Below are positions 1 to 64,000 of a stretch of DNA of 64,000 nt, piece by piece (position 1 is the stretch's first letter; each line of letters opens with the position of its first letter). This stretch comes from an uncultured Bermanella sp. (GTDB lineage Bacteria > Pseudomonadota > Gammaproteobacteria > Pseudomonadales > Oceanobacteraceae). Made by a program: the position numbers and the translations under genes. The notes below the pieces were generated by a model. It ran no database searches and had not been told where the DNA came from. It saw only the letters and a program-made list of their open reading frames with translations. Location of the stretch: positions 103,056 to 167,055 of the forward strand of contig CAJXRF010000001.1 in the NCBI GenBank assembly GCA_913058575.1, in the 5' to 3' direction.

Positions 1-1
1 T

Positions 2-241
2 ACCTTTGATCCGTTATTTGAAGACATACCCAATCATTCGGACTTTTATTTCGTTCACAGCTTTTGTGTTGTATCCGAAGATAAAGAGCTGGTTCAATGT
101 AGTTCTGAACATGGAGGAACATTCACCAGTGCTTTCGTTAAAGATGATGTATATGGTGTGCAGTTCCACCCTGAGAAAAGTCAAGATCATGGTTTAACTT
201 TATTAACCAATTTTATAAAGGTTTGTCATGGTAAAAAATAG
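2..241 (+). CDS. hisH: HisH-type glutamine amidotransferase subunit (partial, 5' end outside window)
   Basis: C-terminal 79 residues of a class I glutamine amidotransferase; the beginning lies left of the window. Reading the second frame gives a continuous peptide with FYFVHSF and GVQFHPEKSQDHG. The latter is the His-x-Pro-x-Glu end of the Cys-His-Glu triad of HisH. It releases ammonia from glutamine and passes it to a HisF partner. The stop overlaps the following hisF start by 14 bases, so the two are translationally coupled. With the downstream WbpG/PseA-like gene this is the HisH-HisF-amidotransferase trio that installs acetamidino groups on surface sugars (known for Pseudomonas aeruginosa LPS). 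A role in sugar modification rather than histidine synthesis is inferred from the neighbours. Confidence 0.85.
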   Translation, partial: TFDPLFEDIPNHSDFYFVHSFCVVSEDKELVQCSSEHGGTFTSAFVKDDVYGVQFHPEKSQDHGLTLLTNFIKVCHGKK

Positions 242-998
242 GTTGATAGCCTCTATTATTGTACGTGATGGTCGGGTGGTACAAAGTGAACAGTTTAAGC
301 ATACAAACGTAATTCACTATGACGCCATACATGCAATAGATAATTTCACCCGTTGGTCGGTTGACGAAATAGTATTGATAAATGTATCTAGAGACAGTAG
401 CGGCCAGCAAAAATTTAAAGAGTTACTGTCGTATGTTACACGAAAATGTTTTGTACCGATCACTGCCGGAGGCTGGATAAATGAATTGGATTATGGGCTG
501 AGTTTAATTTCATCTGGCAGTGACAAAATATTAATTAATACCGCTCTTTACGAAAATCCTAAAATGGTACAGCAACTGATAGAGCGTTTAGGTAAACAAT
601 GTATTGTGGCTTCTATTGATTATCGATATATAAATGATGCACCTATTGTGTGTATTGATAGGGGAGAGAAGTCTATTGGTATTGACCCAGTTAGCTGGGC
701 AAATCAGCTAGACAGTATGGGAGTAGGGGAAATCTATTTAAACTGTATTGACCGAGATGGCAAACGCAAAGGCTATGACTTGAATATTCTGGGTGAAATT
801 TGTCATGCTGTATCTATTCCGGTTATTGCTTTTGGCGGTGTATTTCGCTGGAAGCATTTATTGGAGGGTATTCAAGCTGGAGCTGACGCAGTAGCCGCTG
901 CCAATATATTCCATTATACCGAACATGCTACTAAAAAAGCTAAGCGCTTTTTAAAGGAAGCGGGTGTCAATATACGAGAACCAAGATTTATCAATTAG
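228..998 (+). CDS. hisF: HisF-type cyclase subunit of sugar amidotransferase trio
   Basis: 256 residues, the normal HisF length, with a TIM-barrel pattern: N-terminal LIASIIVRDGRVVQS, then CFVPITAGGWI, ILINTALYENP and C-terminal PVIAFGGV...GADAVAAANIFH phosphate-binding segments. HisF accepts ammonia from HisH. The N terminus carries RDGRVVQ where histidine-pathway HisF usually has KDGRVVKG, so this is a divergent paralogue. Its start is inside the end of hisH, and it is followed 13 bases later by the N-acetyl sugar amidotransferase. As in the wbpG-hisH2-hisF2 sets it probably channels ammonia to that enzyme for amidination of a nonulosonic or uronic sugar. Family call is firm; the pathway is inferred from context. 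Confidence 0.88.
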   Translation: MVKNRLIASIIVRDGRVVQSEQFKHTNVIHYDAIHAIDNFTRWSVDEIVLINVSRDSSGQQKFKELLSYVTRKCFVPITAGGWINELDYGLSLISSGSDKILINTALYENPKMVQQLIERLGKQCIVASIDYRYINDAPIVCIDRGEKSIGIDPVSWANQLDSMGVGEIYLNCIDRDGKRKGYDLNILGEICHAVSIPVIAFGGVFRWKHLLEGIQAGADAVAAANIFHYTEHATKKAKRFLKEAGVNIREPRFIN

Positions 999-1011
999 CA
1001 AAGGTACTAAC

Positions 1012-2304
1012 ATGAAATACTGTACACGTTGTATGTATCCTGAGAATGCCAAGCCCACTATTATCTTTGATGAAGAGGGGGTTTGTAGTGGTTGTCGTTA
1101 CCATGAAAGTCGACAGTATTTAGAAATTGACTGGGATGAACGCTGGCAGATGTTAGAAGAAATCGCCGCCGAAGCTAAAGTTATGGCTAAAGAAAGAGGG
1201 AATTCCCACGATTGTATAATACCGGTAAGTGGCGGAAAAGATTCCCATTATCAAGTTTGGTTGTTAAAAGAAAAGCTAGGTTTAAATCCACTATTAGTTA
1301 CTTTCAATCACGCTTATAACACGCCTTCAGGTGTGGCTAACTTAAGAAACTTAGCAGAAAAATCAGGGTGTGATTTGGTCCGATACAGTGCTGGTTTGGA
1401 TAGTGTTCAGAGAATTTCTAGTTACATGTTAAAGGAGGTGGGTGATTTAACTTGGCATTATCATGCAGGGATTCGTACCTTTCCATTTCAAGTCGCAGTG
1501 CAGCGTAATATTCCTCTAATAGTTTGGGGAGAGCATGGTTTTGCCGAATTAACAGGTTTGGTCTCCATTGAAGATTTTGTTGAGCATACTCGCTGGGCCC
1601 GTAAAGAACACGACATGCGTGGATACGAACCAGAAGAGTTAATTGGTAAAGGTGGCATTAGCCTTGGGGATATTGCTCCTTATGTTTATCCCACTGATGA
1701 TGAACTGGAAAAAACAGAAGTTAGAGGGATTTACCTCAGTAACTTTATAAATTGGGATGCTAAAAAACAAGCCGAAATCATGATTAAGGAATGGGGGTTC
1801 TCGGGAGTACGTTATAAACGACAGCGATCATTTAATTTGTATTCTAAAATAGAGGATCATGCCAATGATATACATGATTATTTAAAATATCTAAAATTTG
1901 GTTATGGCCGCTCTACCGATGATGCCAGTACTGAGATACGGCACGGCCGAATGACCCGCGAAGAAGGCATGGCCATGGTTAAGGAATATGATGCGAAAGA
2001 ACCTGAATCCCTTAGCGAATATTGCCGATTCTTAAAAATATCGGAACAAGAGTTTTATGATTTGGTTGATCCTATGCGAGATACAGATATTTGGGAAAAA
2101 GACGAATTCGGTTCATGGAATATCAAAGACTCTGTATGGATGCAAAGAGTTGGTGAGAATGAAGAAAATGCAAGAATAAATCAAAGTGAAGATAGAACGT
2201 TTGGGCCTGAAAATAGGAACCTGTATTACAATGAGATGGATCCGCCAGAACCCCATGATGATGTTAATTACCAAACTTGGAATAAAAAATTCACGGTTTT
2301 ATAA
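1012..2304 (+). CDS. N-acetyl sugar amidotransferase (WbpG/PseA/LfnA family)
   Basis: 430 residues from the ATG at 1012, which follows AAAGGTACTAAC; an in-frame upstream start overlapping hisF is less likely because family members begin MKYCTRCxxP. Features: N-terminal Cys cluster CTRCMYPENAKP...GVCSGCRYHE (probable zinc site), then the PP-loop ATP-pyrophosphatase motif IIPVSGGKDSHYQ near residues 77-90. Family members convert an N-acetyl to an acetamidino group using ATP and ammonia supplied by HisH/HisF; PseA does this for pseudaminic acid in Campylobacter. All three subunits sit adjacent here. The exact sugar (pseudaminic, legionaminic or related) cannot be read from sequence. It acts in the cytoplasm on a nucleotide-activated or free sugar. 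Confidence 0.88.
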   Translation: MKYCTRCMYPENAKPTIIFDEEGVCSGCRYHESRQYLEIDWDERWQMLEEIAAEAKVMAKERGNSHDCIIPVSGGKDSHYQVWLLKEKLGLNPLLVTFNHAYNTPSGVANLRNLAEKSGCDLVRYSAGLDSVQRISSYMLKEVGDLTWHYHAGIRTFPFQVAVQRNIPLIVWGEHGFAELTGLVSIEDFVEHTRWARKEHDMRGYEPEELIGKGGISLGDIAPYVYPTDDELEKTEVRGIYLSNFINWDAKKQAEIMIKEWGFSGVRYKRQRSFNLYSKIEDHANDIHDYLKYLKFGYGRSTDDASTEIRHGRMTREEGMAMVKEYDAKEPESLSEYCRFLKISEQEFYDLVDPMRDTDIWEKDEFGSWNIKDSVWMQRVGENEENARINQSEDRTFGPENRNLYYNEMDPPEPHDDVNYQTWNKKFTVL

Positions 2305-2321
2305 GATTAATTAGGGAGTTA

Positions 2322-3392
2322 ATGATGTCTGTTAATATTCGAGGTAAACAAATTGGTGATGGTGCCCCTTGTTATATAACATTTGAGGCTGGGCCAACTC
2401 ACAACGGAGTTGAAAGCGCTATTGAACTGGTAAAGCTCGCCAGTGCAAGTGGTGCAGATGCCATCAAATTTCAAATATTTAACCCTGATAAACTTGTGGC
2501 CGATAAAGCACAATTATTTTCTTATGATATTCTATTAGACCGGGACAGTGGTGAAACAAAAACAGTTTCTGAACCCCTATACAATATTCTAAAAAGACGT
2601 TCATTAACCAATGAAGATTGGAAAAGAGTTAAAAAGGTTGCCGATGAATTGAATTTGGCCTTTTTTGCAACAGTGGGATTTCAGGAGGATTTAGAATTTT
2701 TAACTGAAATTGGCTGCGATTCCATAAAGATTGCCTCAGCTGATGTGAACCACTTCCCACTGTTAGAGCAAGCGGCTAAGACAGGCATGTGCATACAATT
2801 GGATACAGGCAATGCCAGTCTTGGTGAAATAGAACAAGCCGTGGATGTTTTAGTTGGTAATGGTAATGATCAAATTATTATTCATCAGTGTCCTTCAGGG
2901 TACCCTGCGCACCTTTCCAGTATTAATTTAAATATGATAAAAACCCTTAAAACTATGTTTCCCTATCCCGCAGCCTTTTCTGATCATTCGCCGGGCTGGG
3001 ATATGGATATTGCGGCATTGGCAGTGGGAGCTGACCTTCTAGAGAAAACGATTACCTTTGATCGCTGTACCCCTAGTGTAGAGCATTTAATGTCAATTGA
3101 AGGAAACGACTGTACTAAATTCATTCAATCAATTCGAGATGTAGAAATTGCATTGGGTGGCGCCAGAAGAATCATTGGCCAAGAGCAAATGATTAATATT
3201 GCAAAAGTGCGCCGCAGTGCGTTTATCAATAAGGATCTGAGTGCAGGTATGGAAATATCTATGGCAGACTTAGATTTTCGTCGACCAGGCAATGGTATCC
3301 CCCCGTCAGATTATAAGCGCCTTATTGGAAGGACGTTAACTCAAAGCCTTTCTCATGGCGATCAACTCGGTTGGCATCATATTGAATCATGA
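2322..3392 (+). CDS. NeuB-family nonulosonic acid synthase (first of two paralogues)
   Basis: 356 residues; AGGGAG at 2313-2318 serves ATGATG at 2322/2325, and the second ATG has the better spacing. N-terminal NeuB TIM barrel with FEAGPTHNG, GADAIKFQ, DSIKIASADVNHFPLL and AAFSDHSPGWDMD...GADLLEKTITFD, followed by a C-terminal SAF (antifreeze-like) domain with RRSAFINKDLSAG. NeuB enzymes condense phosphoenolpyruvate with a 6-carbon amino sugar to make a 9-carbon sialic acid-like sugar. It differs clearly from the PseI at 5739-6803 (FEAGPTHNG against AELSGNHNG), so it probably uses another substrate, such as a legionaminic-type precursor; that is inference. Its stop overlaps the next gene by 4 bases. 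Confidence 0.85.
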   Translation: MMSVNIRGKQIGDGAPCYITFEAGPTHNGVESAIELVKLASASGADAIKFQIFNPDKLVADKAQLFSYDILLDRDSGETKTVSEPLYNILKRRSLTNEDWKRVKKVADELNLAFFATVGFQEDLEFLTEIGCDSIKIASADVNHFPLLEQAAKTGMCIQLDTGNASLGEIEQAVDVLVGNGNDQIIIHQCPSGYPAHLSSINLNMIKTLKTMFPYPAAFSDHSPGWDMDIAALAVGADLLEKTITFDRCTPSVEHLMSIEGNDCTKFIQSIRDVEIALGGARRIIGQEQMINIAKVRRSAFINKDLSAGMEISMADLDFRRPGNGIPPSDYKRLIGRTLTQSLSHGDQLGWHHIES

Positions 3393-4111
3393 AAACTTTA
3401 ACCATCATCCCTGCCAAAGGGGGTTCTACCCGTCTAGCGCGTAAGAATATTTTAACTATGCACGGAAGATCCTTAGTTCAGCACGCCTATGATGCAGCAC
3501 GAGAAAGCGGGGTTTGTGGTGACATAATGGTTTCAACTGAGGATGAAGCCATCGCCAAACATGCAATTGAAATAGGCGCTTGGTTACCTTTTCTGCGACC
3601 TTTTAATCTGGCTATTGATCCTGCTGGAGTAGAAACCGTCGCTTTATATTGCTTATCTGAATTAGAAAAAAAAGGTTATTCCTATCAAAAACTGATCATT
3701 CTACTGCCCACATGTCCTTTAAGAAACGCTCATGACATTAAAAATGCGGATAATATATTTAAAGAGAGTAAGGCTTCTCGTTTAATGAGTGTGTGTGAGT
3801 ACGATCACTCACCGTACTCTTCGTGGATTCATTCTAATAACAATATAGATAATAAACAAAACACTGAAATAAAGCCGCTTTTTGAACAACATTACCAGAA
3901 GAAGAGCCAGCAGCTGAAAAAAAGTTATCGCTGTAATGGGGCTATTCATATTCTTGATATAGAGGAGTTTAAATTAACAAAAAGCTATACAAAGCAACCT
4001 TTATTCTGTTACGAAATGCCTCGCGACCGCAGCGTTGACATAGACACGAAAGATGATTGGGTGTATGCAGAATGGTTGATGGCCAAGAATTTAACTGGCG
4101 AGTTAGCTTAG
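3389..4111 (+). CDS. CMP-nonulosonic acid cytidylyltransferase (NeuA/PseF/LegF family)
   Basis: 240 residues. N-terminal IIPAKGGSTRLARKNI is the CTP-binding signature (consensus IPARGGSKRIPxKN). VSTEDEAIAKHA and the PTCPLRNAHDI segment are typical of CMP-sugar synthetases. It activates the 9-carbon sugar with CTP for transfer by a Maf enzyme. The start overlaps the preceding synthase stop (ATGA), and the gene ends one base into the GTG start of pseG, so this is a tight operon. K-G-G-S-T-R replaces the usual R-G-G-S-K-R, a modest deviation. Whether it loads pseudaminic acid (PseF), the product of the neighbouring NeuB-like enzyme, or both is not decidable from sequence. Confidence 0.85.
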   Translation: MKTLTIIPAKGGSTRLARKNILTMHGRSLVQHAYDAARESGVCGDIMVSTEDEAIAKHAIEIGAWLPFLRPFNLAIDPAGVETVALYCLSELEKKGYSYQKLIILLPTCPLRNAHDIKNADNIFKESKASRLMSVCEYDHSPYSSWIHSNNNIDNKQNTEIKPLFEQHYQKKSQQLKKSYRCNGAIHILDIEEFKLTKSYTKQPLFCYEMPRDRSVDIDTKDDWVYAEWLMAKNLTGELA

Positions 4112-5145
4112 TGTCATCTGGAGTTTTATTTCGTACTCACTATGGGGGGGGGATTGGTCATGGCCATATAATGCGGTGCTTATCAATTGCTTCTATTTTA
4201 CAGGAAAAGGGTTTTGACTCAGTATTTTTACTTGATCAAAAAGTTGAAGATGAATTGTTAGATTTAGAAAAATATAAGTGTTACTTCTTAAATGAATTTA
4301 ATTCCAGGGAATACTTTGAAGACAAAAAAGAAATGGGTGAAGAAGATAAAATCATTGAGTGCATGAAAAGCCATAATTTAAAAATATTATTTTTTGACAA
4401 GTATTTAATATCAAATGAACTGCTAAAAAATCTTAAGGATAAGGGGTGTTTTATAGCGGGATTTGATGATTTTGGGCATCGAAATTACTTTTATGATTTA
4501 CTGATTGATCATAATTATATTAATAAAAATCAAGATAGAGAAAGCAGAGTGCTTGGAGGATTAGAGCATTGTGTTCTAGATGGAAAATTTAAGCATTCAA
4601 AAGACACTAGGCAACTTTCAAAGGCTAACGCTAATAGTGACGTTAAGTTAAATCTATTTGTTAATTTAGGCGGTGGCTGTGTATTAGAATATGAAAAAAT
4701 AATATTGGAAGCATTTGATGCCATGGATATGAATAATAAGTTTAATGTTTATTGGTTAGATAGTAATAAAGCATCTGGACTGAACTTTGAGAATTATTCA
4801 AAACGATATATTGAAAAAATTCCGTATGTAAACAATATGGCGAAGTTCTTGTTGGATATGGATGTTGCGATTGGCAGCTGTGGTGTTAATGCTATTGAAA
4901 GGTGTGCTATGGGCATACCATCTTTAGTATTTAAAACAGTAGAAAATCAAAGTAGAAATTATCAAAACCTGATTAAGAAGAGGTTGGTCATTCCTGTCCT
5001 AAATAAACTTGATATTGCAATAAAACTTGATGAGTTATATAGAAGTCCCCAAGTTTTGGAAAGGGAATCTGATTATTGTCGGTCAAAAATTGATGGAAAA
5101 GGTGTGTATAGGGTTGCTGATAAAATAGAATTCATTTTAAACTGA
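4111..5145 (+). CDS. pseG: PseG: UDP-2,4-diacetamido-2,4,6-trideoxy-beta-L-altropyranose hydrolase
   Basis: 344 residues if GTG at 4111 is used. An ATG at 4057 is in frame but would add 18 residues read from inside the upstream gene, and PseG proteins normally begin a few residues before VLFR; GGCGAG at 4097-4102 suits the GTG. The N terminus VLFRTHYGGGIGHGHIMRCLS has the family GxGHxMRC signature with the catalytic His of the GxGH element. The C-terminal half is glycosyltransferase-B-like: GSCGVNAIERCAMGIPSLVF. PseG removes UDP to give the 6-deoxy-AltdiNAc used by PseI. Codons 12-14 are an uninterrupted G9 run. AT-rich codon use resembles the rest of the island. Confidence 0.88.
   Translation: MSSGVLFRTHYGGGIGHGHIMRCLSIASILQEKGFDSVFLLDQKVEDELLDLEKYKCYFLNEFNSREYFEDKKEMGEEDKIIECMKSHNLKILFFDKYLISNELLKNLKDKGCFIAGFDDFGHRNYFYDLLIDHNYINKNQDRESRVLGGLEHCVLDGKFKHSKDTRQLSKANANSDVKLNLFVNLGGGCVLEYEKIILEAFDAMDMNNKFNVYWLDSNKASGLNFENYSKRYIEKIPYVNNMAKFLLDMDVAIGSCGVNAIERCAMGIPSLVFKTVENQSRNYQNLIKKRLVIPVLNKLDIAIKLDELYRSPQVLERESDYCRSKIDGKGVYRVADKIEFILN
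4144..4152 (+). repeat. G9 homopolymer within pseG
   Basis: Nine consecutive G, read as three Gly codons (residues 12-14 from the GTG start) just before the GxGH active-site motif. The frame is open in this copy. Poly-G runs of this size are known phase-variation sites in flagellar glycosylation genes of Campylobacter; that this one varies is inference. Confidence 0.75.
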
Positions 5146-5261
5146 CAGGAATTTAAGCAGTTGGATATTACTTCTTTATGTCCATTTTTTTTAGGGGGCT
5201 GAAAATAATTTGAAAGCGAAATTCAATTTTTTGTAGGGAATATTGAACTAGTGAGGCTTAT

Positions 5262-5277
5262 TGGCTTAATAGTTGTT
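5262..5277 (+). promoter_or_regulatory. Possible weak sigma-54 promoter before the acetyltransferase
   Basis: TGGC at 5262-5265 followed at the right spacing by TTGT at 5273-5276. The -24 half matches the RpoN consensus, but the -12 half has TTGT in place of TTGC. It lies 29 bases before the ATG at 5306. Low confidence. Confidence 0.3.
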
Positions 5278-5305
5278 TGGTTAGACAAGGATTGGTACTA
5301 GACTT

Positions 5306-5761
5306 ATGACGGGTTCTCCGAGTTTTAAACTGCGAAAAGCAACCTTGCAAGACGTTGATATTACCTATCAGTGGCAAATACACCCTGCAGTTAGACGTTT
5401 CTCAAGAATTGAAACCCCTCCCGATTTTGAAGACCATCAAAATTGGTTTGTGCAGTCATTGAAAAATAGGTATCGAGAAATATGGATATTTGAATCTGCT
5501 GGTCAACCGATAGGGCAATTAAGGGTGGATATAGGAGATAAAAATGAAGTCTCTATTTTAATTTCGCCTGATGTTACAGGTAAAGGGTATGGAGACGTCG
5601 CCTTGAAATTAATTTGTGACTACTATAGGGATATTGATTTATGGGCCTACGTTAAAGTTGATAATATAGCTTCAATTAAACTATTTACTAAAAATAAATT
5701 TGTGCACCAGTATGGTAACTGGTACATGTTACGCTCAATTAAGTCAATGTATTCTGGTTGA
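5306..5761 (+). CDS. GNAT N-acetyltransferase, PseH-like
   Basis: 151 residues, a single GNAT domain: LRKATLQDVDITYQWQIHPAVRRFS at the start, then PIGQLRVDIG and the acetyl-CoA pyrophosphate loop ISPDVTGKGYGDVAL near residues 91-105. The first part resembles the acetyltransferase domain that in many species is fused to, or next to, PseG. In the pseudaminic acid pathway PseH acetylates the 4-amino group of UDP-4-amino-4,6-dideoxy-AltNAc, the step before PseG. It stands 160 bases after pseG and its 3' end overlaps the convergent pseI by 23 bases. Assignment to PseH rather than another sugar N-acetyltransferase rests on context. Confidence 0.72.
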   Translation: MTGSPSFKLRKATLQDVDITYQWQIHPAVRRFSRIETPPDFEDHQNWFVQSLKNRYREIWIFESAGQPIGQLRVDIGDKNEVSILISPDVTGKGYGDVALKLICDYYRDIDLWAYVKVDNIASIKLFTKNKFVHQYGNWYMLRSIKSMYSG

Positions 5762-6803
5762 ATAGCTCATGACTCAAGGGAGTTCCAGATTTAATATCCT
5801 GGTTTACCTTGCAACCAAGCACCTTTTCATACTCTATAGGTTGTAAACCATAGCTAGGTCTAATTATTCTTGTATTTTCTTTCGTTAACTCTTGATTTTT
5901 ACCTATATCCTTAACGATATAGATAGAACGACGAAATTGTGTATTTTCTTTTTCACATTCTTTTAGTCCGAAGTCATGGCTCCCCATACATTTAAAAGCA
6001 AGCTTTACATCGCGGCACAAATGAGCAAACTCTTCAGGCTGTAATGAAAATTCACTATCAGGTCCTCCATCATCCCTGTTAAGGGTAATGTGTTTTTCTA
6101 TAATGCTGGCACCCATGCTGGTAGCGCAAACCGAAGTTAGTGTTGTTAAGGTATGATCAGAAAGACCCACTGGGCAAGAAAAATTTCTTTTAAGAAGCTC
6201 TATCCCCTTTAAGTTTATGTCATCTATCGGAGTAGGGTAACCACTTACACAGTGCAATAAGCAAAATGGTGATTCACTGGTTTCTTGTATACTTTTGATG
6301 GCTAGTTTAATTTCTGAAAGATTTGCCATTCCGGTTGATAAAATAATAGGCTTTCCAGTCGATGCTACTTTCTTTATTAGTGGAATATCGGTTAGTTCAA
6401 AAGAGGCTATCTTATAGGCTGGTACGTTTAGGGTTTCTAAGAAATCGACAGAAGTCTCGTCAAATGGCGAGCTAAAAGCTAATAAGCCTAATTTATTGGC
6501 ATAGTTAAACAATTCTTTATGCCACTCCCAAGGTGTATGTGCCCATTCGTAGAGCTCATACAAAGACTTTCCTTTCCATAACCCATCTTTTATTTGAAAA
6601 TCAGAGGCCGTGGATGGAATGGTCATGGTATCTGCTGTGTAAGTTTGCAGTTTAATGGCATCCACGCCAGCTTTAGCCGCAGCTTCTACAAGGGCTAACG
6701 CTGTTTTTAGTGAGCCATTGTGATTACCGGACAACTCAGCAATAATAAAAGGAGCGCTAGTTGCGCTGATGGATCTAGTTCCTATTTTTAAGTAATTTGT
6801 CAT
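5739..6803 (-). CDS. pseI: PseI: pseudaminic acid synthase
   Basis: 354 residues from the ATG at 6803; a TTG five codons upstream (6818) is possible but starts poorly, and family members begin with the YLKIG...PFIIAELSGNHNG block. NeuB barrel motifs: AELSGNHNGSL, GVDAIKLQTYTADTMT, VPAYKIASFELTD, PIILSTGMAN, GLSDHTLT and ASIIEKHITLNRDDGGPDSEFSL, then a C-terminal SAF domain (RRSIYIVKDIGKNQELT). These are characteristic of PseI, which condenses PEP with 6-deoxy-AltdiNAc to pseudaminic acid. It is the last gene of the minus-strand operon after maf and the APS-kinase remnant and converges on the acetyltransferase. With PseG it shows that pseudaminic acid is made; PseB, PseC and a dedicated PseF are not seen here. 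Confidence 0.92.
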   Translation of the reverse strand: MTNYLKIGTRSISATSAPFIIAELSGNHNGSLKTALALVEAAAKAGVDAIKLQTYTADTMTIPSTASDFQIKDGLWKGKSLYELYEWAHTPWEWHKELFNYANKLGLLAFSSPFDETSVDFLETLNVPAYKIASFELTDIPLIKKVASTGKPIILSTGMANLSEIKLAIKSIQETSESPFCLLHCVSGYPTPIDDINLKGIELLKRNFSCPVGLSDHTLTTLTSVCATSMGASIIEKHITLNRDDGGPDSEFSLQPEEFAHLCRDVKLAFKCMGSHDFGLKECEKENTQFRRSIYIVKDIGKNQELTKENTRIIRPSYGLQPIEYEKVLGCKVNQDIKSGTPLSHELFNQNTLT

Positions 6804-6868
6804 TTTTATGATAGCCAATTTTTAGGATGTTTATTATAGATAATTGAGGACTTTATTGGTAAGTTTTC

Positions 6869-7637
6869 TTATAGCGATTCTGGGTAATATAGACTAAATA
6901 TATCTTCTAGGTGATCAATTACTTCTTCTTTCATTTTATTCGTTAGATAGTCAATGTTGTTCTTGTCTCTATTTTTGTCAATTTTATTCCCTACATATTT
7001 TGGGTATGACCCAGGATTTAAGGTTGTTGATAACTCGTTCTCTTCTATTTCAAAAAAATTGTATATTTTATTTAAAACTATTCTATTCGCAGAATCATCT
7101 GCACTCATGATTGAAGTGTTGACTATTAGATTAGGATTTTCGGGTTCTTGGTAGGGTGAGCTGATACCGGTGAAATTCTTAATCTTTCCTTGTTTAGCCA
7201 ATTTATATAGCCCTTTGGTGTCTCGATTCTCACAAGTCTTCAAATCACAATTACAAAAAATCTCTATAAATTTATTCTCTTTAATAATTTTTTTGGCCAT
7301 AATTCGATCGTCCTTGAATGGAGAGATTGCTGGGCAAATCACTATGAAACCTGCATCATTGAGTATGTTTGCCACCTCACTAATTCTACGGATATTCTCC
7401 TTTCGGTCATATTGGTTGAAGCCAAGATCTGAACTAAGGCCATGGCGGATGTTGTCTCCATCTAGAACATATGTATTTATGTTCATTAAATGAAGCTCTC
7501 TACTAATGATCTGGGCTATTGTAGATTTTCCAGACCCAGATAGGCCAGTTATCCAAATAGTGATCGATTTAAGGTTTTTTTTTCAATCTATCTTGCACTG
7601 TTACACTTTGCTCATGCCAAGTGATATTTTGATTCAT
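6869..7637 (-). pseudogene. APS kinase (CysC family) with a homopolymer frameshift
   Basis: The reading starts at the ATG at 7637, 4 bases after the maf stop, behind AGAGGA. It gives MNQNITWHEQSVTVQDRL, the usual CysC N terminus, then hits a stop just after a run of nine A (plus-strand T at 7575-7583). With eight A the frame would continue through LKSITIWITGLSGSGKST (Walker A, about 7523-7546), DGDNIRHGL and FTGISSPYQEPENPN, all typical of adenylylsulfate kinase. As it stands, the second frame has a stop immediately before the A-run and no start before the P-loop; the first ATG there is at 7486. Options: phase-off state, transcriptional slippage, true pseudogene, or assembly error. The rest of the frame is intact and unusually well conserved for a dead gene. 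An APS kinase without sulfurylase genes nearby suggests a role in filament-glycan sulfation or a related phosphorylation; this is speculative. Confidence 0.85.
7575..7583 (-). repeat. A9 homopolymer (coding strand) disrupting the APS kinase frame
   Basis: Nine T on the plus strand, A9 in the sense of the gene, flanked by TTG and CC. Removing one base restores a full-length APS kinase with its P-loop; the present length gives a stop two codons later. Confidence 0.85.
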
Positions 7638-7641
7638 ATCG

Positions 7642-9708
7642 CTAATCCTCTGGATCACTTGTAGATCTTAAAGTCCAAATATCTTCTTCTAGATTAAATT
7701 CTTTGAATACAATTTTTTGATAGTGTTTGTGCAGGCCTTTTAAGGTTTCAATAGTTTTTTTCCTCCAAGTAATGATCCATTGCTCCTTAAGCGACTTATC
7801 TTCAATTGCCAATGCGTGTGAATACCCAATATAAAACAAATGCCAGATTGATCCGCGTAAAAAGTAGTAAAATGGAGGGATTTCTGGTTTCATTTTATTT
7901 TCTAAAAAAGCCGATATAGAATTTATTATACTGGCAAGTGAATATAAATTTGGCTCAATTTTATTAAGTTCATTAATCATATATTGATTAAGTTCACCAA
8001 TATTGTGGTCCAAAACATCTAAACGTTTCTGAATTATATTTAAATCGATTTTGTTTTCATTTTTATTAAATTGAAGCGTTAAAAATTCACTTTTTAATGA
8101 TTTGTTGTTGTCTATAAATACGTTAGGCAGTTCATCATCGAATATCCATTTTGTGTTTTCGATCACAGCCCCATCAGAACAGTTATACACAGTAGCATGA
8201 GTTTTATATGGGTATATAACCGCCTCAGCAGTCCTTTTAGCAGTGTAAAGCATGGGTTTTGTTCTTATGGTTCCTCCTCTAACACAGTCAATCTCCATTT
8301 TTGCCACCCTTCCAACATCAGCATCCTCCAACATATCTTTATCGGTGGTATCGTAATAGACCGAGCCAGTAGCATGATGTTTTTCTAGGTCTCTATAACC
8401 AAAGTCCATGCCAAATAGGAATATGTTTTTGAAGCCCCAGTGAAGAATTAGCGCCAAGGCAGCATTGGTGCATGTTGGTGTACCCTTGTTCACTGAATTA
8501 TGTTTATCACCAAAAAGAAAACTTGTGACACTTTCTCCTTTAAAATAAATAGCTTTATTATTAAAGTAATTAAATACTCTAGGTGATAGTTGGGCTGGGC
8601 CTATCATGGGGATATCTTTAATCCATTCGGGATCATCAAGTTCGTCCAATGCCCTTAATGTAACTAGGTGAGACTCAAGTTCTAGGTGAATGTCTGGCTT
8701 TATATTGTTGTGGTAAAGTGTGTGTAATGATGTGCCACATGAAATAATCAAACATTTATCCTGAAGTTTCTTGATTTCTTCAATTTTTTCATCTAATGAA
8801 GGTCCTCCGCCAATTATAAAAACGGGCATATCAATTATGTTTGCTTGATTAGGTTTTATAACTGGGATATCTAGGTGAAGGTTGTGCAAACAGTTGTTTA
8901 GCTGGTTTATTTCATCGTCATAATATCCCCATACAGAAACAAATGCCTGAGTATCTTCATTCACCTTTTGAGTGAGCCTGTTATATATATCGAGATTTTT
9001 ATGGTTATTGAAAAAGGTCGTAAGTGGATAAAGCGGGCAGTGTGAGTTTAGGTATTTACAGACCATATTTTGCAATATGAATTCATTATCAATTGGCCCA
9101 ATGATGAAATGTATATTTCTTTCTTTATGATCTAAAAATGGTTTGCATGTCTTTTTCCAGTCAATGATGTAAAGAGATGCCGCGAATAATTCAGTGGCTG
9201 GTTCTACTATTAAGCAGTTAATGACTTTGTTTGTTTTTAGGAACTCTTCCACATGGTAGCCTGCGCCAACACCATTGAATATCATAATGGGATAAAAATC
9301 AGGGATGGAATAACCGGTGAAGTCCCCTTTTTTTAATGGAGATTGTTCTAAAATATCAGTACAGGATTGATGGAAATATCTTGGATAGCAATAACCATCA
9401 AACGGTGGATGGACGGTATTTAAATTATTACCTTTACCAAACCTGTCAGAAAAAGCACTTAGTTCTTCTCTTGCCTCAGCTAGCGGACGACTATTATAAA
9501 TTGTTTTTCCATCAAGCAATAAGTCCAGCTGCCCATTTTCAGTGATGAGGTTTAGTTTGTACCTATCCAATTTGAAGTTTACGAACCGTTCATGAATACC
9601 GGGGTGAAATTCTTTAAAGAATTCAAGGTTATTTTTTCGAAGAGAATCAATTTCATCAACTCTTTCTTGAATAGCTTTTTCTTTATGCATCACCTGTAGC
9701 GCTTCCAT
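7642..9708 (-). CDS. maf: Maf-family (DUF115/MptE-like) flagellin nonulosonic acid transferase
   Basis: 688 residues from the ATG at 9708, behind GGGA; a GTG at 9723 would add five residues. Central domain of the motility-associated factor family: MPVFIIGGGPSLDEKI near residues 295-309, ISCGTSLHTLYHNNIKPDIHLELE, PTCTNAALALI and IFLFGMDFGYRD. Maf enzymes transfer CMP-activated pseudaminic or legionaminic acid to Ser/Thr of flagellin in the cytoplasm before export. The gene is divergent from the flagellin gene and first in an operon with the APS kinase and pseI. A sigma-54 promoter 40-55 bases upstream puts it in the flagellar regulon. Only one Maf is in the window although two nonulosonate synthases are present. 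Confidence 0.9.
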   Translation of the reverse strand: MEALQVMHKEKAIQERVDEIDSLRKNNLEFFKEFHPGIHERFVNFKLDRYKLNLITENGQLDLLLDGKTIYNSRPLAEAREELSAFSDRFGKGNNLNTVHPPFDGYCYPRYFHQSCTDILEQSPLKKGDFTGYSIPDFYPIMIFNGVGAGYHVEEFLKTNKVINCLIVEPATELFAASLYIIDWKKTCKPFLDHKERNIHFIIGPIDNEFILQNMVCKYLNSHCPLYPLTTFFNNHKNLDIYNRLTQKVNEDTQAFVSVWGYYDDEINQLNNCLHNLHLDIPVIKPNQANIIDMPVFIIGGGPSLDEKIEEIKKLQDKCLIISCGTSLHTLYHNNIKPDIHLELESHLVTLRALDELDDPEWIKDIPMIGPAQLSPRVFNYFNNKAIYFKGESVTSFLFGDKHNSVNKGTPTCTNAALALILHWGFKNIFLFGMDFGYRDLEKHHATGSVYYDTTDKDMLEDADVGRVAKMEIDCVRGGTIRTKPMLYTAKRTAEAVIYPYKTHATVYNCSDGAVIENTKWIFDDELPNVFIDNNKSLKSEFLTLQFNKNENKIDLNIIQKRLDVLDHNIGELNQYMINELNKIEPNLYSLASIINSISAFLENKMKPEIPPFYYFLRGSIWHLFYIGYSHALAIEDKSLKEQWIITWRKKTIETLKGLHKHYQKIVFKEFNLEEDIWTLRSTSDPED

Positions 9709-9747
9709 TTTATATTCCCGCACGTTTGATTCTGTTTGATTATTATA

Positions 9748-9763
9748 AGCATTAATGATGCCA
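9748..9763 (-). promoter_or_regulatory. Sigma-54 promoter of the maf operon
   Basis: On the minus strand TGGCATCATTAATGCT: the GG and GC dinucleotides are separated by exactly 10 bases, with TGGCA matching the RpoN -24 element. Predicted transcript start is near 9738, about 30 bases before the maf ATG. Confidence 0.72.
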
Positions 9764-9951
9764 GTGTTTTTTTTACATTGTTAAGCCTATGCTGATAGTG
9801 ACTCTATCGGCCTAAACTCTTAAATATGAAATCACTGTCTATAATAAAAATATTATTAAATTAGTTTTAATGAATACAAGAGAATTAACTGCGTATATAG
9901 CTAGGTGCGATAAACAAGTCTCTTAAATCTCGAAACGTTATAAGTATCCTT

Positions 9952-9978
9952 TAAAGAAAATATAACTTGGGTCGTTAA
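9952..9978 (+). promoter_or_regulatory. Sigma-28 (FliA) promoter of flagellin
   Basis: TAAAGAAA, an 11-base spacer, then GTCGTTAA, compared with the consensus TAAAGTTT-N11-GCCGATAA. The same -10 sequence with the same spacing recurs before fliS (21197-21223), so two independent sites support each other. Confidence 0.75.
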
Positions 9979-10048
9979 TAAAAGGGAATGAGAAATTAAT
10001 TTCCGGATACTGGACGTAGCCATAGGCCGGATTTAAAGGAGAAGTGCC

Positions 10049-13000
10049 ATGCCACAAATTATTAATACCAACATTGCCTCTTTAACGGCACAACGAAACT
10101 TAAACAAGTCTCAATCGGCTAATCAACAGGCTTTGGAGCGACTATCTTCCGGTCTGCGCATCAACAGCGCTAAGGATGATGCGGCAGGTTTGGCCATATC
10201 CACACGTTTTAACTCCCAAATTCGAGGTTTAAATGTAGCCATCCGTAACGCGGGTGATGGTATTTCTCTTGCGCAAACGGCGGAGGGTGCCCTAGGTACC
10301 ATGAATGACAACTTACAGCGGGTGCGTGAACTGGCAGTGCAATCTGCTAACGCCACTAACTCAGATGTGGATCGCGAGGCACTACAAGCGGAGGTGGATC
10401 AATTATTAGCTGAGATTACCCGTACTGCCGAAGAAACCGACTTTAACGGCCGTAAGCTACTTGATGGCTCGTTTAATGCCACTTTCCAAATAGGGGCTAA
10501 TGCAGGCCAGACAGTAGAAGTGTCCATTGCTGAATTAACAGCAGAAAAATTAGGGGCGGGTGAGGAAGCAGGTGTGTCTGCTTTAGGAACCGATTCGGCC
10601 ATAGCCAACGGTGACCTAGTTATCAATGGCACGGGCATCAGAGCTTCTTCAGCCACAGATGATACAGCATCGACCAACGGTGCAGATCGATCGGCTATTT
10701 CTAAAGCAGCTGCGATTAATGAATCAACCTCTGTTACTGGGGTGGCAGCTGCCATTAATACTAATCAAGCTGCGGGCACCGGAATGGTAGCTGCAGCCAC
10801 TGATGGCTCTGTGACGCTTAACGGAATTTCCATAGATATTGCAACCGGTGGGGTAGATACCGCTGCTGACCGTGCGTCGGTGATTCAGGCAATCAATGCA
10901 GCATCCGCTCAAACTGGGGTTGTCGCAACGGACACTGGACAGGACTCTTCTGGTATTACCCTAACGGCAGATGACGGCCGAAACATTGAATTAAGATTCG
11001 ATAAATTTGATTCCAGTGGTGACGCTTTTGCTAGTGGGGTTACAGCTGAGGCAACAGGACTATCAACGGGTGGTAGTGCAGGTGCCGGTACGGCCACTGC
11101 TGCCGTTATTAATGGTGCAGCCTCTGTTGCGGCATTTAATACCTTGAATGGCACTTTTTCCATAGAAATCGATGGCGAAGAAGCTATTTCAGTCACCTTA
11201 GCTGGTACAGGTGGTGCGTTGGCTGATGTGGTGGCTTCATTGCAGACGGCTATTGATACTGCAATTACTGACAATGGTTTAAACGTTGGTGTAACAGTGG
11301 CATCCAGCAACGGGGTGCTGAGTATTACATCGAATTCCACTGGCACAGACTCTTCACTGAAAATTACTACGGTGACCAGTTCTGCGGTGGCGGGTGATTT
11401 AAGTTTTGCTGAGATGTTTGGTTTAACTCAGGCGGTCTCGGTGGGTCTTGCGGAGTCAGGATCAGGCTCCATTTATTTGGAAGATACTGGAACAGATGGA
11501 GTAGACAACACCAACGGGGTTGCTTATGGCTCTGTTGGCTTATTAACCAATGCTGGAGCCGTGGCGACCACAGGCAGTACAGTGACAACAGGTATTGCCA
11601 CCTTTAGTATTGAAGTTGATGGTGGTAATGCCGTTGCGGTGTCGGTGGCGGGTGAACTTGCTCCGTTTGTTGTGACTACCGAGGCTACCAGAACCGCCTC
11701 ACTAACAGCGTATACAGCCAAAGTTGAAGCGGCTATTAACAATGCCCTGTCTGCGGATAGCCAAGCAGGCACGGTCACTGTGGGCTACGATGATGGGTAT
11801 CGCTTAGTTATTACCTCCTCAGAAGAAGGCTCAGACTCAAGCATTAAAATTTCCGCCACCGGTACCAATGCCGAATCGGCTTTGGGCATCACGGCGAATA
11901 CACTAGGTGCATTCAGAAACGATGGCTATGAAGGGGCGGCTGGGGTTGAAAATTCGTCTGCAGTTTATGAAGGCTCTATAACCCTTCGCTCAGTAAATGG
12001 TGATGATGTTGTCGTTACCAGTGGCAGTGGTTCATTAAGCAGTACCGGACTTGAATCTGGTACGTTCACTGCGGGCCAGGCGTTTGCTACTAATCAGTCT
12101 CAGTCGGTATCGGGTGCAATTGCTACATCTGGCGAGGTAGTGGGTCGTAAGACGTCATCAGGTGGCTTAGACGATGCCATGATAACGGCGTTAACCACCG
12201 TAACCACGGGCTTTACCATATCTGTTGATGGTGGTAATGACGTTACTGTTGCCTATACCCAAACCGCGGCATCGGCCACAGAGTTAGATAGCTTAGCTGC
12301 CTTCTTAACAGGTCTTGAAGCTGAAATTAACTCTGCATTGGTGTCCGATGGTCAGACAGGTTCTGTGTCGCTATCTACCAACTCAGATAACCAATTGGTG
12401 TTGTCTTCCAATAGTAAGGGCACATCGTCCTCTGTTGAGCTAAGCGGCATCAGTACAACGGCAACGGCTCCGGCATCAGCCATTGATATTCTGGGTTTGA
12501 GAAATAACCTAGATGGGTTTGGTTCATCGGGCTTGACGGATACTCAAGGCACGATAACCGGCATAGGTACTGTATTAGCCGAAAACTCTGGTGGTGTAGG
12601 TGCAACGTATAGTACTGCATTGTTAGCCGCGGCAGGTGTTATTGCTGCAGAAACATTGAGGGTGAGTATTGATGGAGGTAAAACCATCGATGTGGATATC
12701 GCTTTGACTACAGTGGGTGACGCTACAGCTGCGCTTGCTTATGTCGAAAAAGCCATTAACGATGCATTAACGGCTGAGGGGCAGGCTGGCCAAGTTAGTT
12801 TAGCAACGAATGTAGATGGCTATGTCACTATTAGTTCAGACAAGGAGGGAGCGGGTTCCAGTGTTGAGGTTGTGACTTCTAACGTTGGTACTGCAAACAG
12901 CTTTAGTCGTCTCGCAGGCATCATCGATTATCACAAAGGATCCACAGCCGTTAGCACAGTGACAGCGCCAGATGGGCTGGACTCAGGTGACTTACTCATT

Positions 13001-13969
13001 AACGGAGTTGCGATTTCGTCTGCTAAGGCATCGGATGATGCCGCTTCTAATACCGTTGCGCTATCGAGCAGTAAACAGGCTAGTGGTATTGCCACAGCGG
13101 CGGCCATTAATGCGGTGTCGGATAATACCGGAGTCGTGGCAACGGTGAATGCTACCCAGTTAACTGGGGGGGCTCAAACGGCCACCTTAACCACTGATAC
13201 ACCTCAACAAGGGTCAATTTTCATAAATGGTTTTGAAACCTCGACCCTAACCACTAATGGTGCCAATGGCGGGGCAGATGATCGATCCGCAGCCATATCG
13301 GCCATCAATGCCATAACCGGTCAAACGGGTGTGAGTGCCGTAGATGATGGTGAAGGGATTACCTTGCAGGCCGCCGATGGTCGTAACATTAGTGTGGTTA
13401 TCAACAGTAATGATAAAGCGGCATCTGAATCCAGTGGCTCTTTTGATTCCTTAACCGGTTCCTCCATAGGGTTGAATGTTGCTGAGGCAGATATTAGCGG
13501 TGGCGCCACTTTCGCCGCTACGGCAGAGACAGCCTATAGTACTGTGACACTGGATGGTCCTGGTAAAATTGACATACAAACCGGTGCAAATGGTGCTGCT
13601 GCTTTAGAGGCTCTTGGTTTCAGAGCAGGAGAGTACGGCTCCACTGAGGCTGGTACGCGAATCTCTGACTTGGATATCACTACGGTTGCAGGGGCAGAGG
13701 AAGCGATAAAGGCTCTTGATAATGCTATCGGTTCGGTAGCAAGTCAAAGGGCGACACTGGGTGCGGTTCAAAACCGTCTGGACAGTACCGTGAATAACTT
13801 GTCGGTAACCTCCAATAACCTGTCGGCAGCGAACTCGCGAATTCAGGATGCGGATTTCGCGGCAGAAACGGCAGAGCTCTCTAGAACCCAGGTCTTGCAA
13901 CAAGCGGGTATCTCGATTTTGGCGCAAGCCAATGCGGGACCTCAGCAAGTGTTGTCACTACTCGGATAA
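10049..13969 (+). CDS. fliC: Giant flagellin (filament subunit)
   Basis: 1306 residues, against about 270-550 for most flagellins. Conserved D0/D1 ends: N-terminal [42 protein letters not shown] and [18 protein letters not shown]-terminal [24 protein letters not shown] and [26 protein letters not shown]...VLSLLG. Between about residues 180 and 1200 lies an expanded variable region rich in Ala, Gly, Ser, Thr and Asp. It includes GDLVINGxxI-type pieces resembling the flagellin IN motif and four modules beginning xFSIxVDGG-like near residues 368, 517, 720 and 868. Ser/Thr richness fits heavy O-glycosylation by the neighbouring Maf. Expressed from a sigma-28 promoter; Shine-Dalgarno AAAGGAG at 10036-10042. 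No frameshift seen; both ends are intact, so the size is real. Confidence 0.96.
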
Positions 13970-13978
13970 GCTAGATAA

Positions 13979-14001
13979 CAGAGCCTCAGGATGAGGCTCT
14001 G
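13979..14001 (+). terminator. Hairpin after the flagellin gene
   Basis: A 10-bp perfect stem, CAGAGCCTCA and TGAGGCTCTG, with loop GGA, starts 9 bases after the flagellin stop. Only a short T5 follows 9 bases later, so it may be a leaky terminator or a 3' stabiliser that separates high flagellin expression from flaG. Confidence 0.65.
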
Positions 14002-14043
14002 AGTCTACGAAGTTTTTAGATAATAGCTTAGAAGAGGTGACAT

Positions 14044-14430
14044 ATGAGTGATATGAAAGCAGGTGTAGGTAGAGGTGATCCTTTACCTCCTAATCCGCTA
14101 ACCACTGCGCCTCAAGTCAAAAAGGGCGTGCAAGTAGAAGAAGCAGATGGCAGCGGCAATAAATTGCCGGATGAAAGTGTCGTTAAAATGGTCGAGCAAG
14201 TGGATGATGAGTCCGTCGAAAATGCTGTATCAAAGTTAAATGAGTATGTGCAAAACACATCTAGGACACTTAACTTTCAGGTGGACGATGATAGCGGTAA
14301 GACAGTTATTAAAGTCTACGATCGGGAGTCAGATCAGCTGATCAGGCAGATCCCAAACGAGTTGGTACTGGAGCTGGCCCGTAGACTAAACGAGGAGGAA
14401 CCATCATTATTATTTGAAGCGCAGGTTTAA
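14044..14430 (+). CDS. flaG: FlaG family protein
   Basis: 128 residues. The C-terminal half is the FlaG domain: LNEYVQNTSRTLNFQVDDDSGKTVIKVYDRESDQLIRQIPNELVLELARRL, with the hallmark I-R-Q-I-P segment. The N-terminal 50 residues are polar and probably disordered. FlaG proteins sit between flagellin and fliD in polar-flagellum loci, and loss often lengthens or alters filaments; the mechanism is not settled. The start ATG at 14044 follows AGAGGTGA. It lies 74 bases after flagellin, past a hairpin, so it is probably transcribed by read-through, and is followed by a good terminator. Confidence 0.9.
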   Translation: MSDMKAGVGRGDPLPPNPLTTAPQVKKGVQVEEADGSGNKLPDESVVKMVEQVDDESVENAVSKLNEYVQNTSRTLNFQVDDDSGKTVIKVYDRESDQLIRQIPNELVLELARRLNEEEPSLLFEAQV

Positions 14431-14527
14431 AGGCGAGGAGTATCCTACTTGTATTGTATAGGTGGGGCTGGAACGATTAATAACAGTTACTCCTTATGCT
14501 TGTTTAGTCTATTGCTAAATTAAAGCA

Positions 14528-14566
14528 AACCTCATTACGGCCGTTAAAGGAAGTAATGGGGTTTTT
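14528..14566 (+). terminator. Rho-independent terminator after flaG
   Basis: An 11-bp stem, AACCTCATTAC with GTAATGGGGTT (one T-G pair), a 14-base loop, and a run of T directly after the stem. It lies about 100 bases after the flaG stop and before the fliD promoter. Confidence 0.7.
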
Positions 14567-14610
14567 GTGTTTGTAGAGCTAAAATTCGTAATTCTAAAGT
14601 GTTGGCATTA

Positions 14611-14626
14611 AGGCATGTTAATTGCG
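14611..14626 (+). promoter_or_regulatory. Sigma-54 promoter of fliD
   Basis: AGGCATGTTAATTGCG: GG at 14612-14613 and GC at 14624-14625 with 10 bases between, and TTGC at -12. Predicted start is near 14637, about 30 bases before the fliD ATG; GGCGGAGG lies between. Confidence 0.75.
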
Positions 14627-14667
14627 TTTAACCCTAACTTGTAAAACTTTAATAGGCGGAGGCATTT

Positions 14668-17600
14668 ATGGCCAGTATTCAAACATTAGGACTCGGGTCG
14701 AATGTCTTAACCAGCGAACTGGTTGATCAAATTATTGCGGCTGATCGTGCTGGAACTGAAAGTTTAATCAATTCACGCAAAGAAATTACTGAAGCTAAGG
14801 TTTCGGCCTTTGGTGAGATCACCAGTAAATTATCAACTTTTCAATCTGCCATGGAAGACTTAACGGACAACAATGTTATTAGCTCTACTCTATCTAGTTC
14901 TAGCGATGAGACTATTTTAACCGCATCTACTACTAGCTCAGCAGTACCTGGCACCTACTCGGTAGAAGTGCAGGCCATGGCCCAAGCCCATTCTTTGGCC
15001 AGTGCCAGCTTTGCCGATTCCACCACTCAAGTGACTGCCTTGGGCGGTGTATTGGAATTTAAATTTGGCACTACCACCTACACTGGCGGCGGGGCGTACG
15101 ATACGTTTACTGAAAATGCAGATAAAGCAGGTAACACTGTCACCATAGGAGCAAATTCATCTCTTTCAGATGTACGTGATGCCATTAATACCGCCGACTT
15201 TGGAGTGACGGCGGCTATCGTATTTGATGGCTCAGGATACAAATTAAGTTTGGTTAGTGATGATTCTGGGTTAGATAACAGCATGGAAATAACTGCGCGG
15301 GATTCATCAGGCGGAACCCTCTCAAGTGATGGACTAGAAGGCTTGGCTTACAGTGCATCTCAATCAACAGCTTCTAATTTAAGTGAATCCCAAACGGCTC
15401 AAGATGCGGTATTAACCTTTAATGGTTTGTCGGTGACTCGCGAATCTAATGCCATCACAGACCTGATCACAGGTACTACTTTAAATTTACAATCAGCCAA
15501 CGTAGGGCAAACGGTTACCGTAACAGTGGGTGCTGATCTGACCGCTTTTTCTGAAAAGATTGATGAAATGGTAGCTGCATACAACGACTTAAAACAGAGT
15601 GTCGATTTTTATACCGATTACGATGCGACAAAGCAGGAAGCCGGCATATTAACTGGTGATATTACCATTCGCACCTTGATGGTAGGAGTGAATAATTTGA
15701 TGGCCAGTTCGGTAGCGGGCATTACGGGTAAAGAGTTTGGGTCATTTGCCGAATTAGGCATAGAACGAGATCAAAACAGTGACTTTGCTTTGAAATTTAA
15801 TGTCACGGATTTTTTATCGGCCATGGAGGAAGACCGAGATACTGTTATAGATATATTTGGAGTCAGTGGTACCACTAGTGATTCTTTAATTCAGTTCAGT
15901 AATGATTCTATTAATACTAAGGCTGGTGATTACGCTGTGAATATAACCACAGTAGCCTCTAAGGGCACCTTTGAAGGGGCTACTATCTCAGCTCTAGATT
16001 TTTCCTCTGCAGTAACCATTGATAATGCCAATGATGATTACACCATCGACGTAGATGGTACTTTAGGCACATTTAGCCTCACCCAGGGCAGTTACACCAC
16101 TGGAGTGTCCTTAGCGTCAGAGATTCAGTCTCAGATTAATTCTACCTCTAGCCTATCTAGTGCAGGAGCCAAGGTGACTGTTAGCTATGACTCAACTAAT
16201 AAGCGTTTTGATATTTCGTCTAACAAGTATGGCTCCAGTTCAGAAGTGTCGTTTACTTCTGTGGACACCAATTCAGCAAATTCCCTTGGATTAAATGAAT
16301 TGGCTGTCGGCACGTATGACGGATCTAATTTAACCGCGTTAAGTTCAGCTTACCTTGTGGGATTAGGCGCTTCGACTACCCCATCCTCCACCTCGGTAGC
16401 TTCTGACGATGGCATTAATTTTAATTCAATAAATGCAACTTTTTCGCTGGATATCGATGGTGGAGGTGCAGTTGCGGTGACTGTTAATGAAGATGCCGCC
16501 AGCAGTGATTTAAATGGCGACAGTGTGTTTGGTGATCGATTGGATATTCTGCAAGCTATACAAAATGGCATTGATGCCACTGCATTGAGTGGCGACGTCA
16601 CAGCGTCTTTTGATAATAACAATAAATTGTTATTTACCACCACAGCAGTGGGAGCTGCTAAATCCATTGAAATTACTGCTGTGGGAGCAACGGCTTCAGA
16701 TACTCTACTGGGGCTGGATGCCACTGATGGACTACAGACCAATGGTCGAGATGCTGGTTTGACGGTGGCCGCAAGCGATATTTCTTTTGATTTAACTCTG
16801 GATGGTATTACTACCTCCACCGCCATAGAAATGACCGCAGGTACTTATACTACAGGGAATGACATTGCCACGGCTTTAGAAACCGATATCAATACTTATT
16901 TAGCAGCTGATGCAAACTTTGCCGGCTTGGTAGTAGGGGCCTCAAGCGATGTGGGCTCACGGGATATTTCCGCCAACATTGATTTTTCTACTATCAACAG
17001 CGGGTTTACATTAAACGTAAATGGGACCTCAAATGAGGTGGTGGTGAATACAGATTCAGGCGATAACATAGTCGATATTCAAACAGCTCTGGATGCATCA
17101 TTTGGCGGAGGTGTGGTCACGGCTTCGTTATCAGGTACTGGGTTATTATTTACCACGGATACCACAGGGCACACTGAGTACCTACAGGTTTCCAGTGATG
17201 GTCGTGGCGCACAAACCACCGCTGCATCGGTTATTGCGACAGGCATAGACTTTAGTGGAGCTAATAATGCCACTTTTGATGTCACCGTAGATGGTGTCAC
17301 TATGAGCGTGGATGTCAATACAGATGCCAGTGCAGGAGATGGTGACGATACTATTTCAGCGATTCAGGCGGCTTTGGATACTGCTTTGGTTGCCTCGGGT
17401 CAGTTTCAGGCCGGTGATGTGCTGGCGAAACGAGACAGTGGTAATCAATTAATTTTCGGAACAGCGGCAAAAAATGGTGTTAAAACCGCTAATACTTTTG
17501 GTTCCAGTTCTTCAATTCAAATATCCAATTTGGGTGGAACAACCGTAGCGAATTTAGGGCTGGTGGCTGAAACTCAGACCAATGGCTACGATGCTTTTGG

Positions 17601-18618
17601 GATTGGCGATGACGTAGAGTTTGGTTATGACATCACAGCCAACGTGGACTATGTAAATGATTCAGCTAATGGTACCGGCCAACTGGAAATTACCATTGGC
17701 GGGCAAGCAACTACCCTGGTTTTTAGTAATGTGAGTAGCTCGGCTACTTCCTCTTTGGGAATCCATATTCCCGATGGTTCAGAGACGACCGCTCAAACGG
17801 GAAGTGATGCTGCAGGTACTATTAATGGCGTGACAGCTAATGGTAGTGGACAATATCTTACTGCACAAAATGGTAATACAGATGCTTCCAATGGCTATTT
17901 TATTGCCAATCAGTCAGCCATTATTGGTGCATCGGTGGTGGTAGATGGGACTAACGAAAGTTTTACCATGAGTCTTAACGGTGTAGAAGCTGAAGTTACC
18001 GTAGCTCAGGGAACCTATGCTACCGGTGAGGCATTAGCTACGGCCATAGAAACCGCAGTGAATGGTACCAGTGCTTTTTCCAGTTTAAGTTATGGTGTAA
18101 AAGCCGAATATACCAGTGATGTAGCTTCTTCTCTGTACGGTAAAATTGGTTTGATCTCAAATATTACAGGGAATAATTCTAGTGTCACTATGAGTACTGT
18201 GTCTTCGGCGGCACAAACGGCTTATGGTTTTAAAGTGGGTCAAGCAGATGGTGAAGTAGGCAGCGATGCGATGGGGTCGGTGGACAATGCTAGCGGTATT
18301 CGTATCAAGGTGATTGGAGGCAGTACTGGAGATCGGGGAACAGTGAACTATATCTCAGGGTTAGCCGATCAAATTAACGATCTGTTGGATCTATACTTGA
18401 ACAGCAACAGTGGGTCATTAGGTTTACAGGTGGCGGGTCTTAATGATGATCTAGATGAATTGACTCAAGAGCAAACTGATTTAGATGCTCGAATGGTTGC
18501 ACAGGAAGCGTTATTACGGGCAAAATTTTTGGCTGCAGATAGCATTATAGCGAGTATTAAAAGTACAGAGACATTTTTAACTCAGCAATTCGAGGCATTT
18601 GCTGCAGCTGGGAAGTAA
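14668..18618 (+). CDS. fliD: Giant FliD (filament cap / hook-associated protein 2)
   Basis: 1316 residues, about two to three times the usual 440-700. FliD_N at residues 1-110: LGLGSNVLTSELVDQIIAAD, and PGTYSVEVQAMAQAHSLAS near residues 95-115. FliD_C motifs are split: LITGTTLNLQSA, KIDEMVAAYNDLKQSVDFYTDYD and ILTGDITIRTL near residues 268-340, and the terminal coiled coil NYISGLADQINDLLDLYLNSN...LLRAKFLAADSIIASIKSTETFLTQQFEA. The extra mass, about residues 410-1230, is inserted before the last part of FliD_C. It contains six beta modules with xFxxxVDG starts near residues 456, 589, 705, 778, 867 and 1097, like those in the flagellin. FliD forms the cap that folds incoming flagellin. It has its own sigma-54 promoter. 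Confidence 0.95.
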   Translation: MASIQTLGLGSNVLTSELVDQIIAADRAGTESLINSRKEITEAKVSAFGEITSKLSTFQSAMEDLTDNNVISSTLSSSSDETILTASTTSSAVPGTYSVEVQAMAQAHSLASASFADSTTQVTALGGVLEFKFGTTTYTGGGAYDTFTENADKAGNTVTIGANSSLSDVRDAINTADFGVTAAIVFDGSGYKLSLVSDDSGLDNSMEITARDSSGGTLSSDGLEGLAYSASQSTASNLSESQTAQDAVLTFNGLSVTRESNAITDLITGTTLNLQSANVGQTVTVTVGADLTAFSEKIDEMVAAYNDLKQSVDFYTDYDATKQEAGILTGDITIRTLMVGVNNLMASSVAGITGKEFGSFAELGIERDQNSDFALKFNVTDFLSAMEEDRDTVIDIFGVSGTTSDSLIQFSNDSINTKAGDYAVNITTVASKGTFEGATISALDFSSAVTIDNANDDYTIDVDGTLGTFSLTQGSYTTGVSLASEIQSQINSTSSLSSAGAKVTVSYDSTNKRFDISSNKYGSSSEVSFTSVDTNSANSLGLNELAVGTYDGSNLTALSSAYLVGLGASTTPSSTSVASDDGINFNSINATFSLDIDGGGAVAVTVNEDAASSDLNGDSVFGDRLDILQAIQNGIDATALSGDVTASFDNNNKLLFTTTAVGAAKSIEITAVGATASDTLLGLDATDGLQTNGRDAGLTVAASDISFDLTLDGITTSTAIEMTAGTYTTGNDIATALETDINTYLAADANFAGLVVGASSDVGSRDISANIDFSTINSGFTLNVNGTSNEVVVNTDSGDNIVDIQTALDASFGGGVVTASLSGTGLLFTTDTTGHTEYLQVSSDGRGAQTTAASVIATGIDFSGANNATFDVTVDGVTMSVDVNTDASAGDGDDTISAIQAALDTALVASGQFQAGDVLAKRDSGNQLIFGTAAKNGVKTANTFGSSSSIQISNLGGTTVANLGLVAETQTNGYDAFGIGDDVEFGYDITANVDYVNDSANGTGQLEITIGGQATTLVFSNVSSSATSSLGIHIPDGSETTAQTGSDAAGTINGVTANGSGQYLTAQNGNTDASNGYFIANQSAIIGASVVVDGTNESFTMSLNGVEAEVTVAQGTYATGEALATAIETAVNGTSAFSSLSYGVKAEYTSDVASSLYGKIGLISNITGNNSSVTMSTVSSAAQTAYGFKVGQADGEVGSDAMGSVDNASGIRIKVIGGSTGDRGTVNYISGLADQINDLLDLYLNSNSGSLGLQVAGLNDDLDELTQEQTDLDARMVAQEALLRAKFLAADSIIASIKSTETFLTQQFEAFAAAGK

Positions 18619-18931
18619 TTGTTTATCACGAAATTATTAGTTTCACCAAATTCTTATTTTGCATCTAATATTCGTAATTAAGTAGGGGGAATGTAAAGCA
18701 GGTTTATTTCTATCCTTAAAATATAGTAAGAAATTACTCCCTATTAAAAATGCGTTTCTAATTTATTGTCGTGGAAAACGATAATAAATTGTCGCTTTAT
18801 TAATGAGTTTGAAAGTTGACTTTATTTATTGTCAATTTTTCAGTCTAAGATTCTTAATCTAGTGTTTTTTATTTTAGTGTATTGATGCAGTCCACTTATT
18901 TTTTTAAGCTGAGTAGCAATCAATAACCATC
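18619..18931. other. Convergent AT-rich intergenic region
   Basis: 313 bases between the ends of fliD and the minus-strand methyltransferase, with no gene seen. It contains a stem-loop at 18762-18788 (TTTATTGTCGT pairing with ACGATAATAAA) and a T-tailed hairpin at 18816-18840. Both are plausible transcription stops for one or both convergent genes. Confidence 0.55.
18816..18840 (+). terminator. Possible fliD terminator
   Basis: TTGAC and GTCAA flank a 10-base loop and are followed by TTTTT; flanking A and T bases can extend the stem to nine pairs with one G-U. Weak, AT-rich stem. Confidence 0.4.
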
Positions 18932-21010
18932 TTAATTATCCTGAGTATTCAGTTTTAGATTAGGCTTGTACTGGCAATAAAACTGGAACATATTAGCAAA
19001 AGTATGAGGGTAATGTTCTTCAAATTCATCCCATTGCTTTAGATTAAGCATATCCGCCTTACTTCCATGAAAAGATAGAAAATCTTTTTTGGTCTTAAGG
19101 CTTAAATTACTAAAGCCTAGCCAAGTTAAATTAAATTCTTGACATAGCTGTTTAATTGTTAGCGGGGTATAGTGCTTTTCATATTCATGAAATAACATAT
19201 CTACCGTGCCGCTCATACTGTAAAAATCGTCTGACTGAGTGATGCCGATTTTATTATCGATTAAGCTGCTTTGCATAATAGCTTGACGAATTACTTGCAC
19301 TCTGTGCCTGTCTAGTTGATCTCTATCTTGTTTAAATACATTGCGAACTTGAGTCACTGGCTCTCGTGTTCTGCGGCTATAAAGTGAGATCTTAATTAAT
19401 CCGTTAGGCTTAAGGTTATTTAGTAAATTATGCAATGCTTTTTTATAGTGTCTTATATGGTGTAGAACTCCCGAGCATTCAATTATATTGAATTTTTCAT
19501 GTAATATAGGAAGTTTGGTAATGTCGGCCAATTTAAATTCAATATTTTCAATACCAAACTCTGTGGCCATGTGCTTGGCATAGGCAAGACTGTTTTGACT
19601 GATATCAATGCCTAGTACCTGTACACCATGGAAGTACTTAGCAACATTAAGGGCATGCCTGCCAGTACCACACCCTGCAATGAGTATTCTTAAATTATCA
19701 TCAAATAAATGTTGCGGAAAATTAACGTGTTTATACTCATGCCGTAGAGCAATTCCGTAGTTGATGTTCTTTTTGTAATCTAGTGTTCGCCACCTAGGAT
19801 AAGGGAATTGTTCATATTGAGACTTTACTTTGTTTTCTTTGCAGTTAGGTATAGTTGTTATTTTTTCAAATTTATATTGACCGAGCTTACATATTTCATC
19901 ATGCCACATTCTTATTTGATAAGTCTCTTCGGGCCAGTCCTTAGTTGACCAGTTCATAAGTTTTGGAAATTGTTCAAGGTGTAGCCATGATCTGTACATG
20001 CTCATTAGAAGTAAGGCACCAGATATATCTAGTGCAGTGCACCCAAACTGAGTTAATGACTGATTAATAACATTATCCAACACATTTACCATTGAAGTTT
20101 CTGCTTCTGTTTCAGGTAAAATATATTCATTACGCTGCCCATATTGTGATATAGCTTGACTTAAAGGTATGTAGTTTTTACTTAACTGCCCCTGTTGTGT
20201 ACTGAAAGTTAATAGTTCATGGCGCAAACTCATTATCAGCTTTTCCAGCATTTCACTTTTAATGAGGGTGAGACGAAGAGCAGATAAAAATAAAGGGCAT
20301 TTAGCTATGATATCGAAATGGGCTGCGCTGCCTTTCTGATTTAGTTCAAATTTATACTCAAGTAAACTGCATACTAATGTTCCTAATTGTTCAAGGTTAA
20401 CCTTGTCCCATTGCATATAACTTAATAAATCTTGTTCAAGTTCTGGATCATAGTAGTCTGCTTGAATCTGGCTAGCTAAATTCACTACCTGCGAGCGAAT
20501 ATGTAAATCTTGCCCCTGTGTTTTTGCTAATTCTCGATATTGTTGAAATGCCTCAACAATTCTTCCATTTTGGGCAAGAGTATAGGCTAAGCTTACTTCA
20601 GCACGAGTTTCTTTCGGGGCATGTTTTATTGCTTTTTGAAATGCGGATTGTGCATTATTAAATTCCTGTTGTGCCAAAGAGATATGTCCGGCACTGTACC
20701 AGTAACCTCCATTTTCAGGCGATTCGATTAATGCACGATTTATGGCCTCTTGTGCTTCAAAGTAATGACCGTTCTCAAGTTCTATTCGAGCTAATAAATT
20801 TAAACTATCACCATTATCTGGGTCTAGCTCAAGCGCTTCACGTATATCTAATTTAGCTTGGGCAAGAAGGCCCCTGCTTAACCTGGGGTCATGATTGTCA
20901 GATTGGGTTAAATGAAAACCATCATAGGCCTTTTTTCGATAAAACTTAATATTCTGACTTTTGCTAAGAGTAGTGGATTTCTTTTGCTTCTTGACTTGTA
21001 CCTGAGCCAT
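18932..21010 (-). CDS. TPR-repeat protein with SAM-dependent methyltransferase domain
   Basis: 692 residues. N-terminal tetratricopeptide repeats at about residues 50-165 (e.g. AIKHAPKETRAEVSLAYTLA). A helical middle region follows, then QYEQFPYPRW (398-407), a segment typical of TPR-methyltransferases. The class I methyltransferase core has motif I ILIAGCGTGR (442-451), LGIDIS, a likely motif IV IIECSGVLHHIRHYKKAL, and ISLYSRRTRE. The ATG is preceded by AGGGAGA. Its promoter region has a sigma-54 site (21062-21077), and the gene sits between fliD and fliS, so it is likely flagellar. Possible substrates are flagellin Lys residues or a filament glycan; neither is shown by sequence. No FliB-like sequence was recognised. 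Confidence 0.85.
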   Translation of the reverse strand: MAQVQVKKQKKSTTLSKSQNIKFYRKKAYDGFHLTQSDNHDPRLSRGLLAQAKLDIREALELDPDNGDSLNLLARIELENGHYFEAQEAINRALIESPENGGYWYSAGHISLAQQEFNNAQSAFQKAIKHAPKETRAEVSLAYTLAQNGRIVEAFQQYRELAKTQGQDLHIRSQVVNLASQIQADYYDPELEQDLLSYMQWDKVNLEQLGTLVCSLLEYKFELNQKGSAAHFDIIAKCPLFLSALRLTLIKSEMLEKLIMSLRHELLTFSTQQGQLSKNYIPLSQAISQYGQRNEYILPETEAETSMVNVLDNVINQSLTQFGCTALDISGALLLMSMYRSWLHLEQFPKLMNWSTKDWPEETYQIRMWHDEICKLGQYKFEKITTIPNCKENKVKSQYEQFPYPRWRTLDYKKNINYGIALRHEYKHVNFPQHLFDDNLRILIAGCGTGRHALNVAKYFHGVQVLGIDISQNSLAYAKHMATEFGIENIEFKLADITKLPILHEKFNIIECSGVLHHIRHYKKALHNLLNNLKPNGLIKISLYSRRTREPVTQVRNVFKQDRDQLDRHRVQVIRQAIMQSSLIDNKIGITQSDDFYSMSGTVDMLFHEYEKHYTPLTIKQLCQEFNLTWLGFSNLSLKTKKDFLSFHGSKADMLNLKQWDEFEEHYPHTFANMFQFYCQYKPNLKLNTQDN

Positions 21011-21061
21011 AAAATCTCCCTAAACAGCTAACGGCTGCATTTTTTAACTTTGCTTATACTA

Positions 21062-21077
21062 AGCAGACTCCATGCCA
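21062..21077 (-). promoter_or_regulatory. Sigma-54 promoter of the TPR-methyltransferase
   Basis: Minus strand TGGCATGGAGTCTGCT: GG-N10-GC spacing is exact and TGGCA matches the -24 element. Predicted start is near 21051, about 40 bases upstream of the ATG at 21010. Confidence 0.72.
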
Positions 21078-21196
21078 GCTAAAAACTTGTTATAAATCAA
21101 TACACTAATAATTTTTTAATTATAAAAAGGAAAAGCATAGCCGCTATTTTAAGTGTGTCTCTAAGGTTTAATGGCTGTGAATTACTTATATAGGGC

Positions 21197-21223
21197 TAAA
21201 GTTATAGGAAAGTTGGTCGTTAA
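21197..21223 (+). promoter_or_regulatory. Sigma-28 (FliA) promoter of fliS
   Basis: TAAAGTTA, an 11-base spacer, then GTCGTTAA. The -35 matches seven of eight consensus bases and the -10 is identical to that of the flagellin promoter. It ends 48 bases before the fliS ATG. Confidence 0.78.
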
Positions 21224-21271
21224 TTTAATAGAAGCATTACCAACCTTTAGAAGCCCAGCAGGAGATTCGGC

Positions 21272-21715
21272 ATGTACTCAAAAGGTGCCAAGGGATACAG
21301 TCAAGTTAGTTTGCAAACTGAAGTCATGGAAGCTGACCCTCATAAGCTTATTCAGCTACTTTTAGAAGGATCGTTAACAAGATTGTCCATGGCAAGAAGT
21401 TTTATTGATTCTGGAGATATTGAAAAGAAAAATGAAAAAATTGGTCAAGTTATTGAAATACTGAGCAGTCTTCAAGAAAATTTAGATCACGATCGTGGTG
21501 GAGAAATTAGTGTTAATCTGGAGCGCCTTTATGATTATATGACCCGTCGCCTATTTGATGCAAACAGATTGAATGATAGTGAGATAGTGACAGAGGTTAT
21601 GGGGCTGCTGCTGGAAATTAAGGCGGGCTGGGAAGGTATTCGAGACAGTTATGAGGACTTAAAAAGCCAGGGAAAGGTAGCCGCTTCTGGCATGAAAAGC
21701 TCTTTATCGGTTTAA
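21272..21715 (+). CDS. fliS: FliS flagellin export chaperone
   Basis: 147 residues, all-helical pattern of FliS: YSQVSLQTEVMEADPHKLIQLLLEGSLTRLSMA at the start, then EILSSLQENLDHDRGGEISVNLERLYDYMTRRL. FliS binds the C-terminal D0 helix of flagellin and keeps it unfolded for export through FlhA. AGGAG at 21259-21263 precedes the ATG. Its FliA promoter, matching that of flagellin, synchronises chaperone and client. The last residues (SQGKVAASGMKSSLSV) are polar and probably flexible. Confidence 0.93.
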   Translation: MYSKGAKGYSQVSLQTEVMEADPHKLIQLLLEGSLTRLSMARSFIDSGDIEKKNEKIGQVIEILSSLQENLDHDRGGEISVNLERLYDYMTRRLFDANRLNDSEIVTEVMGLLLEIKAGWEGIRDSYEDLKSQGKVAASGMKSSLSV

Positions 21716-21775
21716 GCGAGAAGACATTAAACTACAAACTGGAATCGCTAAATAAAGACACAACTTCATCATCAT

Positions 21776-21804
21776 AATAACCTAGCTAAATAGGCTGGGT
21801 TATT
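21776..21804 (+). terminator. Hairpin after fliS
   Basis: An 11-bp stem, AATAACCTAGC with GCTGGGTTATT (one T-G pair), and a 7-base loop, starting 60 bases after the fliS stop. There is no T-run after it, so termination may be weak or factor-aided. Confidence 0.5.
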
Positions 21805-21971
21805 AGCAAAATATCAAGTCTTTAAACACTTAGTTACAAAATAATATAAAAAACTGTTTACAGTTCACATTTTTTTTGTCAAGAATAAAGCATGGCATAC
21901 TGTAATTGAAAATTATTAAGTAAAAACGTGCCAAAAAGTATATAAAAATAAAAAAAACAGAATAAACTCGT

Positions 21972-22030
21972 CATTTAATTGACCGATATAGAGATGGATA
22001 CTTAACTATATTTTAGTGGTCAATTAAATG
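21972..22030. repeat. Spaced inverted repeat upstream of flrA
   Basis: CATTTAATTGACC (21972-21984) and GGTCAATTAAATG (22018-22030) are perfect 13-bp inverted copies, 33 bases apart. An inner pair, ATATAG (21986-21991) and CTATAT (22006-22011), can lengthen the stem. The right arm runs into the sigma-54-like element, so it may be an operator, or an mRNA hairpin if transcription begins upstream. Confidence 0.65.
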
Positions 22031-22044
22031 GCAATTTGATAGCA
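22029..22044 (+). promoter_or_regulatory. Sigma-54-like element upstream of flrA
   Basis: TGGCAATTTGATAGCA has the GG-N10-GC spacing and a good -24 half, but the -12 half is TAGC, not TTGC. It ends 36 bases before the flrA ATG. FleQ/FlrA genes elsewhere use sigma-70, so this could be a chance match. Confidence 0.4.
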
Positions 22045-22079
22045 ATTTCTGCTGTTGTAAAATGGGCTAAGGAAGCATC

Positions 22080-23552
22080 ATGTGGCGTGAGATTAAGGTT
22101 CTTCTAGTGGATGATGATGAGCAGCGAAAACACGACATGCGTGTGCTGCTTGATTTTCTCGGGGAAGGATCGTATCCAAGCGATTCCCATTCTTGGAAAG
22201 AGGTGGCCAGTGGGTTAGATGACCCTATGGAAATTGTCGCTTTGATTCTCGGAAGTTCCCAAAAACAATCTTTAAGTGATATTTTAAATGACATAAATGA
22301 GTGGGATAAAGGCATGCCCATTATCTATGTGGGTGATGAAGAGCTTCCTGACGACATTCCTGATGATTTACGCCGAGCCATGATCGGCCATGTCCCTATG
22401 CCACCTAGCTACAACAAATTATTAGATAACCTTCATCGTGCACAAATTTATCGAGAGCATTATGCTCACAACCGAGTTCGTGGTGAGCGTCGTCAAGTAC
22501 AGCTGTTCCGTTCTTTAGTGGGCACCAGTCGCCAAATACAATACGTGCGAGAGTTAATGCATCAAGTGGCCGACAAAGATGTCACTGTGTTAATCACCGG
22601 TGAAAGTGGCACAGGCAAAGAAGTAGTAGCCCGTAATCTTCATTACCACAGTGCCAGACGCGATGGTCCGTTTGTACCTGTTAACTGTGGTGCTATTCCT
22701 CATGAGTTAATTGAAAGTGAATTGTTTGGCCATGAAAAAGGCGCTTTCACTGGGGCAATCAATACACGTTTGGGTCGTTTTGAAATGGCTGAAGGGGGCA
22801 CCTTATTTTTAGATGAAATAGGTGATCTTCCTCTTGCTATGCAAGTAAAAATGTTAAGAGTGTTGCAAGAGCGCAATTATGAACGAGTCGGTGGCACTAA
22901 AACCATTAAAACCAATGTTCGAATTATTGCCGCCACCCATAAAGATCTTGAAAAGATGGTCAGTGAAGAAACCTTTCGCGAAGACTTATATTACCGTTTA
23001 AATGTATTTCCTTTGGAAGTGCCTCCGTTACGAGACCGACGTGAAGATATTCCACTACTGTTAAACGAATTAATATCACGCATGGAAAATGAAAAACGCG
23101 GTTCCATTCGCTTTAATAGCGCAGCGATCATGTCGCTATGTCGACATGAATGGCACGGTAACGTGCGTGAAATAGCCAATTTGGTGGAGCGTTTAGCGAT
23201 ATTGCATCCATACGGCGTGGTGGGTGTGCCTGAACTGCCACTAAAGTTTAGGCATGTGGATGAAGGGGATGATGCGGATGCCAATCTTCCTGAAGCAGTC
23301 ACCTTACCCAGTGAGCCTGGCTTAGTGGGCTTAGATACTCCAGCACTATTACCGGTTAATGGCATAGACCTTAAAGATTACCTAACCCACTTAGAACGTT
23401 CTCTTATTCAGCAGGCCTTAGACGATGCATGCGGTGTGGTAGCAAGAGCGGCTGAAAAATTAAAAATTCGCAGAACCACCTTGGTTGAGAAAATGCGTAA
23501 ATACGGTTTACAACGTAAAGAAAAAGAACCCATGGAAGAGGAGGAACTGTAG
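22080..23552 (+). CDS. flrA: FlrA/FleQ flagellar master regulator (sigma-54 activator)
   Basis: 490 residues. N-terminal FleQ-type receiver-like domain (1-125) starting [14 protein letters not shown]; as in FleQ, no convincing phosphoacceptor Asp is seen. [10 protein letters not shown] (142-151) is the segment that binds c-di-GMP in Pseudomonas FleQ. The AAA+ domain has Walker A GESGTGK (174-180), the sigma-54 contact loop GAFTGA (221-226), Walker [12 protein letters not shown], and [13 protein letters not shown]. The C-terminal Fis helix-turn-helix is [24 protein letters not shown]. It activates RpoN promoters of early flagellar genes, including flrBC downstream. The close match to FleQ through the linker and AAA+ supports c-di-GMP control. 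A strong terminator isolates it from flrBC. Confidence 0.95.
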
Positions 23553-23617
23553 TTAAATTGGATGAACAAGCAGTAAGGCTGCAAGTCGTTCTGTCTCCTG
23601 GCTAGCTAGCCCACTTT

Positions 23618-23642
23618 AACGCTCCTTCGGGAGCGTTTTTTA
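23618..23642 (+). terminator. Rho-independent terminator after flrA
   Basis: AACGCTCC and GGAGCGTT around the tetraloop TTCG, with T6 spanning the stem end. A textbook terminator 66 bases after the flrA stop. Confidence 0.9.
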
Positions 23643-23740
23643 TATGTACAGGATGTACGGTATAAAGCGGGCGCATGGACGGGCAGGAGCTTATGTACAG
23701 GATGTACGGTATGACGCGGTGCCATGGATGGCAAGGAGCG
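23643..23740. repeat. Two tandem copies of a 49-base intergenic repeat
   Basis: TATGTACAGGATGTACGGTA occurs at 23643 and again at 23692, a period of 49. Each copy continues into a GCGG...CATGGA(C/T)GG...AAGGAGC or CAGGAGC-like end. The GTACAGGATGTAC part is an imperfect dyad, and the higher GC differs from its surroundings. It resembles dispersed intergenic repeats of marine gammaproteobacteria; the number of genomic copies cannot be told here. Confidence 0.75.
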
Positions 23741-23965
23741 GCGTGTAGCGATAATCAAAGGCGTAGATTTCCCAAGGTACTTTCCTACATCTACTTATTC
23801 TATGCAGCAATCCTTATGGAGTCTCAAAAAATTAACTAACTCCAAAACACTCACATTAAATGCAATCAATGATATAGAAAAAAGTCTTTAACACTCAATT
23901 CAACCTTTATTCTTCAACAACCAATCAATACCACCTTTTATACTCAAATATTTTATAACAAAGCT

Positions 23966-23981
23966 GGGCATGGTATTTGCC
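23966..23981 (+). promoter_or_regulatory. Sigma-54 promoter of flrBC
   Basis: GGGCATGGTATTTGCC: GG at 23967-23968 and GC at 23979-23980 with 10 bases between, and TTTGC at -12. Predicted start near 23992, about 57 bases before flrB. Consistent with FlrA-RpoN control of flrBC in Vibrio and Pseudomonas. Confidence 0.75.
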
Positions 23982-24048
23982 AATACACACATAAGAACAT
24001 TTTTTAGCCAGTAAATTGGCTTATTATTTTTTGTTAGGTGTGGAAGAT

Positions 24049-25284
24049 ATGGCGTCTTTATTAGGAAGTGTTGCAGATAGCTTGCCTAAAGAGAATTTGC
24101 GTCAAGCATTTGAACTCTTTAATGAAATGTCACAGCAACTAAGTGAAAGTTATAGCAATCTTGAAAGTCAGGTTCAGGTTTTATCTGGTGAGCTAGCAGA
24201 AGTCAGTGCCGCCCGAATAAAGGAACTGAAGGAAAAAGAACAACTGGCTGATCGTCTTCATAGTTTATTGCATTTATTGCCTGGTGGCGTAGTGGTGTTA
24301 GATGGCAAAGGCCGAGTACAAGAATGTAACTTGGCGGCCAAAAACTTTTTCCAAAATCAAGACGTTATCGGCCTGCCGTGGCGCAATATTATCAGTAGTA
24401 ACTTTTGTCCTAAAGAAGACGATGGCCATGAAGTGTCTTTAAAAAGTGGTTTGCGCCTTAGCATTCAAACCTCCAGTTTAGAAAATGAACCTGGGCAAAT
24501 TGTGTTAATGACCGATCAAACCGAAACACGCATGTTGCAAGATAAGTTAGCAAGAAATCAACGATTAACCGCCATGGGAAAAATGGTGGCAAGTTTAGCT
24601 CATCAAGTACGCACTCCGCTATCGGGTGCGACGCTTTATGCTCAGCATTTGGCAAGCAGTGAGTTAGATGATGATATGCGCGTTACGTTCTCAAAAAAAT
24701 TAAGCCGACAATTAAAAAATATTGAAGCACAAGTGCGAGACATGCTTATCTTTGCTCGGGGCAGTGCGCCATTGAATCAATTGATCGATATTCTTGAATT
24801 GGCGAATTTATTAGGTGAAAGCAAGGCAATTTTACAAAAACAATACCAAGCCGATATTAGTATTATAAAGGATATTGAAACCGCATCATCGAATAACTTA
24901 GAGAAAATCCAATGTCATCAGGAAAGCCTCATTGGGGCCATTCAAAATCTTTTGGCCAATGGCATAGAGGCCGCTGAAGATATTAATGAGCTTGCCAAAA
25001 TCAAAGTGGTTTTGTCTATTCAGGATAAAAATTTAACCATCACCATCTCTGACAATGGCCCAGGTTTATCCGAAACTGTAAAAGAGAAAATAACAGAACC
25101 CTTTTACACCACTAAAAGCAATGGAACCGGACTAGGATTATCTGTCGTGAAAGCGGTGGTACGGGCTCACCATGGGCGGCTTGGTTTTTATAACCAAGTG
25201 CAAGGAGGGGCATGCTTTGTATTGACGGTGCCTTTGAAAAATTCAGTTAATACCGTTTCTTCTAAGGAGATGATCGATGAATGA
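24049..25284 (+). CDS. flrB: FlrB/FleS flagellar sensor histidine kinase
   Basis: 411 residues from the ATG at 24049, behind AGGTG with 8-base spacing. No transmembrane segment, so cytoplasmic. A coiled-coil start (about 20-70) is followed by a PAS-like domain (VVVLDGKGRVQECNLAAKNFF), a HisKA H-box SLAHQVRTPLSG with His185, and an HATPase with N box NLLANGIEAAED, DNGPGLS and TKSNGTGLGLSVVKA. It autophosphorylates and passes phosphate to FlrC for class III flagellar genes. It overlaps flrC by 8 bases. Lack of membrane segments is normal for this family, which is thought to sense an assembly state. Confidence 0.92.
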   Translation: MASLLGSVADSLPKENLRQAFELFNEMSQQLSESYSNLESQVQVLSGELAEVSAARIKELKEKEQLADRLHSLLHLLPGGVVVLDGKGRVQECNLAAKNFFQNQDVIGLPWRNIISSNFCPKEDDGHEVSLKSGLRLSIQTSSLENEPGQIVLMTDQTETRMLQDKLARNQRLTAMGKMVASLAHQVRTPLSGATLYAQHLASSELDDDMRVTFSKKLSRQLKNIEAQVRDMLIFARGSAPLNQLIDILELANLLGESKAILQKQYQADISIIKDIETASSNNLEKIQCHQESLIGAIQNLLANGIEAAEDINELAKIKVVLSIQDKNLTITISDNGPGLSETVKEKITEPFYTTKSNGTGLGLSVVKAVVRAHHGRLGFYNQVQGGACFVLTVPLKNSVNTVSSKEMIDE

Positions 25285-26752
25285 GTTTCAAATGTTAGTA
25301 GTAGAGGATGATGCTCAGCTAAGAGAAGCCATTAGTGATACCTTGAAGCTGCAAAAAATTAAATGCTTTGAAGTGGCCAGTGCTGAAGCGGCCATGGTGT
25401 TTTTAAGGAAACAGCATGTCAGTATGATTTTATCTGATATTACCATGGGGGCATTGTCGGGTTTTGATTTACTAAAACATGTGAAAGACAATTATCCCAC
25501 TATTCCTATGGTGCTCATGACGGCTTTTGGTGAAGTGGAAAAAGCCGTTCAGGCCATTCAAAAAGGCGCCATGGATTATTTAGTGAAACCATTTGATGTG
25601 GATGTCTTAATGGAATCCATAAATCAATTTCGCAATCAATCCCATTCGAATGCCAGTGTTAACGATCCAGTGGCCGAAGACGCCAGCACTCGCGCACTTT
25701 TTAAATTAGCGAAACAAGTATCCAGCAGTGATGCAACCGTTTTGATTAGCGGTGAAAGTGGAACGGGTAAAGAAGTGTTAGCTCGCTACATTCATCAGCA
25801 TAGTCCTAGAAAAGATCATCCATTTGTGGCCATTAATTGTGCTGCCATTCCTGAAAACATGTTAGAAGCAACCCTTTTTGGTTATGAAAAAGGCGCTTTC
25901 ACCGGTGCGTATAACAGCATGCCTGGCAAGTTTGAACAGGCTCAGGGAGGCACATTATTATTAGATGAAATCAGTGAGATGGATATTTCACTGCAAGCCA
26001 AATTACTAAGGGTGTTGCAAGAACACGAAGTGGAAAGGCTGGGTGGGCGAAAAACCATTGCATTAAATGTCCGAGTACTGGCCACGACCAACCGCGACTT
26101 ATTAAGCTATGTAAACGAAAAGAAATTCAGGGAAGATTTATACTACCGTTTGAGCGTCTTTCCTCTTCATTGGAAAACGTTGGCACAAAGGCCAAGAGAT
26201 ATTTTACCCATGGCCGAGCGTCTATTATTAAAGCATTGTAAAAAGCAGTCTAAATCAGCGCTTATTTTTGATATTGAAGCCCAAAATAAACTCATCCAGC
26301 ACACTTGGCCCGGTAATGTGCGTGAATTAGATAACGTCATTCAGCGAGCTCTCATTATACAAACAGGCCATCAAATATGTGCCGATGATATTGTGCTTAA
26401 TATGATGACGGGCTCGAGTCCTATCGCTAATAACATGCCATCGCCAGTGGCGACTCCCAGTGTTGATGAGATTCAAAATAACAGTGCAGATTTCAGCTCG
26501 GAAACCCGAGATATAGCGCCTATGCCAATAGAAACTTCAGTACATAATCAAGCTAGCCAACAATGTGCAGATGCGTTAGGAGACAACTTAAAACAACGAG
26601 AATATGTATTAATTCTTGATGCGTTAAAAAATGAAAAAAATAAGAAAAGGGCCGCTGAAAAATTAGGCATTAGCCCTCGTACTTTAAGGTATAAAATGGC
26701 GCGCATGCGTGAACAAGGAATCGGCGTACGGAGTGATTCTTTGGCTTCTTAA
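25277..26752 (+). CDS. flrC: FlrC/FleR sigma-54-dependent response regulator
   Basis: 491 residues. Receiver domain with acidic pair VVEDDAQ and phosphoacceptor Asp54 in ILSDITMG, and conserved Lys in YLVKPF. AAA+ domain with Walker A GESGTGK (159-165), GAFTGA (206-211), Walker B GGTLLLDEISE, and [14 protein letters not shown] poorly conserved linker (about 385-440) precedes a C-terminal Fis-type HTH RAAEKLGISPRTLRYKMARMR. NtrC-type activator phosphorylated by FlrB; it drives RpoN promoters of basal body, hook and cap genes, likely including fliE, fliK, fliL and fliD in this window. Followed by a sigma-54 promoter for fliE. Confidence 0.94.
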   Translation: MNEFQMLVVEDDAQLREAISDTLKLQKIKCFEVASAEAAMVFLRKQHVSMILSDITMGALSGFDLLKHVKDNYPTIPMVLMTAFGEVEKAVQAIQKGAMDYLVKPFDVDVLMESINQFRNQSHSNASVNDPVAEDASTRALFKLAKQVSSSDATVLISGESGTGKEVLARYIHQHSPRKDHPFVAINCAAIPENMLEATLFGYEKGAFTGAYNSMPGKFEQAQGGTLLLDEISEMDISLQAKLLRVLQEHEVERLGGRKTIALNVRVLATTNRDLLSYVNEKKFREDLYYRLSVFPLHWKTLAQRPRDILPMAERLLLKHCKKQSKSALIFDIEAQNKLIQHTWPGNVRELDNVIQRALIIQTGHQICADDIVLNMMTGSSPIANNMPSPVATPSVDEIQNNSADFSSETRDIAPMPIETSVHNQASQQCADALGDNLKQREYVLILDALKNEKNKKRAAEKLGISPRTLRYKMARMREQGIGVRSDSLAS

Positions 26753-26768
26753 TGGTGCTGTATTTGGT

Positions 26769-26784
26769 TGGCCTATGTTATGCA
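26769..26784 (+). promoter_or_regulatory. Sigma-54 promoter of the fliEFGHIJ operon
   Basis: TGGCCTATGTTATGCA: GG-N10-GC exact. It lies 17 bases after the flrC stop; predicted start near 26795 gives an unusually long leader of about 205 bases before fliE. Confidence 0.72.
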
Positions 26785-26873
26785 ATAAAACAGATAAGGG
26801 AAGAAAAGATGTCAGGAAGACGTCTTTAAGAAAATAAGAGCACGGAAGTATTCGTTAGAATGGAATTCTTAGG

Positions 26874-26915
26874 GAAGTTTTAACAATATTAATGGATTAA
26901 TATTGTTAAAACTTC
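26874..26915. repeat. Perfect 20-bp inverted repeat in the fliE leader
   Basis: Left arm 26874-26893 (starts GAAGTTTTAACA) and right arm 26896-26915 are exact reverse complements, separated only by GG. It lies about 80 bases downstream of the predicted fliE transcript start and 84 bases before the fliE ATG. A second small hairpin GGC-AGGAA-GCC follows at once. No T-run follows, so it is not a standard terminator. Confidence 0.85.
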
Positions 26916-26999
26916 GGCAGGAAGCCGATCAAGGACGATTTCTCCACTTACTTCTGACTAATATATTAACAATAAAAATCAAATATTAAGGGGCGTGTC

Positions 27000-27401
27000 A
27001 TGGTTGATAGAGCAGATATTAATAGCGTGCTCTCGCAGTTACGCCAAGTGCGTCAACAGATTCAAGCGCCACAAGATAATCAAAAAGATGTTCCTGGCGT
27101 TAATCACCTTAATAGTGAGGTAGATAAAGTACAAAAATCTTCACAAAATTACCCAGATATTAAAGCCGACCCTAATGTACCTAATTTTCAAGCCATGTTT
27201 AGCAATGCCATTAATAATGTAAATGAAACACAGATGCACAGTGCTAGCCTTTCTAAACGTTTTGAAAAAGGTGACCCACAAATAGATCTTCCTGAAGTTA
27301 TGATCGCCGCTCAAAAAGCCAGTGTTTCGTTTGACGCCATGAAGGAAGTGAGAAATAAACTGGTTGACGCCTACAAAGACATAATGAACATGCCGGTGTA
27401 A
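27000..27401 (+). CDS. fliE: FliE, MS-ring/rod junction protein
   Basis: 133 residues. The C-terminal FliE domain is clear: FQAMFSNAINNVNETQMHSASLSKRFEKG then DLPEVMIAAQKASVSFDAMKEVRNKLVDAYKDIMNMPV. FliE connects the MS ring to the proximal rod and is the first protein exported. The N-terminal 55 residues are polar and variable. AAGGGGCG at 26988-26995 precedes the ATG. First gene of the fliEFGHIJ operon, behind a sigma-54 promoter and a long leader holding a large palindrome. Confidence 0.93.
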   Translation: MVDRADINSVLSQLRQVRQQIQAPQDNQKDVPGVNHLNSEVDKVQKSSQNYPDIKADPNVPNFQAMFSNAINNVNETQMHSASLSKRFEKGDPQIDLPEVMIAAQKASVSFDAMKEVRNKLVDAYKDIMNMPV

Positions 27402-27515
27402 TACAGAATATATGAACGCCACTTTCATCGTATTCAATGTATTAAATCCCACTTTATTCATTGGGTGTTTATCAATTTCGTTTCCCCAATTAACAGCAGT
27501 AAAGGTTAATTAATC

Positions 27516-29258
27516 ATGGCCACTGAAAATTTACCTGCTGAAGCGATGGATGGGGCTCCAACAGAGCCTGACCTAGATAATTCCTCTCAAGATAATGCTA
27601 ACGACACCTTGCCCGCAGCCATGGATGCCAGTGATATAAATCCTGTCATGATGGGGTTCAACAAGCTGTCCATTGTTCGCCAAGTAGGTCTGTTAATTGG
27701 ATTTGCTGCCATTTTAGCATTGGGTATTGGTGTGGTGATTTGGTCACAAGAAACCAACTACCGCCCCCTCATTAGTAATTTACAAGATTATAATGCCAAA
27801 GAAATAATCGATGCCTTAGAAATAAAAGACATTAATTACAGAATTAATGCCAACACTGGAATCGTTATGGTGGCAGAACATGAAATACACGATGCCCGCT
27901 TAGCGCTTGCAGCAATTGTGGCTCAAAGTAATGAGGGTGTTGGCTTAGAATTATTAGATCAAGAGCAAAGCTTAGGTACCAGTCAATTCATAGAAAATGT
28001 ACGTTATAGACGTGGCCTAGAAGGAGAGCTTGCTCGTACTATCTCCAGTTTGCAAAGCGTTAGAAATGCGCGCGTGCATTTGGCCTTGCCTAAGCAATCT
28101 GTTTTTGTTCGTGATGATCGTGAGCCCAGTGCTTCGGTCTTTTTAGAAATTTACGGTGGCAGTGGTCTTAAAAAAGAACAAGCAGAAGCCATCATTTCGT
28201 TGGTGGCGGGCAGCATTCCCGAGCTGCCAGTTGAAAACGTTACCCTTGTTGATCAAAAAGGAAATTTATTAAGCAAAGAAGATGGAGACAAGGAAGATCT
28301 TTTAGCCACGAAGCAATTTGAATATTCTCGAAAAATTGAAAACAATTTAAGTCAACGGGTGCAAAGAATATTAGAGCCGGTTCTTGGGGAAGATAACTTC
28401 CGCTCAGAAGTGAGCGCCGATGTTGATTTTACAATGGTTGAACAAACCGAAGAAATCTTTAACCCCGACTTAATTGCTCTGCGATCAGAGCAGTTATTAA
28501 ATGAAGAAAGCAGCAACAAAGCAGACGGTGGTATTCCTGGTGCATTATCAAATCAACCTGCGGCAGCAGGCACTGCACCTGAAGAAGCGGGTGCGGGGGG
28601 AGAAGAAGGCGCTGCTCCAACCGAAAAACGCAGCGAATCCACCCGCAATTATGAAGTAGACCGCACTCTAAGCCACACTCAGCATCAAGTAGGCCGAGTC
28701 AGGCGTTTAACCGTGTCGGTAGCGGTCAATGATCGCATTAAAGAAAATGCCCAAACAGGTGCTTTGGAAACATTGCCATGGAGCAGTGATGAGTTAAAAA
28801 GTTTAGAGCTTCTGGTGAAAGATGCAGTGGGTTTCAGTGCGGCCAGAGGGGATAGTGTGAGCGTTATTAACACGGCATTTTTAGGAGGGGCCCAAGAGAT
28901 CGGTGAGCCAGATTTTTGGCGCCAGCCTTGGTTCTGGGAGATTGTAAAACAGGTGCTGGCGGGGTTATTCTTATTAATTGTTATCTTTGGTGTGATCCGT
29001 CCTATCGTTCGCAACTTGATTGACCGTGGTAAGAAAGATGAAGTGGCCGACATTGAAGGAGAGTTGGATGATCTCGGCGAAGGTGATGACTTATTTGGTG
29101 ATGACAAAGTGACCCTAGCCGGAGCCGATGAATTTTTATTGCCTGGTGCCAGTGATGGATTTGAGCGTCAACTGGATGCCCTTAAAGGGCTGATTGCAGA
29201 AGACCCGGCGCGTGTGGCTCAAGCCTTTAAGAAATGGATTAACGAAGGGGCTGATTAA
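27516..29258 (+). CDS. fliF: FliF, flagellar MS-ring protein
   Basis: 580 residues, normal FliF length. An acidic N-terminal tail (about 45) precedes the first transmembrane segment VGLLIGFAAILALGIGVVIW (about 57-76). Ring-building motifs follow: YRPLISNLQDYNAKEIIDAL, RRGLEGELARTISSLQSVRNARVHLALPK and SRKIENNLSQRVQRILEPVLG. A second transmembrane segment lies near residue 480 (VLAGLFLLIVIFGVIRPIV). The cytoplasmic tail ends in RVAQAFKKWIN, the FliG-binding end. A low-complexity Gly/Glu/Ala stretch (about 345-370) is a typical periplasmic loop insertion. It is separated from fliE by 114 bases without a seen promoter. Confidence 0.96.
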   Translation: MATENLPAEAMDGAPTEPDLDNSSQDNANDTLPAAMDASDINPVMMGFNKLSIVRQVGLLIGFAAILALGIGVVIWSQETNYRPLISNLQDYNAKEIIDALEIKDINYRINANTGIVMVAEHEIHDARLALAAIVAQSNEGVGLELLDQEQSLGTSQFIENVRYRRGLEGELARTISSLQSVRNARVHLALPKQSVFVRDDREPSASVFLEIYGGSGLKKEQAEAIISLVAGSIPELPVENVTLVDQKGNLLSKEDGDKEDLLATKQFEYSRKIENNLSQRVQRILEPVLGEDNFRSEVSADVDFTMVEQTEEIFNPDLIALRSEQLLNEESSNKADGGIPGALSNQPAAAGTAPEEAGAGGEEGAAPTEKRSESTRNYEVDRTLSHTQHQVGRVRRLTVSVAVNDRIKENAQTGALETLPWSSDELKSLELLVKDAVGFSAARGDSVSVINTAFLGGAQEIGEPDFWRQPWFWEIVKQVLAGLFLLIVIFGVIRPIVRNLIDRGKKDEVADIEGELDDLGEGDDLFGDDKVTLAGADEFLLPGASDGFERQLDALKGLIAEDPARVAQAFKKWINEGAD

Positions 29259-29315
29259 TTTCAGTTAAGTCATCCCAGTAACATCAATAGTCGTTGTTTA
29301 ATTATAGAGTGACTT

Positions 29316-30374
29316 ATGGCAGATGCGGACAACAATGAAGGTAAGGATAATCTTCCTGCGAAATCAGGGGGCGAGCTGTCCAGTCTCGACCATAAATCTC
29401 GAGCCGCCATCTTGTTAATGAGTCTGGGTGAAAAAGACGCGGCAGAATTATTAAAACACCTAGGTCCAAAAGAAGTGCAAGCCGTGGGTGCCACCATGGC
29501 TGCCTTAAAGGATGTGACTCAAACTCAAGTAGAAGGGGTGGTGGCAGAATTTTTAGATAGCCTATCAGGGCAAACGGGTCTTGGTTTAGGGGCGGATGAA
29601 TATATTCGTAATATGTTAACCCAAGCGCTGGGCACTGAAAAAGCAGGCGGTTTAATTGACCGAATATTATTAGGGGGCAATACCACCGGCTTGGATACCC
29701 TTAAGTGGATGGAAAGCCGAGCGGTTTCTGACATTATTCGACACGAACACCCACAAATTCAAGCCATTGTTATTGCTTATTTAGACGCTGATCAAGCGGC
29801 GGAAATTCTTTACAACTTTGATGAAAAAGTCCGACTAGACATTATGATGCGGGTTTCATCGCTACAAGCCGTACAGCCCGCCGCGTTAATGGAATTAAAC
29901 GATATTCTTGAAAAACAATTCTCAGGCAGTCAAGGCCAACAAACCACAGCCATGGGCGGTGTTAAAGTCACTGCGAATATTATCAATAACCTTGATAGTG
30001 CCATGAGTGGTGAAATTCTAGAGCAGATTAAAGAAATGGACGAAGAGATGGGCGTTCAAATTCAAGACCTTATGTTTGTTTTTGAAAACCTTAATGAAGT
30101 GGACGATCGGGGTATTCAAGTGTTGCTGCGTGAAGTGTCTGGTGACTTATTAACTCTTGCTCTGAAAGGGGCCGATGAAGATTTAAAAGAAAAAATATTC
30201 CGAAACATGTCAAAGCGCGCATCCGAATTACTGCGTGATGATCTAGAAGCGAAAGGCCCTGTTAAAGTCAGTGAAGTGGAAAATGCTCAAAAAGAAGTAT
30301 TGGTTATTGCTAGGCGCATGGCCGATGCCGGTGAAATTGCCCTAGGCGGTGCTGGCGGCGAACAAATGGTGTAA
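29316..30374 (+). CDS. fliG: FliG, rotor/switch protein
   Basis: 352 residues. The N-terminal domain binds FliF (LDHKSRAAILLMSLGEKDAAELLKHLGPKEVQ). The middle domain has the EHPQ motif (IIRHEHPQIQAIVIAYL). The C-terminal torque domain has DLMFVFENLNEVDDRGIQVLLREV and KIFRNMSKRASELLRDDLEAKGPVKVSEVE, the charged helix that contacts the stator. The 24-residue acidic N-terminal extension is a mild addition. Third gene of the fliE operon. Confidence 0.96.
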   Translation: MADADNNEGKDNLPAKSGGELSSLDHKSRAAILLMSLGEKDAAELLKHLGPKEVQAVGATMAALKDVTQTQVEGVVAEFLDSLSGQTGLGLGADEYIRNMLTQALGTEKAGGLIDRILLGGNTTGLDTLKWMESRAVSDIIRHEHPQIQAIVIAYLDADQAAEILYNFDEKVRLDIMMRVSSLQAVQPAALMELNDILEKQFSGSQGQQTTAMGGVKVTANIINNLDSAMSGEILEQIKEMDEEMGVQIQDLMFVFENLNEVDDRGIQVLLREVSGDLLTLALKGADEDLKEKIFRNMSKRASELLRDDLEAKGPVKVSEVENAQKEVLVIARRMADAGEIALGGAGGEQMV

Positions 30375-30443
30375 CAAGGCCTGTTGCTAAAGTAATAATA
30401 AGGGGAAGTATGGAGATAATATTTAAGACAGTGAGTCAAGTTT

Positions 30444-31574
30444 ATGATTGAGCGTCGACAACGCATTCCCGCCGATGAAGTAGTCGACCCTAAAAGCTGG
30501 AATCTACCTTTCTGGGTTGAGCCAGAAGCCTTGGTAAAGGCTCGTGAAAAAGAGCTTGCTAAAGAGCAGTTGGAAGCCGAAGTAGAGGTGGAAGAAGAAG
30601 AAATTGAAGTAGAGCCTTTAACAGCCGATCAGCTAGAACAAATTCGTCAAGAAGCTTATAACGAAGGGTTAGAGCAGGGCTTAGTAGAAGGTCGACAAAA
30701 AGGTGAAAAGTTAGGGGCACAAGAAGGTCATAAAGAAGGTTTAGCAGCCGGTACCGAAGAAGGTCGAAAATTGGGCTTCGAGGCAGGCAATAGTGAAGGA
30801 AAAAAACAAGCACAAGAAAGCGGTGATCAGCAAACCCAACAAACCATTGAACAGTTAGAGTCGGTTATTCATTCTTTAAGTGATCAATTGTCTGCTCAAA
30901 AAAATGATATTGAAAACTTGTTACCAGAATTGGTTGAAATGCTGGCTCAAGCAGTGATTCACGAAGAGCTTAATCAAGGTAGCGAGCATATTGTGGCTCT
31001 GGTTAAATTGGCAATTGACGCTTTACCCTTAGACAAATCTCATTTAATCATCGAATTAAATGAACAAGATTTACCCTTCCTTGAAGCATCCTTTGAACAA
31101 AACAATATCGAAGCCAAGCTTAATACCAATAACAGCATCAGCCCTGGTGGGTGCCAATTAATCACAGATAAAAGCGTGGCAGATTTCACCTTAGAAAGCC
31201 GCTGGGCACAAGTGATTAAACAATACAAAAGCCAATTAGAAGTAGGCTTATTACAAACGCCCAATGAGCCAGAAGCAGACTCAGAAGATTTAAAAACAGA
31301 ACCGAAAAATGAAAATGACTCTGCTTCTAAAGAAACAACCGAGGCTAACCCCGCAACGGCGTCCCTCGAGGCTGAAGGCAGCTCAAAAGCAGACAATTTG
31401 AAAACAGATAACCCCACAAATAATTCAGCAGATACCTCAATAGATGACAACTCGGTTGAAGCAGCACAAGGCACTGGGATAGATACAAAAGCCAGTGGCC
31501 AACCTGACCCTCAGCCAGATTCCACCACAGATAAAGCTTCTTCTGATACACCCACCGACTCTGAAAATGAATAA
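30444..31574 (+). CDS. fliH: FliH, export ATPase regulator, with long acidic C-terminal tail
   Basis: 376 residues, longer than the usual 230-280. The FliH core has a coiled-coil region with repeated Gly spacing (AYNEGLEQGLVEGRQKGEKL, then further E-G-x-x-x-G units to about residue 125). The C-terminal V-ATPase E-like domain ends near residue 270 (SPGGCQLITDKSVADFTLESRWAQVIKQYKSQLE). The last ~105 residues are Ser/Thr/Asp/Glu/Asn-rich low complexity and almost certainly disordered. FliH holds FliI and docks it to FliN. The tail is coded across the 5' end of fliI, which overlaps by 8 bases. Confidence 0.92.
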   Translation: MIERRQRIPADEVVDPKSWNLPFWVEPEALVKAREKELAKEQLEAEVEVEEEEIEVEPLTADQLEQIRQEAYNEGLEQGLVEGRQKGEKLGAQEGHKEGLAAGTEEGRKLGFEAGNSEGKKQAQESGDQQTQQTIEQLESVIHSLSDQLSAQKNDIENLLPELVEMLAQAVIHEELNQGSEHIVALVKLAIDALPLDKSHLIIELNEQDLPFLEASFEQNNIEAKLNTNNSISPGGCQLITDKSVADFTLESRWAQVIKQYKSQLEVGLLQTPNEPEADSEDLKTEPKNENDSASKETTEANPATASLEAEGSSKADNLKTDNPTNNSADTSIDDNSVEAAQGTGIDTKASGQPDPQPDSTTDKASSDTPTDSENE

Positions 31575-32928
31575 CTTATCTGCGCTAAATTGGCTTAAAG
31601 GCAACGGCACTTTTAAAAGTCATCCTATCGTTAGCGGCCACCTTACTCGTATGGTGGGCCTTACCTTAGAGGCGGTGGGCTGCAAAGTTAAAGTAGGTGA
31701 TCGCTGTTGGGTGGCGCAATCTAATGGTCAAATAGAAGCCGAAGTGGTGGGATTTGATAACGAAAAAATATTTTTAATGCCCATTGAAACCGTACAGGGT
31801 CTGGAGCCTGGTGCGAAAGTGACGCCCATTACTGGCAGTGACCATATTCCCGTAGGTGATTGCCTGCTTGGCAGGGTGATCGATGGCACAGGTAAGCCGC
31901 TTGATGATAAAGGTGACATTTACAGTGAACACTCAATTAATTTAGATGGTGACACCATTAACCCCATGCACCGAGCACCCATCCGGGAATCAATGGATGT
32001 GGGCATAAGAGCGATTAATGCACTGCTCACAGTGGGGCGAGGCCAGCGATTAGGGTTATTTGCAGGTTCTGGTGTGGGTAAAAGTATGTTGCTGGGCATG
32101 ATGACGCGTTTCACTAAGGCCCATGTGTGCGTGGTGGCTTTAGTGGGAGAGCGTGGACGAGAAGTTCAAGAATTTATTCAAGATATATTAGGTGAAGACG
32201 GCTTAAAGCGTGCAGTGGTTGTGGCCTCTCCAGCCGATGAAAGCCCCATCAAGCGTATGCGAGCGGCCACGTTGGCAACGGCTGTGGCCGAGCATTTTAG
32301 AGATCAAGGCAAAGATGTTTTATTGTTAATGGATAGTCTCACCCGCTTTGGTCAGGCCCAAAGAGAAATAGCCTTGTCCATTGGTGAGCCTCCGGCTACA
32401 AAAGGTTATCCACCATCTGTTTTTGCGAAAATTCCTAAATTGGTTGAGCGTACAGGTAATGGCCCACCTGGTGGAGGCTCCATTACGGCTTTTTATACGG
32501 TGTTAACCGAAGGGGATGATTTACAAGATCCCATTGCGGATTCGGCTCGCGCCATCCTAGATGGTCACGTGGTGTTAAGTCGCCGCATTGCAGAAGAAGG
32601 TCAATACCCAGCCATTGATATCGAAGCGTCCATTAGCCGTGTCATGCCTCAAGTGGTATTACCTGCAATTTTAAAAAGTGCGCAAAACTTTAAACACCTT
32701 TATAGCTTGTATCAGCAGAATAAAGATTTAATCAGCGTGGGGGCTTACAGTGCTGGCAGTAACCCAGAGCTAGACTTAGCAGTACGATTATTTCCTATCA
32801 TGAAGGCATTTTTAGCCCAAGGGTTAGATGAGTCCATTAGCCTACAAGAAAGTGTTGAAGGTTTACAAATGATCAACAACGAAGGGTTAGCGTTTAAAAA
32901 TCCCCAGGCTCAAGCAGCTAAGCCTTAA
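31567..32928 (+). CDS. fliI: FliI, flagellar export ATPase
   Basis: 453 residues from the ATG at 31567; an upstream in-frame start inside fliH would add 24 residues of unrelated sequence. F1-beta-like ATPase: Walker A GLFAGSGVGKS (163-173), ALVGERGREVQEFI, Walker B DVLLLMDSLTRFGQAQREIALSIGEPPATKGYPPSVFAKIPKL..., and RAILDGHVVLSR. It hydrolyses ATP to help deliver export substrates to the FlhA/FlhB gate. The start is inside fliH, so translation is coupled. Confidence 0.96.
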   Translation: MNNLSALNWLKGNGTFKSHPIVSGHLTRMVGLTLEAVGCKVKVGDRCWVAQSNGQIEAEVVGFDNEKIFLMPIETVQGLEPGAKVTPITGSDHIPVGDCLLGRVIDGTGKPLDDKGDIYSEHSINLDGDTINPMHRAPIRESMDVGIRAINALLTVGRGQRLGLFAGSGVGKSMLLGMMTRFTKAHVCVVALVGERGREVQEFIQDILGEDGLKRAVVVASPADESPIKRMRAATLATAVAEHFRDQGKDVLLLMDSLTRFGQAQREIALSIGEPPATKGYPPSVFAKIPKLVERTGNGPPGGGSITAFYTVLTEGDDLQDPIADSARAILDGHVVLSRRIAEEGQYPAIDIEASISRVMPQVVLPAILKSAQNFKHLYSLYQQNKDLISVGAYSAGSNPELDLAVRLFPIMKAFLAQGLDESISLQESVEGLQMINNEGLAFKNPQAQAAKP

Positions 32929-32956
32929 AGTAAACCCCTGTGTGTAGGAGGTATAG

Positions 32957-33409
32957 ATGTTACACCAAAGAGCCAAACGCATGAGCCCGCTTGTGCACTT
33001 GGCGCAAAAGTCGGTTAATGAAGCACTCTCTTATATTGGGATGATACAAAAGCGCATTGACAGCGAACACCAAAAAGAACAATCGTTAATTGAGTATCAA
33101 GCCGAATACATGCGTAAATTCCAACTGGCTGGTAATCAAGGCATATCAGGCTTAAACCTACAGCAGTTTGAATCTTTTATTTTACAAATTGATACCGCTC
33201 TTTTTAGGCAGAGCCAAGAGGTCGAGCAGTTTACTCAACAATTAGAGCAAGCCAAAAAGGTGTATTTAAAATTAAATCAGCGCCTTAAAAGTTACGAAAA
33301 TTTGCAAACACGTTTAACCGATCAAGCACTGCAACAAGAAGATAAGCAGCTTCAAAAGTTTTTAGATGAAATGGGGGCTCAGCTTTATAGGCTTCATCAG
33401 GGAGATTAG
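32957..33409 (+). CDS. fliJ: FliJ, export-gate chaperone/stalk
   Basis: 150 residues, almost entirely coiled coil, as expected for FliJ: LVHLAQKSVNEALSYIGMIQKRI at the start, then FILQIDTALFRQSQEVEQFTQQLEQAKKVYLKLNQRLKSYENL. It links the FliI ring to FlhA. GGAGG at 32947-32951 precedes the ATG. Recognised from position after fliI, length and helical periodicity, since FliJ is poorly conserved in sequence. Last gene of the fliE operon. Confidence 0.88.
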   Translation: MLHQRAKRMSPLVHLAQKSVNEALSYIGMIQKRIDSEHQKEQSLIEYQAEYMRKFQLAGNQGISGLNLQQFESFILQIDTALFRQSQEVEQFTQQLEQAKKVYLKLNQRLKSYENLQTRLTDQALQQEDKQLQKFLDEMGAQLYRLHQGD

Positions 33410-33769
33410 ATTAAATCAGAAAGTTTAATTACCATCTGATCTACCAGTGATTTTCTTTATACCAAATTGTCATTTTTATAGTGTTAAAACTATAAAATAA
33501 AACAGTTGAAATGCCATGCTTTATGGTGGGAACTTAATTCCTAATAGGCTTAGCATTAATGATTAACATACCAAAAATGAATTAAAACCATGGAATCGTT
33601 AGCCCCTTAAGCCATTTCTTTTTATCTTTTATTCCATTACATGGCAGGTCTTCGCCCCACACCGATATGCCCCATAACATTTTTAAATATCCCTTTCACT
33701 AGCAAGCTCATTTTTTACGTCTAATCTTACATTTAAATAGGAAATCTTGATGAGTGGATAGTATTTAAC
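33410..33769. other. fliJ/chemotaxis intergenic region
   Basis: 360 bases without a gene. A hairpin at 33474-33497 (TTTTATAG and CTATAAAA, 8-base loop) may end the fli operon. I could not find a convincing sigma-28 or sigma-54 promoter for the chemotaxis genes; a partial CACCGATAT at 33658 lacks a -35 box. Confidence 0.5.
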
Positions 33770-34051
33770 ATGGAAACTGGAAATTTGGATTTGGGCGCTA
33801 AGTGCACCATTATTCGCGCAGAGGAACTGCATAAGCAAATGGAAGACCTTTTGCAAACAGGCAATGACGTGGAAGTGGATGTTTCAAAAATTGAACAAAT
33901 AGATACTTCAGTCTTACAATTACTTTTTAGTTTTCACCAATCCTTATTACAGGATGGTCGTACTCTTTCTTGGAAAACCCCATCCGAGCAAACTTTGGCC
34001 AGTGCTAAATTGCTTGGTTTAGATACCCCCCTTGGATTAACCCAACACTAG
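33770..34051 (+). CDS. STAS-domain protein at head of chemotaxis operon
   Basis: 93 residues forming one STAS (anti-sigma antagonist-like) domain: EVDVSKIEQIDTSVLQLLFSFHQSLLQDGRTLSW, with a Thr-Ser pair (46-47) at the position phosphorylated in SpoIIAA. Small STAS proteins commonly precede cheY-cheA in this class of chemosensory operon; their role is not well known. It lies 17 bases before cheY. It is distinct from the HsbA-like STAS protein at 44040. Family call is firm, function unassigned. Confidence 0.8.
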   Translation: METGNLDLGAKCTIIRAEELHKQMEDLLQTGNDVEVDVSKIEQIDTSVLQLLFSFHQSLLQDGRTLSWKTPSEQTLASAKLLGLDTPLGLTQH

Positions 34052-34068
34052 TAAAATGGAGACTTTTC

Positions 34069-34431
34069 ATGGCCAAAATACTTGCAGTTGATGACTCTGC
34101 CTCCATGCGTCAAATGGTGAGCTTTACCTTAAAAGGTGCAGGGCACCAGGTAACGGAAGCCAGTGATGGGGTTGAAGCATTAAAAATTGCCCAAGGCCAA
34201 GCAATGGACTTGGTGCTAAGCGATGTAAACATGCCAAATATGAATGGCATTGAGTTATGTGCCAACTTGCGCCAGCTTCCCAGCTATAAATTCACCCCTA
34301 TTTTAATGCTGACTACAGAATCCACAGGGGATAAAAAAATGGCGGGTAAAACTGCCGGCGCAACGGGCTGGATTGTTAAGCCCTTTAACCCAGATCAACT
34401 GCTGACCACAATTAAAAAAGTATTGGGGTAA
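34069..34431 (+). CDS. cheY: CheY-like single-domain response regulator
   Basis: 120 residues, a lone receiver: acidic pair AVDDSASMRQMV, phosphoacceptor Asp52 in LVLSDVNMPNMNG, Thr in LMLTTEST and Lys in WIVKPFNPDQL. It precedes cheA by 6 bases. In such operons the CheY may signal to the motor or to another output. The main flagellar CheY of this genome is probably elsewhere, next to cheZ after fliA, so calling this the motor CheY would be a guess. Confidence 0.9.
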   Translation: MAKILAVDDSASMRQMVSFTLKGAGHQVTEASDGVEALKIAQGQAMDLVLSDVNMPNMNGIELCANLRQLPSYKFTPILMLTTESTGDKKMAGKTAGATGWIVKPFNPDQLLTTIKKVLG

Positions 34432-34437
34432 TCACAC

Positions 34438-36567
34438 ATGAGCGTCGATTTAAGTCAGTTTCATCAGGTTTTTTATGAGGAAAGCTACGAAGGCCTAGAT
34501 GCCATGGAGCAAGGCCTGCTTGAAATGAATGTCGACGCCCCTGATGACGAAATCATTAACACCATTTTTCGCTCGGCTCACTCAATTAAAGGGGGCTCAG
34601 GTACATTTGGTTTCATGCAAGTGGCTAACTTTACCCACGTACTTGAAACTTTATTAGATGAAGTTCGTTCAGGTGACAGAAGCTTAAATCAAACCACCAT
34701 GGATTTATTGCTGGTGAGCGTAGACTGCATGCGAGATATGTTGCAGGCGCTACAAAATGGTGAAGAGCCCGACATGAGCAACGCCGATGATTTGCGCGCT
34801 CAGTTTGAAGCCATATTAAAAAATGAAGATCCCAGTCAAGCACTAGCTCAATCTGCAAATTCTAAAGAAGGCAGTGATAGTGGTCAGCCCCCTAGCGATA
34901 AAAGTGGTGGCGATGGGGCCGGTGCTGATGGAAAGAATGGTTGGAGCATAGACTTCATTCCCGAGCCACAATTATTACAAACTGGGAATGAACCGACTCG
35001 CATGTTCAGACAAATATCTGAACTGTGTGATGGAAACATGAGTGTTACAGTAAAGACAGATAATTTACCCAGTTTTAGTAGCTTAAACCCTGAACATTGT
35101 TTTTTAAACTGGCACATTGATGTACATGCCCCCCTCGAAAAATCTGTTATAGATGAAGTGTTCGAGTGGGTAATTGATGACGCTGAAATTAACATTTATC
35201 CATTGGGGCAATCTTGCGAAGCAGAGTCGCAAAAAATTCAGGAAAGTGAACCCGATAAGCAAGTAACGCCAGCCGCAGTGGAACCAATCGCTGTCACCAC
35301 TTCTCAATCAACAGATGAAAAACCCAAAGCGCCACAAAAAGCCGCTGCTCCTCAAGAAAGTTCATCCATTCGGGTCGATATCGATAAAGTAGACAACCTT
35401 ATCAATATGGTGGGTGAGCTGGTGATTACTCAGTCTATGCTGGGTGAGTTGGGTGAAAACTTTGATATGGGCCGGGTGCAAAGATTACAAGAAGGGCTTG
35501 CGCAACTTGAACACAACACCCGAGAGCTTCAAGAAAGTGTCATGAAAATTCGTATGATGCCCATCAGTTTTGTATTCAGTCGTTTTCCAAGGCTGGTGCG
35601 GGATACCGCTCGAAAACTCGATAAAAAGATCGACCTGGTTATGTCTGGTGAAAATACTGAATTGGATAAAACCGTGATGGAGAAACTGGGTGACCCCATG
35701 GTGCACCTTATTCGTAACTCCATGGATCACGGTGTAGAGACACCTGAAGAGCGGATTAAAAATGGCAAAAGTGAAACCGGTACAGTAGAGCTTAAGGCTT
35801 ATCATCAAAGCGGCAACATTGTCATTGAGATTGAAGATGATGGTGCTGGTTTAAACACTGAGCGGATACTACAAAAAGCCCGTGAAAATGGTGTTATCTC
35901 AGAAGATGCCAATTTAAGTGAAGATCAAGTATTTGATTTAATATTTCAGCCAGGTTTTTCCACCGCCGATGTGGTCAGTGATTTGTCCGGCCGCGGTGTG
36001 GGCATGGATGTAGTGCGTAGAAACATTGCTGCCCTGAATGGTTCTATTGAAGTGTTTTCCCAAAAAAATAAAGGCAGCCGCTTTGTGATTCGTTTGCCAC
36101 TAACACTGGCCATATTAGATGGCCAATTAGTTCAGGTAGAAGATCAAATTTATATTTTCCCGTTAGTAAGCATTGTGGAATCAATTCAATATCAAGGCAG
36201 TGAATTAAATAATGTAGGCGGACACAGTGACGTGTTGCAGTTACGGGATGAATATGTGCCGATATTATTATTAAACCAAACCTTTGGTATTCAAACCGAA
36301 AACGATGACCTTGATGAAAGCATCATTGTTGTGGTGGAAGCCGACGGCGAAAAAATAGGTGTGGTGGTAGATGAGCTGTTAGGCCAGCAGCAGGTGGTAA
36401 TTAAAAGCTTAGAAGAGAACTACAAAAAAGTAGAAGGTATTTCGGGTGCTACTATTTTAGGCGATGGCACCGTGGCGCTGATTATTGATGTGAGTGGTTT
36501 ATCAAAATTATCGGTCACTTCTTTAAAAGATTTAGACAGGAAAGTTAAAAATCATAAAGCAGCGTAG
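34438..36567 (+). CDS. cheA: CheA chemotaxis histidine kinase
   Basis: 709 residues. P1 Hpt domain with His48 in FRSAHSIKGGSGTFGF. A poorly conserved middle includes a region (about 160-265) that may be a CheY/CheB-binding P2-like domain. P3 dimerisation starts at IRVDIDKVDNLINMVGELVITQSML. The P4 kinase has HLIRNSMDHGVETPEER, EIEDDGAGLN and DLSGRGVGMDVVRRNI. The P5 CheW-like domain has RLPLTLAILDGQLVQV. All catalytic motifs are intact. Partners encoded alongside: CheY, CheW, receptor, CheR, CheD, CheB. No CheZ in the cluster. Confidence 0.95.
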   Translation: MSVDLSQFHQVFYEESYEGLDAMEQGLLEMNVDAPDDEIINTIFRSAHSIKGGSGTFGFMQVANFTHVLETLLDEVRSGDRSLNQTTMDLLLVSVDCMRDMLQALQNGEEPDMSNADDLRAQFEAILKNEDPSQALAQSANSKEGSDSGQPPSDKSGGDGAGADGKNGWSIDFIPEPQLLQTGNEPTRMFRQISELCDGNMSVTVKTDNLPSFSSLNPEHCFLNWHIDVHAPLEKSVIDEVFEWVIDDAEINIYPLGQSCEAESQKIQESEPDKQVTPAAVEPIAVTTSQSTDEKPKAPQKAAAPQESSSIRVDIDKVDNLINMVGELVITQSMLGELGENFDMGRVQRLQEGLAQLEHNTRELQESVMKIRMMPISFVFSRFPRLVRDTARKLDKKIDLVMSGENTELDKTVMEKLGDPMVHLIRNSMDHGVETPEERIKNGKSETGTVELKAYHQSGNIVIEIEDDGAGLNTERILQKARENGVISEDANLSEDQVFDLIFQPGFSTADVVSDLSGRGVGMDVVRRNIAALNGSIEVFSQKNKGSRFVIRLPLTLAILDGQLVQVEDQIYIFPLVSIVESIQYQGSELNNVGGHSDVLQLRDEYVPILLLNQTFGIQTENDDLDESIIVVVEADGEKIGVVVDELLGQQQVVIKSLEENYKKVEGISGATILGDGTVALIIDVSGLSKLSVTSLKDLDRKVKNHKAA

Positions 36568-36624
36568 AAATACGGATGAATTTTTTAACGGCTTAATTTT
36601 AGCAGTATAACGGATGTGTCAATC

Positions 36625-37122
36625 ATGAGTGCCGCAGCACAAGAAAGTGTCGAAATAGAGAAAATACAGACCACCGAAGAAGGGTTAGCCACTCAGCAGT
36701 ACCTCACATTTTTGATGAATGATGAGGAGTACGGTGTGGATATTCTCGCAGTTCAAGAGATTCGTGGTTGGGAGCGAGCCACCATGGTACCCAATAGCCC
36801 TTCACATATGAAAGGCGTGCTTAATTTGAGAGGCACCATTGTGCCCATTATTGATTTAAGAGATCGCTTTCAGTTACCAAGCGTTGATTACAGCGACATT
36901 ACCGTTGTGGTGATATTAAAAGTAGACACGGATAAAGGTGATCGCACCATGGGCATCATCGTAGATGCCATCAGTGATGTTTATGATGTACCGATTGGTA
37001 AAGTACGCACCACGGGCGTTGCGGAAAATAGAAACTCACACTTTATAAAAGGTTTGGTGACGGTAGATAAAAATATGGTGATATTGCTTGAACTTCAGAA
37101 GTTACTGACCATTGATGACTAA
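36625..37122 (+). CDS. cheW: CheW coupling protein
   Basis: 165 residues from the ATG at 36625, with GGA at 36612; an in-frame GTG at 36616 would add three residues. One CheW domain: YLTFLMNDEEYGVDILAVQEIRGW, MVPNSPSHMKGVLNLRGTIVPIIDLRDRF and GIIVDAISDVYDVP. It links CheA to the multi-PAS receptor encoded next. Confidence 0.93.
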   Translation: MSAAAQESVEIEKIQTTEEGLATQQYLTFLMNDEEYGVDILAVQEIRGWERATMVPNSPSHMKGVLNLRGTIVPIIDLRDRFQLPSVDYSDITVVVILKVDTDKGDRTMGIIVDAISDVYDVPIGKVRTTGVAENRNSHFIKGLVTVDKNMVILLELQKLLTIDD

Positions 37123-37307
37123 CGTACATTTATAGGGTTTATAGCGTGATTAAAAATACAGTACTCAGTTTTACTTGGAGCTGGCATTGGAAAGATTTTT
37201 AGTCAATATTTTCACAAGCAAACCTTGTCAACATTGATGAGCAAGGATCGCAATAATTATTTAAATGAATTTTTAAAATTGGAAAATCTTTTAATCATTG
37301 ATTAATA

Positions 37308-40300
37308 ATGGGTGGCAAGGAAATGGAACAACTTAATCGGTTTAATATTCAATACAAAATGGTGCTTCCCTGGGCTTTACCTCTGGTGGGCTTAATTTAT
37401 GCGTATCTAAATTTGCCTCAAGGCTCTAATGGCAACACGCTAGTTATTACTGCCTTATTGTGTGGTGCTGGCGCCTTAGTGAGTTGGATGCTCGGTCAAA
37501 GAGTACTAACGGGATTAAACCATGCTATTAAGAGTGCAAACAGCAGTGCCAATGGCGACTACAGTTATGAGCCACCCATGACAGGTAAAGATGAGATGAC
37601 TCATCTTATTTATACCATGGTGAACCTTAGAAATTCAGTGCGTAGCGCGGTTAAAAAAGGCGGCGTATCTGGTGAGGGAAGTAATATTGCCGCTGCAAAC
37701 GCCAGTAAGGTTGAAGCCATTAGTAAATCTCAAGCAATGATTGAATTTAATATGGATGGCACGATCGTTACGGCTAATGAGAATTTTCTGGGTGCCATGG
37801 GTTACCGGTTAGAGGAAGTACAAGGCCAGCACCACAGTATGTTTGTGGAAGCAGGAGTCAAAGACAGTGCTGAGTATCGTCAATTTTGGGAAAAATTAAA
37901 TCGTGGTGAATATGAATCTGCCGAATACAAGCGCATCGGAAAGGGTGGAAAAGAAGTATGGATTCAGGCTTCTTATAATCCAATTCTAGATTCAACTGGT
38001 AAGGCCACTAAAGTCATTAAATTTGCAACCGATGTTACCGAACAAAAAATGAAATCTGCAGAGAATGCCGGTCAATTGGCAGCAATAGACAAAGCTCAGG
38101 CCGTTATCGAATTCAATATGGATGGCACCATAATTACTGCCAATGATAATTTTCTTGGTGCAGTAGGCTATCGCTTAGAAGAGATACAGGGCCAACATCA
38201 CAGTATGTTTGTTGAAAGCGCGACTAAAGCCAGTAACGAATACCGCCAATTCTGGGAAAAACTTAATCGTGGTGAATATGAGGCAGCCGAATACAAGCGT
38301 ATTGCCAAGGGCGGTAAAGAAATTTGGATACAAGCTTCTTATAACCCAATATTAGATTTAAATGGTAAGCCCTTTAAAGTGGTTAAATTTGCAACCGATG
38401 TTACCGAACAAAAAATGAAATCTGCAGAGAATGCCGGTCAATTGGCAGCAATAGACAAAGCTCAGGCGGTTATCGAATTCAATATGGATGGCACCATAAT
38501 TACTGCCAATGATAATTTCCTTGGTGCAGTAGGTTATGGTTTGGAAGAAATACAGGGCCAGCATCATAGTATGTTTGTTGAAAGTGATTTTAAAGCAAGC
38601 AATGAATATCGCCAATTCTGGGAAAAACTTAATCGTGGTGAATATGAGGCAGCCGAATACAAGCGTATTGCCAAGGGCGGTAAAGAAATTTGGATACAAG
38701 CTTCTTATAACCCAATATTAGATTTAAATGGTAAGCCCTTTAAAGTGGTTAAATTTGCCACCGATGTTACCGAACAAAAAATGAAATCTGCAGAAAATGC
38801 CGGTCAATTGGCAGCAATAGACAAAGCTCAAGCCGTTATCGAATTCAATATGGATGGAACTATAATTACTGCCAATGATAATTTCCTTGGTGCAGTAGGC
38901 TATCGCTTAGAAGAAATACAGGGCCAGCATCATAGTATGTTTGTTGAAGGTGATTTTAAAGCAAGTCTCGAATATCGCCAATTCTGGGAAAAGCTTAATC
39001 GTGGTGAATATGAATCTGCCGAATACAAGCGTATTGGCAAGGATGGTAAAGAAATTTGGATACAAGCTTCTTATAATCCAATATTAGATTTAAATGGTAA
39101 CCCCTTTAAAGTGGTTAAATTTGCCTCCGATGTTACTCAGCAGAAAAAAGACAATGTGCATAATACTCGAGTACGATTGGCACTAGATGCTTGTGCAGAA
39201 TCATGCTTAATGGTTGCCGATGAAAACTATGATCTGGTTTATACCAATAAAGGTGTGAACACCATGTTTGAGATTGCTGAGGGGGACATTAAGCAAGCGA
39301 TACCAAGCTTCTCACCGAGTACTGTATTGGGCAGCAATATTGATATATTCCATAAAAATCCCAGTTATCAGCGCGGCCTTCTTGACAAATTAACCAGCTC
39401 TCATGAAACACAATTGGAGTTAGGTGCAAGAACGTTTGCTTTGGTGGTGAATCCGATTCTTGATGAAAAAGGTAAGCGTTTAGGGACAGTGGTAGAGTGG
39501 GGTGATATAACTGAAAAATTGGCTAAGCAAGTTGAAGAAAAACGCTTAGCGGATGAAAACACTCGTGTGAAGTTGGCCTTGGATGTGTGCTCTTCTAATA
39601 CTATGATTGCTGATAATGACCTTGAAGTGATTTACACAAACTCAGCGGTACAAAATATGCTGTCGGTGGGGGAAAGTGATATCAAGCAAGATCTACCTAA
39701 CTTTTCTGCAAATAAAGTACTGGGCAGCAATATTGATATTTTCCATAAAAACCCTTCCCACCAACGTAACATGCTGGCCAATCTAGCTTCTACTTATCAA
39801 ACTGAAATTAATGTGGGGGGGCGTACTTTTGCCCTTATTGCCAGCCCTATTAACAATGAGGAAGGAGAGCGATTAGGTACGGTAGTTGAATGGAATGATC
39901 GCACAGAAGAAGTGGCAGTAGAGCAAGAAGTGGACAACATTATCGAAGCAGCCGGTAAAGGAGATCTGAGTCAGCGTGCCACTGTGGATAATAAAAAAGG
40001 CTTCTTTAAAGAGTTATGTATGGGCTTGAACCGCTTGGTGGGATTATCTGAAGGGGTGATCAACGATACTGCCCGAGTATTAGCCGCCATGTCGGAAGGG
40101 AATTTAACCGAACGCATAGACGCTGATTATGAAGGTCTATTTGGTAAATTAAAAGCCGATTCCAATACCACCGGTGATCGCTTAACTGACATTATTGGGC
40201 GCATTCGAGAAGCCGCCAATACGGTGTCTACAGGCTCAAATGAAATTGCTCAAGGCAACACTGACTTAAGCCAGCGTACTGAAGAGCAAGCGTCTAGCTT

Positions 40301-41099
40301 GGAAGAAACCGCTTCCAGTATGGAAGAAATGACCAGTAGCGTGAAGCAAACCAGCGAGAACGCATCGCACGCTAATGAGTTAGCGTCCAATGCACAGGAA
40401 AAAGCCAGTAAAGGTGGTGAAGTGGTGGCCCGAGCGGTCACCGCCATGGATGAAATCAATTCTTCAAGTAAGAAAATTGCCGACATTATTGGTGTGATTG
40501 ATGAGATTGCTTTCCAGACGAACTTATTGGCTCTTAACGCAGCGGTAGAAGCAGCAAGAGCCGGTGAACAAGGTAAAGGTTTTGCTGTGGTAGCCGGAGA
40601 GGTGCGAAATCTAGCGCAACGTTCGGCCGGTGCCGCTAAGGAAATAAAAGATCTTATCCGTGACAGTGTAGAAAAAGTAGATAACGGTACAGAGCTTGTG
40701 AATGAATCGGGCACCACATTAACCGAGATAGTGGATGCGGTTGAAAAAGTGAGCACCATGATTAAAGAAATCAGTGACGCAGCCATAGAGCAAAGCGCCG
40801 GAATTGAAGAGGTGAATAAAGCCATTAGTCAAATGGATGAAATGACCCAGCAAAATGCTGCGCTCGTAGAGGAAGCATCCGCGGCCAGTGAAACCATGAC
40901 GGAACAAGCCCGAAGCATGCTCGACTTAGTGGGTTTCTTTCAAATGGCATCAGGTTCAGATGTAGGCAGTTTTAGCGGTGCCTCAGCCGGAAGGCCTGCC
41001 ATGAGCATGGCACCTGTACAATCGGCACCTAAAGCCAGCCCTATCGCAGCTAGTAGACCGGTTGTGACAGATGATGGTGATGATTGGCAAGAGTTTTAG
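37308..41099 (+). CDS. Methyl-accepting chemotaxis protein with four tandem near-identical PAS domains
   Basis: 1263 residues; start at ATG 37308, or at 37323, which has GGTGG before it. A short transmembrane hairpin (about 18-36 and 43-63) has no periplasmic domain, so sensing is cytoplasmic. Four PAS/PAC units of 122 residues follow (each [20 protein letters not shown]...TDVTEQKM), then two divergent PAS-like units (about 625-740 and 750-865; both share [13 protein letters not shown]), then a HAMP-like part and the MCP signalling hairpin with [29 protein letters not shown]. The chain ends DWQEF, a CheR/CheB-tethering pentapeptide like the NWETF of E. coli Tar; cheR and cheB follow. PAS ligands (redox, oxygen or flavin) are possible but unproven. 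Confidence 0.94.
37737..39148 (+). repeat. Four-copy 366-bp tandem repeat encoding PAS units
   Basis: Copies begin at 37737, 38103, 38469 and 38835, a constant period of 366 bases (122 codons). Copies 2 and 3 are nearly identical over long stretches (the CGCCAATTCTGGG...AAATTTGC part), while copy 1 has diverged most. Differences cluster at the GY(R/G)LEE turn and at the segment after MFVE. Confidence 0.9.
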
Positions 41100-41109
41100 G
41101 TTATGAAAC

Positions 41110-41144
41110 ACGCCTAGTGCAGTTACTGTATTAGGCGTTTTTTT
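41110..41144 (+). terminator. Rho-independent terminator after the receptor gene
   Basis: ACGCCTA pairs with TAGGCGT, enclosing CAGT/ACTG, followed by T7. It lies 11 bases after the receptor stop, between the receptor and cheR, so cheR needs read-through or its own unseen promoter. Confidence 0.82.
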
Positions 41145-41196
41145 ATTGATCGCCTTATTTAATAATCATAACGATAAAACATATTCAGGAGGTAAT

Positions 41197-42024
41197 ATGG
41201 ACTTTACCGCTAAAGAATTCCCCATGGCAGATGAAGACTTTAATTGCTTAGCGGCCATGGCTTATGACATAAGCGGTATAGTATTAGGCGAGCATAAAAA
41301 AGAATTGGTTTACAGCCGAATTTCTAGACGAGTACGAAAGCTTAACCTTCAGAATTTCTCTCAATATTGTCAGTATCTGGCAAATAATCAAGATGCAGAA
41401 ACAACCGGTTTTCTAAATGCCATCACGACTAATTTAACGTCGTTTTTTCGTGAATCCCATCATTTTGAGTTTTTGGCCAAAGAAATCATACCCGGATGGA
41501 AAAAAGAAAAAAAAGGCAAGCCCATAAGGATTTGGTCCTCAGCCTGCTCTACAGGTCCAGAGCCTTATAGTATTGCAATAACATTAGATAAGAACATGCC
41601 GGTTAAAGATTATAATTTAAAGATACTGGCAACAGACTTAGACAGTGATGTATTAGCTAAAGCTAGATTAGGGGAGTATCCCATTGCAGATATAGAGCAA
41701 CTTCCCAGAAATTATTTGTCTAGTTTTTTACGCAAGAATAGCAGTGACGTTGGGCAGGTAAAAGATAGTATTCGCTCTATGGTGCAATTTAATCGCTTAA
41801 ATTTATTAGGGCCTTGGCCCATGAAAAATAAATTCGATGTCATATTTTGTCGCAATGTGGTGATTTATTTTAATAAAGAAACGCAGATCGAACTTTTTGA
41901 TCGCCTTGCTGACAGTTTGGTAGAGGGCGGCTATTTATTTATAGGTCATAGTGAAACCTTACATGGCATGACAGAAAAATTTATCAGTAAAGGGCGCACT
42001 ATTTATCAAAAAGTGGGCAGTTAG
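41197..42024 (+). CDS. cheR: CheR chemotaxis protein methyltransferase
   Basis: 275 residues from the ATG at 41197, directly behind the strong AGGAGGT at 41187; an upstream in-frame start at 41146 overlaps the terminator region and lacks such a site. CheR N-terminal domain LVYSRISRRVRKLNL and NAITTNLTSFFRESHHFEFLAKEIIP. SAM-binding IRIWSSACSTGPEPYSIAI and FDVIFCRNVVIYFNKETQIE. It methylates receptor Glu residues; the receptor next door has the pentapeptide tether. Followed by cheD and cheB. Confidence 0.94.
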   Translation: MDFTAKEFPMADEDFNCLAAMAYDISGIVLGEHKKELVYSRISRRVRKLNLQNFSQYCQYLANNQDAETTGFLNAITTNLTSFFRESHHFEFLAKEIIPGWKKEKKGKPIRIWSSACSTGPEPYSIAITLDKNMPVKDYNLKILATDLDSDVLAKARLGEYPIADIEQLPRNYLSSFLRKNSSDVGQVKDSIRSMVQFNRLNLLGPWPMKNKFDVIFCRNVVIYFNKETQIELFDRLADSLVEGGYLFIGHSETLHGMTEKFISKGRTIYQKVGS

Positions 42025-42071
42025 ATAGATCTTAATGACGGATTAATCATTTTAAGCTCAGGAGGTGGTAG

Positions 42072-42737
42072 GTGCATAAACAACATAAAATTCATCACCA
42101 TCACCACCATGGAAAACAGCCCTCGGCTGAAAGTGGATTTGATCATGTTAATCGTTATTATGATAAAAATTTAGAAACTTGGGCCGCCAAAATATTACCA
42201 GGCGAGTTTTACGTGACCGCTCACGGAGAAATGATTGCAACCGTATTGGGCTCCTGCATAAGTGCATGTATTAGAGATACTAAATTAGGCATTGGCGGCA
42301 TGAACCATTTCATGTTACCAGTGCAGAACGAACATAGCTCTGCACAATGGGGCAGTGACCCTAATACAGCGGAAACACGATATGGTAATTGGGCCATGGA
42401 GCACTTATTAAATACTCTGTATAAAATGGGCTCTCGTAAGCAGGATTTAGAAGTGAAATTATTTGGTGGTGGCCAGGTCATGGCCGCATTGTCTGATGTG
42501 GGTCAACGTAATATATTATTCGTTTATGATTATTTACGTAAAGAAGGAATGAAGGTGTCCGCAGCCGATGTGGGGGATATATTCTCTAGAAAAGTATTAT
42601 TTTTTCCAGATACAGGTGCTGTAAAAGTGCGACGTATGACAACCACCCGTAATGACACAATCATTCAGCGCGAAAAAGGTTATATGGAAAGTATTCAGCA
42701 GCACAAAGATGATAGCGACATAGAGCTATTTGATTAA
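42072..42737 (+). CDS. cheD: CheD receptor glutamine deamidase with natural His6 stretch
   Basis: 221 residues from GTG at 42072, behind GGAGGTGG at 42061. Residues 8-13 are six consecutive His (HKIHHHHHHGK), encoded by mixed CAT/CAC codons. CheD core: GEFYVTAHGEMIATVLGSCISACIRD contains the active-site Cys in the TVLGSCIS motif, then GGMNHFMLP with the catalytic His, and KLFGGGQVM. CheD deamidates Gln to Glu in receptors and can bind CheC. The His run lies before the domain and could bind metal or be neutral. A GTG start with no alternative ATG before the core supports inclusion of the run. Confidence 0.92.
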   Translation: MHKQHKIHHHHHHGKQPSAESGFDHVNRYYDKNLETWAAKILPGEFYVTAHGEMIATVLGSCISACIRDTKLGIGGMNHFMLPVQNEHSSAQWGSDPNTAETRYGNWAMEHLLNTLYKMGSRKQDLEVKLFGGGQVMAALSDVGQRNILFVYDYLRKEGMKVSAADVGDIFSRKVLFFPDTGAVKVRRMTTTRNDTIIQREKGYMESIQQHKDDSDIELFD

Positions 42738-42800
42738 GCTCAATTTTATGGCCGATGATATGCAAAGTATAAGTGCTACAAGGCGAAAAAGGGCGAAAAA

Positions 42801-43844
42801 ATGATCAAGGTGTTAGTAGTAGATGATTCAGTTCTAATTCGCAAAGTATTGTCAGAGATCTTTGCTGCCGCACCGGGTATTGAAGTGGTGGGCACAGCTG
42901 AAGATCCATATATCGCCCGTGATAAAATTAAACAATTACAGCCTGATGTGATCACTTTAGATATAGAGATGCCAAAAATGGATGGTATTACATTTCTAAA
43001 AAAAATCATGAAGCTCAGACCTATGCCTGTGGTGATGATTTCTACTCTCACCCAAAAGGGGGCTCCGGCCACATTAGAGGCTTTGGAAGTAGGTGCAGTT
43101 GAATACGTGGGTAAGCCCAGTGCCGATAGCCCTGAATTATTGGCAGAATACAGTGAAGAGATCATTGAAAAAGTGAAAATGGCAGCCGTTGCCAACCTTG
43201 GGCGTTTGGAGCTTCAAGCATCTAGACATCCTATTAAGAGGGCTCATGCGCCCAGTAAAATAGGTCAAATAAGTAATCGTATTATTGCAATAGGGGCTTC
43301 TACAGGGGGCACGGAAGCACTGAGAGAACTATTATTAATGATGCCAGCTGACAGTCCACCCATAGTGATCACACAACACATACCGCCTGTGTTCAGTACA
43401 TCGTTTGCTAAGCGCTTAGATGGCATATTGCCGTTAGCTGTCCATGAAGCACAAGATGGTGACAAAATAATGGCTGGCCATGTTTACATCGCCCCTGGTG
43501 ATAAGCACCTTCAGGTAATAAAAAAGGGTGGCTATTATTACTGCAAAGTATTTGATGGTGAACGAGTTAATTTACACAAACCCTCAGTTGAGGTGTTATT
43601 TGACTCCATAACCGAACACAGTGCTAAAAACGCCATTGGCATTATGCTAACGGGCATGGGGAATGATGGCGCAAAAGCCATGCTAAGAATGAAGCAAGCG
43701 GGCAGTTACAATATTATTCAAGATAAAAACAGCTCTGTAGTGTGGGGCATGCCGGGGGCAGCAGCAGAAGTAGGGGCAGGGGATAAAATTTTGCCTCTAA
43801 GCAATATTGCAGGGCATGTCATCACTGAGCTTAAGCGTAAATAG
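42801..43844 (+). CDS. cheB: CheB protein-glutamate methylesterase
   Basis: 347 residues. Receiver domain with VVDDSVLIRKVL and phosphoacceptor Asp54 in ITLDIEMPKMDG. C-terminal methylesterase with catalytic Ser in AIGASTGGTEAL, His in ITQHIPPVFS and Asp in MLTGMGNDGAKAM, and end motif SSVVWGMPGAAAEVGA. It demethylates (and deamidates) receptor Glu as part of adaptation. Last gene of the chemosensory cluster; 64 bases after cheD. Confidence 0.95.
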   Translation: MIKVLVVDDSVLIRKVLSEIFAAAPGIEVVGTAEDPYIARDKIKQLQPDVITLDIEMPKMDGITFLKKIMKLRPMPVVMISTLTQKGAPATLEALEVGAVEYVGKPSADSPELLAEYSEEIIEKVKMAAVANLGRLELQASRHPIKRAHAPSKIGQISNRIIAIGASTGGTEALRELLLMMPADSPPIVITQHIPPVFSTSFAKRLDGILPLAVHEAQDGDKIMAGHVYIAPGDKHLQVIKKGGYYYCKVFDGERVNLHKPSVEVLFDSITEHSAKNAIGIMLTGMGNDGAKAMLRMKQAGSYNIIQDKNSSVVWGMPGAAAEVGAGDKILPLSNIAGHVITELKRK

Positions 43845-44039
43845 CAGCCAAAATGTGACTAAGGCTAAATTAAGGGAATAAATAATGTTAGAAAGGACTC
43901 AAAAGTTACTATCTGTTTTTTTTTGGGCTATGCTCAAATAAGTCATATAAATAGATTGTTCAGAGCATGCCTGCCGTGATAATGGCCAGGCAAGTTTTGA
44001 TTAATCTAAAGTGCAGGGAAAGGCAAATAGAGGTGACAC

Positions 44040-44339
44040 ATGTCAATAGGCACATCCGTTAGCGGCAATGAATTAACTGTTCAAGTGGAAGGGCGCTTCG
44101 ATTTTAGTGCTCATCAAGAGTTTCGTGACGCATATGAAAAGTCCGATGACTCAGTCAAAAGTTACGTGATTGATATGTCTAAGGCAACCTACTTAGACAG
44201 TTCGGCACTGGGTATGTTGTTACTGTTACGTGATCACGCTGGTGGTGATACGGCTCAGGTGCGCATTACCCGTTGCAATCAAGATGTAAAAAAAATACTG
44301 ACTATTTCGAATTTTGAACAATTATTTTCCATTGATTAA
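44040..44339 (+). CDS. hsbA: HsbA-like anti-sigma-factor antagonist (STAS)
   Basis: 99 residues, one STAS domain with VQVEGRFDFSAHQEFRDAY and ATYLDSSALGMLLLLRDH; Ser54/Ser55 are at the phosphorylation position. In Pseudomonas, HsbA is the partner of HsbR and, depending on phosphorylation, binds the anti-sigma factor FlgM or a diguanylate cyclase. Here it is followed by HsbR-like and HptB-like genes in the same order of function. GAGGTGAC precedes the ATG. Identification depends on the three-gene set; the STAS family itself is certain. Confidence 0.82.
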   Translation: MSIGTSVSGNELTVQVEGRFDFSAHQEFRDAYEKSDDSVKSYVIDMSKATYLDSSALGMLLLLRDHAGGDTAQVRITRCNQDVKKILTISNFEQLFSID

Positions 44340-44488
44340 GCCATAAAGATGGGGTTTATCTTGGAGGGTTTTTAAGCATGGATTAATGAGCATGTATGCT
44401 TAATTGATTTAGGTCATTAGCCAGTTTTACCCCATTGACGCAGGTATTAATGCTGTTCGCTTGCAGGTGTTAGGATGTGAGGTTGGTA

Positions 44489-46195
44489 ATGGAAGCTGAA
44501 TCACCACTTAAAGTTTTAATTGCTGACGACAATAAATCTGATCGAATGATTTTGTCGGCAATTGTTAAAAAAATGGGCCATGAGGTGTGTGAAGCCGCCG
44601 ATGGCCTAGAAGCCATCGATCAATTTAAAACTCAATTTCCCGATATAATTTTACTTGATGTGATAATGCCTAATATGGATGGGCAAGAGGCCGCTCTTGA
44701 AATAAAAGCGCTGGCCGGTGAGGATATGATTCCTATTATATTTCTTACATCACTGCAAGATGCCCATGACTTGGCAAAATGCCTAGACAGCGGTGGAGAT
44801 GACTTTCTAACCAAACCTTACAACAAAGTTATATTGCAAGCTAAGATCAATGCCTTTAGCCGAATGCGGCGAATGCATCATACCTTGCAACGCCAGCGAG
44901 ATGTTATACGAGACAACAACGAATACATGGTACATGAGCAAGAAGTGGCCAAAGCCGTTTATGATAATGTTACCCATGCAGGCTGTTTACACCTTCCCAA
45001 TTTAAAGTACCTGTTATCCCCTTTTTCTGTTTTTAATGGAGATGTTTTATTAGCGGCTCGTAAACCATCTGGCAGCATGCATATTCTTTTGGGCGATTTC
45101 ACAGGGCACGGTTTACCCGCAGCCATTGGAGCCATGCCATTGGCTGAAATTTTCTATGGCATGACCGCAAAAGGCTTCTCAATGGAAGGCATTTTGCGTG
45201 AAATAAATATAAAACTTAAAAATATTTTGCCCATTGGCTATTTTTGCTGTGTATGTATGGTGAATCTGAATTTTAGAAAAGAGGAAATAGAAGTGTGGAT
45301 GGGAGGGCTTCCCGACTTTTATTTATACCGCCATGACAGTAAAGCGATTGAGAATGTTATCTCTACCCATTTGCCTTTAGGGGTATTATCAAGTCAAGCG
45401 TTTGATGGCAATACGCAAAAATATTCACTTCGTAAAAACGATAAACTTTACATGTGGTCTGATGGTATTGTTGAATCACGTAATGATTTTGGCGATTTGT
45501 TTGGTGAAGAGCGTCTGAAAGACATATTCAAGAATAATCAAAATGATGACCAGCTATTTGATGAAATTATTCAAACAGTTAATGAATTCACAGGTGAGCG
45601 GGGTAAAGATGACGATACGACTCTTCTAGAAGTTCGTATGGTGGATGAGTCAGAGGTAGGTGAGGTTAATATTGACCTCAGTAGCGGCATGGTGACTGGC
45701 CCGTTAGATTGGAATATGTGTTATACCCTTAGGGGAGACACTCTAAAAACCTTTAATCCCATGCCTCTTATGCTCAGTATATTAAGTGATGTACCTTATT
45801 TGAATGGACTCAGTGGGCAATTATATACCTTAATGGCAGAGCTCTTCTCTAACGCATTTGAGCATGGTGTGCTTTCACTTAATTCCTCATTGAAACAGGA
45901 CGCGCAAGGGTTTGCGGAATATTACAGGCAAAGGGAAAATGCCATAAAGGAGTTGAAATACGGGCAAGTGTCTTTCGAATTTGATCATAAACCCCTTGCC
46001 GATGGCGGTAAATTGGTGATTAAAGTAACCGACAGCGGTAGTGGCTTTGATTACAAAAGTAAACAAGATAAACAGTTTGCTAACCAAGGTTATAGCGGTC
46101 GAGGCATACCATTAATTTTAAGTATCTGCGATAATATTGAGTACTTAGGTGATGGTAATATAGTTAAAGTTGAACTGTCATGGGTTGCAGATTAA
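44489..46195 (+). CDS. hsbR: HsbR-like response regulator with PP2C phosphatase and kinase domains
   Basis: 568 residues from the ATG at 44489, with GAGG at 44479-44482; a GTG four codons upstream is less likely. Receiver with IADDNKSDRMIL and Asp57 in IILLDVIMPNMDG. A linker helix precedes a SpoIIE/PP2C phosphatase domain (about 180-390) with LLGDFTGHGLPAAIGAMP, MWSDGIVESRN and GKDDDTTLLEV. The C-terminal GHKL kinase-like domain has LMAELFSNAFEHGVL, VTDSGSGFD and YSGRGIPLI. It can both dephosphorylate and phosphorylate its STAS partner, switched by the receiver state. Between HsbA-like and Hpt genes, as in the Pseudomonas HptB pathway that couples surface signals to flagellar gene expression and biofilm. 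Confidence 0.88.
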   Translation: MEAESPLKVLIADDNKSDRMILSAIVKKMGHEVCEAADGLEAIDQFKTQFPDIILLDVIMPNMDGQEAALEIKALAGEDMIPIIFLTSLQDAHDLAKCLDSGGDDFLTKPYNKVILQAKINAFSRMRRMHHTLQRQRDVIRDNNEYMVHEQEVAKAVYDNVTHAGCLHLPNLKYLLSPFSVFNGDVLLAARKPSGSMHILLGDFTGHGLPAAIGAMPLAEIFYGMTAKGFSMEGILREINIKLKNILPIGYFCCVCMVNLNFRKEEIEVWMGGLPDFYLYRHDSKAIENVISTHLPLGVLSSQAFDGNTQKYSLRKNDKLYMWSDGIVESRNDFGDLFGEERLKDIFKNNQNDDQLFDEIIQTVNEFTGERGKDDDTTLLEVRMVDESEVGEVNIDLSSGMVTGPLDWNMCYTLRGDTLKTFNPMPLMLSILSDVPYLNGLSGQLYTLMAELFSNAFEHGVLSLNSSLKQDAQGFAEYYRQRENAIKELKYGQVSFEFDHKPLADGGKLVIKVTDSGSGFDYKSKQDKQFANQGYSGRGIPLILSICDNIEYLGDGNIVKVELSWVAD

Positions 46196-46204
46196 GGGAG
46201 TAAA

Positions 46205-46543
46205 ATGCCGTTGTCGCATTTAAATACCGGACAAATAAATGAGTTAAAAGAATTAATGGAGGATGCCTTTGAGGATCTGATTAATACTTATCTAACGGAC
46301 AGTGATCAAAAAAACCAATTACTAGAAGAGGCCATTGTAGGGGAAGATTTACCCAAGATAGCAGAAATATCTCACAGCCTAAAAGGGTCAAGTGCAAATA
46401 TTTGTGCCCTGCCACTGTCTTTAGTATTTAAAGAAATTGAAGATCAAGCCCGTGCTGAAACGTTAGCTAATATAGCCGATTTATTTTCCCAGTCTCAACA
46501 AGAATACCAACAGGTAAAAACAGCTTTAAAATCCCTTTTATAA
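46205..46543 (+). CDS. hptB: HptB-like histidine phosphotransfer protein
   Basis: 112 residues, one Hpt domain with phospho-His57 in EISHSLKGSSANICA. HptB relays phosphate from hybrid kinases to the receiver of HsbR. It starts 9 bases after hsbR behind GGGAG. The hybrid kinases feeding it are not in this window. The last residues (QEYQQVKTALKSLL) complete the four-helix bundle. Confidence 0.86.
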   Translation: MPLSHLNTGQINELKELMEDAFEDLINTYLTDSDQKNQLLEEAIVGEDLPKIAEISHSLKGSSANICALPLSLVFKEIEDQARAETLANIADLFSQSQQEYQQVKTALKSLL

Positions 46544-46578
46544 GCAAACTTTCTATTTTCCAACTTCTTTAATTAAAT

Positions 46579-46594
46579 TGGCCTAGGCATTGCA
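46579..46594 (+). promoter_or_regulatory. Sigma-54 promoter of fliK
   Basis: TGGCCTAGGCATTGCA has exact GG-N10-GC spacing and TTGCA at -12. Predicted start is near 46605, leaving only about 13 bases before the first ATG at 46618 or 25 before the ATG at 46630. Confidence 0.75.
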
Positions 46595-46617
46595 CTTATC
46601 AATTAAGTTCTATATTG

Positions 46618-47991
46618 ATGAGTCTAGACATGCCGAATTTACCATTTTTCACCCTAGCCCCAACTATATCACCTGCGCAATCGTCATCAGGCAGTGCTCA
46701 GTCCCCCCTTAATAATCAGGGCCTGCAAAGCAATGGGTCACTTTTAGCAGAAGGGGCTGGAGATCACCCTGAGTCTTCTTCTTTATCGTTTTATCAAGCC
46801 TTAAATGATCAATTAGAGGAAGGTGTATTGCCTGTTGGGCAAGACATTGCCGCTTATGTTCAAGGCGAATCAGAGCCGTTGTCTGCTGTTTTAAGTCAAT
46901 CCCTTGAACGACAGCAAGTGGACAGCGAGATAAGTGCTGTTGATGCAGACTCTTCTAACAACACACCCCCACGGATGGTTCAGGCTCCCATTGGTGTGGA
47001 GGACATTCAACGGCAACGAACTGCTCAAATACAGGTGCAAGGTACGCCTCAACCTTTTAAACAAAACTCACAACAAATGAAGTGGCAGAGCGAACAGCTT
47101 AATAAGGGCGGTGCGCTGGTTGATCAAGGGAATGCTTTAGACAATAAACTAGGGCTAACTACCCAAACATCCCCAGTTGTAGCCAGTGTCATGGCCGGTC
47201 CTTTGATGCCAGAAAATACCGCCACAGGGGTGAGCAGCTTAGTGCAGCAAAATAATAAATTATTATCCACAAATGAACACCTCGCCATTGAGGATGCTTC
47301 ACTGTTAGACGGGGAACTTGAGCTTGGAAATATTCATGAAAAGCCCATAACACTAACCAACAAGAACGTTCAAGTAAGCACTCTAATTCAAATACCGCCA
47401 GCTCAATTAATGCAGCCTGCTCCAGCACAACCTGCATTAGCTGAAGTATCAGAAGTGATGCTGCAAGCCAGTCAAGTATCTTCACAAAGAGATCCGGTAT
47501 CTGGGCAATTGGATACTGCGAAAGCTTTGGTAAGTGATCCCGCTTTTGCTCCTGCTCCACAAGAAAAAATAAAATTGGATATGCCACCCAACGCGGTTCA
47601 GTGGAATGAGCAAATTTCGAAGCGCATTGCCATTATGAACAGTGAAGGGTTGCAAAGTGCCAGAATTCAATTAGACCCGCCCGAACTGGGCGCTTTAGAA
47701 ATTAAGATTAAAATGACATCTGAGCAGATGAATGTTGGTTTTACCAGCAATCAACCTGCAGTAAGAGAAGCCTTGGAAGCGCAAGCACCAAGATTAAGGG
47801 AAATGATGGAACAAGAAGGCATTAATTTGGCCGACGTCAATGTATCGGATCAAGGTCAGCAACAAGCTGGGGGACAGTCTGCTGATGAGAAAATGTTGGA
47901 TGACGGCACGAATAGTACCTTAGAGTCTGAAATTGAAAGTCCACAAGTGACTGTATCTCAATCTGATTCCTTAGTGGATTACTTCGCTTAG
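46618..47991 (+). CDS. fliK: FliK, hook-length control protein
   Basis: 457 residues from the ATG at 46618; no good ribosome site is seen, and ATG 46630 is an alternative given the nearby promoter. The long Gln/Ser/Asn-rich N-terminal part (about 1-330) acts as the ruler. The C-terminal Flg_hook domain has AVQWNEQISKRIAIMNSEGLQSARIQLDPPELGALEIKIKM and VREALEAQAPRLREMMEQEGINLADVNVSD. It measures hook length and switches FlhB specificity. Its sigma-54 promoter separates it from the hsb/hpt genes. Confidence 0.92.
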   Translation: MSLDMPNLPFFTLAPTISPAQSSSGSAQSPLNNQGLQSNGSLLAEGAGDHPESSSLSFYQALNDQLEEGVLPVGQDIAAYVQGESEPLSAVLSQSLERQQVDSEISAVDADSSNNTPPRMVQAPIGVEDIQRQRTAQIQVQGTPQPFKQNSQQMKWQSEQLNKGGALVDQGNALDNKLGLTTQTSPVVASVMAGPLMPENTATGVSSLVQQNNKLLSTNEHLAIEDASLLDGELELGNIHEKPITLTNKNVQVSTLIQIPPAQLMQPAPAQPALAEVSEVMLQASQVSSQRDPVSGQLDTAKALVSDPAFAPAPQEKIKLDMPPNAVQWNEQISKRIAIMNSEGLQSARIQLDPPELGALEIKIKMTSEQMNVGFTSNQPAVREALEAQAPRLREMMEQEGINLADVNVSDQGQQQAGGQSADEKMLDDGTNSTLESEIESPQVTVSQSDSLVDYFA

Positions 47992-48007
47992 CCATTTTAA
48001 AGGGTTA

Positions 48008-48033
48008 CCCCACTAATATCATATTTAGTGGGG
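48008..48033 (+). terminator. Hairpin after fliK
   Basis: CCCCACTAA pairs perfectly with TTAGTGGGG around an 8-base loop, 17 bases after the fliK stop. Only GGTTTT follows some bases later, so termination is likely but not strong. Confidence 0.6.
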
Positions 48034-48138
48034 CTATTGGTTTTAATACCTAGATTCCATTCCAATGACTACACTCAATTAAAGGTCGCAATCAGCGCAG
48101 GCATAAAGCTGCCTGCCCCTGCTGTTGCAGAAGAGGCG

Positions 48139-48154
48139 TGGCATAAGGATTGCT
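48139..48154 (+). promoter_or_regulatory. Sigma-54 promoter of fliLMNOPQR-flhB
   Basis: TGGCATAAGGATTGCT: exact GG-N10-GC spacing and TTGC at -12. Predicted start is near 48165, 20 bases before the fliL ATG. A GCAGGCA/TGCCTGC hairpin (48097-48116) lies just upstream. Confidence 0.8.
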
Positions 48155-48185
48155 AAATTCTATATAGGGATCAAAAAGGTGACGT

Positions 48186-48716
48186 ATGGCAAACGAAAAA
48201 GAGCTGGAGCTAAATGTTGAAGAAGATGAAGGAGGGGGCGGCAAGAAAAAGCTCATTATTATCATTGTCGCTGTGGTTATGGTGGTGGCAATAGCGGCCG
48301 GTGTGGCATTTTTCTTAATGTCAGGGGATTCCAGTGAAGCGACTGAAGAAGCCGAGACGGCTGATGTGGCAGAAACTACCCAAGCTTCAAAAGGACCTGC
48401 GATTTACGTAAAAATGAAACCTGAATTTATTATTAATTATCAAGTGGGCCCAAGACAACGCTACCTACAGATACATATGGAAGGGCTAACTTATGACGGC
48501 GAAATTGCCGGCGCCTTGCAAATGCACAGCCCAATGATTCGTAGCTCCATCATTAATTTATTAAGTAGCCAGGATTTCAAAATGATGCGTACTGCTGAAG
48601 GGCGCGCGACATTACGGACAGACTTAGTGGTGGAAGTGAATCGATTATTAACCCAAGAAACAGGGATTGAAAATGGTTTAGATCAAATACTCTTTACTAA
48701 TTTTGTCATTCAATAA
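48186..48716 (+). CDS. fliL: FliL, stator-associated basal body protein
   Basis: 176 residues. A short acidic cytoplasmic start, KKK, then one transmembrane helix (about 24-44: IIIIVAVVMVVAIAAGVAFFL), an acidic linker, and the periplasmic FliL domain AIYVKMKPEFIINYQVGPRQRYLQIHMEGL ending in DQILFTNFVIQ. FliL stabilises MotA/B or PomA/B stators at high load. First gene of the fliLMNOPQR-flhB operon behind a sigma-54 promoter; AAAGGTGA precedes the ATG. Confidence 0.94.
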   Translation: MANEKELELNVEEDEGGGGKKKLIIIIVAVVMVVAIAAGVAFFLMSGDSSEATEEAETADVAETTQASKGPAIYVKMKPEFIINYQVGPRQRYLQIHMEGLTYDGEIAGALQMHSPMIRSSIINLLSSQDFKMMRTAEGRATLRTDLVVEVNRLLTQETGIENGLDQILFTNFVIQ

Positions 48717-48746
48717 TTTCAATAATTTCAATATTGAAGCGTTAAG

Positions 48747-48769
48747 AGCAGCTGTCAATTGCAGCTGCT
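48747..48769. repeat. Perfect 8-bp stem-loop between fliL and fliM
   Basis: AGCAGCTG and CAGCTGCT are separated by 7 bases, 31 bases after fliL. A short tandem of TTTCAATAA-like units (48714-48737) lies before it. No T-run follows, so it is more likely an mRNA processing or attenuation structure than a terminator. Confidence 0.5.
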
Positions 48770-48827
48770 TGAACACTGTTAATGAAACATTCGCTCATAC
48801 TTAAAATAATTAACCTAGGCGATTTCA

Positions 48828-49823
48828 GTGCAAGATTTATTAAGTCAAGATGAGATAGATGCACTCTTACATGGGGTGGATGATGGTGACATAGAACCTG
48901 AAGATCCGGATGGTGGTGAGGGTGTAAAATCCTATGATTTATCCAGCCAAGATCGAATTGTACGTGGGCGTATGCCCACCCTTGAAATGATTAACGAAAG
49001 ATTTGCCCGCTACACCCGTATTAGTATGTTTAATTTTTTACGACGCAGTGCCGACGTGGCCAGTGGTGGCATTCAAATTATGAAGTTTGGCGAATATATT
49101 CATACGCTTTACGTTCCCACATCATTAAACATGGTTAAAGTCAGACCCTTACGCGGTACAGCTCTTTTTATTTTAGATGCAAAGCTCGTGTTTAAATTAG
49201 TCGATAACTTTTTTGGTGGTGATGGCCGTCACGCTAAAATTGAAGGGCGTGAATTTACCCCCACCGAATTGAGAGTCGTTCAACTTATATTAGGGCAAGT
49301 ATTCACCGACATGAAAGAAGCCTGGCACGCGGTGATGGAATTGGAATTCGAATATTATGGATCTGAAGTAAATCCTGCCATGGCAAATATCGTCAGTCCC
49401 AGTGAAGTTGTGGTGGTGAGTTCTTTTCATATTGAATTGGATGGCGGCGGAGGTGACTTACACGTCGCCATGCCATATTCAATGATCGAACCCATTAGAG
49501 AAGTGTTAGACGCTGGTGTGCAAAGTGATATTGATGAAGTAGATGATAGGTGGGTGCAATCTTTGCAAGAAGATATACAAAATGCCAAAGTTCCGGTGCA
49601 TGGCACCATTGTTCAACAGGAAATATCATTAAGGGAAGTTGCTGCCCTAAAAGCAGGAGACGTTATTCCCATTGATATGCCAGAAGATTTTATATTACAA
49701 GCTAACAATACACCCATATTTCGTGGTCAATTAGGTGTGTCATCAGAAGCGCTGGCCGTCAAAATTAATGCACCTATAAATCGTAAAACGGTAGTGGGTA
49801 ATAACGAGGCACCTTCCTTATGA
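48828..49823 (+). CDS. fliM: FliM, flagellar switch protein
   Basis: 331 residues with a GTG start at 48828. The N-terminal CheY-P-binding peptide LLSQDEIDALLHGV is intact. The middle domain has GRMPTLEMINERFARYTRISMFNFLRRSADV and the GGDGRHAKIEGREFTPTELRVVQLIL segment. The C-terminal SpoA domain has VHGTIVQQEISLREVAALKAGDVIPIDMPE. FliM forms the C-ring with FliG and FliN. The stop overlaps the fliN ATG by 4 bases. Confidence 0.96.
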   Translation: MQDLLSQDEIDALLHGVDDGDIEPEDPDGGEGVKSYDLSSQDRIVRGRMPTLEMINERFARYTRISMFNFLRRSADVASGGIQIMKFGEYIHTLYVPTSLNMVKVRPLRGTALFILDAKLVFKLVDNFFGGDGRHAKIEGREFTPTELRVVQLILGQVFTDMKEAWHAVMELEFEYYGSEVNPAMANIVSPSEVVVVSSFHIELDGGGGDLHVAMPYSMIEPIREVLDAGVQSDIDEVDDRWVQSLQEDIQNAKVPVHGTIVQQEISLREVAALKAGDVIPIDMPEDFILQANNTPIFRGQLGVSSEALAVKINAPINRKTVVGNNEAPSL

Positions 49824-50329
49824 GTGATGAAGACGAAAATGAAAACACCCCAGAGGAAGGGCAAACTTCTCAAGATGATGTCAATTCATTAGCCGATGAA
49901 GTGGCAGCGGGTGTAGAGGAAGCAGCTGATGGTGAAGCGTTGGCTGATGAGTGGGCGGCCGCCATGGAAGAATCGGGTGACAGTGGTGAAGAGGAAGAAG
50001 AGGTTCAGCCTGCCCCCATGGAAGAATTTGATAATACTTCCACGAACGATTCCAGTGGTGAGGGTGGTACGCCTGAACTGGATGTAATTTTAGATATCCC
50101 TGTAAGTATTTCAATGGAAGTGGGTAATACCCAAATCGCCATTCGCAATCTATTGCAACTTAATCAAGGCTCGGTAATTGAATTAGACCGTTTAGCTGGT
50201 GAACCGCTTGATGTATTGGTTAATGGCACGCTCATCGCACATGGTGAAGTGGTGATGGTAAACGATAAATTTGGTATTCGACTTACCGATGTTATAAGCC
50301 AAAGTGAACGTATTCAAAGATTAAAGTAG
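49820..50329 (+). CDS. fliN: FliN, flagellar switch protein with acidic N-terminal extension
   Basis: 169 residues, longer than the 130-140 common for FliN. Residues 1-85 are Asp/Glu/Ser-rich, with E-E-E-E runs, and probably disordered. The C-terminal SpoA domain is complete: LDVILDIPVSISMEVGNTQIAIRNLLQLNQGSVIELDRLAGEPLDVLVNGTLIAHGEVVMVNDKFGIRLTDVIS. It forms the base of the C-ring and docks FliH. The start overlaps fliM (ATGA). Confidence 0.95.
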   Translation: MSDEDENENTPEEGQTSQDDVNSLADEVAAGVEEAADGEALADEWAAAMEESGDSGEEEEEVQPAPMEEFDNTSTNDSSGEGGTPELDVILDIPVSISMEVGNTQIAIRNLLQLNQGSVIELDRLAGEPLDVLVNGTLIAHGEVVMVNDKFGIRLTDVISQSERIQRLK

Positions 50330-50391
50330 CCCCATTTTAATCGTGAGCGAAATTAAGTCTTTAAAATAATAATAATTTTTGGACACTGTTT

Positions 50392-50886
50392 ATGATGTTG
50401 CTTTTAACGCAAGCCATTGCTGAAGTCCCAACGCTTGCAAAAAGTGCAAGCCTAGTTGCACCGCAAGTTCCTAATAGTCAAGATCAACTTATTCAAGTGA
50501 CACTCGCACTGGCTGCTGTATTGGTTTTGATCTATGCACTTGCTTGGTTTATTAAACGCAGTCGTGGCTTACAGGGTATGAGTCAACTTCATATTAAAAC
50601 CGTGGCCGTCATGCCCATGGGGGTAAAAGAAAAAATTGTTCTAATTGAAATTGCGGGTAAACAAATTTTATTAGGTATGACGGCTCAAAACATTAATACG
50701 TTGGCAAGCTTTGATGAACCTATAATTGACACAGCAAATAAACAGAGTGCCACTAAAAGTTTTTCTGAACGTTTGAAAGAGATCTTGTCTCAAGGTATTG
50801 TGCCTGAAGAAAATAATTCAACATTTAATGCCAGTGATATAAAAAAACCTGAACAGGTTTCAAAAAATGGCGGCAATGCATCATGA
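50392..50886 (+). CDS. fliO: FliO, export-gate assembly protein
   Basis: 164 residues. A short hydrophobic start, then one clear transmembrane helix (about 43-63: [20 protein letters not shown]) followed by [45 protein letters not shown], the FliO domain. FliO helps assemble the FliP ring. Its stop overlaps the fliP ATG by 4 bases. FliO is poorly conserved; position between fliN and fliP makes the call secure. Confidence 0.92.
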
Positions 50887-51626
50887 AGTATATCGGTGCA
50901 TGCTTTATTTTACTATTGATGAGCATGAGTAGTTTAGCAGAGGCTGAATTTGGTATTCCTGCATTGACCTTTGAGCCTCAAGCCAATGGTAGCGGGCGCT
51001 ATACGGTTACCATTCAAATATTGGCCATAATGTCAACACTGACAATATTGCCAACGTTACTCATTATGATGACATCCTTCACTCGCATCATTGTCGTATT
51101 TTCCATTTTGCGTCAAGCACTGGGCTTACAACAAACACCCTCTAATCAAATCTTGCTGGGTTTAGCATTATTCTTAACCATGTTTATTATGAAACCAGTC
51201 TTTAATGTGATTAATGAAACCGCATTACAGCCTTATATTAATGAAGAAATTTTACCGCTTGAGGCTTTAAATCGGGCCAGTATTCCCATTAAGAATTTTA
51301 TGCTGGCACAAATTAGAGAAGATGATTTAACATTATTTGTTCGCTTATCAGGTGAGAAAGATATTGCTAGTCCTGCTGAAACCCCTATTCATATTTTAAT
51401 TCCAGCTTTTGTAACAAGCGAATTAAAAACTGCCTTTCAAATGGGCTTTATGCTTTTTATTCCATTTTTAATCATCGACTTAGTGGTAGCCAGTGTGCTG
51501 ATGGCCATGGGGATGATGATGCTTAGTCCAATCATTATTTCCTTGCCCTTTAAAGTCATGTTATTTGTATTGGTGGATGGTTGGGCCATGGTAATAGGGA
51601 CTTTGGCGGCTAGCTATGGATTTTAG
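50883..51626 (+). CDS. fliP: FliP, flagellar export gate protein
   Basis: 247 residues. It begins with a cleavable signal peptide ([21 protein letters not shown]), as in other FliP. Family motifs follow: [65 protein letters not shown] and [25 protein letters not shown]. Four transmembrane segments; five copies with FliQ and FliR form the export channel in the basal body. Overlaps fliO. Confidence 0.96.
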
Positions 51627-51651
51627 ACACTTAAAAGTGTGAGGTAACATT

Positions 51652-51921
51652 ATGGGTGCTGAAAATATTGGTGATTTTTTACGAGAAGGCTTATTTATTG
51701 TCATTATGATTGTAGGGGCTATTTTGGTTCCCGGATTGTTGGTCGGATTAATGGTGGCTACTTTTCAAGCCGCTACTCAAATAAATGAACAAACCTTAAG
51801 TTTTTTGCCTCGTTTAGTGATTACACTTTTATGTGTTATGTGGTTTGGCCCTTGGATAGTTAATAAAGTGGTCACTTATACAAAAGGCATTTTTATGAAT
51901 ATGCCCTTTCTCATTAGCTAG
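51652..51921 (+). CDS. fliQ: FliQ, flagellar export gate protein
   Basis: 89 residues with two transmembrane helices: LFIVIMIVGAILVPGLLVGLMVATFQAATQINEQTLSFLPRL and LLCVMWFGPWIVNKV. The A-T-Q-I-N-E-Q-T-L-S-F segment is the FliQ/SctS hallmark. Part of the FliP5-Q4-R1 export gate. GTGAGG precedes the ATG, 25 bases after fliP. Confidence 0.96.
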   Translation: MGAENIGDFLREGLFIVIMIVGAILVPGLLVGLMVATFQAATQINEQTLSFLPRLVITLLCVMWFGPWIVNKVVTYTKGIFMNMPFLIS

Positions 51922-51935
51922 TGTCATTTAATTAA

Positions 51936-52727
51936 ATGGAAAATGAAATTGGTTTTATCATGCACCTTAACTCGGAAGAAATCTCCAGTTGGGTGAGCCG
52001 TTATCTATGGCCTTTTTTTCGCGTAGCAGGTTTTTTTATGGTGTTGCCATTATTTGGGACACGACTTGTCACCCAACGATTTCGCTTAATATTGGCCATT
52101 TCAGTTACCGCCGTCGTAACCCCTTTATTGCCCCCTATGCCAGTGTTAGATGCATTAAGTTTACAAACCATGTTAATCAGTGCTCAGCAGCTATTAATTG
52201 GCGTAGCCTTGGGTTTTGCGTTGGAAGTCTTAATGCAAATTTTTATTATGTCGGGGCAAATGGTGGCAATGCAAACCGGTTTAGGCATGGCCCAAATGGT
52301 GGATCCTTCAAACGGGGTCAACGTAGCGGTGGTGGCTCAATGGTTCTTGATTTTTGTAAACCTTTTATTTATTTCATTAAATGGCCACCTATTGGCCATC
52401 GAAATTTTAGTAGATAGTTTTTATTCCTTGCCTGTGGGAAATGGTGGCTTAAGTGGCGATACATTTATGATGATTGCCAAGTTGGGTAAATGGATGTTTG
52501 CCGCAGCCATTGTATTAGCACTACCGGCTATCAGTGCCATGTTAGTGGTAAATATGGCATTTGGTACTATGGCAAGATTAGCCCCTCAATTAAATATCTT
52601 TGCGGTAGGTTTTCCTGTGACCATGATGTTGGGGTTAATCGTTTTATGGTTGACGTTTTCCGGTTATGGGGTTCAATTTCACGGCCTGCTGACAGAGGCT
52701 TTTCACTTTATGCGCGATTATAAATAG
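51936..52727 (+). CDS. fliR: FliR, flagellar export gate protein
   Basis: 263 residues with about six transmembrane helices. Motifs: YLWPFFRVAGFFMVLPLFGTRLVTQRFRLILAISVTAVVTPLLP, SAQQLLIGVALGFALEVLMQ, GQMVAMQTGLGMAQMVDPSNG and LAPQLNIFAVGFPVTMMLGL. The ATG at 51936 follows fliQ by 14 bases; an ATG at 51960 is an alternative giving 255 residues. It closes the FliP-Q-R channel. Confidence 0.95.
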   Translation: MENEIGFIMHLNSEEISSWVSRYLWPFFRVAGFFMVLPLFGTRLVTQRFRLILAISVTAVVTPLLPPMPVLDALSLQTMLISAQQLLIGVALGFALEVLMQIFIMSGQMVAMQTGLGMAQMVDPSNGVNVAVVAQWFLIFVNLLFISLNGHLLAIEILVDSFYSLPVGNGGLSGDTFMMIAKLGKWMFAAAIVLALPAISAMLVVNMAFGTMARLAPQLNIFAVGFPVTMMLGLIVLWLTFSGYGVQFHGLLTEAFHFMRDYK

Positions 52728-52756
52728 CATGAAATATATTGAGTTAGGAGTCATAA

Positions 52757-53884
52757 ATGGCTGAAGAAGACAGCAGTCAAGAAAAAACGGAGGAACCCAC
52801 CGGTAAGCGCTTGGAGAAAGCGCGAGAAGATGGGCAAATTCCTCGATCCAAAGAATTAAGTACCAGCCTTATACTAATAACGGGTGCATTATCCCTATGG
52901 GTATTTGGGGGCTTTTTATTTAATGCCGAAAAAAATATTTTCATTTTAAATTTTGCTCTTGAACGCGAACATTTATTTGATGAAAAGCAAATGATAATTC
53001 ACCTTTCCGCTTCTGCTCTTGAAGCCATAATTGCCATTAGCCCTATATTAATATTATTGGTGTTGGCCGCCATATTTGGTCCCTTAGCTTTGGGTGGCTG
53101 GATGTTCAGTGCAAAATCTTTATTGCCTAAATTAAATCGAATTAGTCCAATTGCCGGATTTAAACGCATGTTTAGTCTGAAAAGTTTAGTGGAACTATTA
53201 AAGGGCTGGGCCAAAATATTTGTGGTAGTGGGCTGTGTGTTACTTTTATTTTTCTCGTTAAAAAGTTCAGTTTTAGTTCTGAATCAGGAGCCTCAGCATG
53301 TGGCTATTTATCATGCGGTCGATTTAATCATGACAGGTGCTCTTGCCTTGGCGTTGAGTACATTACTCATCAGCATTATCGACGTGCCTTTTCAAATTTA
53401 TGAATTCACCAAAAAAATGAAAATGAGTTTACAAGAAGTAAAAGATGAACATAAAGACACAGAAGGTAAGCCAGAAGTAAAACAACGTATTCGCCGTTTG
53501 CAATATGAAATGAGCCAAAGACGCATGATGGGAGATGTGCCCGATGCTGATGTGGTCATTACCAACCCCACACACTATGCGGTAGCTTTGAAATATCACA
53601 GCGATGAAATGAAAGCGCCCATATTACTAGCCAAAGGCACAGACGAGGTGGCATTAAAGATAAGAGAAATAGCCAACCACAGTAAAATACCTGTCGTAGA
53701 AGCGCCTTCTTTAGCCCGTTCGGTTTATACCTTTACTAAAGTGGGCAAAGAAATTCCTGAGGGGTTGTACGTGGCCATTGCGCAAGTACTGGCTTACGTT
53801 TATCAGTTAGATCAATTCTTTAAGCGCCAAGGGCCCAAACCTAGGCAGCCAGTATTTCCAGTACCACCAGATTTACGGGCATAA
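52757..53884 (+). CDS. flhB: FlhB, export substrate-specificity switch
   Basis: 375 residues. N-terminal EEDSSQEKTEEPTGKRLEKAREDGQIPRSKEL is highly typical, followed by four transmembrane segments (about 37-55, 88-112, 153-178, 187-212). The cytoplasmic domain has the autocleavage site NPTH (270-273) in VVITNPTHYAVALKY and APSLARSVY. Cleavage between Asn270 and Pro271 changes export from hook to filament proteins under FliK control. Last gene of the fliL operon; it converges on the LysR gene with a 21-base gap. Confidence 0.96.
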   Translation: MAEEDSSQEKTEEPTGKRLEKAREDGQIPRSKELSTSLILITGALSLWVFGGFLFNAEKNIFILNFALEREHLFDEKQMIIHLSASALEAIIAISPILILLVLAAIFGPLALGGWMFSAKSLLPKLNRISPIAGFKRMFSLKSLVELLKGWAKIFVVVGCVLLLFFSLKSSVLVLNQEPQHVAIYHAVDLIMTGALALALSTLLISIIDVPFQIYEFTKKMKMSLQEVKDEHKDTEGKPEVKQRIRRLQYEMSQRRMMGDVPDADVVITNPTHYAVALKYHSDEMKAPILLAKGTDEVALKIREIANHSKIPVVEAPSLARSVYTFTKVGKEIPEGLYVAIAQVLAYVYQLDQFFKRQGPKPRQPVFPVPPDLRA

Positions 53885-53905
53885 TTGCCATGCTTCTAAT
53901 AACGA

Positions 53906-54853
53906 TTATTTACACTTATTACAAATTCGTTTTTCTAACTCTTCAATATGAGCCGATGCGTGCTCTTTTATAATTCGGCTTATATGGTTTCGTAACCACG
54001 TAAGGCCTTTATCTGTATCTTGGCGTTTATGCCAGTAATTGTTCACCTGTTTTGAAGTAATTTGAATAGGTGGCTCTACAACGGCCAGTTCACCGCTAAA
54101 AATAGATTCCTCCAATGTGCTGGAAGGCACGATGGCAATTAAATCACTTTGAGTAATCAGCTTTGGAACGGCCGAAAAATGGTTCACCGTCATGGCTACA
54201 CGTCTTGATAAACCGTACTGCGCTAACACCTCATCGGTATATCCCGAAGCCTCCCCAGACAACGACACCAATAAATGATCACTACTTGCAAACTCTTCAA
54301 GTGTTAATGGGGTCTGAGTAAGCGGGTGGTTCGGGCGCATGACACAGGTATAACAAGGGCTGTATAGGTATTCGCTGCAAATGGCGTTGTTGCTATCAAG
54401 TAATGCGCCCACGACTAAATCCACTTCAGCGTTATCGAGCAGCTCATGGCCATTGCTGATGGTGTAAGGCACGGCATGCAAATTAATATGAGGTGCTTGC
54501 TCTTCAATAATCTTACGTAGAGGTCCCCAAGCAGTATCAATGATGGTGTCTGCTGCGGCAATGCGGAAAGTACGCTTAGCGGTTGCTGGGTCAAAGCCCT
54601 CAATGTCCACGGCTTCTTCTAGTTCAAGCAATGGGTTACGGACCCGCTCCCATAGGTTTTGAGCGTAAATGGTGGGCTGAATGTTACGTCCGTCTTTAAT
54701 GAACAATTCGTCATTCCAAGCTTGGCGCATACGAGACAAAGCATTTGATACCGCAGGCTGTGTTAACTCCAATAGCTCAGCTGCTCGGGTTATGGAGCCT
54801 TCTGTCATTATTGCGTCAAATATGACCAATAAACTGATTTCCTGGTGACGCAT
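53906..54853 (-). CDS. LysR-family transcriptional regulator
   Basis: 315 residues. N-terminal winged HTH ISLLVIFDAIMTEGSITRAAELLELTQPAVSNALSRMRQAWNDELFIKDGRNIQPT, close to the LeuO/NodD-type subgroup, then a type 2 periplasmic-binding-like effector domain (about 90-290). A Cys pair in the last residues (CNKCK) is unusual. It is divergent from an RND efflux operon and probably controls it. The inducer is unknown. It does not look flagellar; it separates flhB from flhA together with the efflux genes. Confidence 0.88.
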   Translation of the reverse strand: MRHQEISLLVIFDAIMTEGSITRAAELLELTQPAVSNALSRMRQAWNDELFIKDGRNIQPTIYAQNLWERVRNPLLELEEAVDIEGFDPATAKRTFRIAAADTIIDTAWGPLRKIIEEQAPHINLHAVPYTISNGHELLDNAEVDLVVGALLDSNNAICSEYLYSPCYTCVMRPNHPLTQTPLTLEEFASSDHLLVSLSGEASGYTDEVLAQYGLSRRVAMTVNHFSAVPKLITQSDLIAIVPSSTLEESIFSGELAVVEPPIQITSKQVNNYWHKRQDTDKGLTWLRNHISRIIKEHASAHIEELEKRICNKCK

Positions 54854-54983
54854 GAATTAGGCCTCTTTTGCTAACTTGGCGGATGTTCTCACTATATCTA
54901 ATGATTTACAGCCTTTTCTGGCTTTTTCTAAGCCTTATTTATGATGACACAAGGCTAATCACTTAAAAACTGAATACAGTGTT

Positions 54984-55009
54984 CCATAAATCATAATTAA
55001 AAGTTATGG
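54984..55009. promoter_or_regulatory. Possible LysR operator between the regulator and the efflux genes
   Basis: CCATAA (54984-54989) and TTATGG (55004-55009) form an interrupted dyad in the divergent intergenic region, with AT-rich sequence between. Location and symmetry suit a LysR-type site; the match is short. Confidence 0.3.
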
Positions 55010-55092
55010 GTTATGTGCGAAAATATAAATATATCTATCTATGGGCAGGGTCCGCCATCGGACTCGCAACACTCTTTTAAGGGGTATCAAGC

Positions 55093-56337
55093 ATGCGGTT
55101 TAACCAAACATTAAAAATAGGCTTATTAATGGGCAGTCTTAGTTTGCTCAGTGCCTGTGGTCAAACGCCAGATACCCAACAGCCGCAAATGACACCTTCA
55201 GTGTCTGTGGCGACAGTGGTCAGCCAACGCATTACCGAATGGGATGAGTTCACTGGACGTTTAGAAGCGCCGCAAAGCGTGTCATTACGCCCTAGAGTGT
55301 CAGGTTATATTGATTCCATCGCCTTTAAAGAAGGGGCTATTGTAAAAGCAGGTGAGCCATTATTTTATATAGATGATCGATCTTTCAGTGCTGAAGTACG
55401 TCGTCTTGAAGCTGAATTGTCCGATGTACGCAGCCAAGTTAAGTTGGCCAAAAGCAGCTTTACTCGAGCCAATGAGCTAACCGAAAACAATGCTATTTCG
55501 GTTGAAGTATTTGATAACCGCGCTGCGGAACTAGAGCAAGCTAAAGCCCGTTTGCGTTCTATCTCAGCGGCCCTTGAAATTGCCAAACTGAATTTAGGTT
55601 ATACCAAGGTAACTGCGCCCATTACTGGCCGAGTATCCCGTGCTCAAATTACTGCTGGAAACCTAGTAACGGCTGGCCAAACTGAGCTCACGACCATCGT
55701 ATCGGTCAATCAGGTGTACGCTTACTTTGATGCAGATGAGCAAACTTATCTTAAATACATGTTGTTAGCCCAAGAGGGGACTCGTCCTAGTTCACGAGAT
55801 GTGAAAAACCCTGTGTATATGGGTCTGGCCAATGAATCAGATTACCCCCATGAAGGCTACATTGATTTTGTAGATAACCAAGTGAATCCAGCCACGGGTA
55901 CCATTCGAGGTCGTGCGGTGTTCGAAAACCCGCAGGGAAAGTTTATTCCGGGTTTATTTACGCGCATTAAGCTTGTGGGCAGCGCATCTTATGATGGTAT
56001 TTTAATTGATGATAAAGCCATCAACACTGATTTAAGCAATAAGTATGTACTGGTATTAGATGCCGATAACAAGGTCCAGTATCGCGCCGTGGTTATGGGG
56101 GAAAAACTGAATGACTTGCGCATTATTAAGTCAGGGCTTAAAGCCAATGACGCGATTGTGGTGAACGGTTTACAACGAGTACGCCCTGGAGCTGAAGTGG
56201 TACCTGAAATGGTGCCAATGGCACAAGCTGGTGAACTTGAGCAACTGCAAGCTCAGCAGTTGCGAGTAGATGGTAGCTTAAGCCGTTTAAGTATTGTTGG
56301 CACTGAAAAATCAAGCTCTGATGTGGTGGGTGGCTAA
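55093..56337 (+). CDS. RND efflux periplasmic adaptor (membrane fusion) lipoprotein
   Basis: 414 residues. Lipoprotein signal with lipobox LLSAC, Cys22. Hairpin and barrel-sandwich motifs of the MexE/AcrA group: VSLRPRVSGYIDSIAFKEGAIVKAGEPLFYIDDRSF, LNLGYTKVTAPITGRVSRAQITAGNLV and NPATGTIRGRAVFENPQGKFIPGLFTRIKL. It links the inner-membrane pump to an outer-membrane channel, not encoded here. AAGGGG precedes the ATG. Followed by the pump gene after about 45 bases. Confidence 0.93.
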   Translation: MRFNQTLKIGLLMGSLSLLSACGQTPDTQQPQMTPSVSVATVVSQRITEWDEFTGRLEAPQSVSLRPRVSGYIDSIAFKEGAIVKAGEPLFYIDDRSFSAEVRRLEAELSDVRSQVKLAKSSFTRANELTENNAISVEVFDNRAAELEQAKARLRSISAALEIAKLNLGYTKVTAPITGRVSRAQITAGNLVTAGQTELTTIVSVNQVYAYFDADEQTYLKYMLLAQEGTRPSSRDVKNPVYMGLANESDYPHEGYIDFVDNQVNPATGTIRGRAVFENPQGKFIPGLFTRIKLVGSASYDGILIDDKAINTDLSNKYVLVLDADNKVQYRAVVMGEKLNDLRIIKSGLKANDAIVVNGLQRVRPGAEVVPEMVPMAQAGELEQLQAQQLRVDGSLSRLSIVGTEKSSSDVVGG

Positions 56338-56381
56338 TATGAAAGCATTCATTTTTTTCTTAACAGGGTTTGAGGGCTAGC

Positions 56382-59300
56382 ATGAACTTTTCGTATTTTT
56401 TCATTCAACGCCCCATTTTCGCAGGCGTTATTTCCATGCTTATTTTCATTGCCGGAGCATTGGCAGTGTGGAAGTTACCGATTACCGAATACCCTGAAGT
56501 GGTTCCACCCACAGTGGTCGTCACCGCCTCTTACCCTGGTGCCAACCCTAAGGTGATTGCCGATACGGTGGCGTCTCCACTCGAGCAAGCCATTAATGGT
56601 GTGGAGGACATGATTTATATGTCATCACAAGCCACATCTGATGGCGGCATGTCATTAACGGTAACCTTTGCAATCGGCACAGACCCTGATGATGCTCAGG
56701 TATTGGTTCAAAATCGCGTGGCCCGTGCCTTGGCCCGTTTACCACAAGAAGTACAACGCATAGGTGTTGTCACCAAAAAATCTTCGCCTAATTTAACCAT
56801 GGTGGTGCATTTAACCTCACCTGATGATCGTTACGACATGCTGTATTTGTCTAACTACGCTACGTTAAATGTTAAAGATGAACTGGCCAAAATTGAAGGA
56901 GTAGGCGATGCCGCTTTATTTGGTGCTGGTGAATACAGCATGCGCGTTTGGTTAGACCCTGCCAAAGTGGCGGCGTTAAATTTAAACCCTGGTGATGTAG
57001 TGGGGGCATTACGTGAGCAAAACCAACAGGCAGCTGCGGGTATTTTAGGGGCGCAGCCTTCTGGAAAAAATGACTTTCAATTGCTTATTAATGTTAAAGG
57101 GCGTTTAACCAGCCCTGAAGAGTTTGGTGATGTCATTATTAAAGTGGGCGATAACGGAGAGATCTCCCGCCTAAAAGATGTGGCGCGTATTGAATTAGGG
57201 GCAAACTCTTATGCATTGCGCTCTTTATTGAATAATAAACAAGCAGTGGCCATGGGTATTTTCCAGGCGCCGGGTTCTAACGCCATTCAAATTTCTGATG
57301 ATGTTCGCGCCAAAATGGAAGAGTTAAAACAAACGTTTCCGCAAGGTGTTGATTATTCCATTGTGTATGACCCAACGATTTTTGTACGTGACTCTATTAA
57401 AGCAGTGGTCAACACACTTTTAGAAGCGTTGTTATTAGTGGTATTAGTGGTGGTGTTGTTTTTACAAAACTGGCGCGCATCCATCATTCCTTTAGTGGCA
57501 GTGCCTATTTCTTTGGTGGGTACATTTGCCATCATGCATCTAATGGGGTTTTCACTTAATGCCTTGTCTTTATTTGGTTTGGTATTAGCCATCGGTATTG
57601 TGGTGGATGACGCCATTGTGGTGGTGGAAAACGTTGAGCGAAATATCAGTGAAGGTTTAGATCCAGTGGCGGCCACTCGTCAAGCCATGAAAGAAGTAAC
57701 AGGTCCTATTATTGCCACCACCTTAGTGTTGGCGGCGGTATTTATTCCTACTGCATTCATGTCAGGGTTAACTGGGCAATTTTACAAACAGTTTGCTTTG
57801 ACTATTACCATTTCAACCTTTATTTCAGCCATTAATTCATTAACTCTAAGTCCTGCATTATCGGCTTTGTTATTGAAAGGGGAAGACGCGCCTAAGGATC
57901 GCTTAACCCGTTTAATGGATAAATTATTAGGTGGCTGGTTGTTTGCGCCCTTTAACCGTTTATTTAATCGTGCAGCGCAAAGTTACACAAAAGGTATTGG
58001 TAAATTAATTCGTTTAAGCGGCATAGTCTTAGTATTTTACGCTGGCCTAATGGCCATTACCTACGGACAGTTTTCTTCAACACCAACCGGTTATGTGCCT
58101 GGACAAGATAAAATGTATCTTGTGGCATTCGCGCAATTACCCGATGCAGCTTCGTTAGAGCGCACCGATAAAGTGATGCGAGACATGTCGCAAAAAGCCA
58201 TGGATCACCCTGGTGTGGCAGCAGCGGTGGCCTTCCCTGGATTAAGCATTAATGGTTTTACCAACAGCCCAAACAGCGGAATTTTGTTTGTGACCTTAAA
58301 ACCATTTGAAGAGCGCACCACGGATGATTTATCAGCAGGGGCCATAGCGGGCCAATTAAATGGCTCGTTTTCTTCTATTGAAGAAGCGTTTGTGGCTATC
58401 TTTCCGCCACCACCGGTTTCGGGTTTAGGCACCATTGGTGGCTTCCGCTTACAAATAGAAGACAAGGGCAATATGGGGTACGAAGCCTTGTATGCTGTGA
58501 CGCAACAGGTGATTCAGAAATCTTGGATGGACCCACAATTGACAGGAATATTCAGCAGCTTTCAAGTGAATGTGCCGCAAATTGAAGTGGACTTAGATCG
58601 CACCAAAGCCAAGAGCCAAGGTGTTCGCATAGACACCGCCTTTGAAACCATGCAGGCTTATTTAGGTTCGGTTTATGTGAATGACTTTAATCAGTTTGGT
58701 CGTACCTATCAGGTAAATGTTCAAGCGGATGAACAGTTTAGGCAAGAGCCTGAACAAGTGAGCCAATTAAAAGTACGCAATGAAAATGGCCAAATGATCC
58801 CATTAGGCTCCTTCATGGAAGTGCGTCATGCAGCAGGGCCTGATCGCGTGATGCACTATAACGGTTACACCACAGCTGAAATTAATGCAGGTCCAGCACC
58901 AGGTGTGAGTACAGGTGAAGCCCGCGCGGCCATGGAGAAAATTCTTGCAGAGACTTTACCCATTGGCATGAGCTACGAATGGACTGAATTAACCTATCAG
59001 CAAATTTTGGCAGGTAATGCTTCTATGTTTATTTTTCCATTAGTGGTGTTATTGGTGTTTATGGTGCTGGCGGCTCAATATGAAAGCATGACGCTGCCTT
59101 TAGCGATTATTCTTATTGTGCCCATGACCTTGTTGTCGGCATTAACCGGTGTCATTCTTTCAGGGGGGGATAACAATATATTTACGCAAATTGGCTTCAT
59201 TGTGTTAGTGGGCTTGGCCACCAAGAATGCCATCTTAATTGTAGAGTTCGCTAAAGAACTGCAAGACAAAGGCATGAGTGCACTGGAAGCAATTAAAGAA

Positions 59301-59519
59301 GCGGGACGTTTGCGTTTACGGCCTATTTTAATGACATCTTTTGCATTCATTATGGGGGTAGTTCCCATGGTGCTTTCTACTGGGGCGGGCGCTGAAATGC
59401 GTCAAGCTATGGGGGTTGCAGTATTCTCTGGCATGATTGGCGTGACCTTTTTTGGGTTGATCTTAACGCCTGTTTTCTATTATTTATTGCGCAGTAAACA
59501 TAAAACGGAATCTTCTTAA
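56382..59519 (+). CDS. RND multidrug efflux permease (HAE1/MexF-AcrB family)
   Basis: 1045 residues from the ATG at 56382, with GAGGG at 56372-56376; a TTG four codons upstream is not needed. N-terminal FSYFFIQRPIFAGVISMLIFIAGALAVWKLPITEYPEVVPP is the HAE1 signature. The proton-relay Asp pair is in IGIVVDDAIVVVENVERN. The second half repeats the first (FPLVVLLVFMVLAAQYESMTLPLAIILIVPM, GLATKNAILIVEFAKEL). Twelve transmembrane helices and two large periplasmic loops expected. It exports hydrophobic compounds with the adaptor. The gene pair looks like an insertion in the flagellar locus, although its base composition is not strikingly different. Confidence 0.94.
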   Translation: MNFSYFFIQRPIFAGVISMLIFIAGALAVWKLPITEYPEVVPPTVVVTASYPGANPKVIADTVASPLEQAINGVEDMIYMSSQATSDGGMSLTVTFAIGTDPDDAQVLVQNRVARALARLPQEVQRIGVVTKKSSPNLTMVVHLTSPDDRYDMLYLSNYATLNVKDELAKIEGVGDAALFGAGEYSMRVWLDPAKVAALNLNPGDVVGALREQNQQAAAGILGAQPSGKNDFQLLINVKGRLTSPEEFGDVIIKVGDNGEISRLKDVARIELGANSYALRSLLNNKQAVAMGIFQAPGSNAIQISDDVRAKMEELKQTFPQGVDYSIVYDPTIFVRDSIKAVVNTLLEALLLVVLVVVLFLQNWRASIIPLVAVPISLVGTFAIMHLMGFSLNALSLFGLVLAIGIVVDDAIVVVENVERNISEGLDPVAATRQAMKEVTGPIIATTLVLAAVFIPTAFMSGLTGQFYKQFALTITISTFISAINSLTLSPALSALLLKGEDAPKDRLTRLMDKLLGGWLFAPFNRLFNRAAQSYTKGIGKLIRLSGIVLVFYAGLMAITYGQFSSTPTGYVPGQDKMYLVAFAQLPDAASLERTDKVMRDMSQKAMDHPGVAAAVAFPGLSINGFTNSPNSGILFVTLKPFEERTTDDLSAGAIAGQLNGSFSSIEEAFVAIFPPPPVSGLGTIGGFRLQIEDKGNMGYEALYAVTQQVIQKSWMDPQLTGIFSSFQVNVPQIEVDLDRTKAKSQGVRIDTAFETMQAYLGSVYVNDFNQFGRTYQVNVQADEQFRQEPEQVSQLKVRNENGQMIPLGSFMEVRHAAGPDRVMHYNGYTTAEINAGPAPGVSTGEARAAMEKILAETLPIGMSYEWTELTYQQILAGNASMFIFPLVVLLVFMVLAAQYESMTLPLAIILIVPMTLLSALTGVILSGGDNNIFTQIGFIVLVGLATKNAILIVEFAKELQDKGMSALEAIKEAGRLRLRPILMTSFAFIMGVVPMVLSTGAGAEMRQAMGVAVFSGMIGVTFFGLILTPVFYYLLRSKHKTESS

Positions 59520-59553
59520 GCTATTAGTTTAAGTCGAGTTGTTTAAAAACCTC

Positions 59554-59594
59554 AAAGCCCCTTACTAATACTCAATTTAGTCAGGGGCTTTTTT
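59554..59594 (+). terminator. Rho-independent terminator after the efflux operon
   Basis: AAAGCCCCT pairs with AGGGGCTTT, with an inner ACTAAT/TTTAGT part, ending in T6. It lies 35 bases after the pump stop and directly adjoins the end of the convergent minus-strand gene, so it could serve both. Confidence 0.85.
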
Positions 59595-60216
59595 ATATTC
59601 CGCTTTGGTGTAATGTGACAATTTTATTTTGATAAGGTGAATTCACCACCACTCGTGAAATGTCCTCCCATAAAATAAGTTTATGCATTCTTGATAATGT
59701 TTTTTTATTGCTAAAGGTGTGTAGTTTCATCCAAGTGTCGTCGTAATCTTCTATGGCCCCCATGTCAAAACTGTCCTCGTTATTACTTTCATGAAAGCAA
59801 ATGCTGTTATGCGATTTATTTAACTCTAAAATAATACTTCTAAATTGATTTGCTTTTATTTCCGTGTTGACGGGAATAGCAGTATTTGACATTAATTGGG
59901 CGATGGCTTGGTGTTCCCTATTGCCCCAGTAAACTTCAATCACTTGATCAATTGGAAAAACCGTAAAGCCATCGAAATTGCCTTCGTCTGTTAATAAAAA
60001 CATGGAGATAATATGTTCGTTAATATCACAAAGTCGCCCAGTAAGTTCTTCTGCATGGCAGCTTCGTTCTATGGAAATTACTTCTGATTGTAATTTTAAT
60101 TTTTTAAGCTCTTTAATCAGCATCTTTGCCCCATTGATCATACGGTGAGAATTTACCCGTAAAAATCTTATATTTATAAGGGTAGTTATAAGCATAAGTA
60201 ATATATCCAGCGTCAT
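59593..60216 (-). CDS. Hypothetical membrane-anchored protein divergent from flhA
   Basis: 207 residues; not recognised. One N-terminal hydrophobic segment (about 3-20: LDILLMLITTLINIRFLR) suggests an inner-membrane anchor. The rest is soluble, mixed alpha/beta, with a HAEELTGRLCDIN segment and an acidic stretch (ESNNEDSFDMGAIEDYDD). It starts 13 bases from the rightward flhA promoter region, so its own promoter must overlap that of flhA. Codon use is like that of its neighbours. It is plausible as an expressed gene because the frame is uninterrupted and bounded by a terminator, but function cannot be assigned. Confidence 0.65.
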   Translation of the reverse strand: MTLDILLMLITTLINIRFLRVNSHRMINGAKMLIKELKKLKLQSEVISIERSCHAEELTGRLCDINEHIISMFLLTDEGNFDGFTVFPIDQVIEVYWGNREHQAIAQLMSNTAIPVNTEIKANQFRSIILELNKSHNSICFHESNNEDSFDMGAIEDYDDTWMKLHTFSNKKTLSRMHKLILWEDISRVVVNSPYQNKIVTLHQSGI

Positions 60217-60233
60217 TATTCAAGCTTCTTGCT

Positions 60234-60249
60234 TGGCCCTCTCTTTGCA
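60234..60249 (+). promoter_or_regulatory. Sigma-54 promoter of flhA
   Basis: TGGCCCTCTCTTTGCA: exact GG-N10-GC spacing and TTTGCA at -12, among the best in the window. Predicted start is near 60260. This rules out translation starts upstream of that point for flhA. Confidence 0.8.
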
Positions 60250-60297
60250 AACACTCCTCAAACGTCAATTATTTCTTTTGTGGCTTTGGGTATTTTT

Positions 60298-62493
60298 ATG
60301 GCAGTAAATAAACTCTCTATGCCCAGTGCGGGTTTTCTAAACCAGATATTTCAGCAGGCAAGATTCTTAAGTAAAGGCAACTTAGGCGTGCCTTTCATGC
60401 TGATGGTCTTACTGGGCATGATGACGCTGCCGGTCCCCACGGTATTACTAGACATCTTTTTTACCTTCAATATTGCCTTAGCCATTATTGTTTTAATGGT
60501 GAGTATTTATGCGGGTCGGCCATTAGACTTCGCGATTTTCCCCAGTATTTTGTTAGTGGCGACACTATTGCGTTTAGCATTGAACGTGGCGTCTACCCGT
60601 GTCGTGCTGCTTGAAGGTCATGAGGGGGGCGCGGCGGCTGGTAAGGTCATTGAAGCCTTTGGTGAAGTACTGGTTGGCGGAAACTACGCAGTGGGTTTGG
60701 TGGTGTTTCTTATTTTAATGATCATTAACTTTGTGGTGGTTACCAAGGGTGCAGGTCGAGTTTCAGAGGTGAGTGCTCGTTTCACACTGGATGCTATGCC
60801 AGGCAAACAAATGGCCATTGATGCGGATTTAAACGCAGGGCTTATTGATGCCGACCAAGCCAAAATTCGACGATCCGATGTGGCCAACGAAGCTGATTTT
60901 TACGGGTCTATGGATGGTGCCAGTAAATTTGTGAAAGGGGATGCCGTGGCAGGCATGCTCATTTTGATCATTAACATATTAGGTGGCCTAGCCATTGGCA
61001 TGGTGCAGCATGACTTAGATTTTTCTCGCGCCACTGAAGTGTATGCCTTGTTAACCATTGGTGATGGCTTAGTGGCACAAATTCCAAGTTTACTACTCTC
61101 CACAGCCACTGCCATTATCGTAACCCGTAACAACAGCGAACAAGATATGGGCAGCCAAATCTTTGAGCAAATGTTCGCATCCAGTCGAGCATTAGCCGTG
61201 GCTTCTGGAGTATTAATACTGATGGGGTTGATTCCGGGTATGCCGCACATGGCATTTTTAGGGCTAGGGGCGGTGGCGGGTGCCGGTGCCTATTGGAATT
61301 ATAAAAAAGGTAAAGATCCAGACGTCGTAGATGAAGGCATGGGCGGCAGTGCTAAGCAAGCCGCTCAAAAAGCAGCAGCGGGAGGGCCATCACCAAGTGG
61401 AGCGCCCCCTTTAAAAGCTTTACCTGAGGGCAGTGGTAAAGAAGTGGACTGGGATGATGTAGAAAATGTCGACATTATAGGGCTAGAAGTGGGTTACCGG
61501 CTTATTCCTCTGGTGGATAAAAACCAAGGTGGGCAGCTGCTTAGTCGTATAAAAGGCATTCGCCGAAAACTCTCTCAAGATTTGGGTTTTTTAGTGCCCA
61601 GCGTTCACATTCGCGACAACCTTGATTTACTGCCGAATGCTTATCGAATTTTATTAATGGGCGTCAGCATTGCTGAAGGCGAAATTGAGCCCGACAAAGA
61701 CATGGCCATTAACCCCGGCCAGGTATTTGGTCAACTTGATGGCATGGCCACACAAGACCCTGCTTTTGGTTTAGACGCTGTTTGGATAGAAGCCAATAAA
61801 AAAGACCAGGCACAAACACTGGGTTATACCGTCGTAGATTCCAGCACCGTGGTGGCCACTCATTTAAACCAATTACTTCAAAAACACGCTTATGAATTAA
61901 TTGGTCATGAAGAAGTTCAAAAAATGCTGGACCGCTTAGCCAAATCTTCTCCAAAACTGGCAGAGGAATTAGTCCCCAATACTTTAAACCTCAGCCAATT
62001 ACTCAATATTTTACAAAGCTTGTTAGCCGAAGGGGTTCCGGTAAGAGATATACGCAGCATCGCCGAAGCCTTGGCGAATACCACTGTAGACAGTCAAGAT
62101 ACTGCCGGATTAATCGTGTTAGTACGCAGGGTGCTAAAGCGTTTAATCGTGCAGAGTATCTACGGTAACAGTGATGACCTCTCTGTTATTACCCTTGACC
62201 CTGCATTGGAACAGTTATTGCTGAAGACAGTACAGCAAAGCAAACAACAAACGGGCTCGGGGGAAAATATGATTTTGGAACCCAGCATGACTGAAAAATT
62301 GCAGCAATCGTTATTGGAAGCTACTCGTAATCAAGAAATGGCGGGTAACCCAGCGGTGTTATTGGTGAGTAATTTATTACGCCCAGTATTGTCGAACTTT
62401 GTTCGTTCCATGCTTGATAACTTACATGTTTTGTCTTATCAGGAAATTCCTGATAACAAGCAAATAACCATCGCGGCCACCATAGGTGCCTAA
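60298..62493 (+). CDS. flhA: FlhA, flagellar export gate protein
   Basis: 731 residues from the ATG at 60298. Earlier in-frame starts (e.g. TTG at 60229) lie in or before the sigma-54 promoter and are unlikely; ATG 60319 is a shorter alternative. The N-terminal half has about seven or eight transmembrane helices and the FHIPEP signature PSILLVATLLRLALNVASTRVVLLEGH, then GAGRVSEVSARFTLDAMPGKQMAIDADLNAGLID. The C-terminal cytoplasmic half (about 400-731) binds FliS-, FliT- and FlgN-type chaperones. A Gly/Ala/Pro-rich linker (GGPSPSGAPPLKALPEG) joins them. It nucleates the export gate. flhF follows after a hairpin. Confidence 0.96.
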   Translation: MAVNKLSMPSAGFLNQIFQQARFLSKGNLGVPFMLMVLLGMMTLPVPTVLLDIFFTFNIALAIIVLMVSIYAGRPLDFAIFPSILLVATLLRLALNVASTRVVLLEGHEGGAAAGKVIEAFGEVLVGGNYAVGLVVFLILMIINFVVVTKGAGRVSEVSARFTLDAMPGKQMAIDADLNAGLIDADQAKIRRSDVANEADFYGSMDGASKFVKGDAVAGMLILIINILGGLAIGMVQHDLDFSRATEVYALLTIGDGLVAQIPSLLLSTATAIIVTRNNSEQDMGSQIFEQMFASSRALAVASGVLILMGLIPGMPHMAFLGLGAVAGAGAYWNYKKGKDPDVVDEGMGGSAKQAAQKAAAGGPSPSGAPPLKALPEGSGKEVDWDDVENVDIIGLEVGYRLIPLVDKNQGGQLLSRIKGIRRKLSQDLGFLVPSVHIRDNLDLLPNAYRILLMGVSIAEGEIEPDKDMAINPGQVFGQLDGMATQDPAFGLDAVWIEANKKDQAQTLGYTVVDSSTVVATHLNQLLQKHAYELIGHEEVQKMLDRLAKSSPKLAEELVPNTLNLSQLLNILQSLLAEGVPVRDIRSIAEALANTTVDSQDTAGLIVLVRRVLKRLIVQSIYGNSDDLSVITLDPALEQLLLKTVQQSKQQTGSGENMILEPSMTEKLQQSLLEATRNQEMAGNPAVLLVSNLLRPVLSNFVRSMLDNLHVLSYQEIPDNKQITIAATIGA

Positions 62494-62527
62494 ATAGGGT
62501 GATGTCTGTTGCGGTGACCAGGTACTA

Positions 62528-62563
62528 AAAGAGGCTTAATGAATTGTTTATAAGCGTCTTTTT
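62528..62563 (+). terminator. Probable terminator between flhA and flhF
   Basis: AAAGAGGCTTA pairs with TAAGCGTCTTT apart from one G-G mismatch, with a 12-base loop and a T5 end. It lies 35 bases after flhA, so flhF may need its own promoter or read-through. Confidence 0.65.
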
Positions 62564-62655
62564 CATTGAGTAATTTAGAGTAACTACTGGCACAGTGAAA
62601 TGATGACGTTAATGTTTAATAAAAATGCAATGAGCAAGGCTGGAGGAAAAAGGTT

Positions 62656-64000
62656 ATGAAAGTAAAACGTTTTACGGCCGCCAGTATGCAAAAAGCGTTA
62701 AAAAAAGTGCGCGATGAAATGGGGCCCGATGCGGTTATTTTATCCAATCACCGAGTAAGCGGTGGCGTAGAAATTATAGTGGCGCAAAATTATCAGCCGG
62801 TCAGTGCCAATAATGCAATGCCTCCTTATGACGCTGAAAATGACTCACAAGATAATTTATTGCCAGAGCCAAAATTTTCTAAAAAGTTATTCTCTAAGAG
62901 CCAAGCCAACCCCATTGAAAAGAAAGCCAGTAAAGCAAAGCATGTAAAAGAAAAAGAGCTAGCTCAACCGCCTATACCAGACAGCAATAAAACCCCTGTT
63001 AACCCTTGGCCTTTTTTAAGTGACTTTGATCGCCAAGATGTTCAGGATCAATTGCAGTTACAAGATCAACTTGAACAGTTAAAGCAGCAAGGGCATCCCA
63101 TACCGACCCCTACAAAAGTCTCTCAAAGTGTGCCTCAAGAAGTTGCCCATAATAATAAAGCAGAGTTAAAAGATCAGCTAGAGAAGTTAAAGTCAAAGCG
63201 CGCACAAAAAGATAACCCAGATATTGCCGTTAAACCCCCAGAAAATGCACAGTTACAAAATGCTTTAGAGGGTATCAAACAGCAGCGCCAAGAACCTAAT
63301 TCGTCAGCCAATCAGTCAATTGAAAATTCATCAACGAATAATTACGAGCATCTTGCGCAGGTGGCTGAGTTACAGGCCAGTAAACAGTTGATTAATGATG
63401 TACGCAGTGAGCTTCATGATTTAACTGAAATGTTAAAGACTGGCTCGGCTTTACCTGCTTCTGCAAATATGTCAATGCAGACTAACTTTGTTTGGAAAAA
63501 ATTTAGCCCAGAAAATGCATTGCAGGCCAAATTATGGGGAAGGCTTGAAAATATGGGGTTTGAAGACTGGCTAATATTTCAGTTAGTGCGCAACTTAAAA
63601 AGCAATGAAGATGAAAAAAAATGCTGGCAGAACTGTTTGCGTGATTTAACCTATCACCTAAATGTATGCCCTGGAGATCAATTAAAGCAGGGTGGGGTTT
63701 TTGCCTTGGTGGGCCCCACAGGCGCGGGTAAAACCACCACACTTGCCAAGATGGCGGTTAAATTTACCTTAGAGCACACAGATGCCAAAGTGGGCTTAGT
63801 GACCATGGATAATTATCGGTTAGCGGCCCACGATCAATTGCGTACTTTAGGGCAAATTTTAGGGGTGCCTGTTCAAGTGGCAGACCAAGAGCACAGCCTT
63901 TTGCATTGCATTGAAACCCTACAAGAATGCGACCTCGTGTTAATTGACACCGCCGGCCTCACTCCAGACCACCCCATGTTGAAATTTCAATTAGACCAGC
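62656..64000 (+). CDS. flhF: FlhF, polar flagellum placement GTPase (partial, 3' end outside window)
   Basis: First 448 codons, open to the window edge. N-terminal MKVKRFTAASMQKALKKVRDEMGPDAVILSN is the FlhF start. A long polar linker (about 55-270, rich in Gln/Lys/Asn) leads into the SRP-type NG domain: GPTGAGKTTTLAKMAVK (G1), VTMDNYRLAAHDQL (G2) and LIDTAGL (G3). FlhF recruits FliF and sets the flagellum at the pole, in opposition to FlhG/FleN, which is expected downstream. The linker is long for the family. AGGAAAAAGGTT precedes the ATG. Presence of FlhF supports polar flagellation. Confidence 0.94.
   Translation, partial: MKVKRFTAASMQKALKKVRDEMGPDAVILSNHRVSGGVEIIVAQNYQPVSANNAMPPYDAENDSQDNLLPEPKFSKKLFSKSQANPIEKKASKAKHVKEKELAQPPIPDSNKTPVNPWPFLSDFDRQDVQDQLQLQDQLEQLKQQGHPIPTPTKVSQSVPQEVAHNNKAELKDQLEKLKSKRAQKDNPDIAVKPPENAQLQNALEGIKQQRQEPNSSANQSIENSSTNNYEHLAQVAELQASKQLINDVRSELHDLTEMLKTGSALPASANMSMQTNFVWKKFSPENALQAKLWGRLENMGFEDWLIFQLVRNLKSNEDEKKCWQNCLRDLTYHLNVCPGDQLKQGGVFALVGPTGAGKTTTLAKMAVKFTLEHTDAKVGLVTMDNYRLAAHDQLRTLGQILGVPVQVADQEHSLLHCIETLQECDLVLIDTAGLTPDHPMLKFQLDQ

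Follow-up and report, generated by a model that had tools for sequence, protein, structure and literature searches.

Results

The flagellin and cap genes

The window (the whole stretch of 64,000 nucleotides analysed here) derives from a marine bacterium related to Bermanella, in which the filament, cap and hook proteins are enlarged two- to three-fold. The genes described here all lie on the forward strand. The first, fliC (10049..13969), encodes a giant flagellin of 1306 aa, identified as FliC by the N- and C-terminal D0/D1 domains at its two ends (PF00669, E 2.8e-45; PF00700, E 5e-27). It is followed by flaG (14044..14430; PF03646, E 2.6e-20) and by fliD (14668..18618), the open reading frame for a giant filament cap protein of 1316 aa; fliS, for the flagellin export chaperone, is found at 21272..21715 (TIGR00208, E 1.4e-26). 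FliD was recognised as the cap protein by matches over cut-off to PF02465 (E 1.3e-20) and PF07195 (E 8.4e-34, in two stretches) and by the position of its gene near fliC and fliS. An earlier, sequence-only reading of the locus had described both proteins as giant, and its sizes and coordinates were right.

The flagellin contains an internal repeat, in which residues about 866-1202 match residues 142-422 (hhalign self-match, E 4.9e-29). This corresponds to the published tandem DE regions; the DE and DX naming is that of Thomson et al. (2018, PMC6248924), the copies here being recognised by self-match. DE1 occupies residues 142-361 (10472..11131) and DE2 residues 968-1202 (12950..13654; hhalign 176-422 against 968-1202, E 1e-27), the limits of both being approximate. 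The tandem regions had been missed in the sequence-only reading. With more than 1000 aa and two DE copies around an insert, the protein has the size and repeat arrangement of the giant flagellins in PMC6248924, a group also characterised by thick filaments. That paper also describes the DX insert as having no homologues outside flagellins, which does not apply here because the middle of the protein (residues 362-951) is matched at four places by HMMs of FliD modules, with a best i-E per place of 1e-8 to 8e-3. As the paper gives this trait by way of description, the protein's membership of the flagellins stands.

The four places coincide with the modules that the sequence-only reading had put at residues of about 368, 517, 720 and 868. 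Module C1, residues 362-447 (11132..11389), is matched by the HMMs of FliD M7 (i-E 3e-7) and M1 (8e-7). The HMM of FliD M2 gives the matches to C2 (residues 510-616, 11576..11896; i-E 1e-8, matched from about 508), C3 (717-818, 12197..12502; 7e-5) and C4 (868-951, 12650..12901; 8e-3, matched from about 871). All four are predicted to have the strand and helix order β-β-α-β-β-β, with a small extra strand in the model of C4.

The FliD insert

The excess length of FliD is an insert of residues 398-1215 (15859..18312), placed by a structure match in a D4-type position inside the D1 helix bundle. The D1 of a solved FliD (9m68_A, residues 268-433) aligns between residues 5 and 995 of the FliD model (Z 12.0, rmsd 2.4, 156 residues). 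Neither of the two D1 parts of the model, 1-112 ahead of the insert and 931-995 behind it, is long enough for 156 residues by itself; the alignment runs across the insert, which lies inside D1. By sequence, no solved homologue of the insert was found at E 0.1, and a phmmer search of the PDB with residues 383-600 returned no FliD, only chance matches to Protein L. The same search bears on sequence homology to C. jejuni D4; with the full-length protein as query, the match extends to residue 549.

Seven units were delimited in the insert. M1 (residues 449-543, 16012..16296), which occurs alone in FliDs of about 680 aa in the class survey, is followed by M2 (576-690, 16393..16737), the short unit M3 (697-760, 16756..16947), M4 (766-857, 16963..17238) and M5 (857-966, 17236..17565), all placed by HMM matches, with M2, M4 and M5 also seen in the AlphaFold model. 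M6 (985-1080, 17620..17907) is a different domain, for which no flagellin match below i-E 0.01 was obtained. The last, M7 (1086-1192, 17923..18243; HMM matches and AlphaFold model), is close to M1 (hhalign 430-544 against 1073-1190, E 2e-16). The six modules counted previously are M1 to M5 and M7, of which M3 lacks the last strands.

Among relatives the units form a ladder: M1; M1+M1; M1, M3, M6 and M7; M1-M6; and M1-M7. Nearly all inserts longer than 250 aa (43 of 44) fall in one clade. In the window's own family the insert measures 817-825 aa in every one of 30 FliDs (SD 1.8 aa), and its identity among these 30 relatives equals that of the N-terminal core (0.589 against 0.581; r 0.94).

Relationship of the modules

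For the HMMs, FliD modules were taken from 32 relatives; the threshold for a match was i-E < 0.01. When 189 flagellins and 163 FliDs were reversed, none of the seven gave a match at this threshold (best 0.039). Profile-profile comparison of the flagellin with FliD (hhalign) gave a probability of 94.7 (E 5.7e-8) for residues 718-1107 against 454-829, and further, weaker matches at 78, 55 and 27. Reversed controls for this pair reached at most 0.2, and FliD against its own reversal reached 47.5, so that profile-profile values below about 55 are not to be trusted. When the whole genome was searched with a module profile, E ≤ 1e-3 was reached by the nine modules of FliC and FliD from which it had been constructed and by a single other protein, the hook protein FlgE (E 1.1e-6). 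On this sequence evidence the modules of FliC and FliD are homologous, as the earlier reading had proposed from recurring motifs. A merely compositional likeness between Ser/Thr/Ala/Gly-rich beta proteins is very improbable. In its favour are the secretion and low identity of all these proteins (16-29% to M1) and the score of FliD against its own reversal; it was discarded on the reversed controls, those across the FliC, FliD and FlgE pairs never exceeding 0.3, and both the narrow yield of the genome-wide profile and the common secondary-structure order in the two models oppose it.

PF07196 (Flagellin_IN) is likewise a flagellar outer-domain motif. It is matched by 15 of 17 flagellin inserts (best 3.9e-13) and, weakly, by 4 of 17 FliD inserts (best E 0.023), with no match in the window's own inserts. 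In FliD the best stretch of the whole-protein match to it is in the D2 region, residues 152-199 (E 4e-5). The FliD-module HMMs match only 8 of the 189 flagellins, which means that the family's giant flagellins are for the most part made of other material, or of modules too diverged to detect.

In the AlphaFold models, nine of the ten modules in the sequence-only reading show the β-β-α-β-β-β order, the exception being the short M3. The same order thus appears in flagellin and FliD as predicted, from a flagellin model that is poor (pLDDT 62) and a FliD model (pTM 0.44) in which the relative placing of the modules is uncertain. The modules match Salmonella FliD D2-D3 with Z 8.6 (rmsd 4.6, 182 aligned), yet a phage tail sheath with Z 9.9; Vibrio flagellin (Z 7.9) and C. 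jejuni FlgK (Z 5.9) match less well, and VIA-align rows below Z 8 were not taken as proof of kinship.

Exchange of modules between fliC and fliD, also suggested in the earlier reading, was followed in a module tree (FastTree, 99 columns), the deep nodes of which are poorly supported (0.18 for the FliD M1/M7 group). Three of the four window flagellin modules pair with the same modules of a sister genome (G006) and not with those of their own FliD, so recent exchange or gene conversion at this locus is unsupported. Older exchange is possible, given the weak deep nodes and the flagellin modules of other species (G022/G032 and G026/G022) that adjoin FliD groups with support of 0.75 and 0.85.

Hook and junction proteins

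Outside the window, the hook protein FlgE (1220 aa) and the hook-filament junction protein FlgK (998 aa) are giant too. FlgL is of normal size, and so are FlgF and FlgG of the distal rod, which were named from the order of the genes. Neither the giant FlgE and FlgK nor the module in FlgE had been noticed in the earlier reading. FlgE measures 1193-1258 aa in 28 of the 29 family genomes with a match, and 1193-1593 aa across the enlarged families; FlgK measures 992-1002 aa in 11 family genomes. By profile-profile comparison FlgE matches FliD with a probability of 94.9 (E 4.6e-8; reversed controls ≤ 0.3) and FliC weakly (23.5), and it clearly carries the FliC/FliD module type. Comparison of FlgK with FliD gave only 62.9, and the module HMM had no match among those listed for the organism's FlgK; the weaker evidence here suggests that FlgK may carry at least one module.

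Size co-variation

The FliD set comprised 159 genomes, of which 13 were without a complete flagellin in the locus; one further genome (G028), with FliD split in two frames, was given no row. FlgE and FlgK sizes are those of stop-to-stop open frames, taking the best-scoring frame per genome (in G100, the FlgE frame nearer fliD); for FlgE of G047, G071 and G161 only partial domain matches were obtained. Truncated, fragmentary or unlisted proteins were excluded (FlgE of G027, G044, G045 and G143; FlgK of G044, G071, G143 and G193), as were genomes in which the match to FlgE or FlgK was too weak. This left FlgE in 142 of the 159 genomes and all four proteins in 113.

Across the order the raw correlation between FliD and flagellin length is 0.73 (n=146), and where FliD is at least 700 aa and the flagellin is known, the flagellin is also at least 700 aa in 41 of 42 genomes. 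To this extent the earlier claim that large caps accompany large flagellins holds, but with independent contrasts the correlation falls to 0.18-0.24, with p from.004 to.07 for the full sets (by set, scale and tree) and from.01 to.14 without the window's family. Within that family FliD is 1312-1324 aa while the flagellin ranges from 732 to 1361 aa (middle part 60-688 aa, SD 184), the contrast r is 0.02 (n=28), and no pair among the sizes of FliC, FliD and FlgE correlates. The further claim, of a cap enlarged to suit its flagellin, is not supported: tracking of flagellin size by the cap is rejected within the family and weak after phylogenetic correction. Filament proteins differ greatly in length among relatives and cap size is fixed, so the size of the cap is no simple function of that of the filament.

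Decoupled sizes are found elsewhere. Giant flagellins with a normal FliD, which the sequence-only reading had named as evidence against itself, occur in G083 and G120 despite the raw correlation; FliDs of 497 and 557 aa accompany flagellins of 1247 and 1705 aa. In four of five genomes of f44, FliDs of 937-956 aa go with flagellins of 703, 719, 1192 and 1197 aa (480 and 318 in the fifth), and four have a FliD of about 940 aa beside a FlgE of about 688 aa. In G047, FlgE (1163), FlgK (1152) and flagellin (907) are large and FliD is 454 aa.

In the 113 genomes with all four proteins, the contrast correlations are 0.77 for FlgE-FlgK, 0.50 for FliD-FlgE, 0.38 for FliC-FlgE, 0.32 for FliD-FlgK and 0.22 for FliC-FliD. 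A flagellin tree gives similar contrasts, that of FlgE-FlgK being 0.76-0.77 on both trees. Once FlgE is entered as a predictor, flagellin has no explanatory value for FliD size (beta 0.01, p 0.65). FliD size follows FlgE more than flagellin, though a few large jumps drive the link, beta falling from 0.31 to 0.11 when the five largest contrasts in FliD are left out.

Discussion

Giant flagellins and FliD D4 domains are already known; the coordinated enlarged set is new. Thomson et al. (PMC6248924) describe a giant flagellin with DE and DX regions in Bermanella marisrubri (Oceanospirillales), report that DE has no homologues beyond the flagellins and regard the DX insert as probably de novo; their main text mentions neither FliD nor FlgK. 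The window flagellin is of the same group and like theirs in being giant, with tandem DE regions around an insert, but differs from their description in that its middle holds modules related to FliD. In C. jejuni FliD, D4 is reported as inserted in the D1 helix bundle (PMC7316729, PMC12221982), far from the cap cavity and near FlgL (PMC12221982), and D4 and D5 of H. pylori FliD are reported to have D2/D3-like folds (PMC8306008). The window FliD resembles these in having extra domains, and in an insertion within D1; they have one or two such domains, whereas it has six modules and M6, about 820 aa in all and length-locked. FlgE of both species carries extra D3/D4 domains, which stiffen the hook of C. 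jejuni (PMC9254593). The hook protein here is likewise lengthened by outer domains, unlike those in having FliD-like modules and in standing alongside giant FlgK, FliD and FliC. Among the matches listed in a search of titles and abstract openings in the open-licence literature there was no report of a giant FliD/FlgE/FlgK set, which is not proof of absence.

The pairing of FliC and FliD forms part of a wider enlargement in which the hook and junction share (FlgE 1220, FlgK 998, FliC 1306 and FliD 1316 aa, two of them encoded in the window). The reading we favour, with moderate confidence, is a stepwise thickening of the exposed axial proteins by modules of the D2/IN type, the size of the cap being fixed by itself or by the junction. 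It builds on the protein sizes, the homology of FliD modules with those of FliC and FlgE, the insertion site in FliD D1, the ladder of units, and a fixed FliD beside a varying flagellin. The extra mass of FliC, FliD and FlgE would be largely outer-domain modules of the D2/D3 ('Flagellin IN') kind, gained step by step and almost wholly in one clade, and acting as spacer beads by which hook, junction and filament become wider and stiffer. Those of the cap may make up an outer structure of the D4 type, at a distance from the flagellin-folding cavity. Cap size would then be set by packing among its own modules or, as the least certain step, on the hook-junction end, which is equally fixed and is the first seat of the cap, and not by filament diameter during growth; flagellin is presumably inserted through D0-D1 contacts, leaving its outer part free to vary. 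A more specific form, which we put forward only tentatively, makes hook, junction and cap a length-locked giant set of one module type, in which the seven-unit D4 array of the cap serves as an outer skirt that fits the wide end of hook and junction, and the partner with which cap size evolves is the hook or junction and not flagellin.

Other explanations seem to us less probable. The insert could act at the tip as an adhesin or as a sensor of surfaces, of oil droplets or particles for example, with a length fixed by its ligand, hook and filament being enlarged separately. FliD does lie at the tip, PMC8306008 proposes a virulence role for H. pylori FliD D4/D5, and the sampled relatives include genera known for hydrocarbon use; we nevertheless think this unlikely, as variation in the insert does not exceed that in the FliD core, its module type is common to hook and filament and so better fits a building block than a ligand-binding head, and the weak matches of 17 inserts to Pfam include no adhesin family. 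The proposal of the sequence-only reading, that the cap grew, perhaps by module exchange with flagellin, to bring its leg and plate domains into line with a wider filament, is also doubtful, a little more so. The FliC-FliD homology, the raw correlation, the 41 large caps with large flagellins and the possibility of old exchange are all consistent with it, but the lack of correlation within the family, G083 and G120, the loss of the flagellin term once FlgE is included and the failure of the window flagellin modules to group with their own FliD argue against it. Less probable again is a neutral ratchet, in which tandem duplication is easy, long outer domains are tolerated, secretion is strong, and purifying selection freezes FliD, FlgE and FlgK without size matching. 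It would account for the ladder with its M1+M1 states and for the decoupled G047, f44 and G083; the FlgE-FlgK contrasts are hard to obtain from independent drift, and the near-constant insert length at a mean identity of 59% also counts against it.

The thickening of the axial proteins that we favour shifts the question from a giant flagellin to one marine clade's enlarged hook, junction, filament and cap, with FlgL spared. The flagellin's DX insert, in print probably de novo for relatives, gains kin in the cap protein. The clade also offers a natural series of 0, 1, 2, 4, 6 and 7 extra cap units, in which the role of FliD D4 domains could be tested, together with the factors that govern how thick and how stiff hook and filament are.

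Modules shared by the filament, cap and hook

The window encodes the flagellin FliC at 10049-13969 (1306 aa) and the cap protein FliD at 14668-18618 (1316 aa), in a genome of 5.7 Mb that is 99.7% complete. Also present are flaG and, past an opposite-strand gene, fliS. A 692-aa protein with a TPR-like N-terminus and a methyltransferase-like C-terminus is encoded between fliD and fliS (18932-21010, minus strand). Giant flagellins have been described in the same bacterial group, according to PMC6248924.

The sequence-only reading had noted that flagellin and FliD are both oversized and contain the same type of module, and this was correct. Using profiles built from 31 flagellins and 32 FliDs, flagellin 718-1107 matched FliD 454-829 with a probability of 94.7 (E 5.7e-8); further matches were weaker, and the reversed controls gave ≤0.2. 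HMMs of single FliD modules matched the window flagellin at all four sites where that reading had placed a module, and reversed sequences gave no match to these HMMs at i-E < 0.01. In the AlphaFold models (mean pLDDT 81 for FliD, 62 for flagellin) FliD insert units M1, M2, M4, M5 and M7, flagellin modules C1-C4 and the second half of DE1, the first of two tandem DE regions in flagellin, all have the order strand-strand-helix-strand-strand-strand. A small extra strand occurs here and there, and the last strands are missing from M3. Pfam Flagellin_IN matched 15 of 17 flagellin inserts, the window's own being without a match, and, weakly, 4 of 17 FliD inserts.

In structure comparisons FliD D1 of 9m68 aligned across the insert (Z 12.0), and parts of the insert were near FliD D2-D3, Vibrio flagellin outer domains and C. 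jejuni FlgK, and also phage tail sheath domains (Z 6-10). The phage sheath proteins 9b42, 8fvg and 8env gave Z 9.2-9.9 over 111-113 residues (VIA-align), within model residues 144-763 (window FliD 429-1048); these scores are as high as those of the flagellar outer domains. We use D2/IN-type outer domain as a working label for the modules. FliD-type modules are detectable in 8 of 189 flagellins, five of them in the window's family, so the shared module is no general property of giant flagellins.

When the module profile was run against the whole genome (E ≤ 1e-3), it recovered the nine modules of FliC and FliD from which it had been built. The single additional protein was a 1236-aa open frame, identified with Pfam as the hook protein FlgE. 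This giant hook protein (1220 aa; G000:C1:87241-90951 = L270:2242-5952) lies before the start of the window, among flg genes approximately 13-26 kb upstream of fliC, together with a giant junction protein FlgK (998 aa; G000:C1:96181-99189 = L270:11182-14190) and FlgL (412 aa). From gene order, we take other frames of the cluster to be FlgF (249 aa) and FlgG (261 aa); a 262-aa frame stands at the FlgD position. FlgE matched FliD with a probability of 94.9 (E 4.6e-8); the values were 97.5 for FlgK against FlgE, mostly from the common core, 62.9 for FlgK against FliD and 23.5 for FlgE against FliC (reversed controls ≤2.3). The module HMM matched FlgE in all 11 family loci examined (best i-E 3e-10 to 3e-6), and FlgK in genomes G042 and G004 only.

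Pseudaminic acid pathway genes lie between flgL and fliC (window 3389-9723 and L270:15542-17667). PseB and PseC, upstream of the window, and PseI, within it, score above the NCBIfam cut-offs; PseF, PseG and PseH, also in the window, score below them, and a 693-aa protein is weakly related to PseD. Glycosylation of the giant flagellin is probable. Away from this locus the genome holds another flagellin-like frame, which is small (268 aa, G000:C27:14551-14925) and has similar counterparts in many relatives. Downstream of a cheA-like gene, window 37308-41099 encodes a 1263-aa chemoreceptor that contains several PAS domains and whose C-terminal half is Aer2-like.

Stepwise enlargement of FliD

The length of the FliD insert increases in steps (n = 159): about 0 (80 genomes), 67 (1), 104-121 (10), 179-196 (24), 289 (2), 322 (1), 443-448 (4), 667 (1) and 809-824 aa (36). 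Unit content, determined with module HMMs, parallels length. All 24 inserts of the ~180-aa class have a single M1-type unit (M7 is the best HMM in one, and four also contain a piece of M6); those of 289 and 322 aa have M1 twice, those of ~445 aa M1, M3, M6 and M7 or near equivalents, that of 667 aa M1-M6 and those of ~815 aa M1-M7. The 104-121-aa class was unmatched by the FliD module HMMs. All but one of the 44 inserts above 250 aa fall in one clade (support 0.835), in which families f1 and f6 are sisters and f44 is next; the exception is G081 (322 aa). FliDs above 1000 aa were seen in f1, f6 and f10 only. The fliD frame is in pieces in L091 (G028) and in L132 and L136 (Thalassolituus bin78), through assembly error or as a pseudogene.

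In a class-wide sample the insert profile matched 60 of 369 genomes (E ≤ 1e-10). Besides the window's, the matched frames were 661-739 aa, plus one of 865 aa, and were matched almost solely at the M1 end, which indicates that a one-module cap is common in Gammaproteobacteria.

Size of the cap relative to filament and hook

That the cap grew to match the flagellin, as the sequence-only reading had also proposed, was mostly unsupported. The 30 FliDs of the window's family are 1312-1324 aa (mean 1317.4, SD 2.2), with inserts of 817-825 aa that are as conserved as the N-terminal core, and its 29 flagellins span 732-1361 aa. This spread arises almost entirely in the middle of the protein (60-688 aa, SD 184), with an SD of 10-13 in the DE parts on either side and D0/D1 fixed. 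The order sample, supplemented with relatives from the family, comprised 159 genomes with FliD, of which 146 had a complete flagellin at the locus. The raw rank correlation between the two lengths was 0.73 (n = 146), and independent contrasts on the FliD-core tree gave 0.23-0.24 (sign-flip p.004-.016). The contrast correlation was 0.19-0.22 on smaller common sets (p about.05-.07), 0.18 without the window's family (p.14) and 0.02 within it. Mismatches occur in both directions: FliD is below 600 aa in 4 of 40 genomes with flagellins of at least 800 aa, and flagellin below 700 aa in 1 of 42 with FliD of at least 700 aa and a known flagellin. In G083 the filament protein alone is giant, a 1247-aa flagellin (L221:3139-6882) standing beside ordinary FliD (497 aa), FlgE (476 aa) and FlgK (668 aa). 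G120 has a 1705-aa flagellin frame (L251:2316-7433), with three FliD-type module matches, beside a 557-aa FliD.

The hook gave a closer relationship. Median FlgE was 445, 642, 683 and 1218 aa for FliDs of <540, 540-700, 700-1000 and ≥1000 aa, respectively. Of the 29 family genomes that gave a match, 28 have a FlgE of 1193-1258 aa and one, G027, a FlgE of 951 aa; the protein is 1437-1593 aa in six f6 genomes, 1238 aa in a seventh (G212, outside the genomes with a listed FliD) and 1194 aa in G042. Contigs C16, C129 and C135 of G090 hold ten FlgE_D2 matches, several in frames of ~990-1017 aa, plus an ordinary 657-aa FlgE frame. For the 113 genomes with all four proteins, contrast correlations were 0.77 for FlgE-FlgK, 0.50 for FliD-FlgE, 0.38 for FliC-FlgE, 0.37 for FliC-FlgK, 0.32 for FliD-FlgK and 0.22 for FliC-FliD; with the three strongest contrasts removed they became 0.65, 0.33, 0.27, 0.26, 0.14 and 0.07, respectively. 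Regression of FliD on FliC and FlgE (131 genomes) gave coefficients of 0.01 for FliC (p.65) and 0.31 for FlgE (p.008). Removing the five FliD contrasts of greatest size lowered the FlgE coefficient to 0.11. Within the window's family no pair of FliC, FliD and FlgE sizes was correlated. The contrasts and the regression thus support a cap size that follows the hook more than the filament, a relationship resting on few large events.

Origin and role of the modules

In the module tree, three of the window flagellin modules each group with their counterpart from the sister genome G006 (support 0.95-0.995), and all four are at least 1.5 substitutions per site from every FliD module. M2, M4 and M5 of FliD cluster (0.90), as do M1 and M7, weakly (0.18). 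Flagellin modules of G022/G032 and G026/G022 stand beside FliD groups (0.75 and 0.85), so an older exchange between FliC and FliD is possible.

Extra FlgE domains stiffen the hook, according to PMC9254593, and PMC12221982 places D4 of C. jejuni FliD far from the cavity, beside FlgL at the junction. Given that the cap insert, hook and junction are fixed in size and the filament shell varies, the most economical interpretation is that the exposed axial parts were thickened through addition of spacer modules, in which case the cap array would pack upon itself or upon the junction. The pattern worth keeping is that hook, junction, cap and filament are enlarged together.
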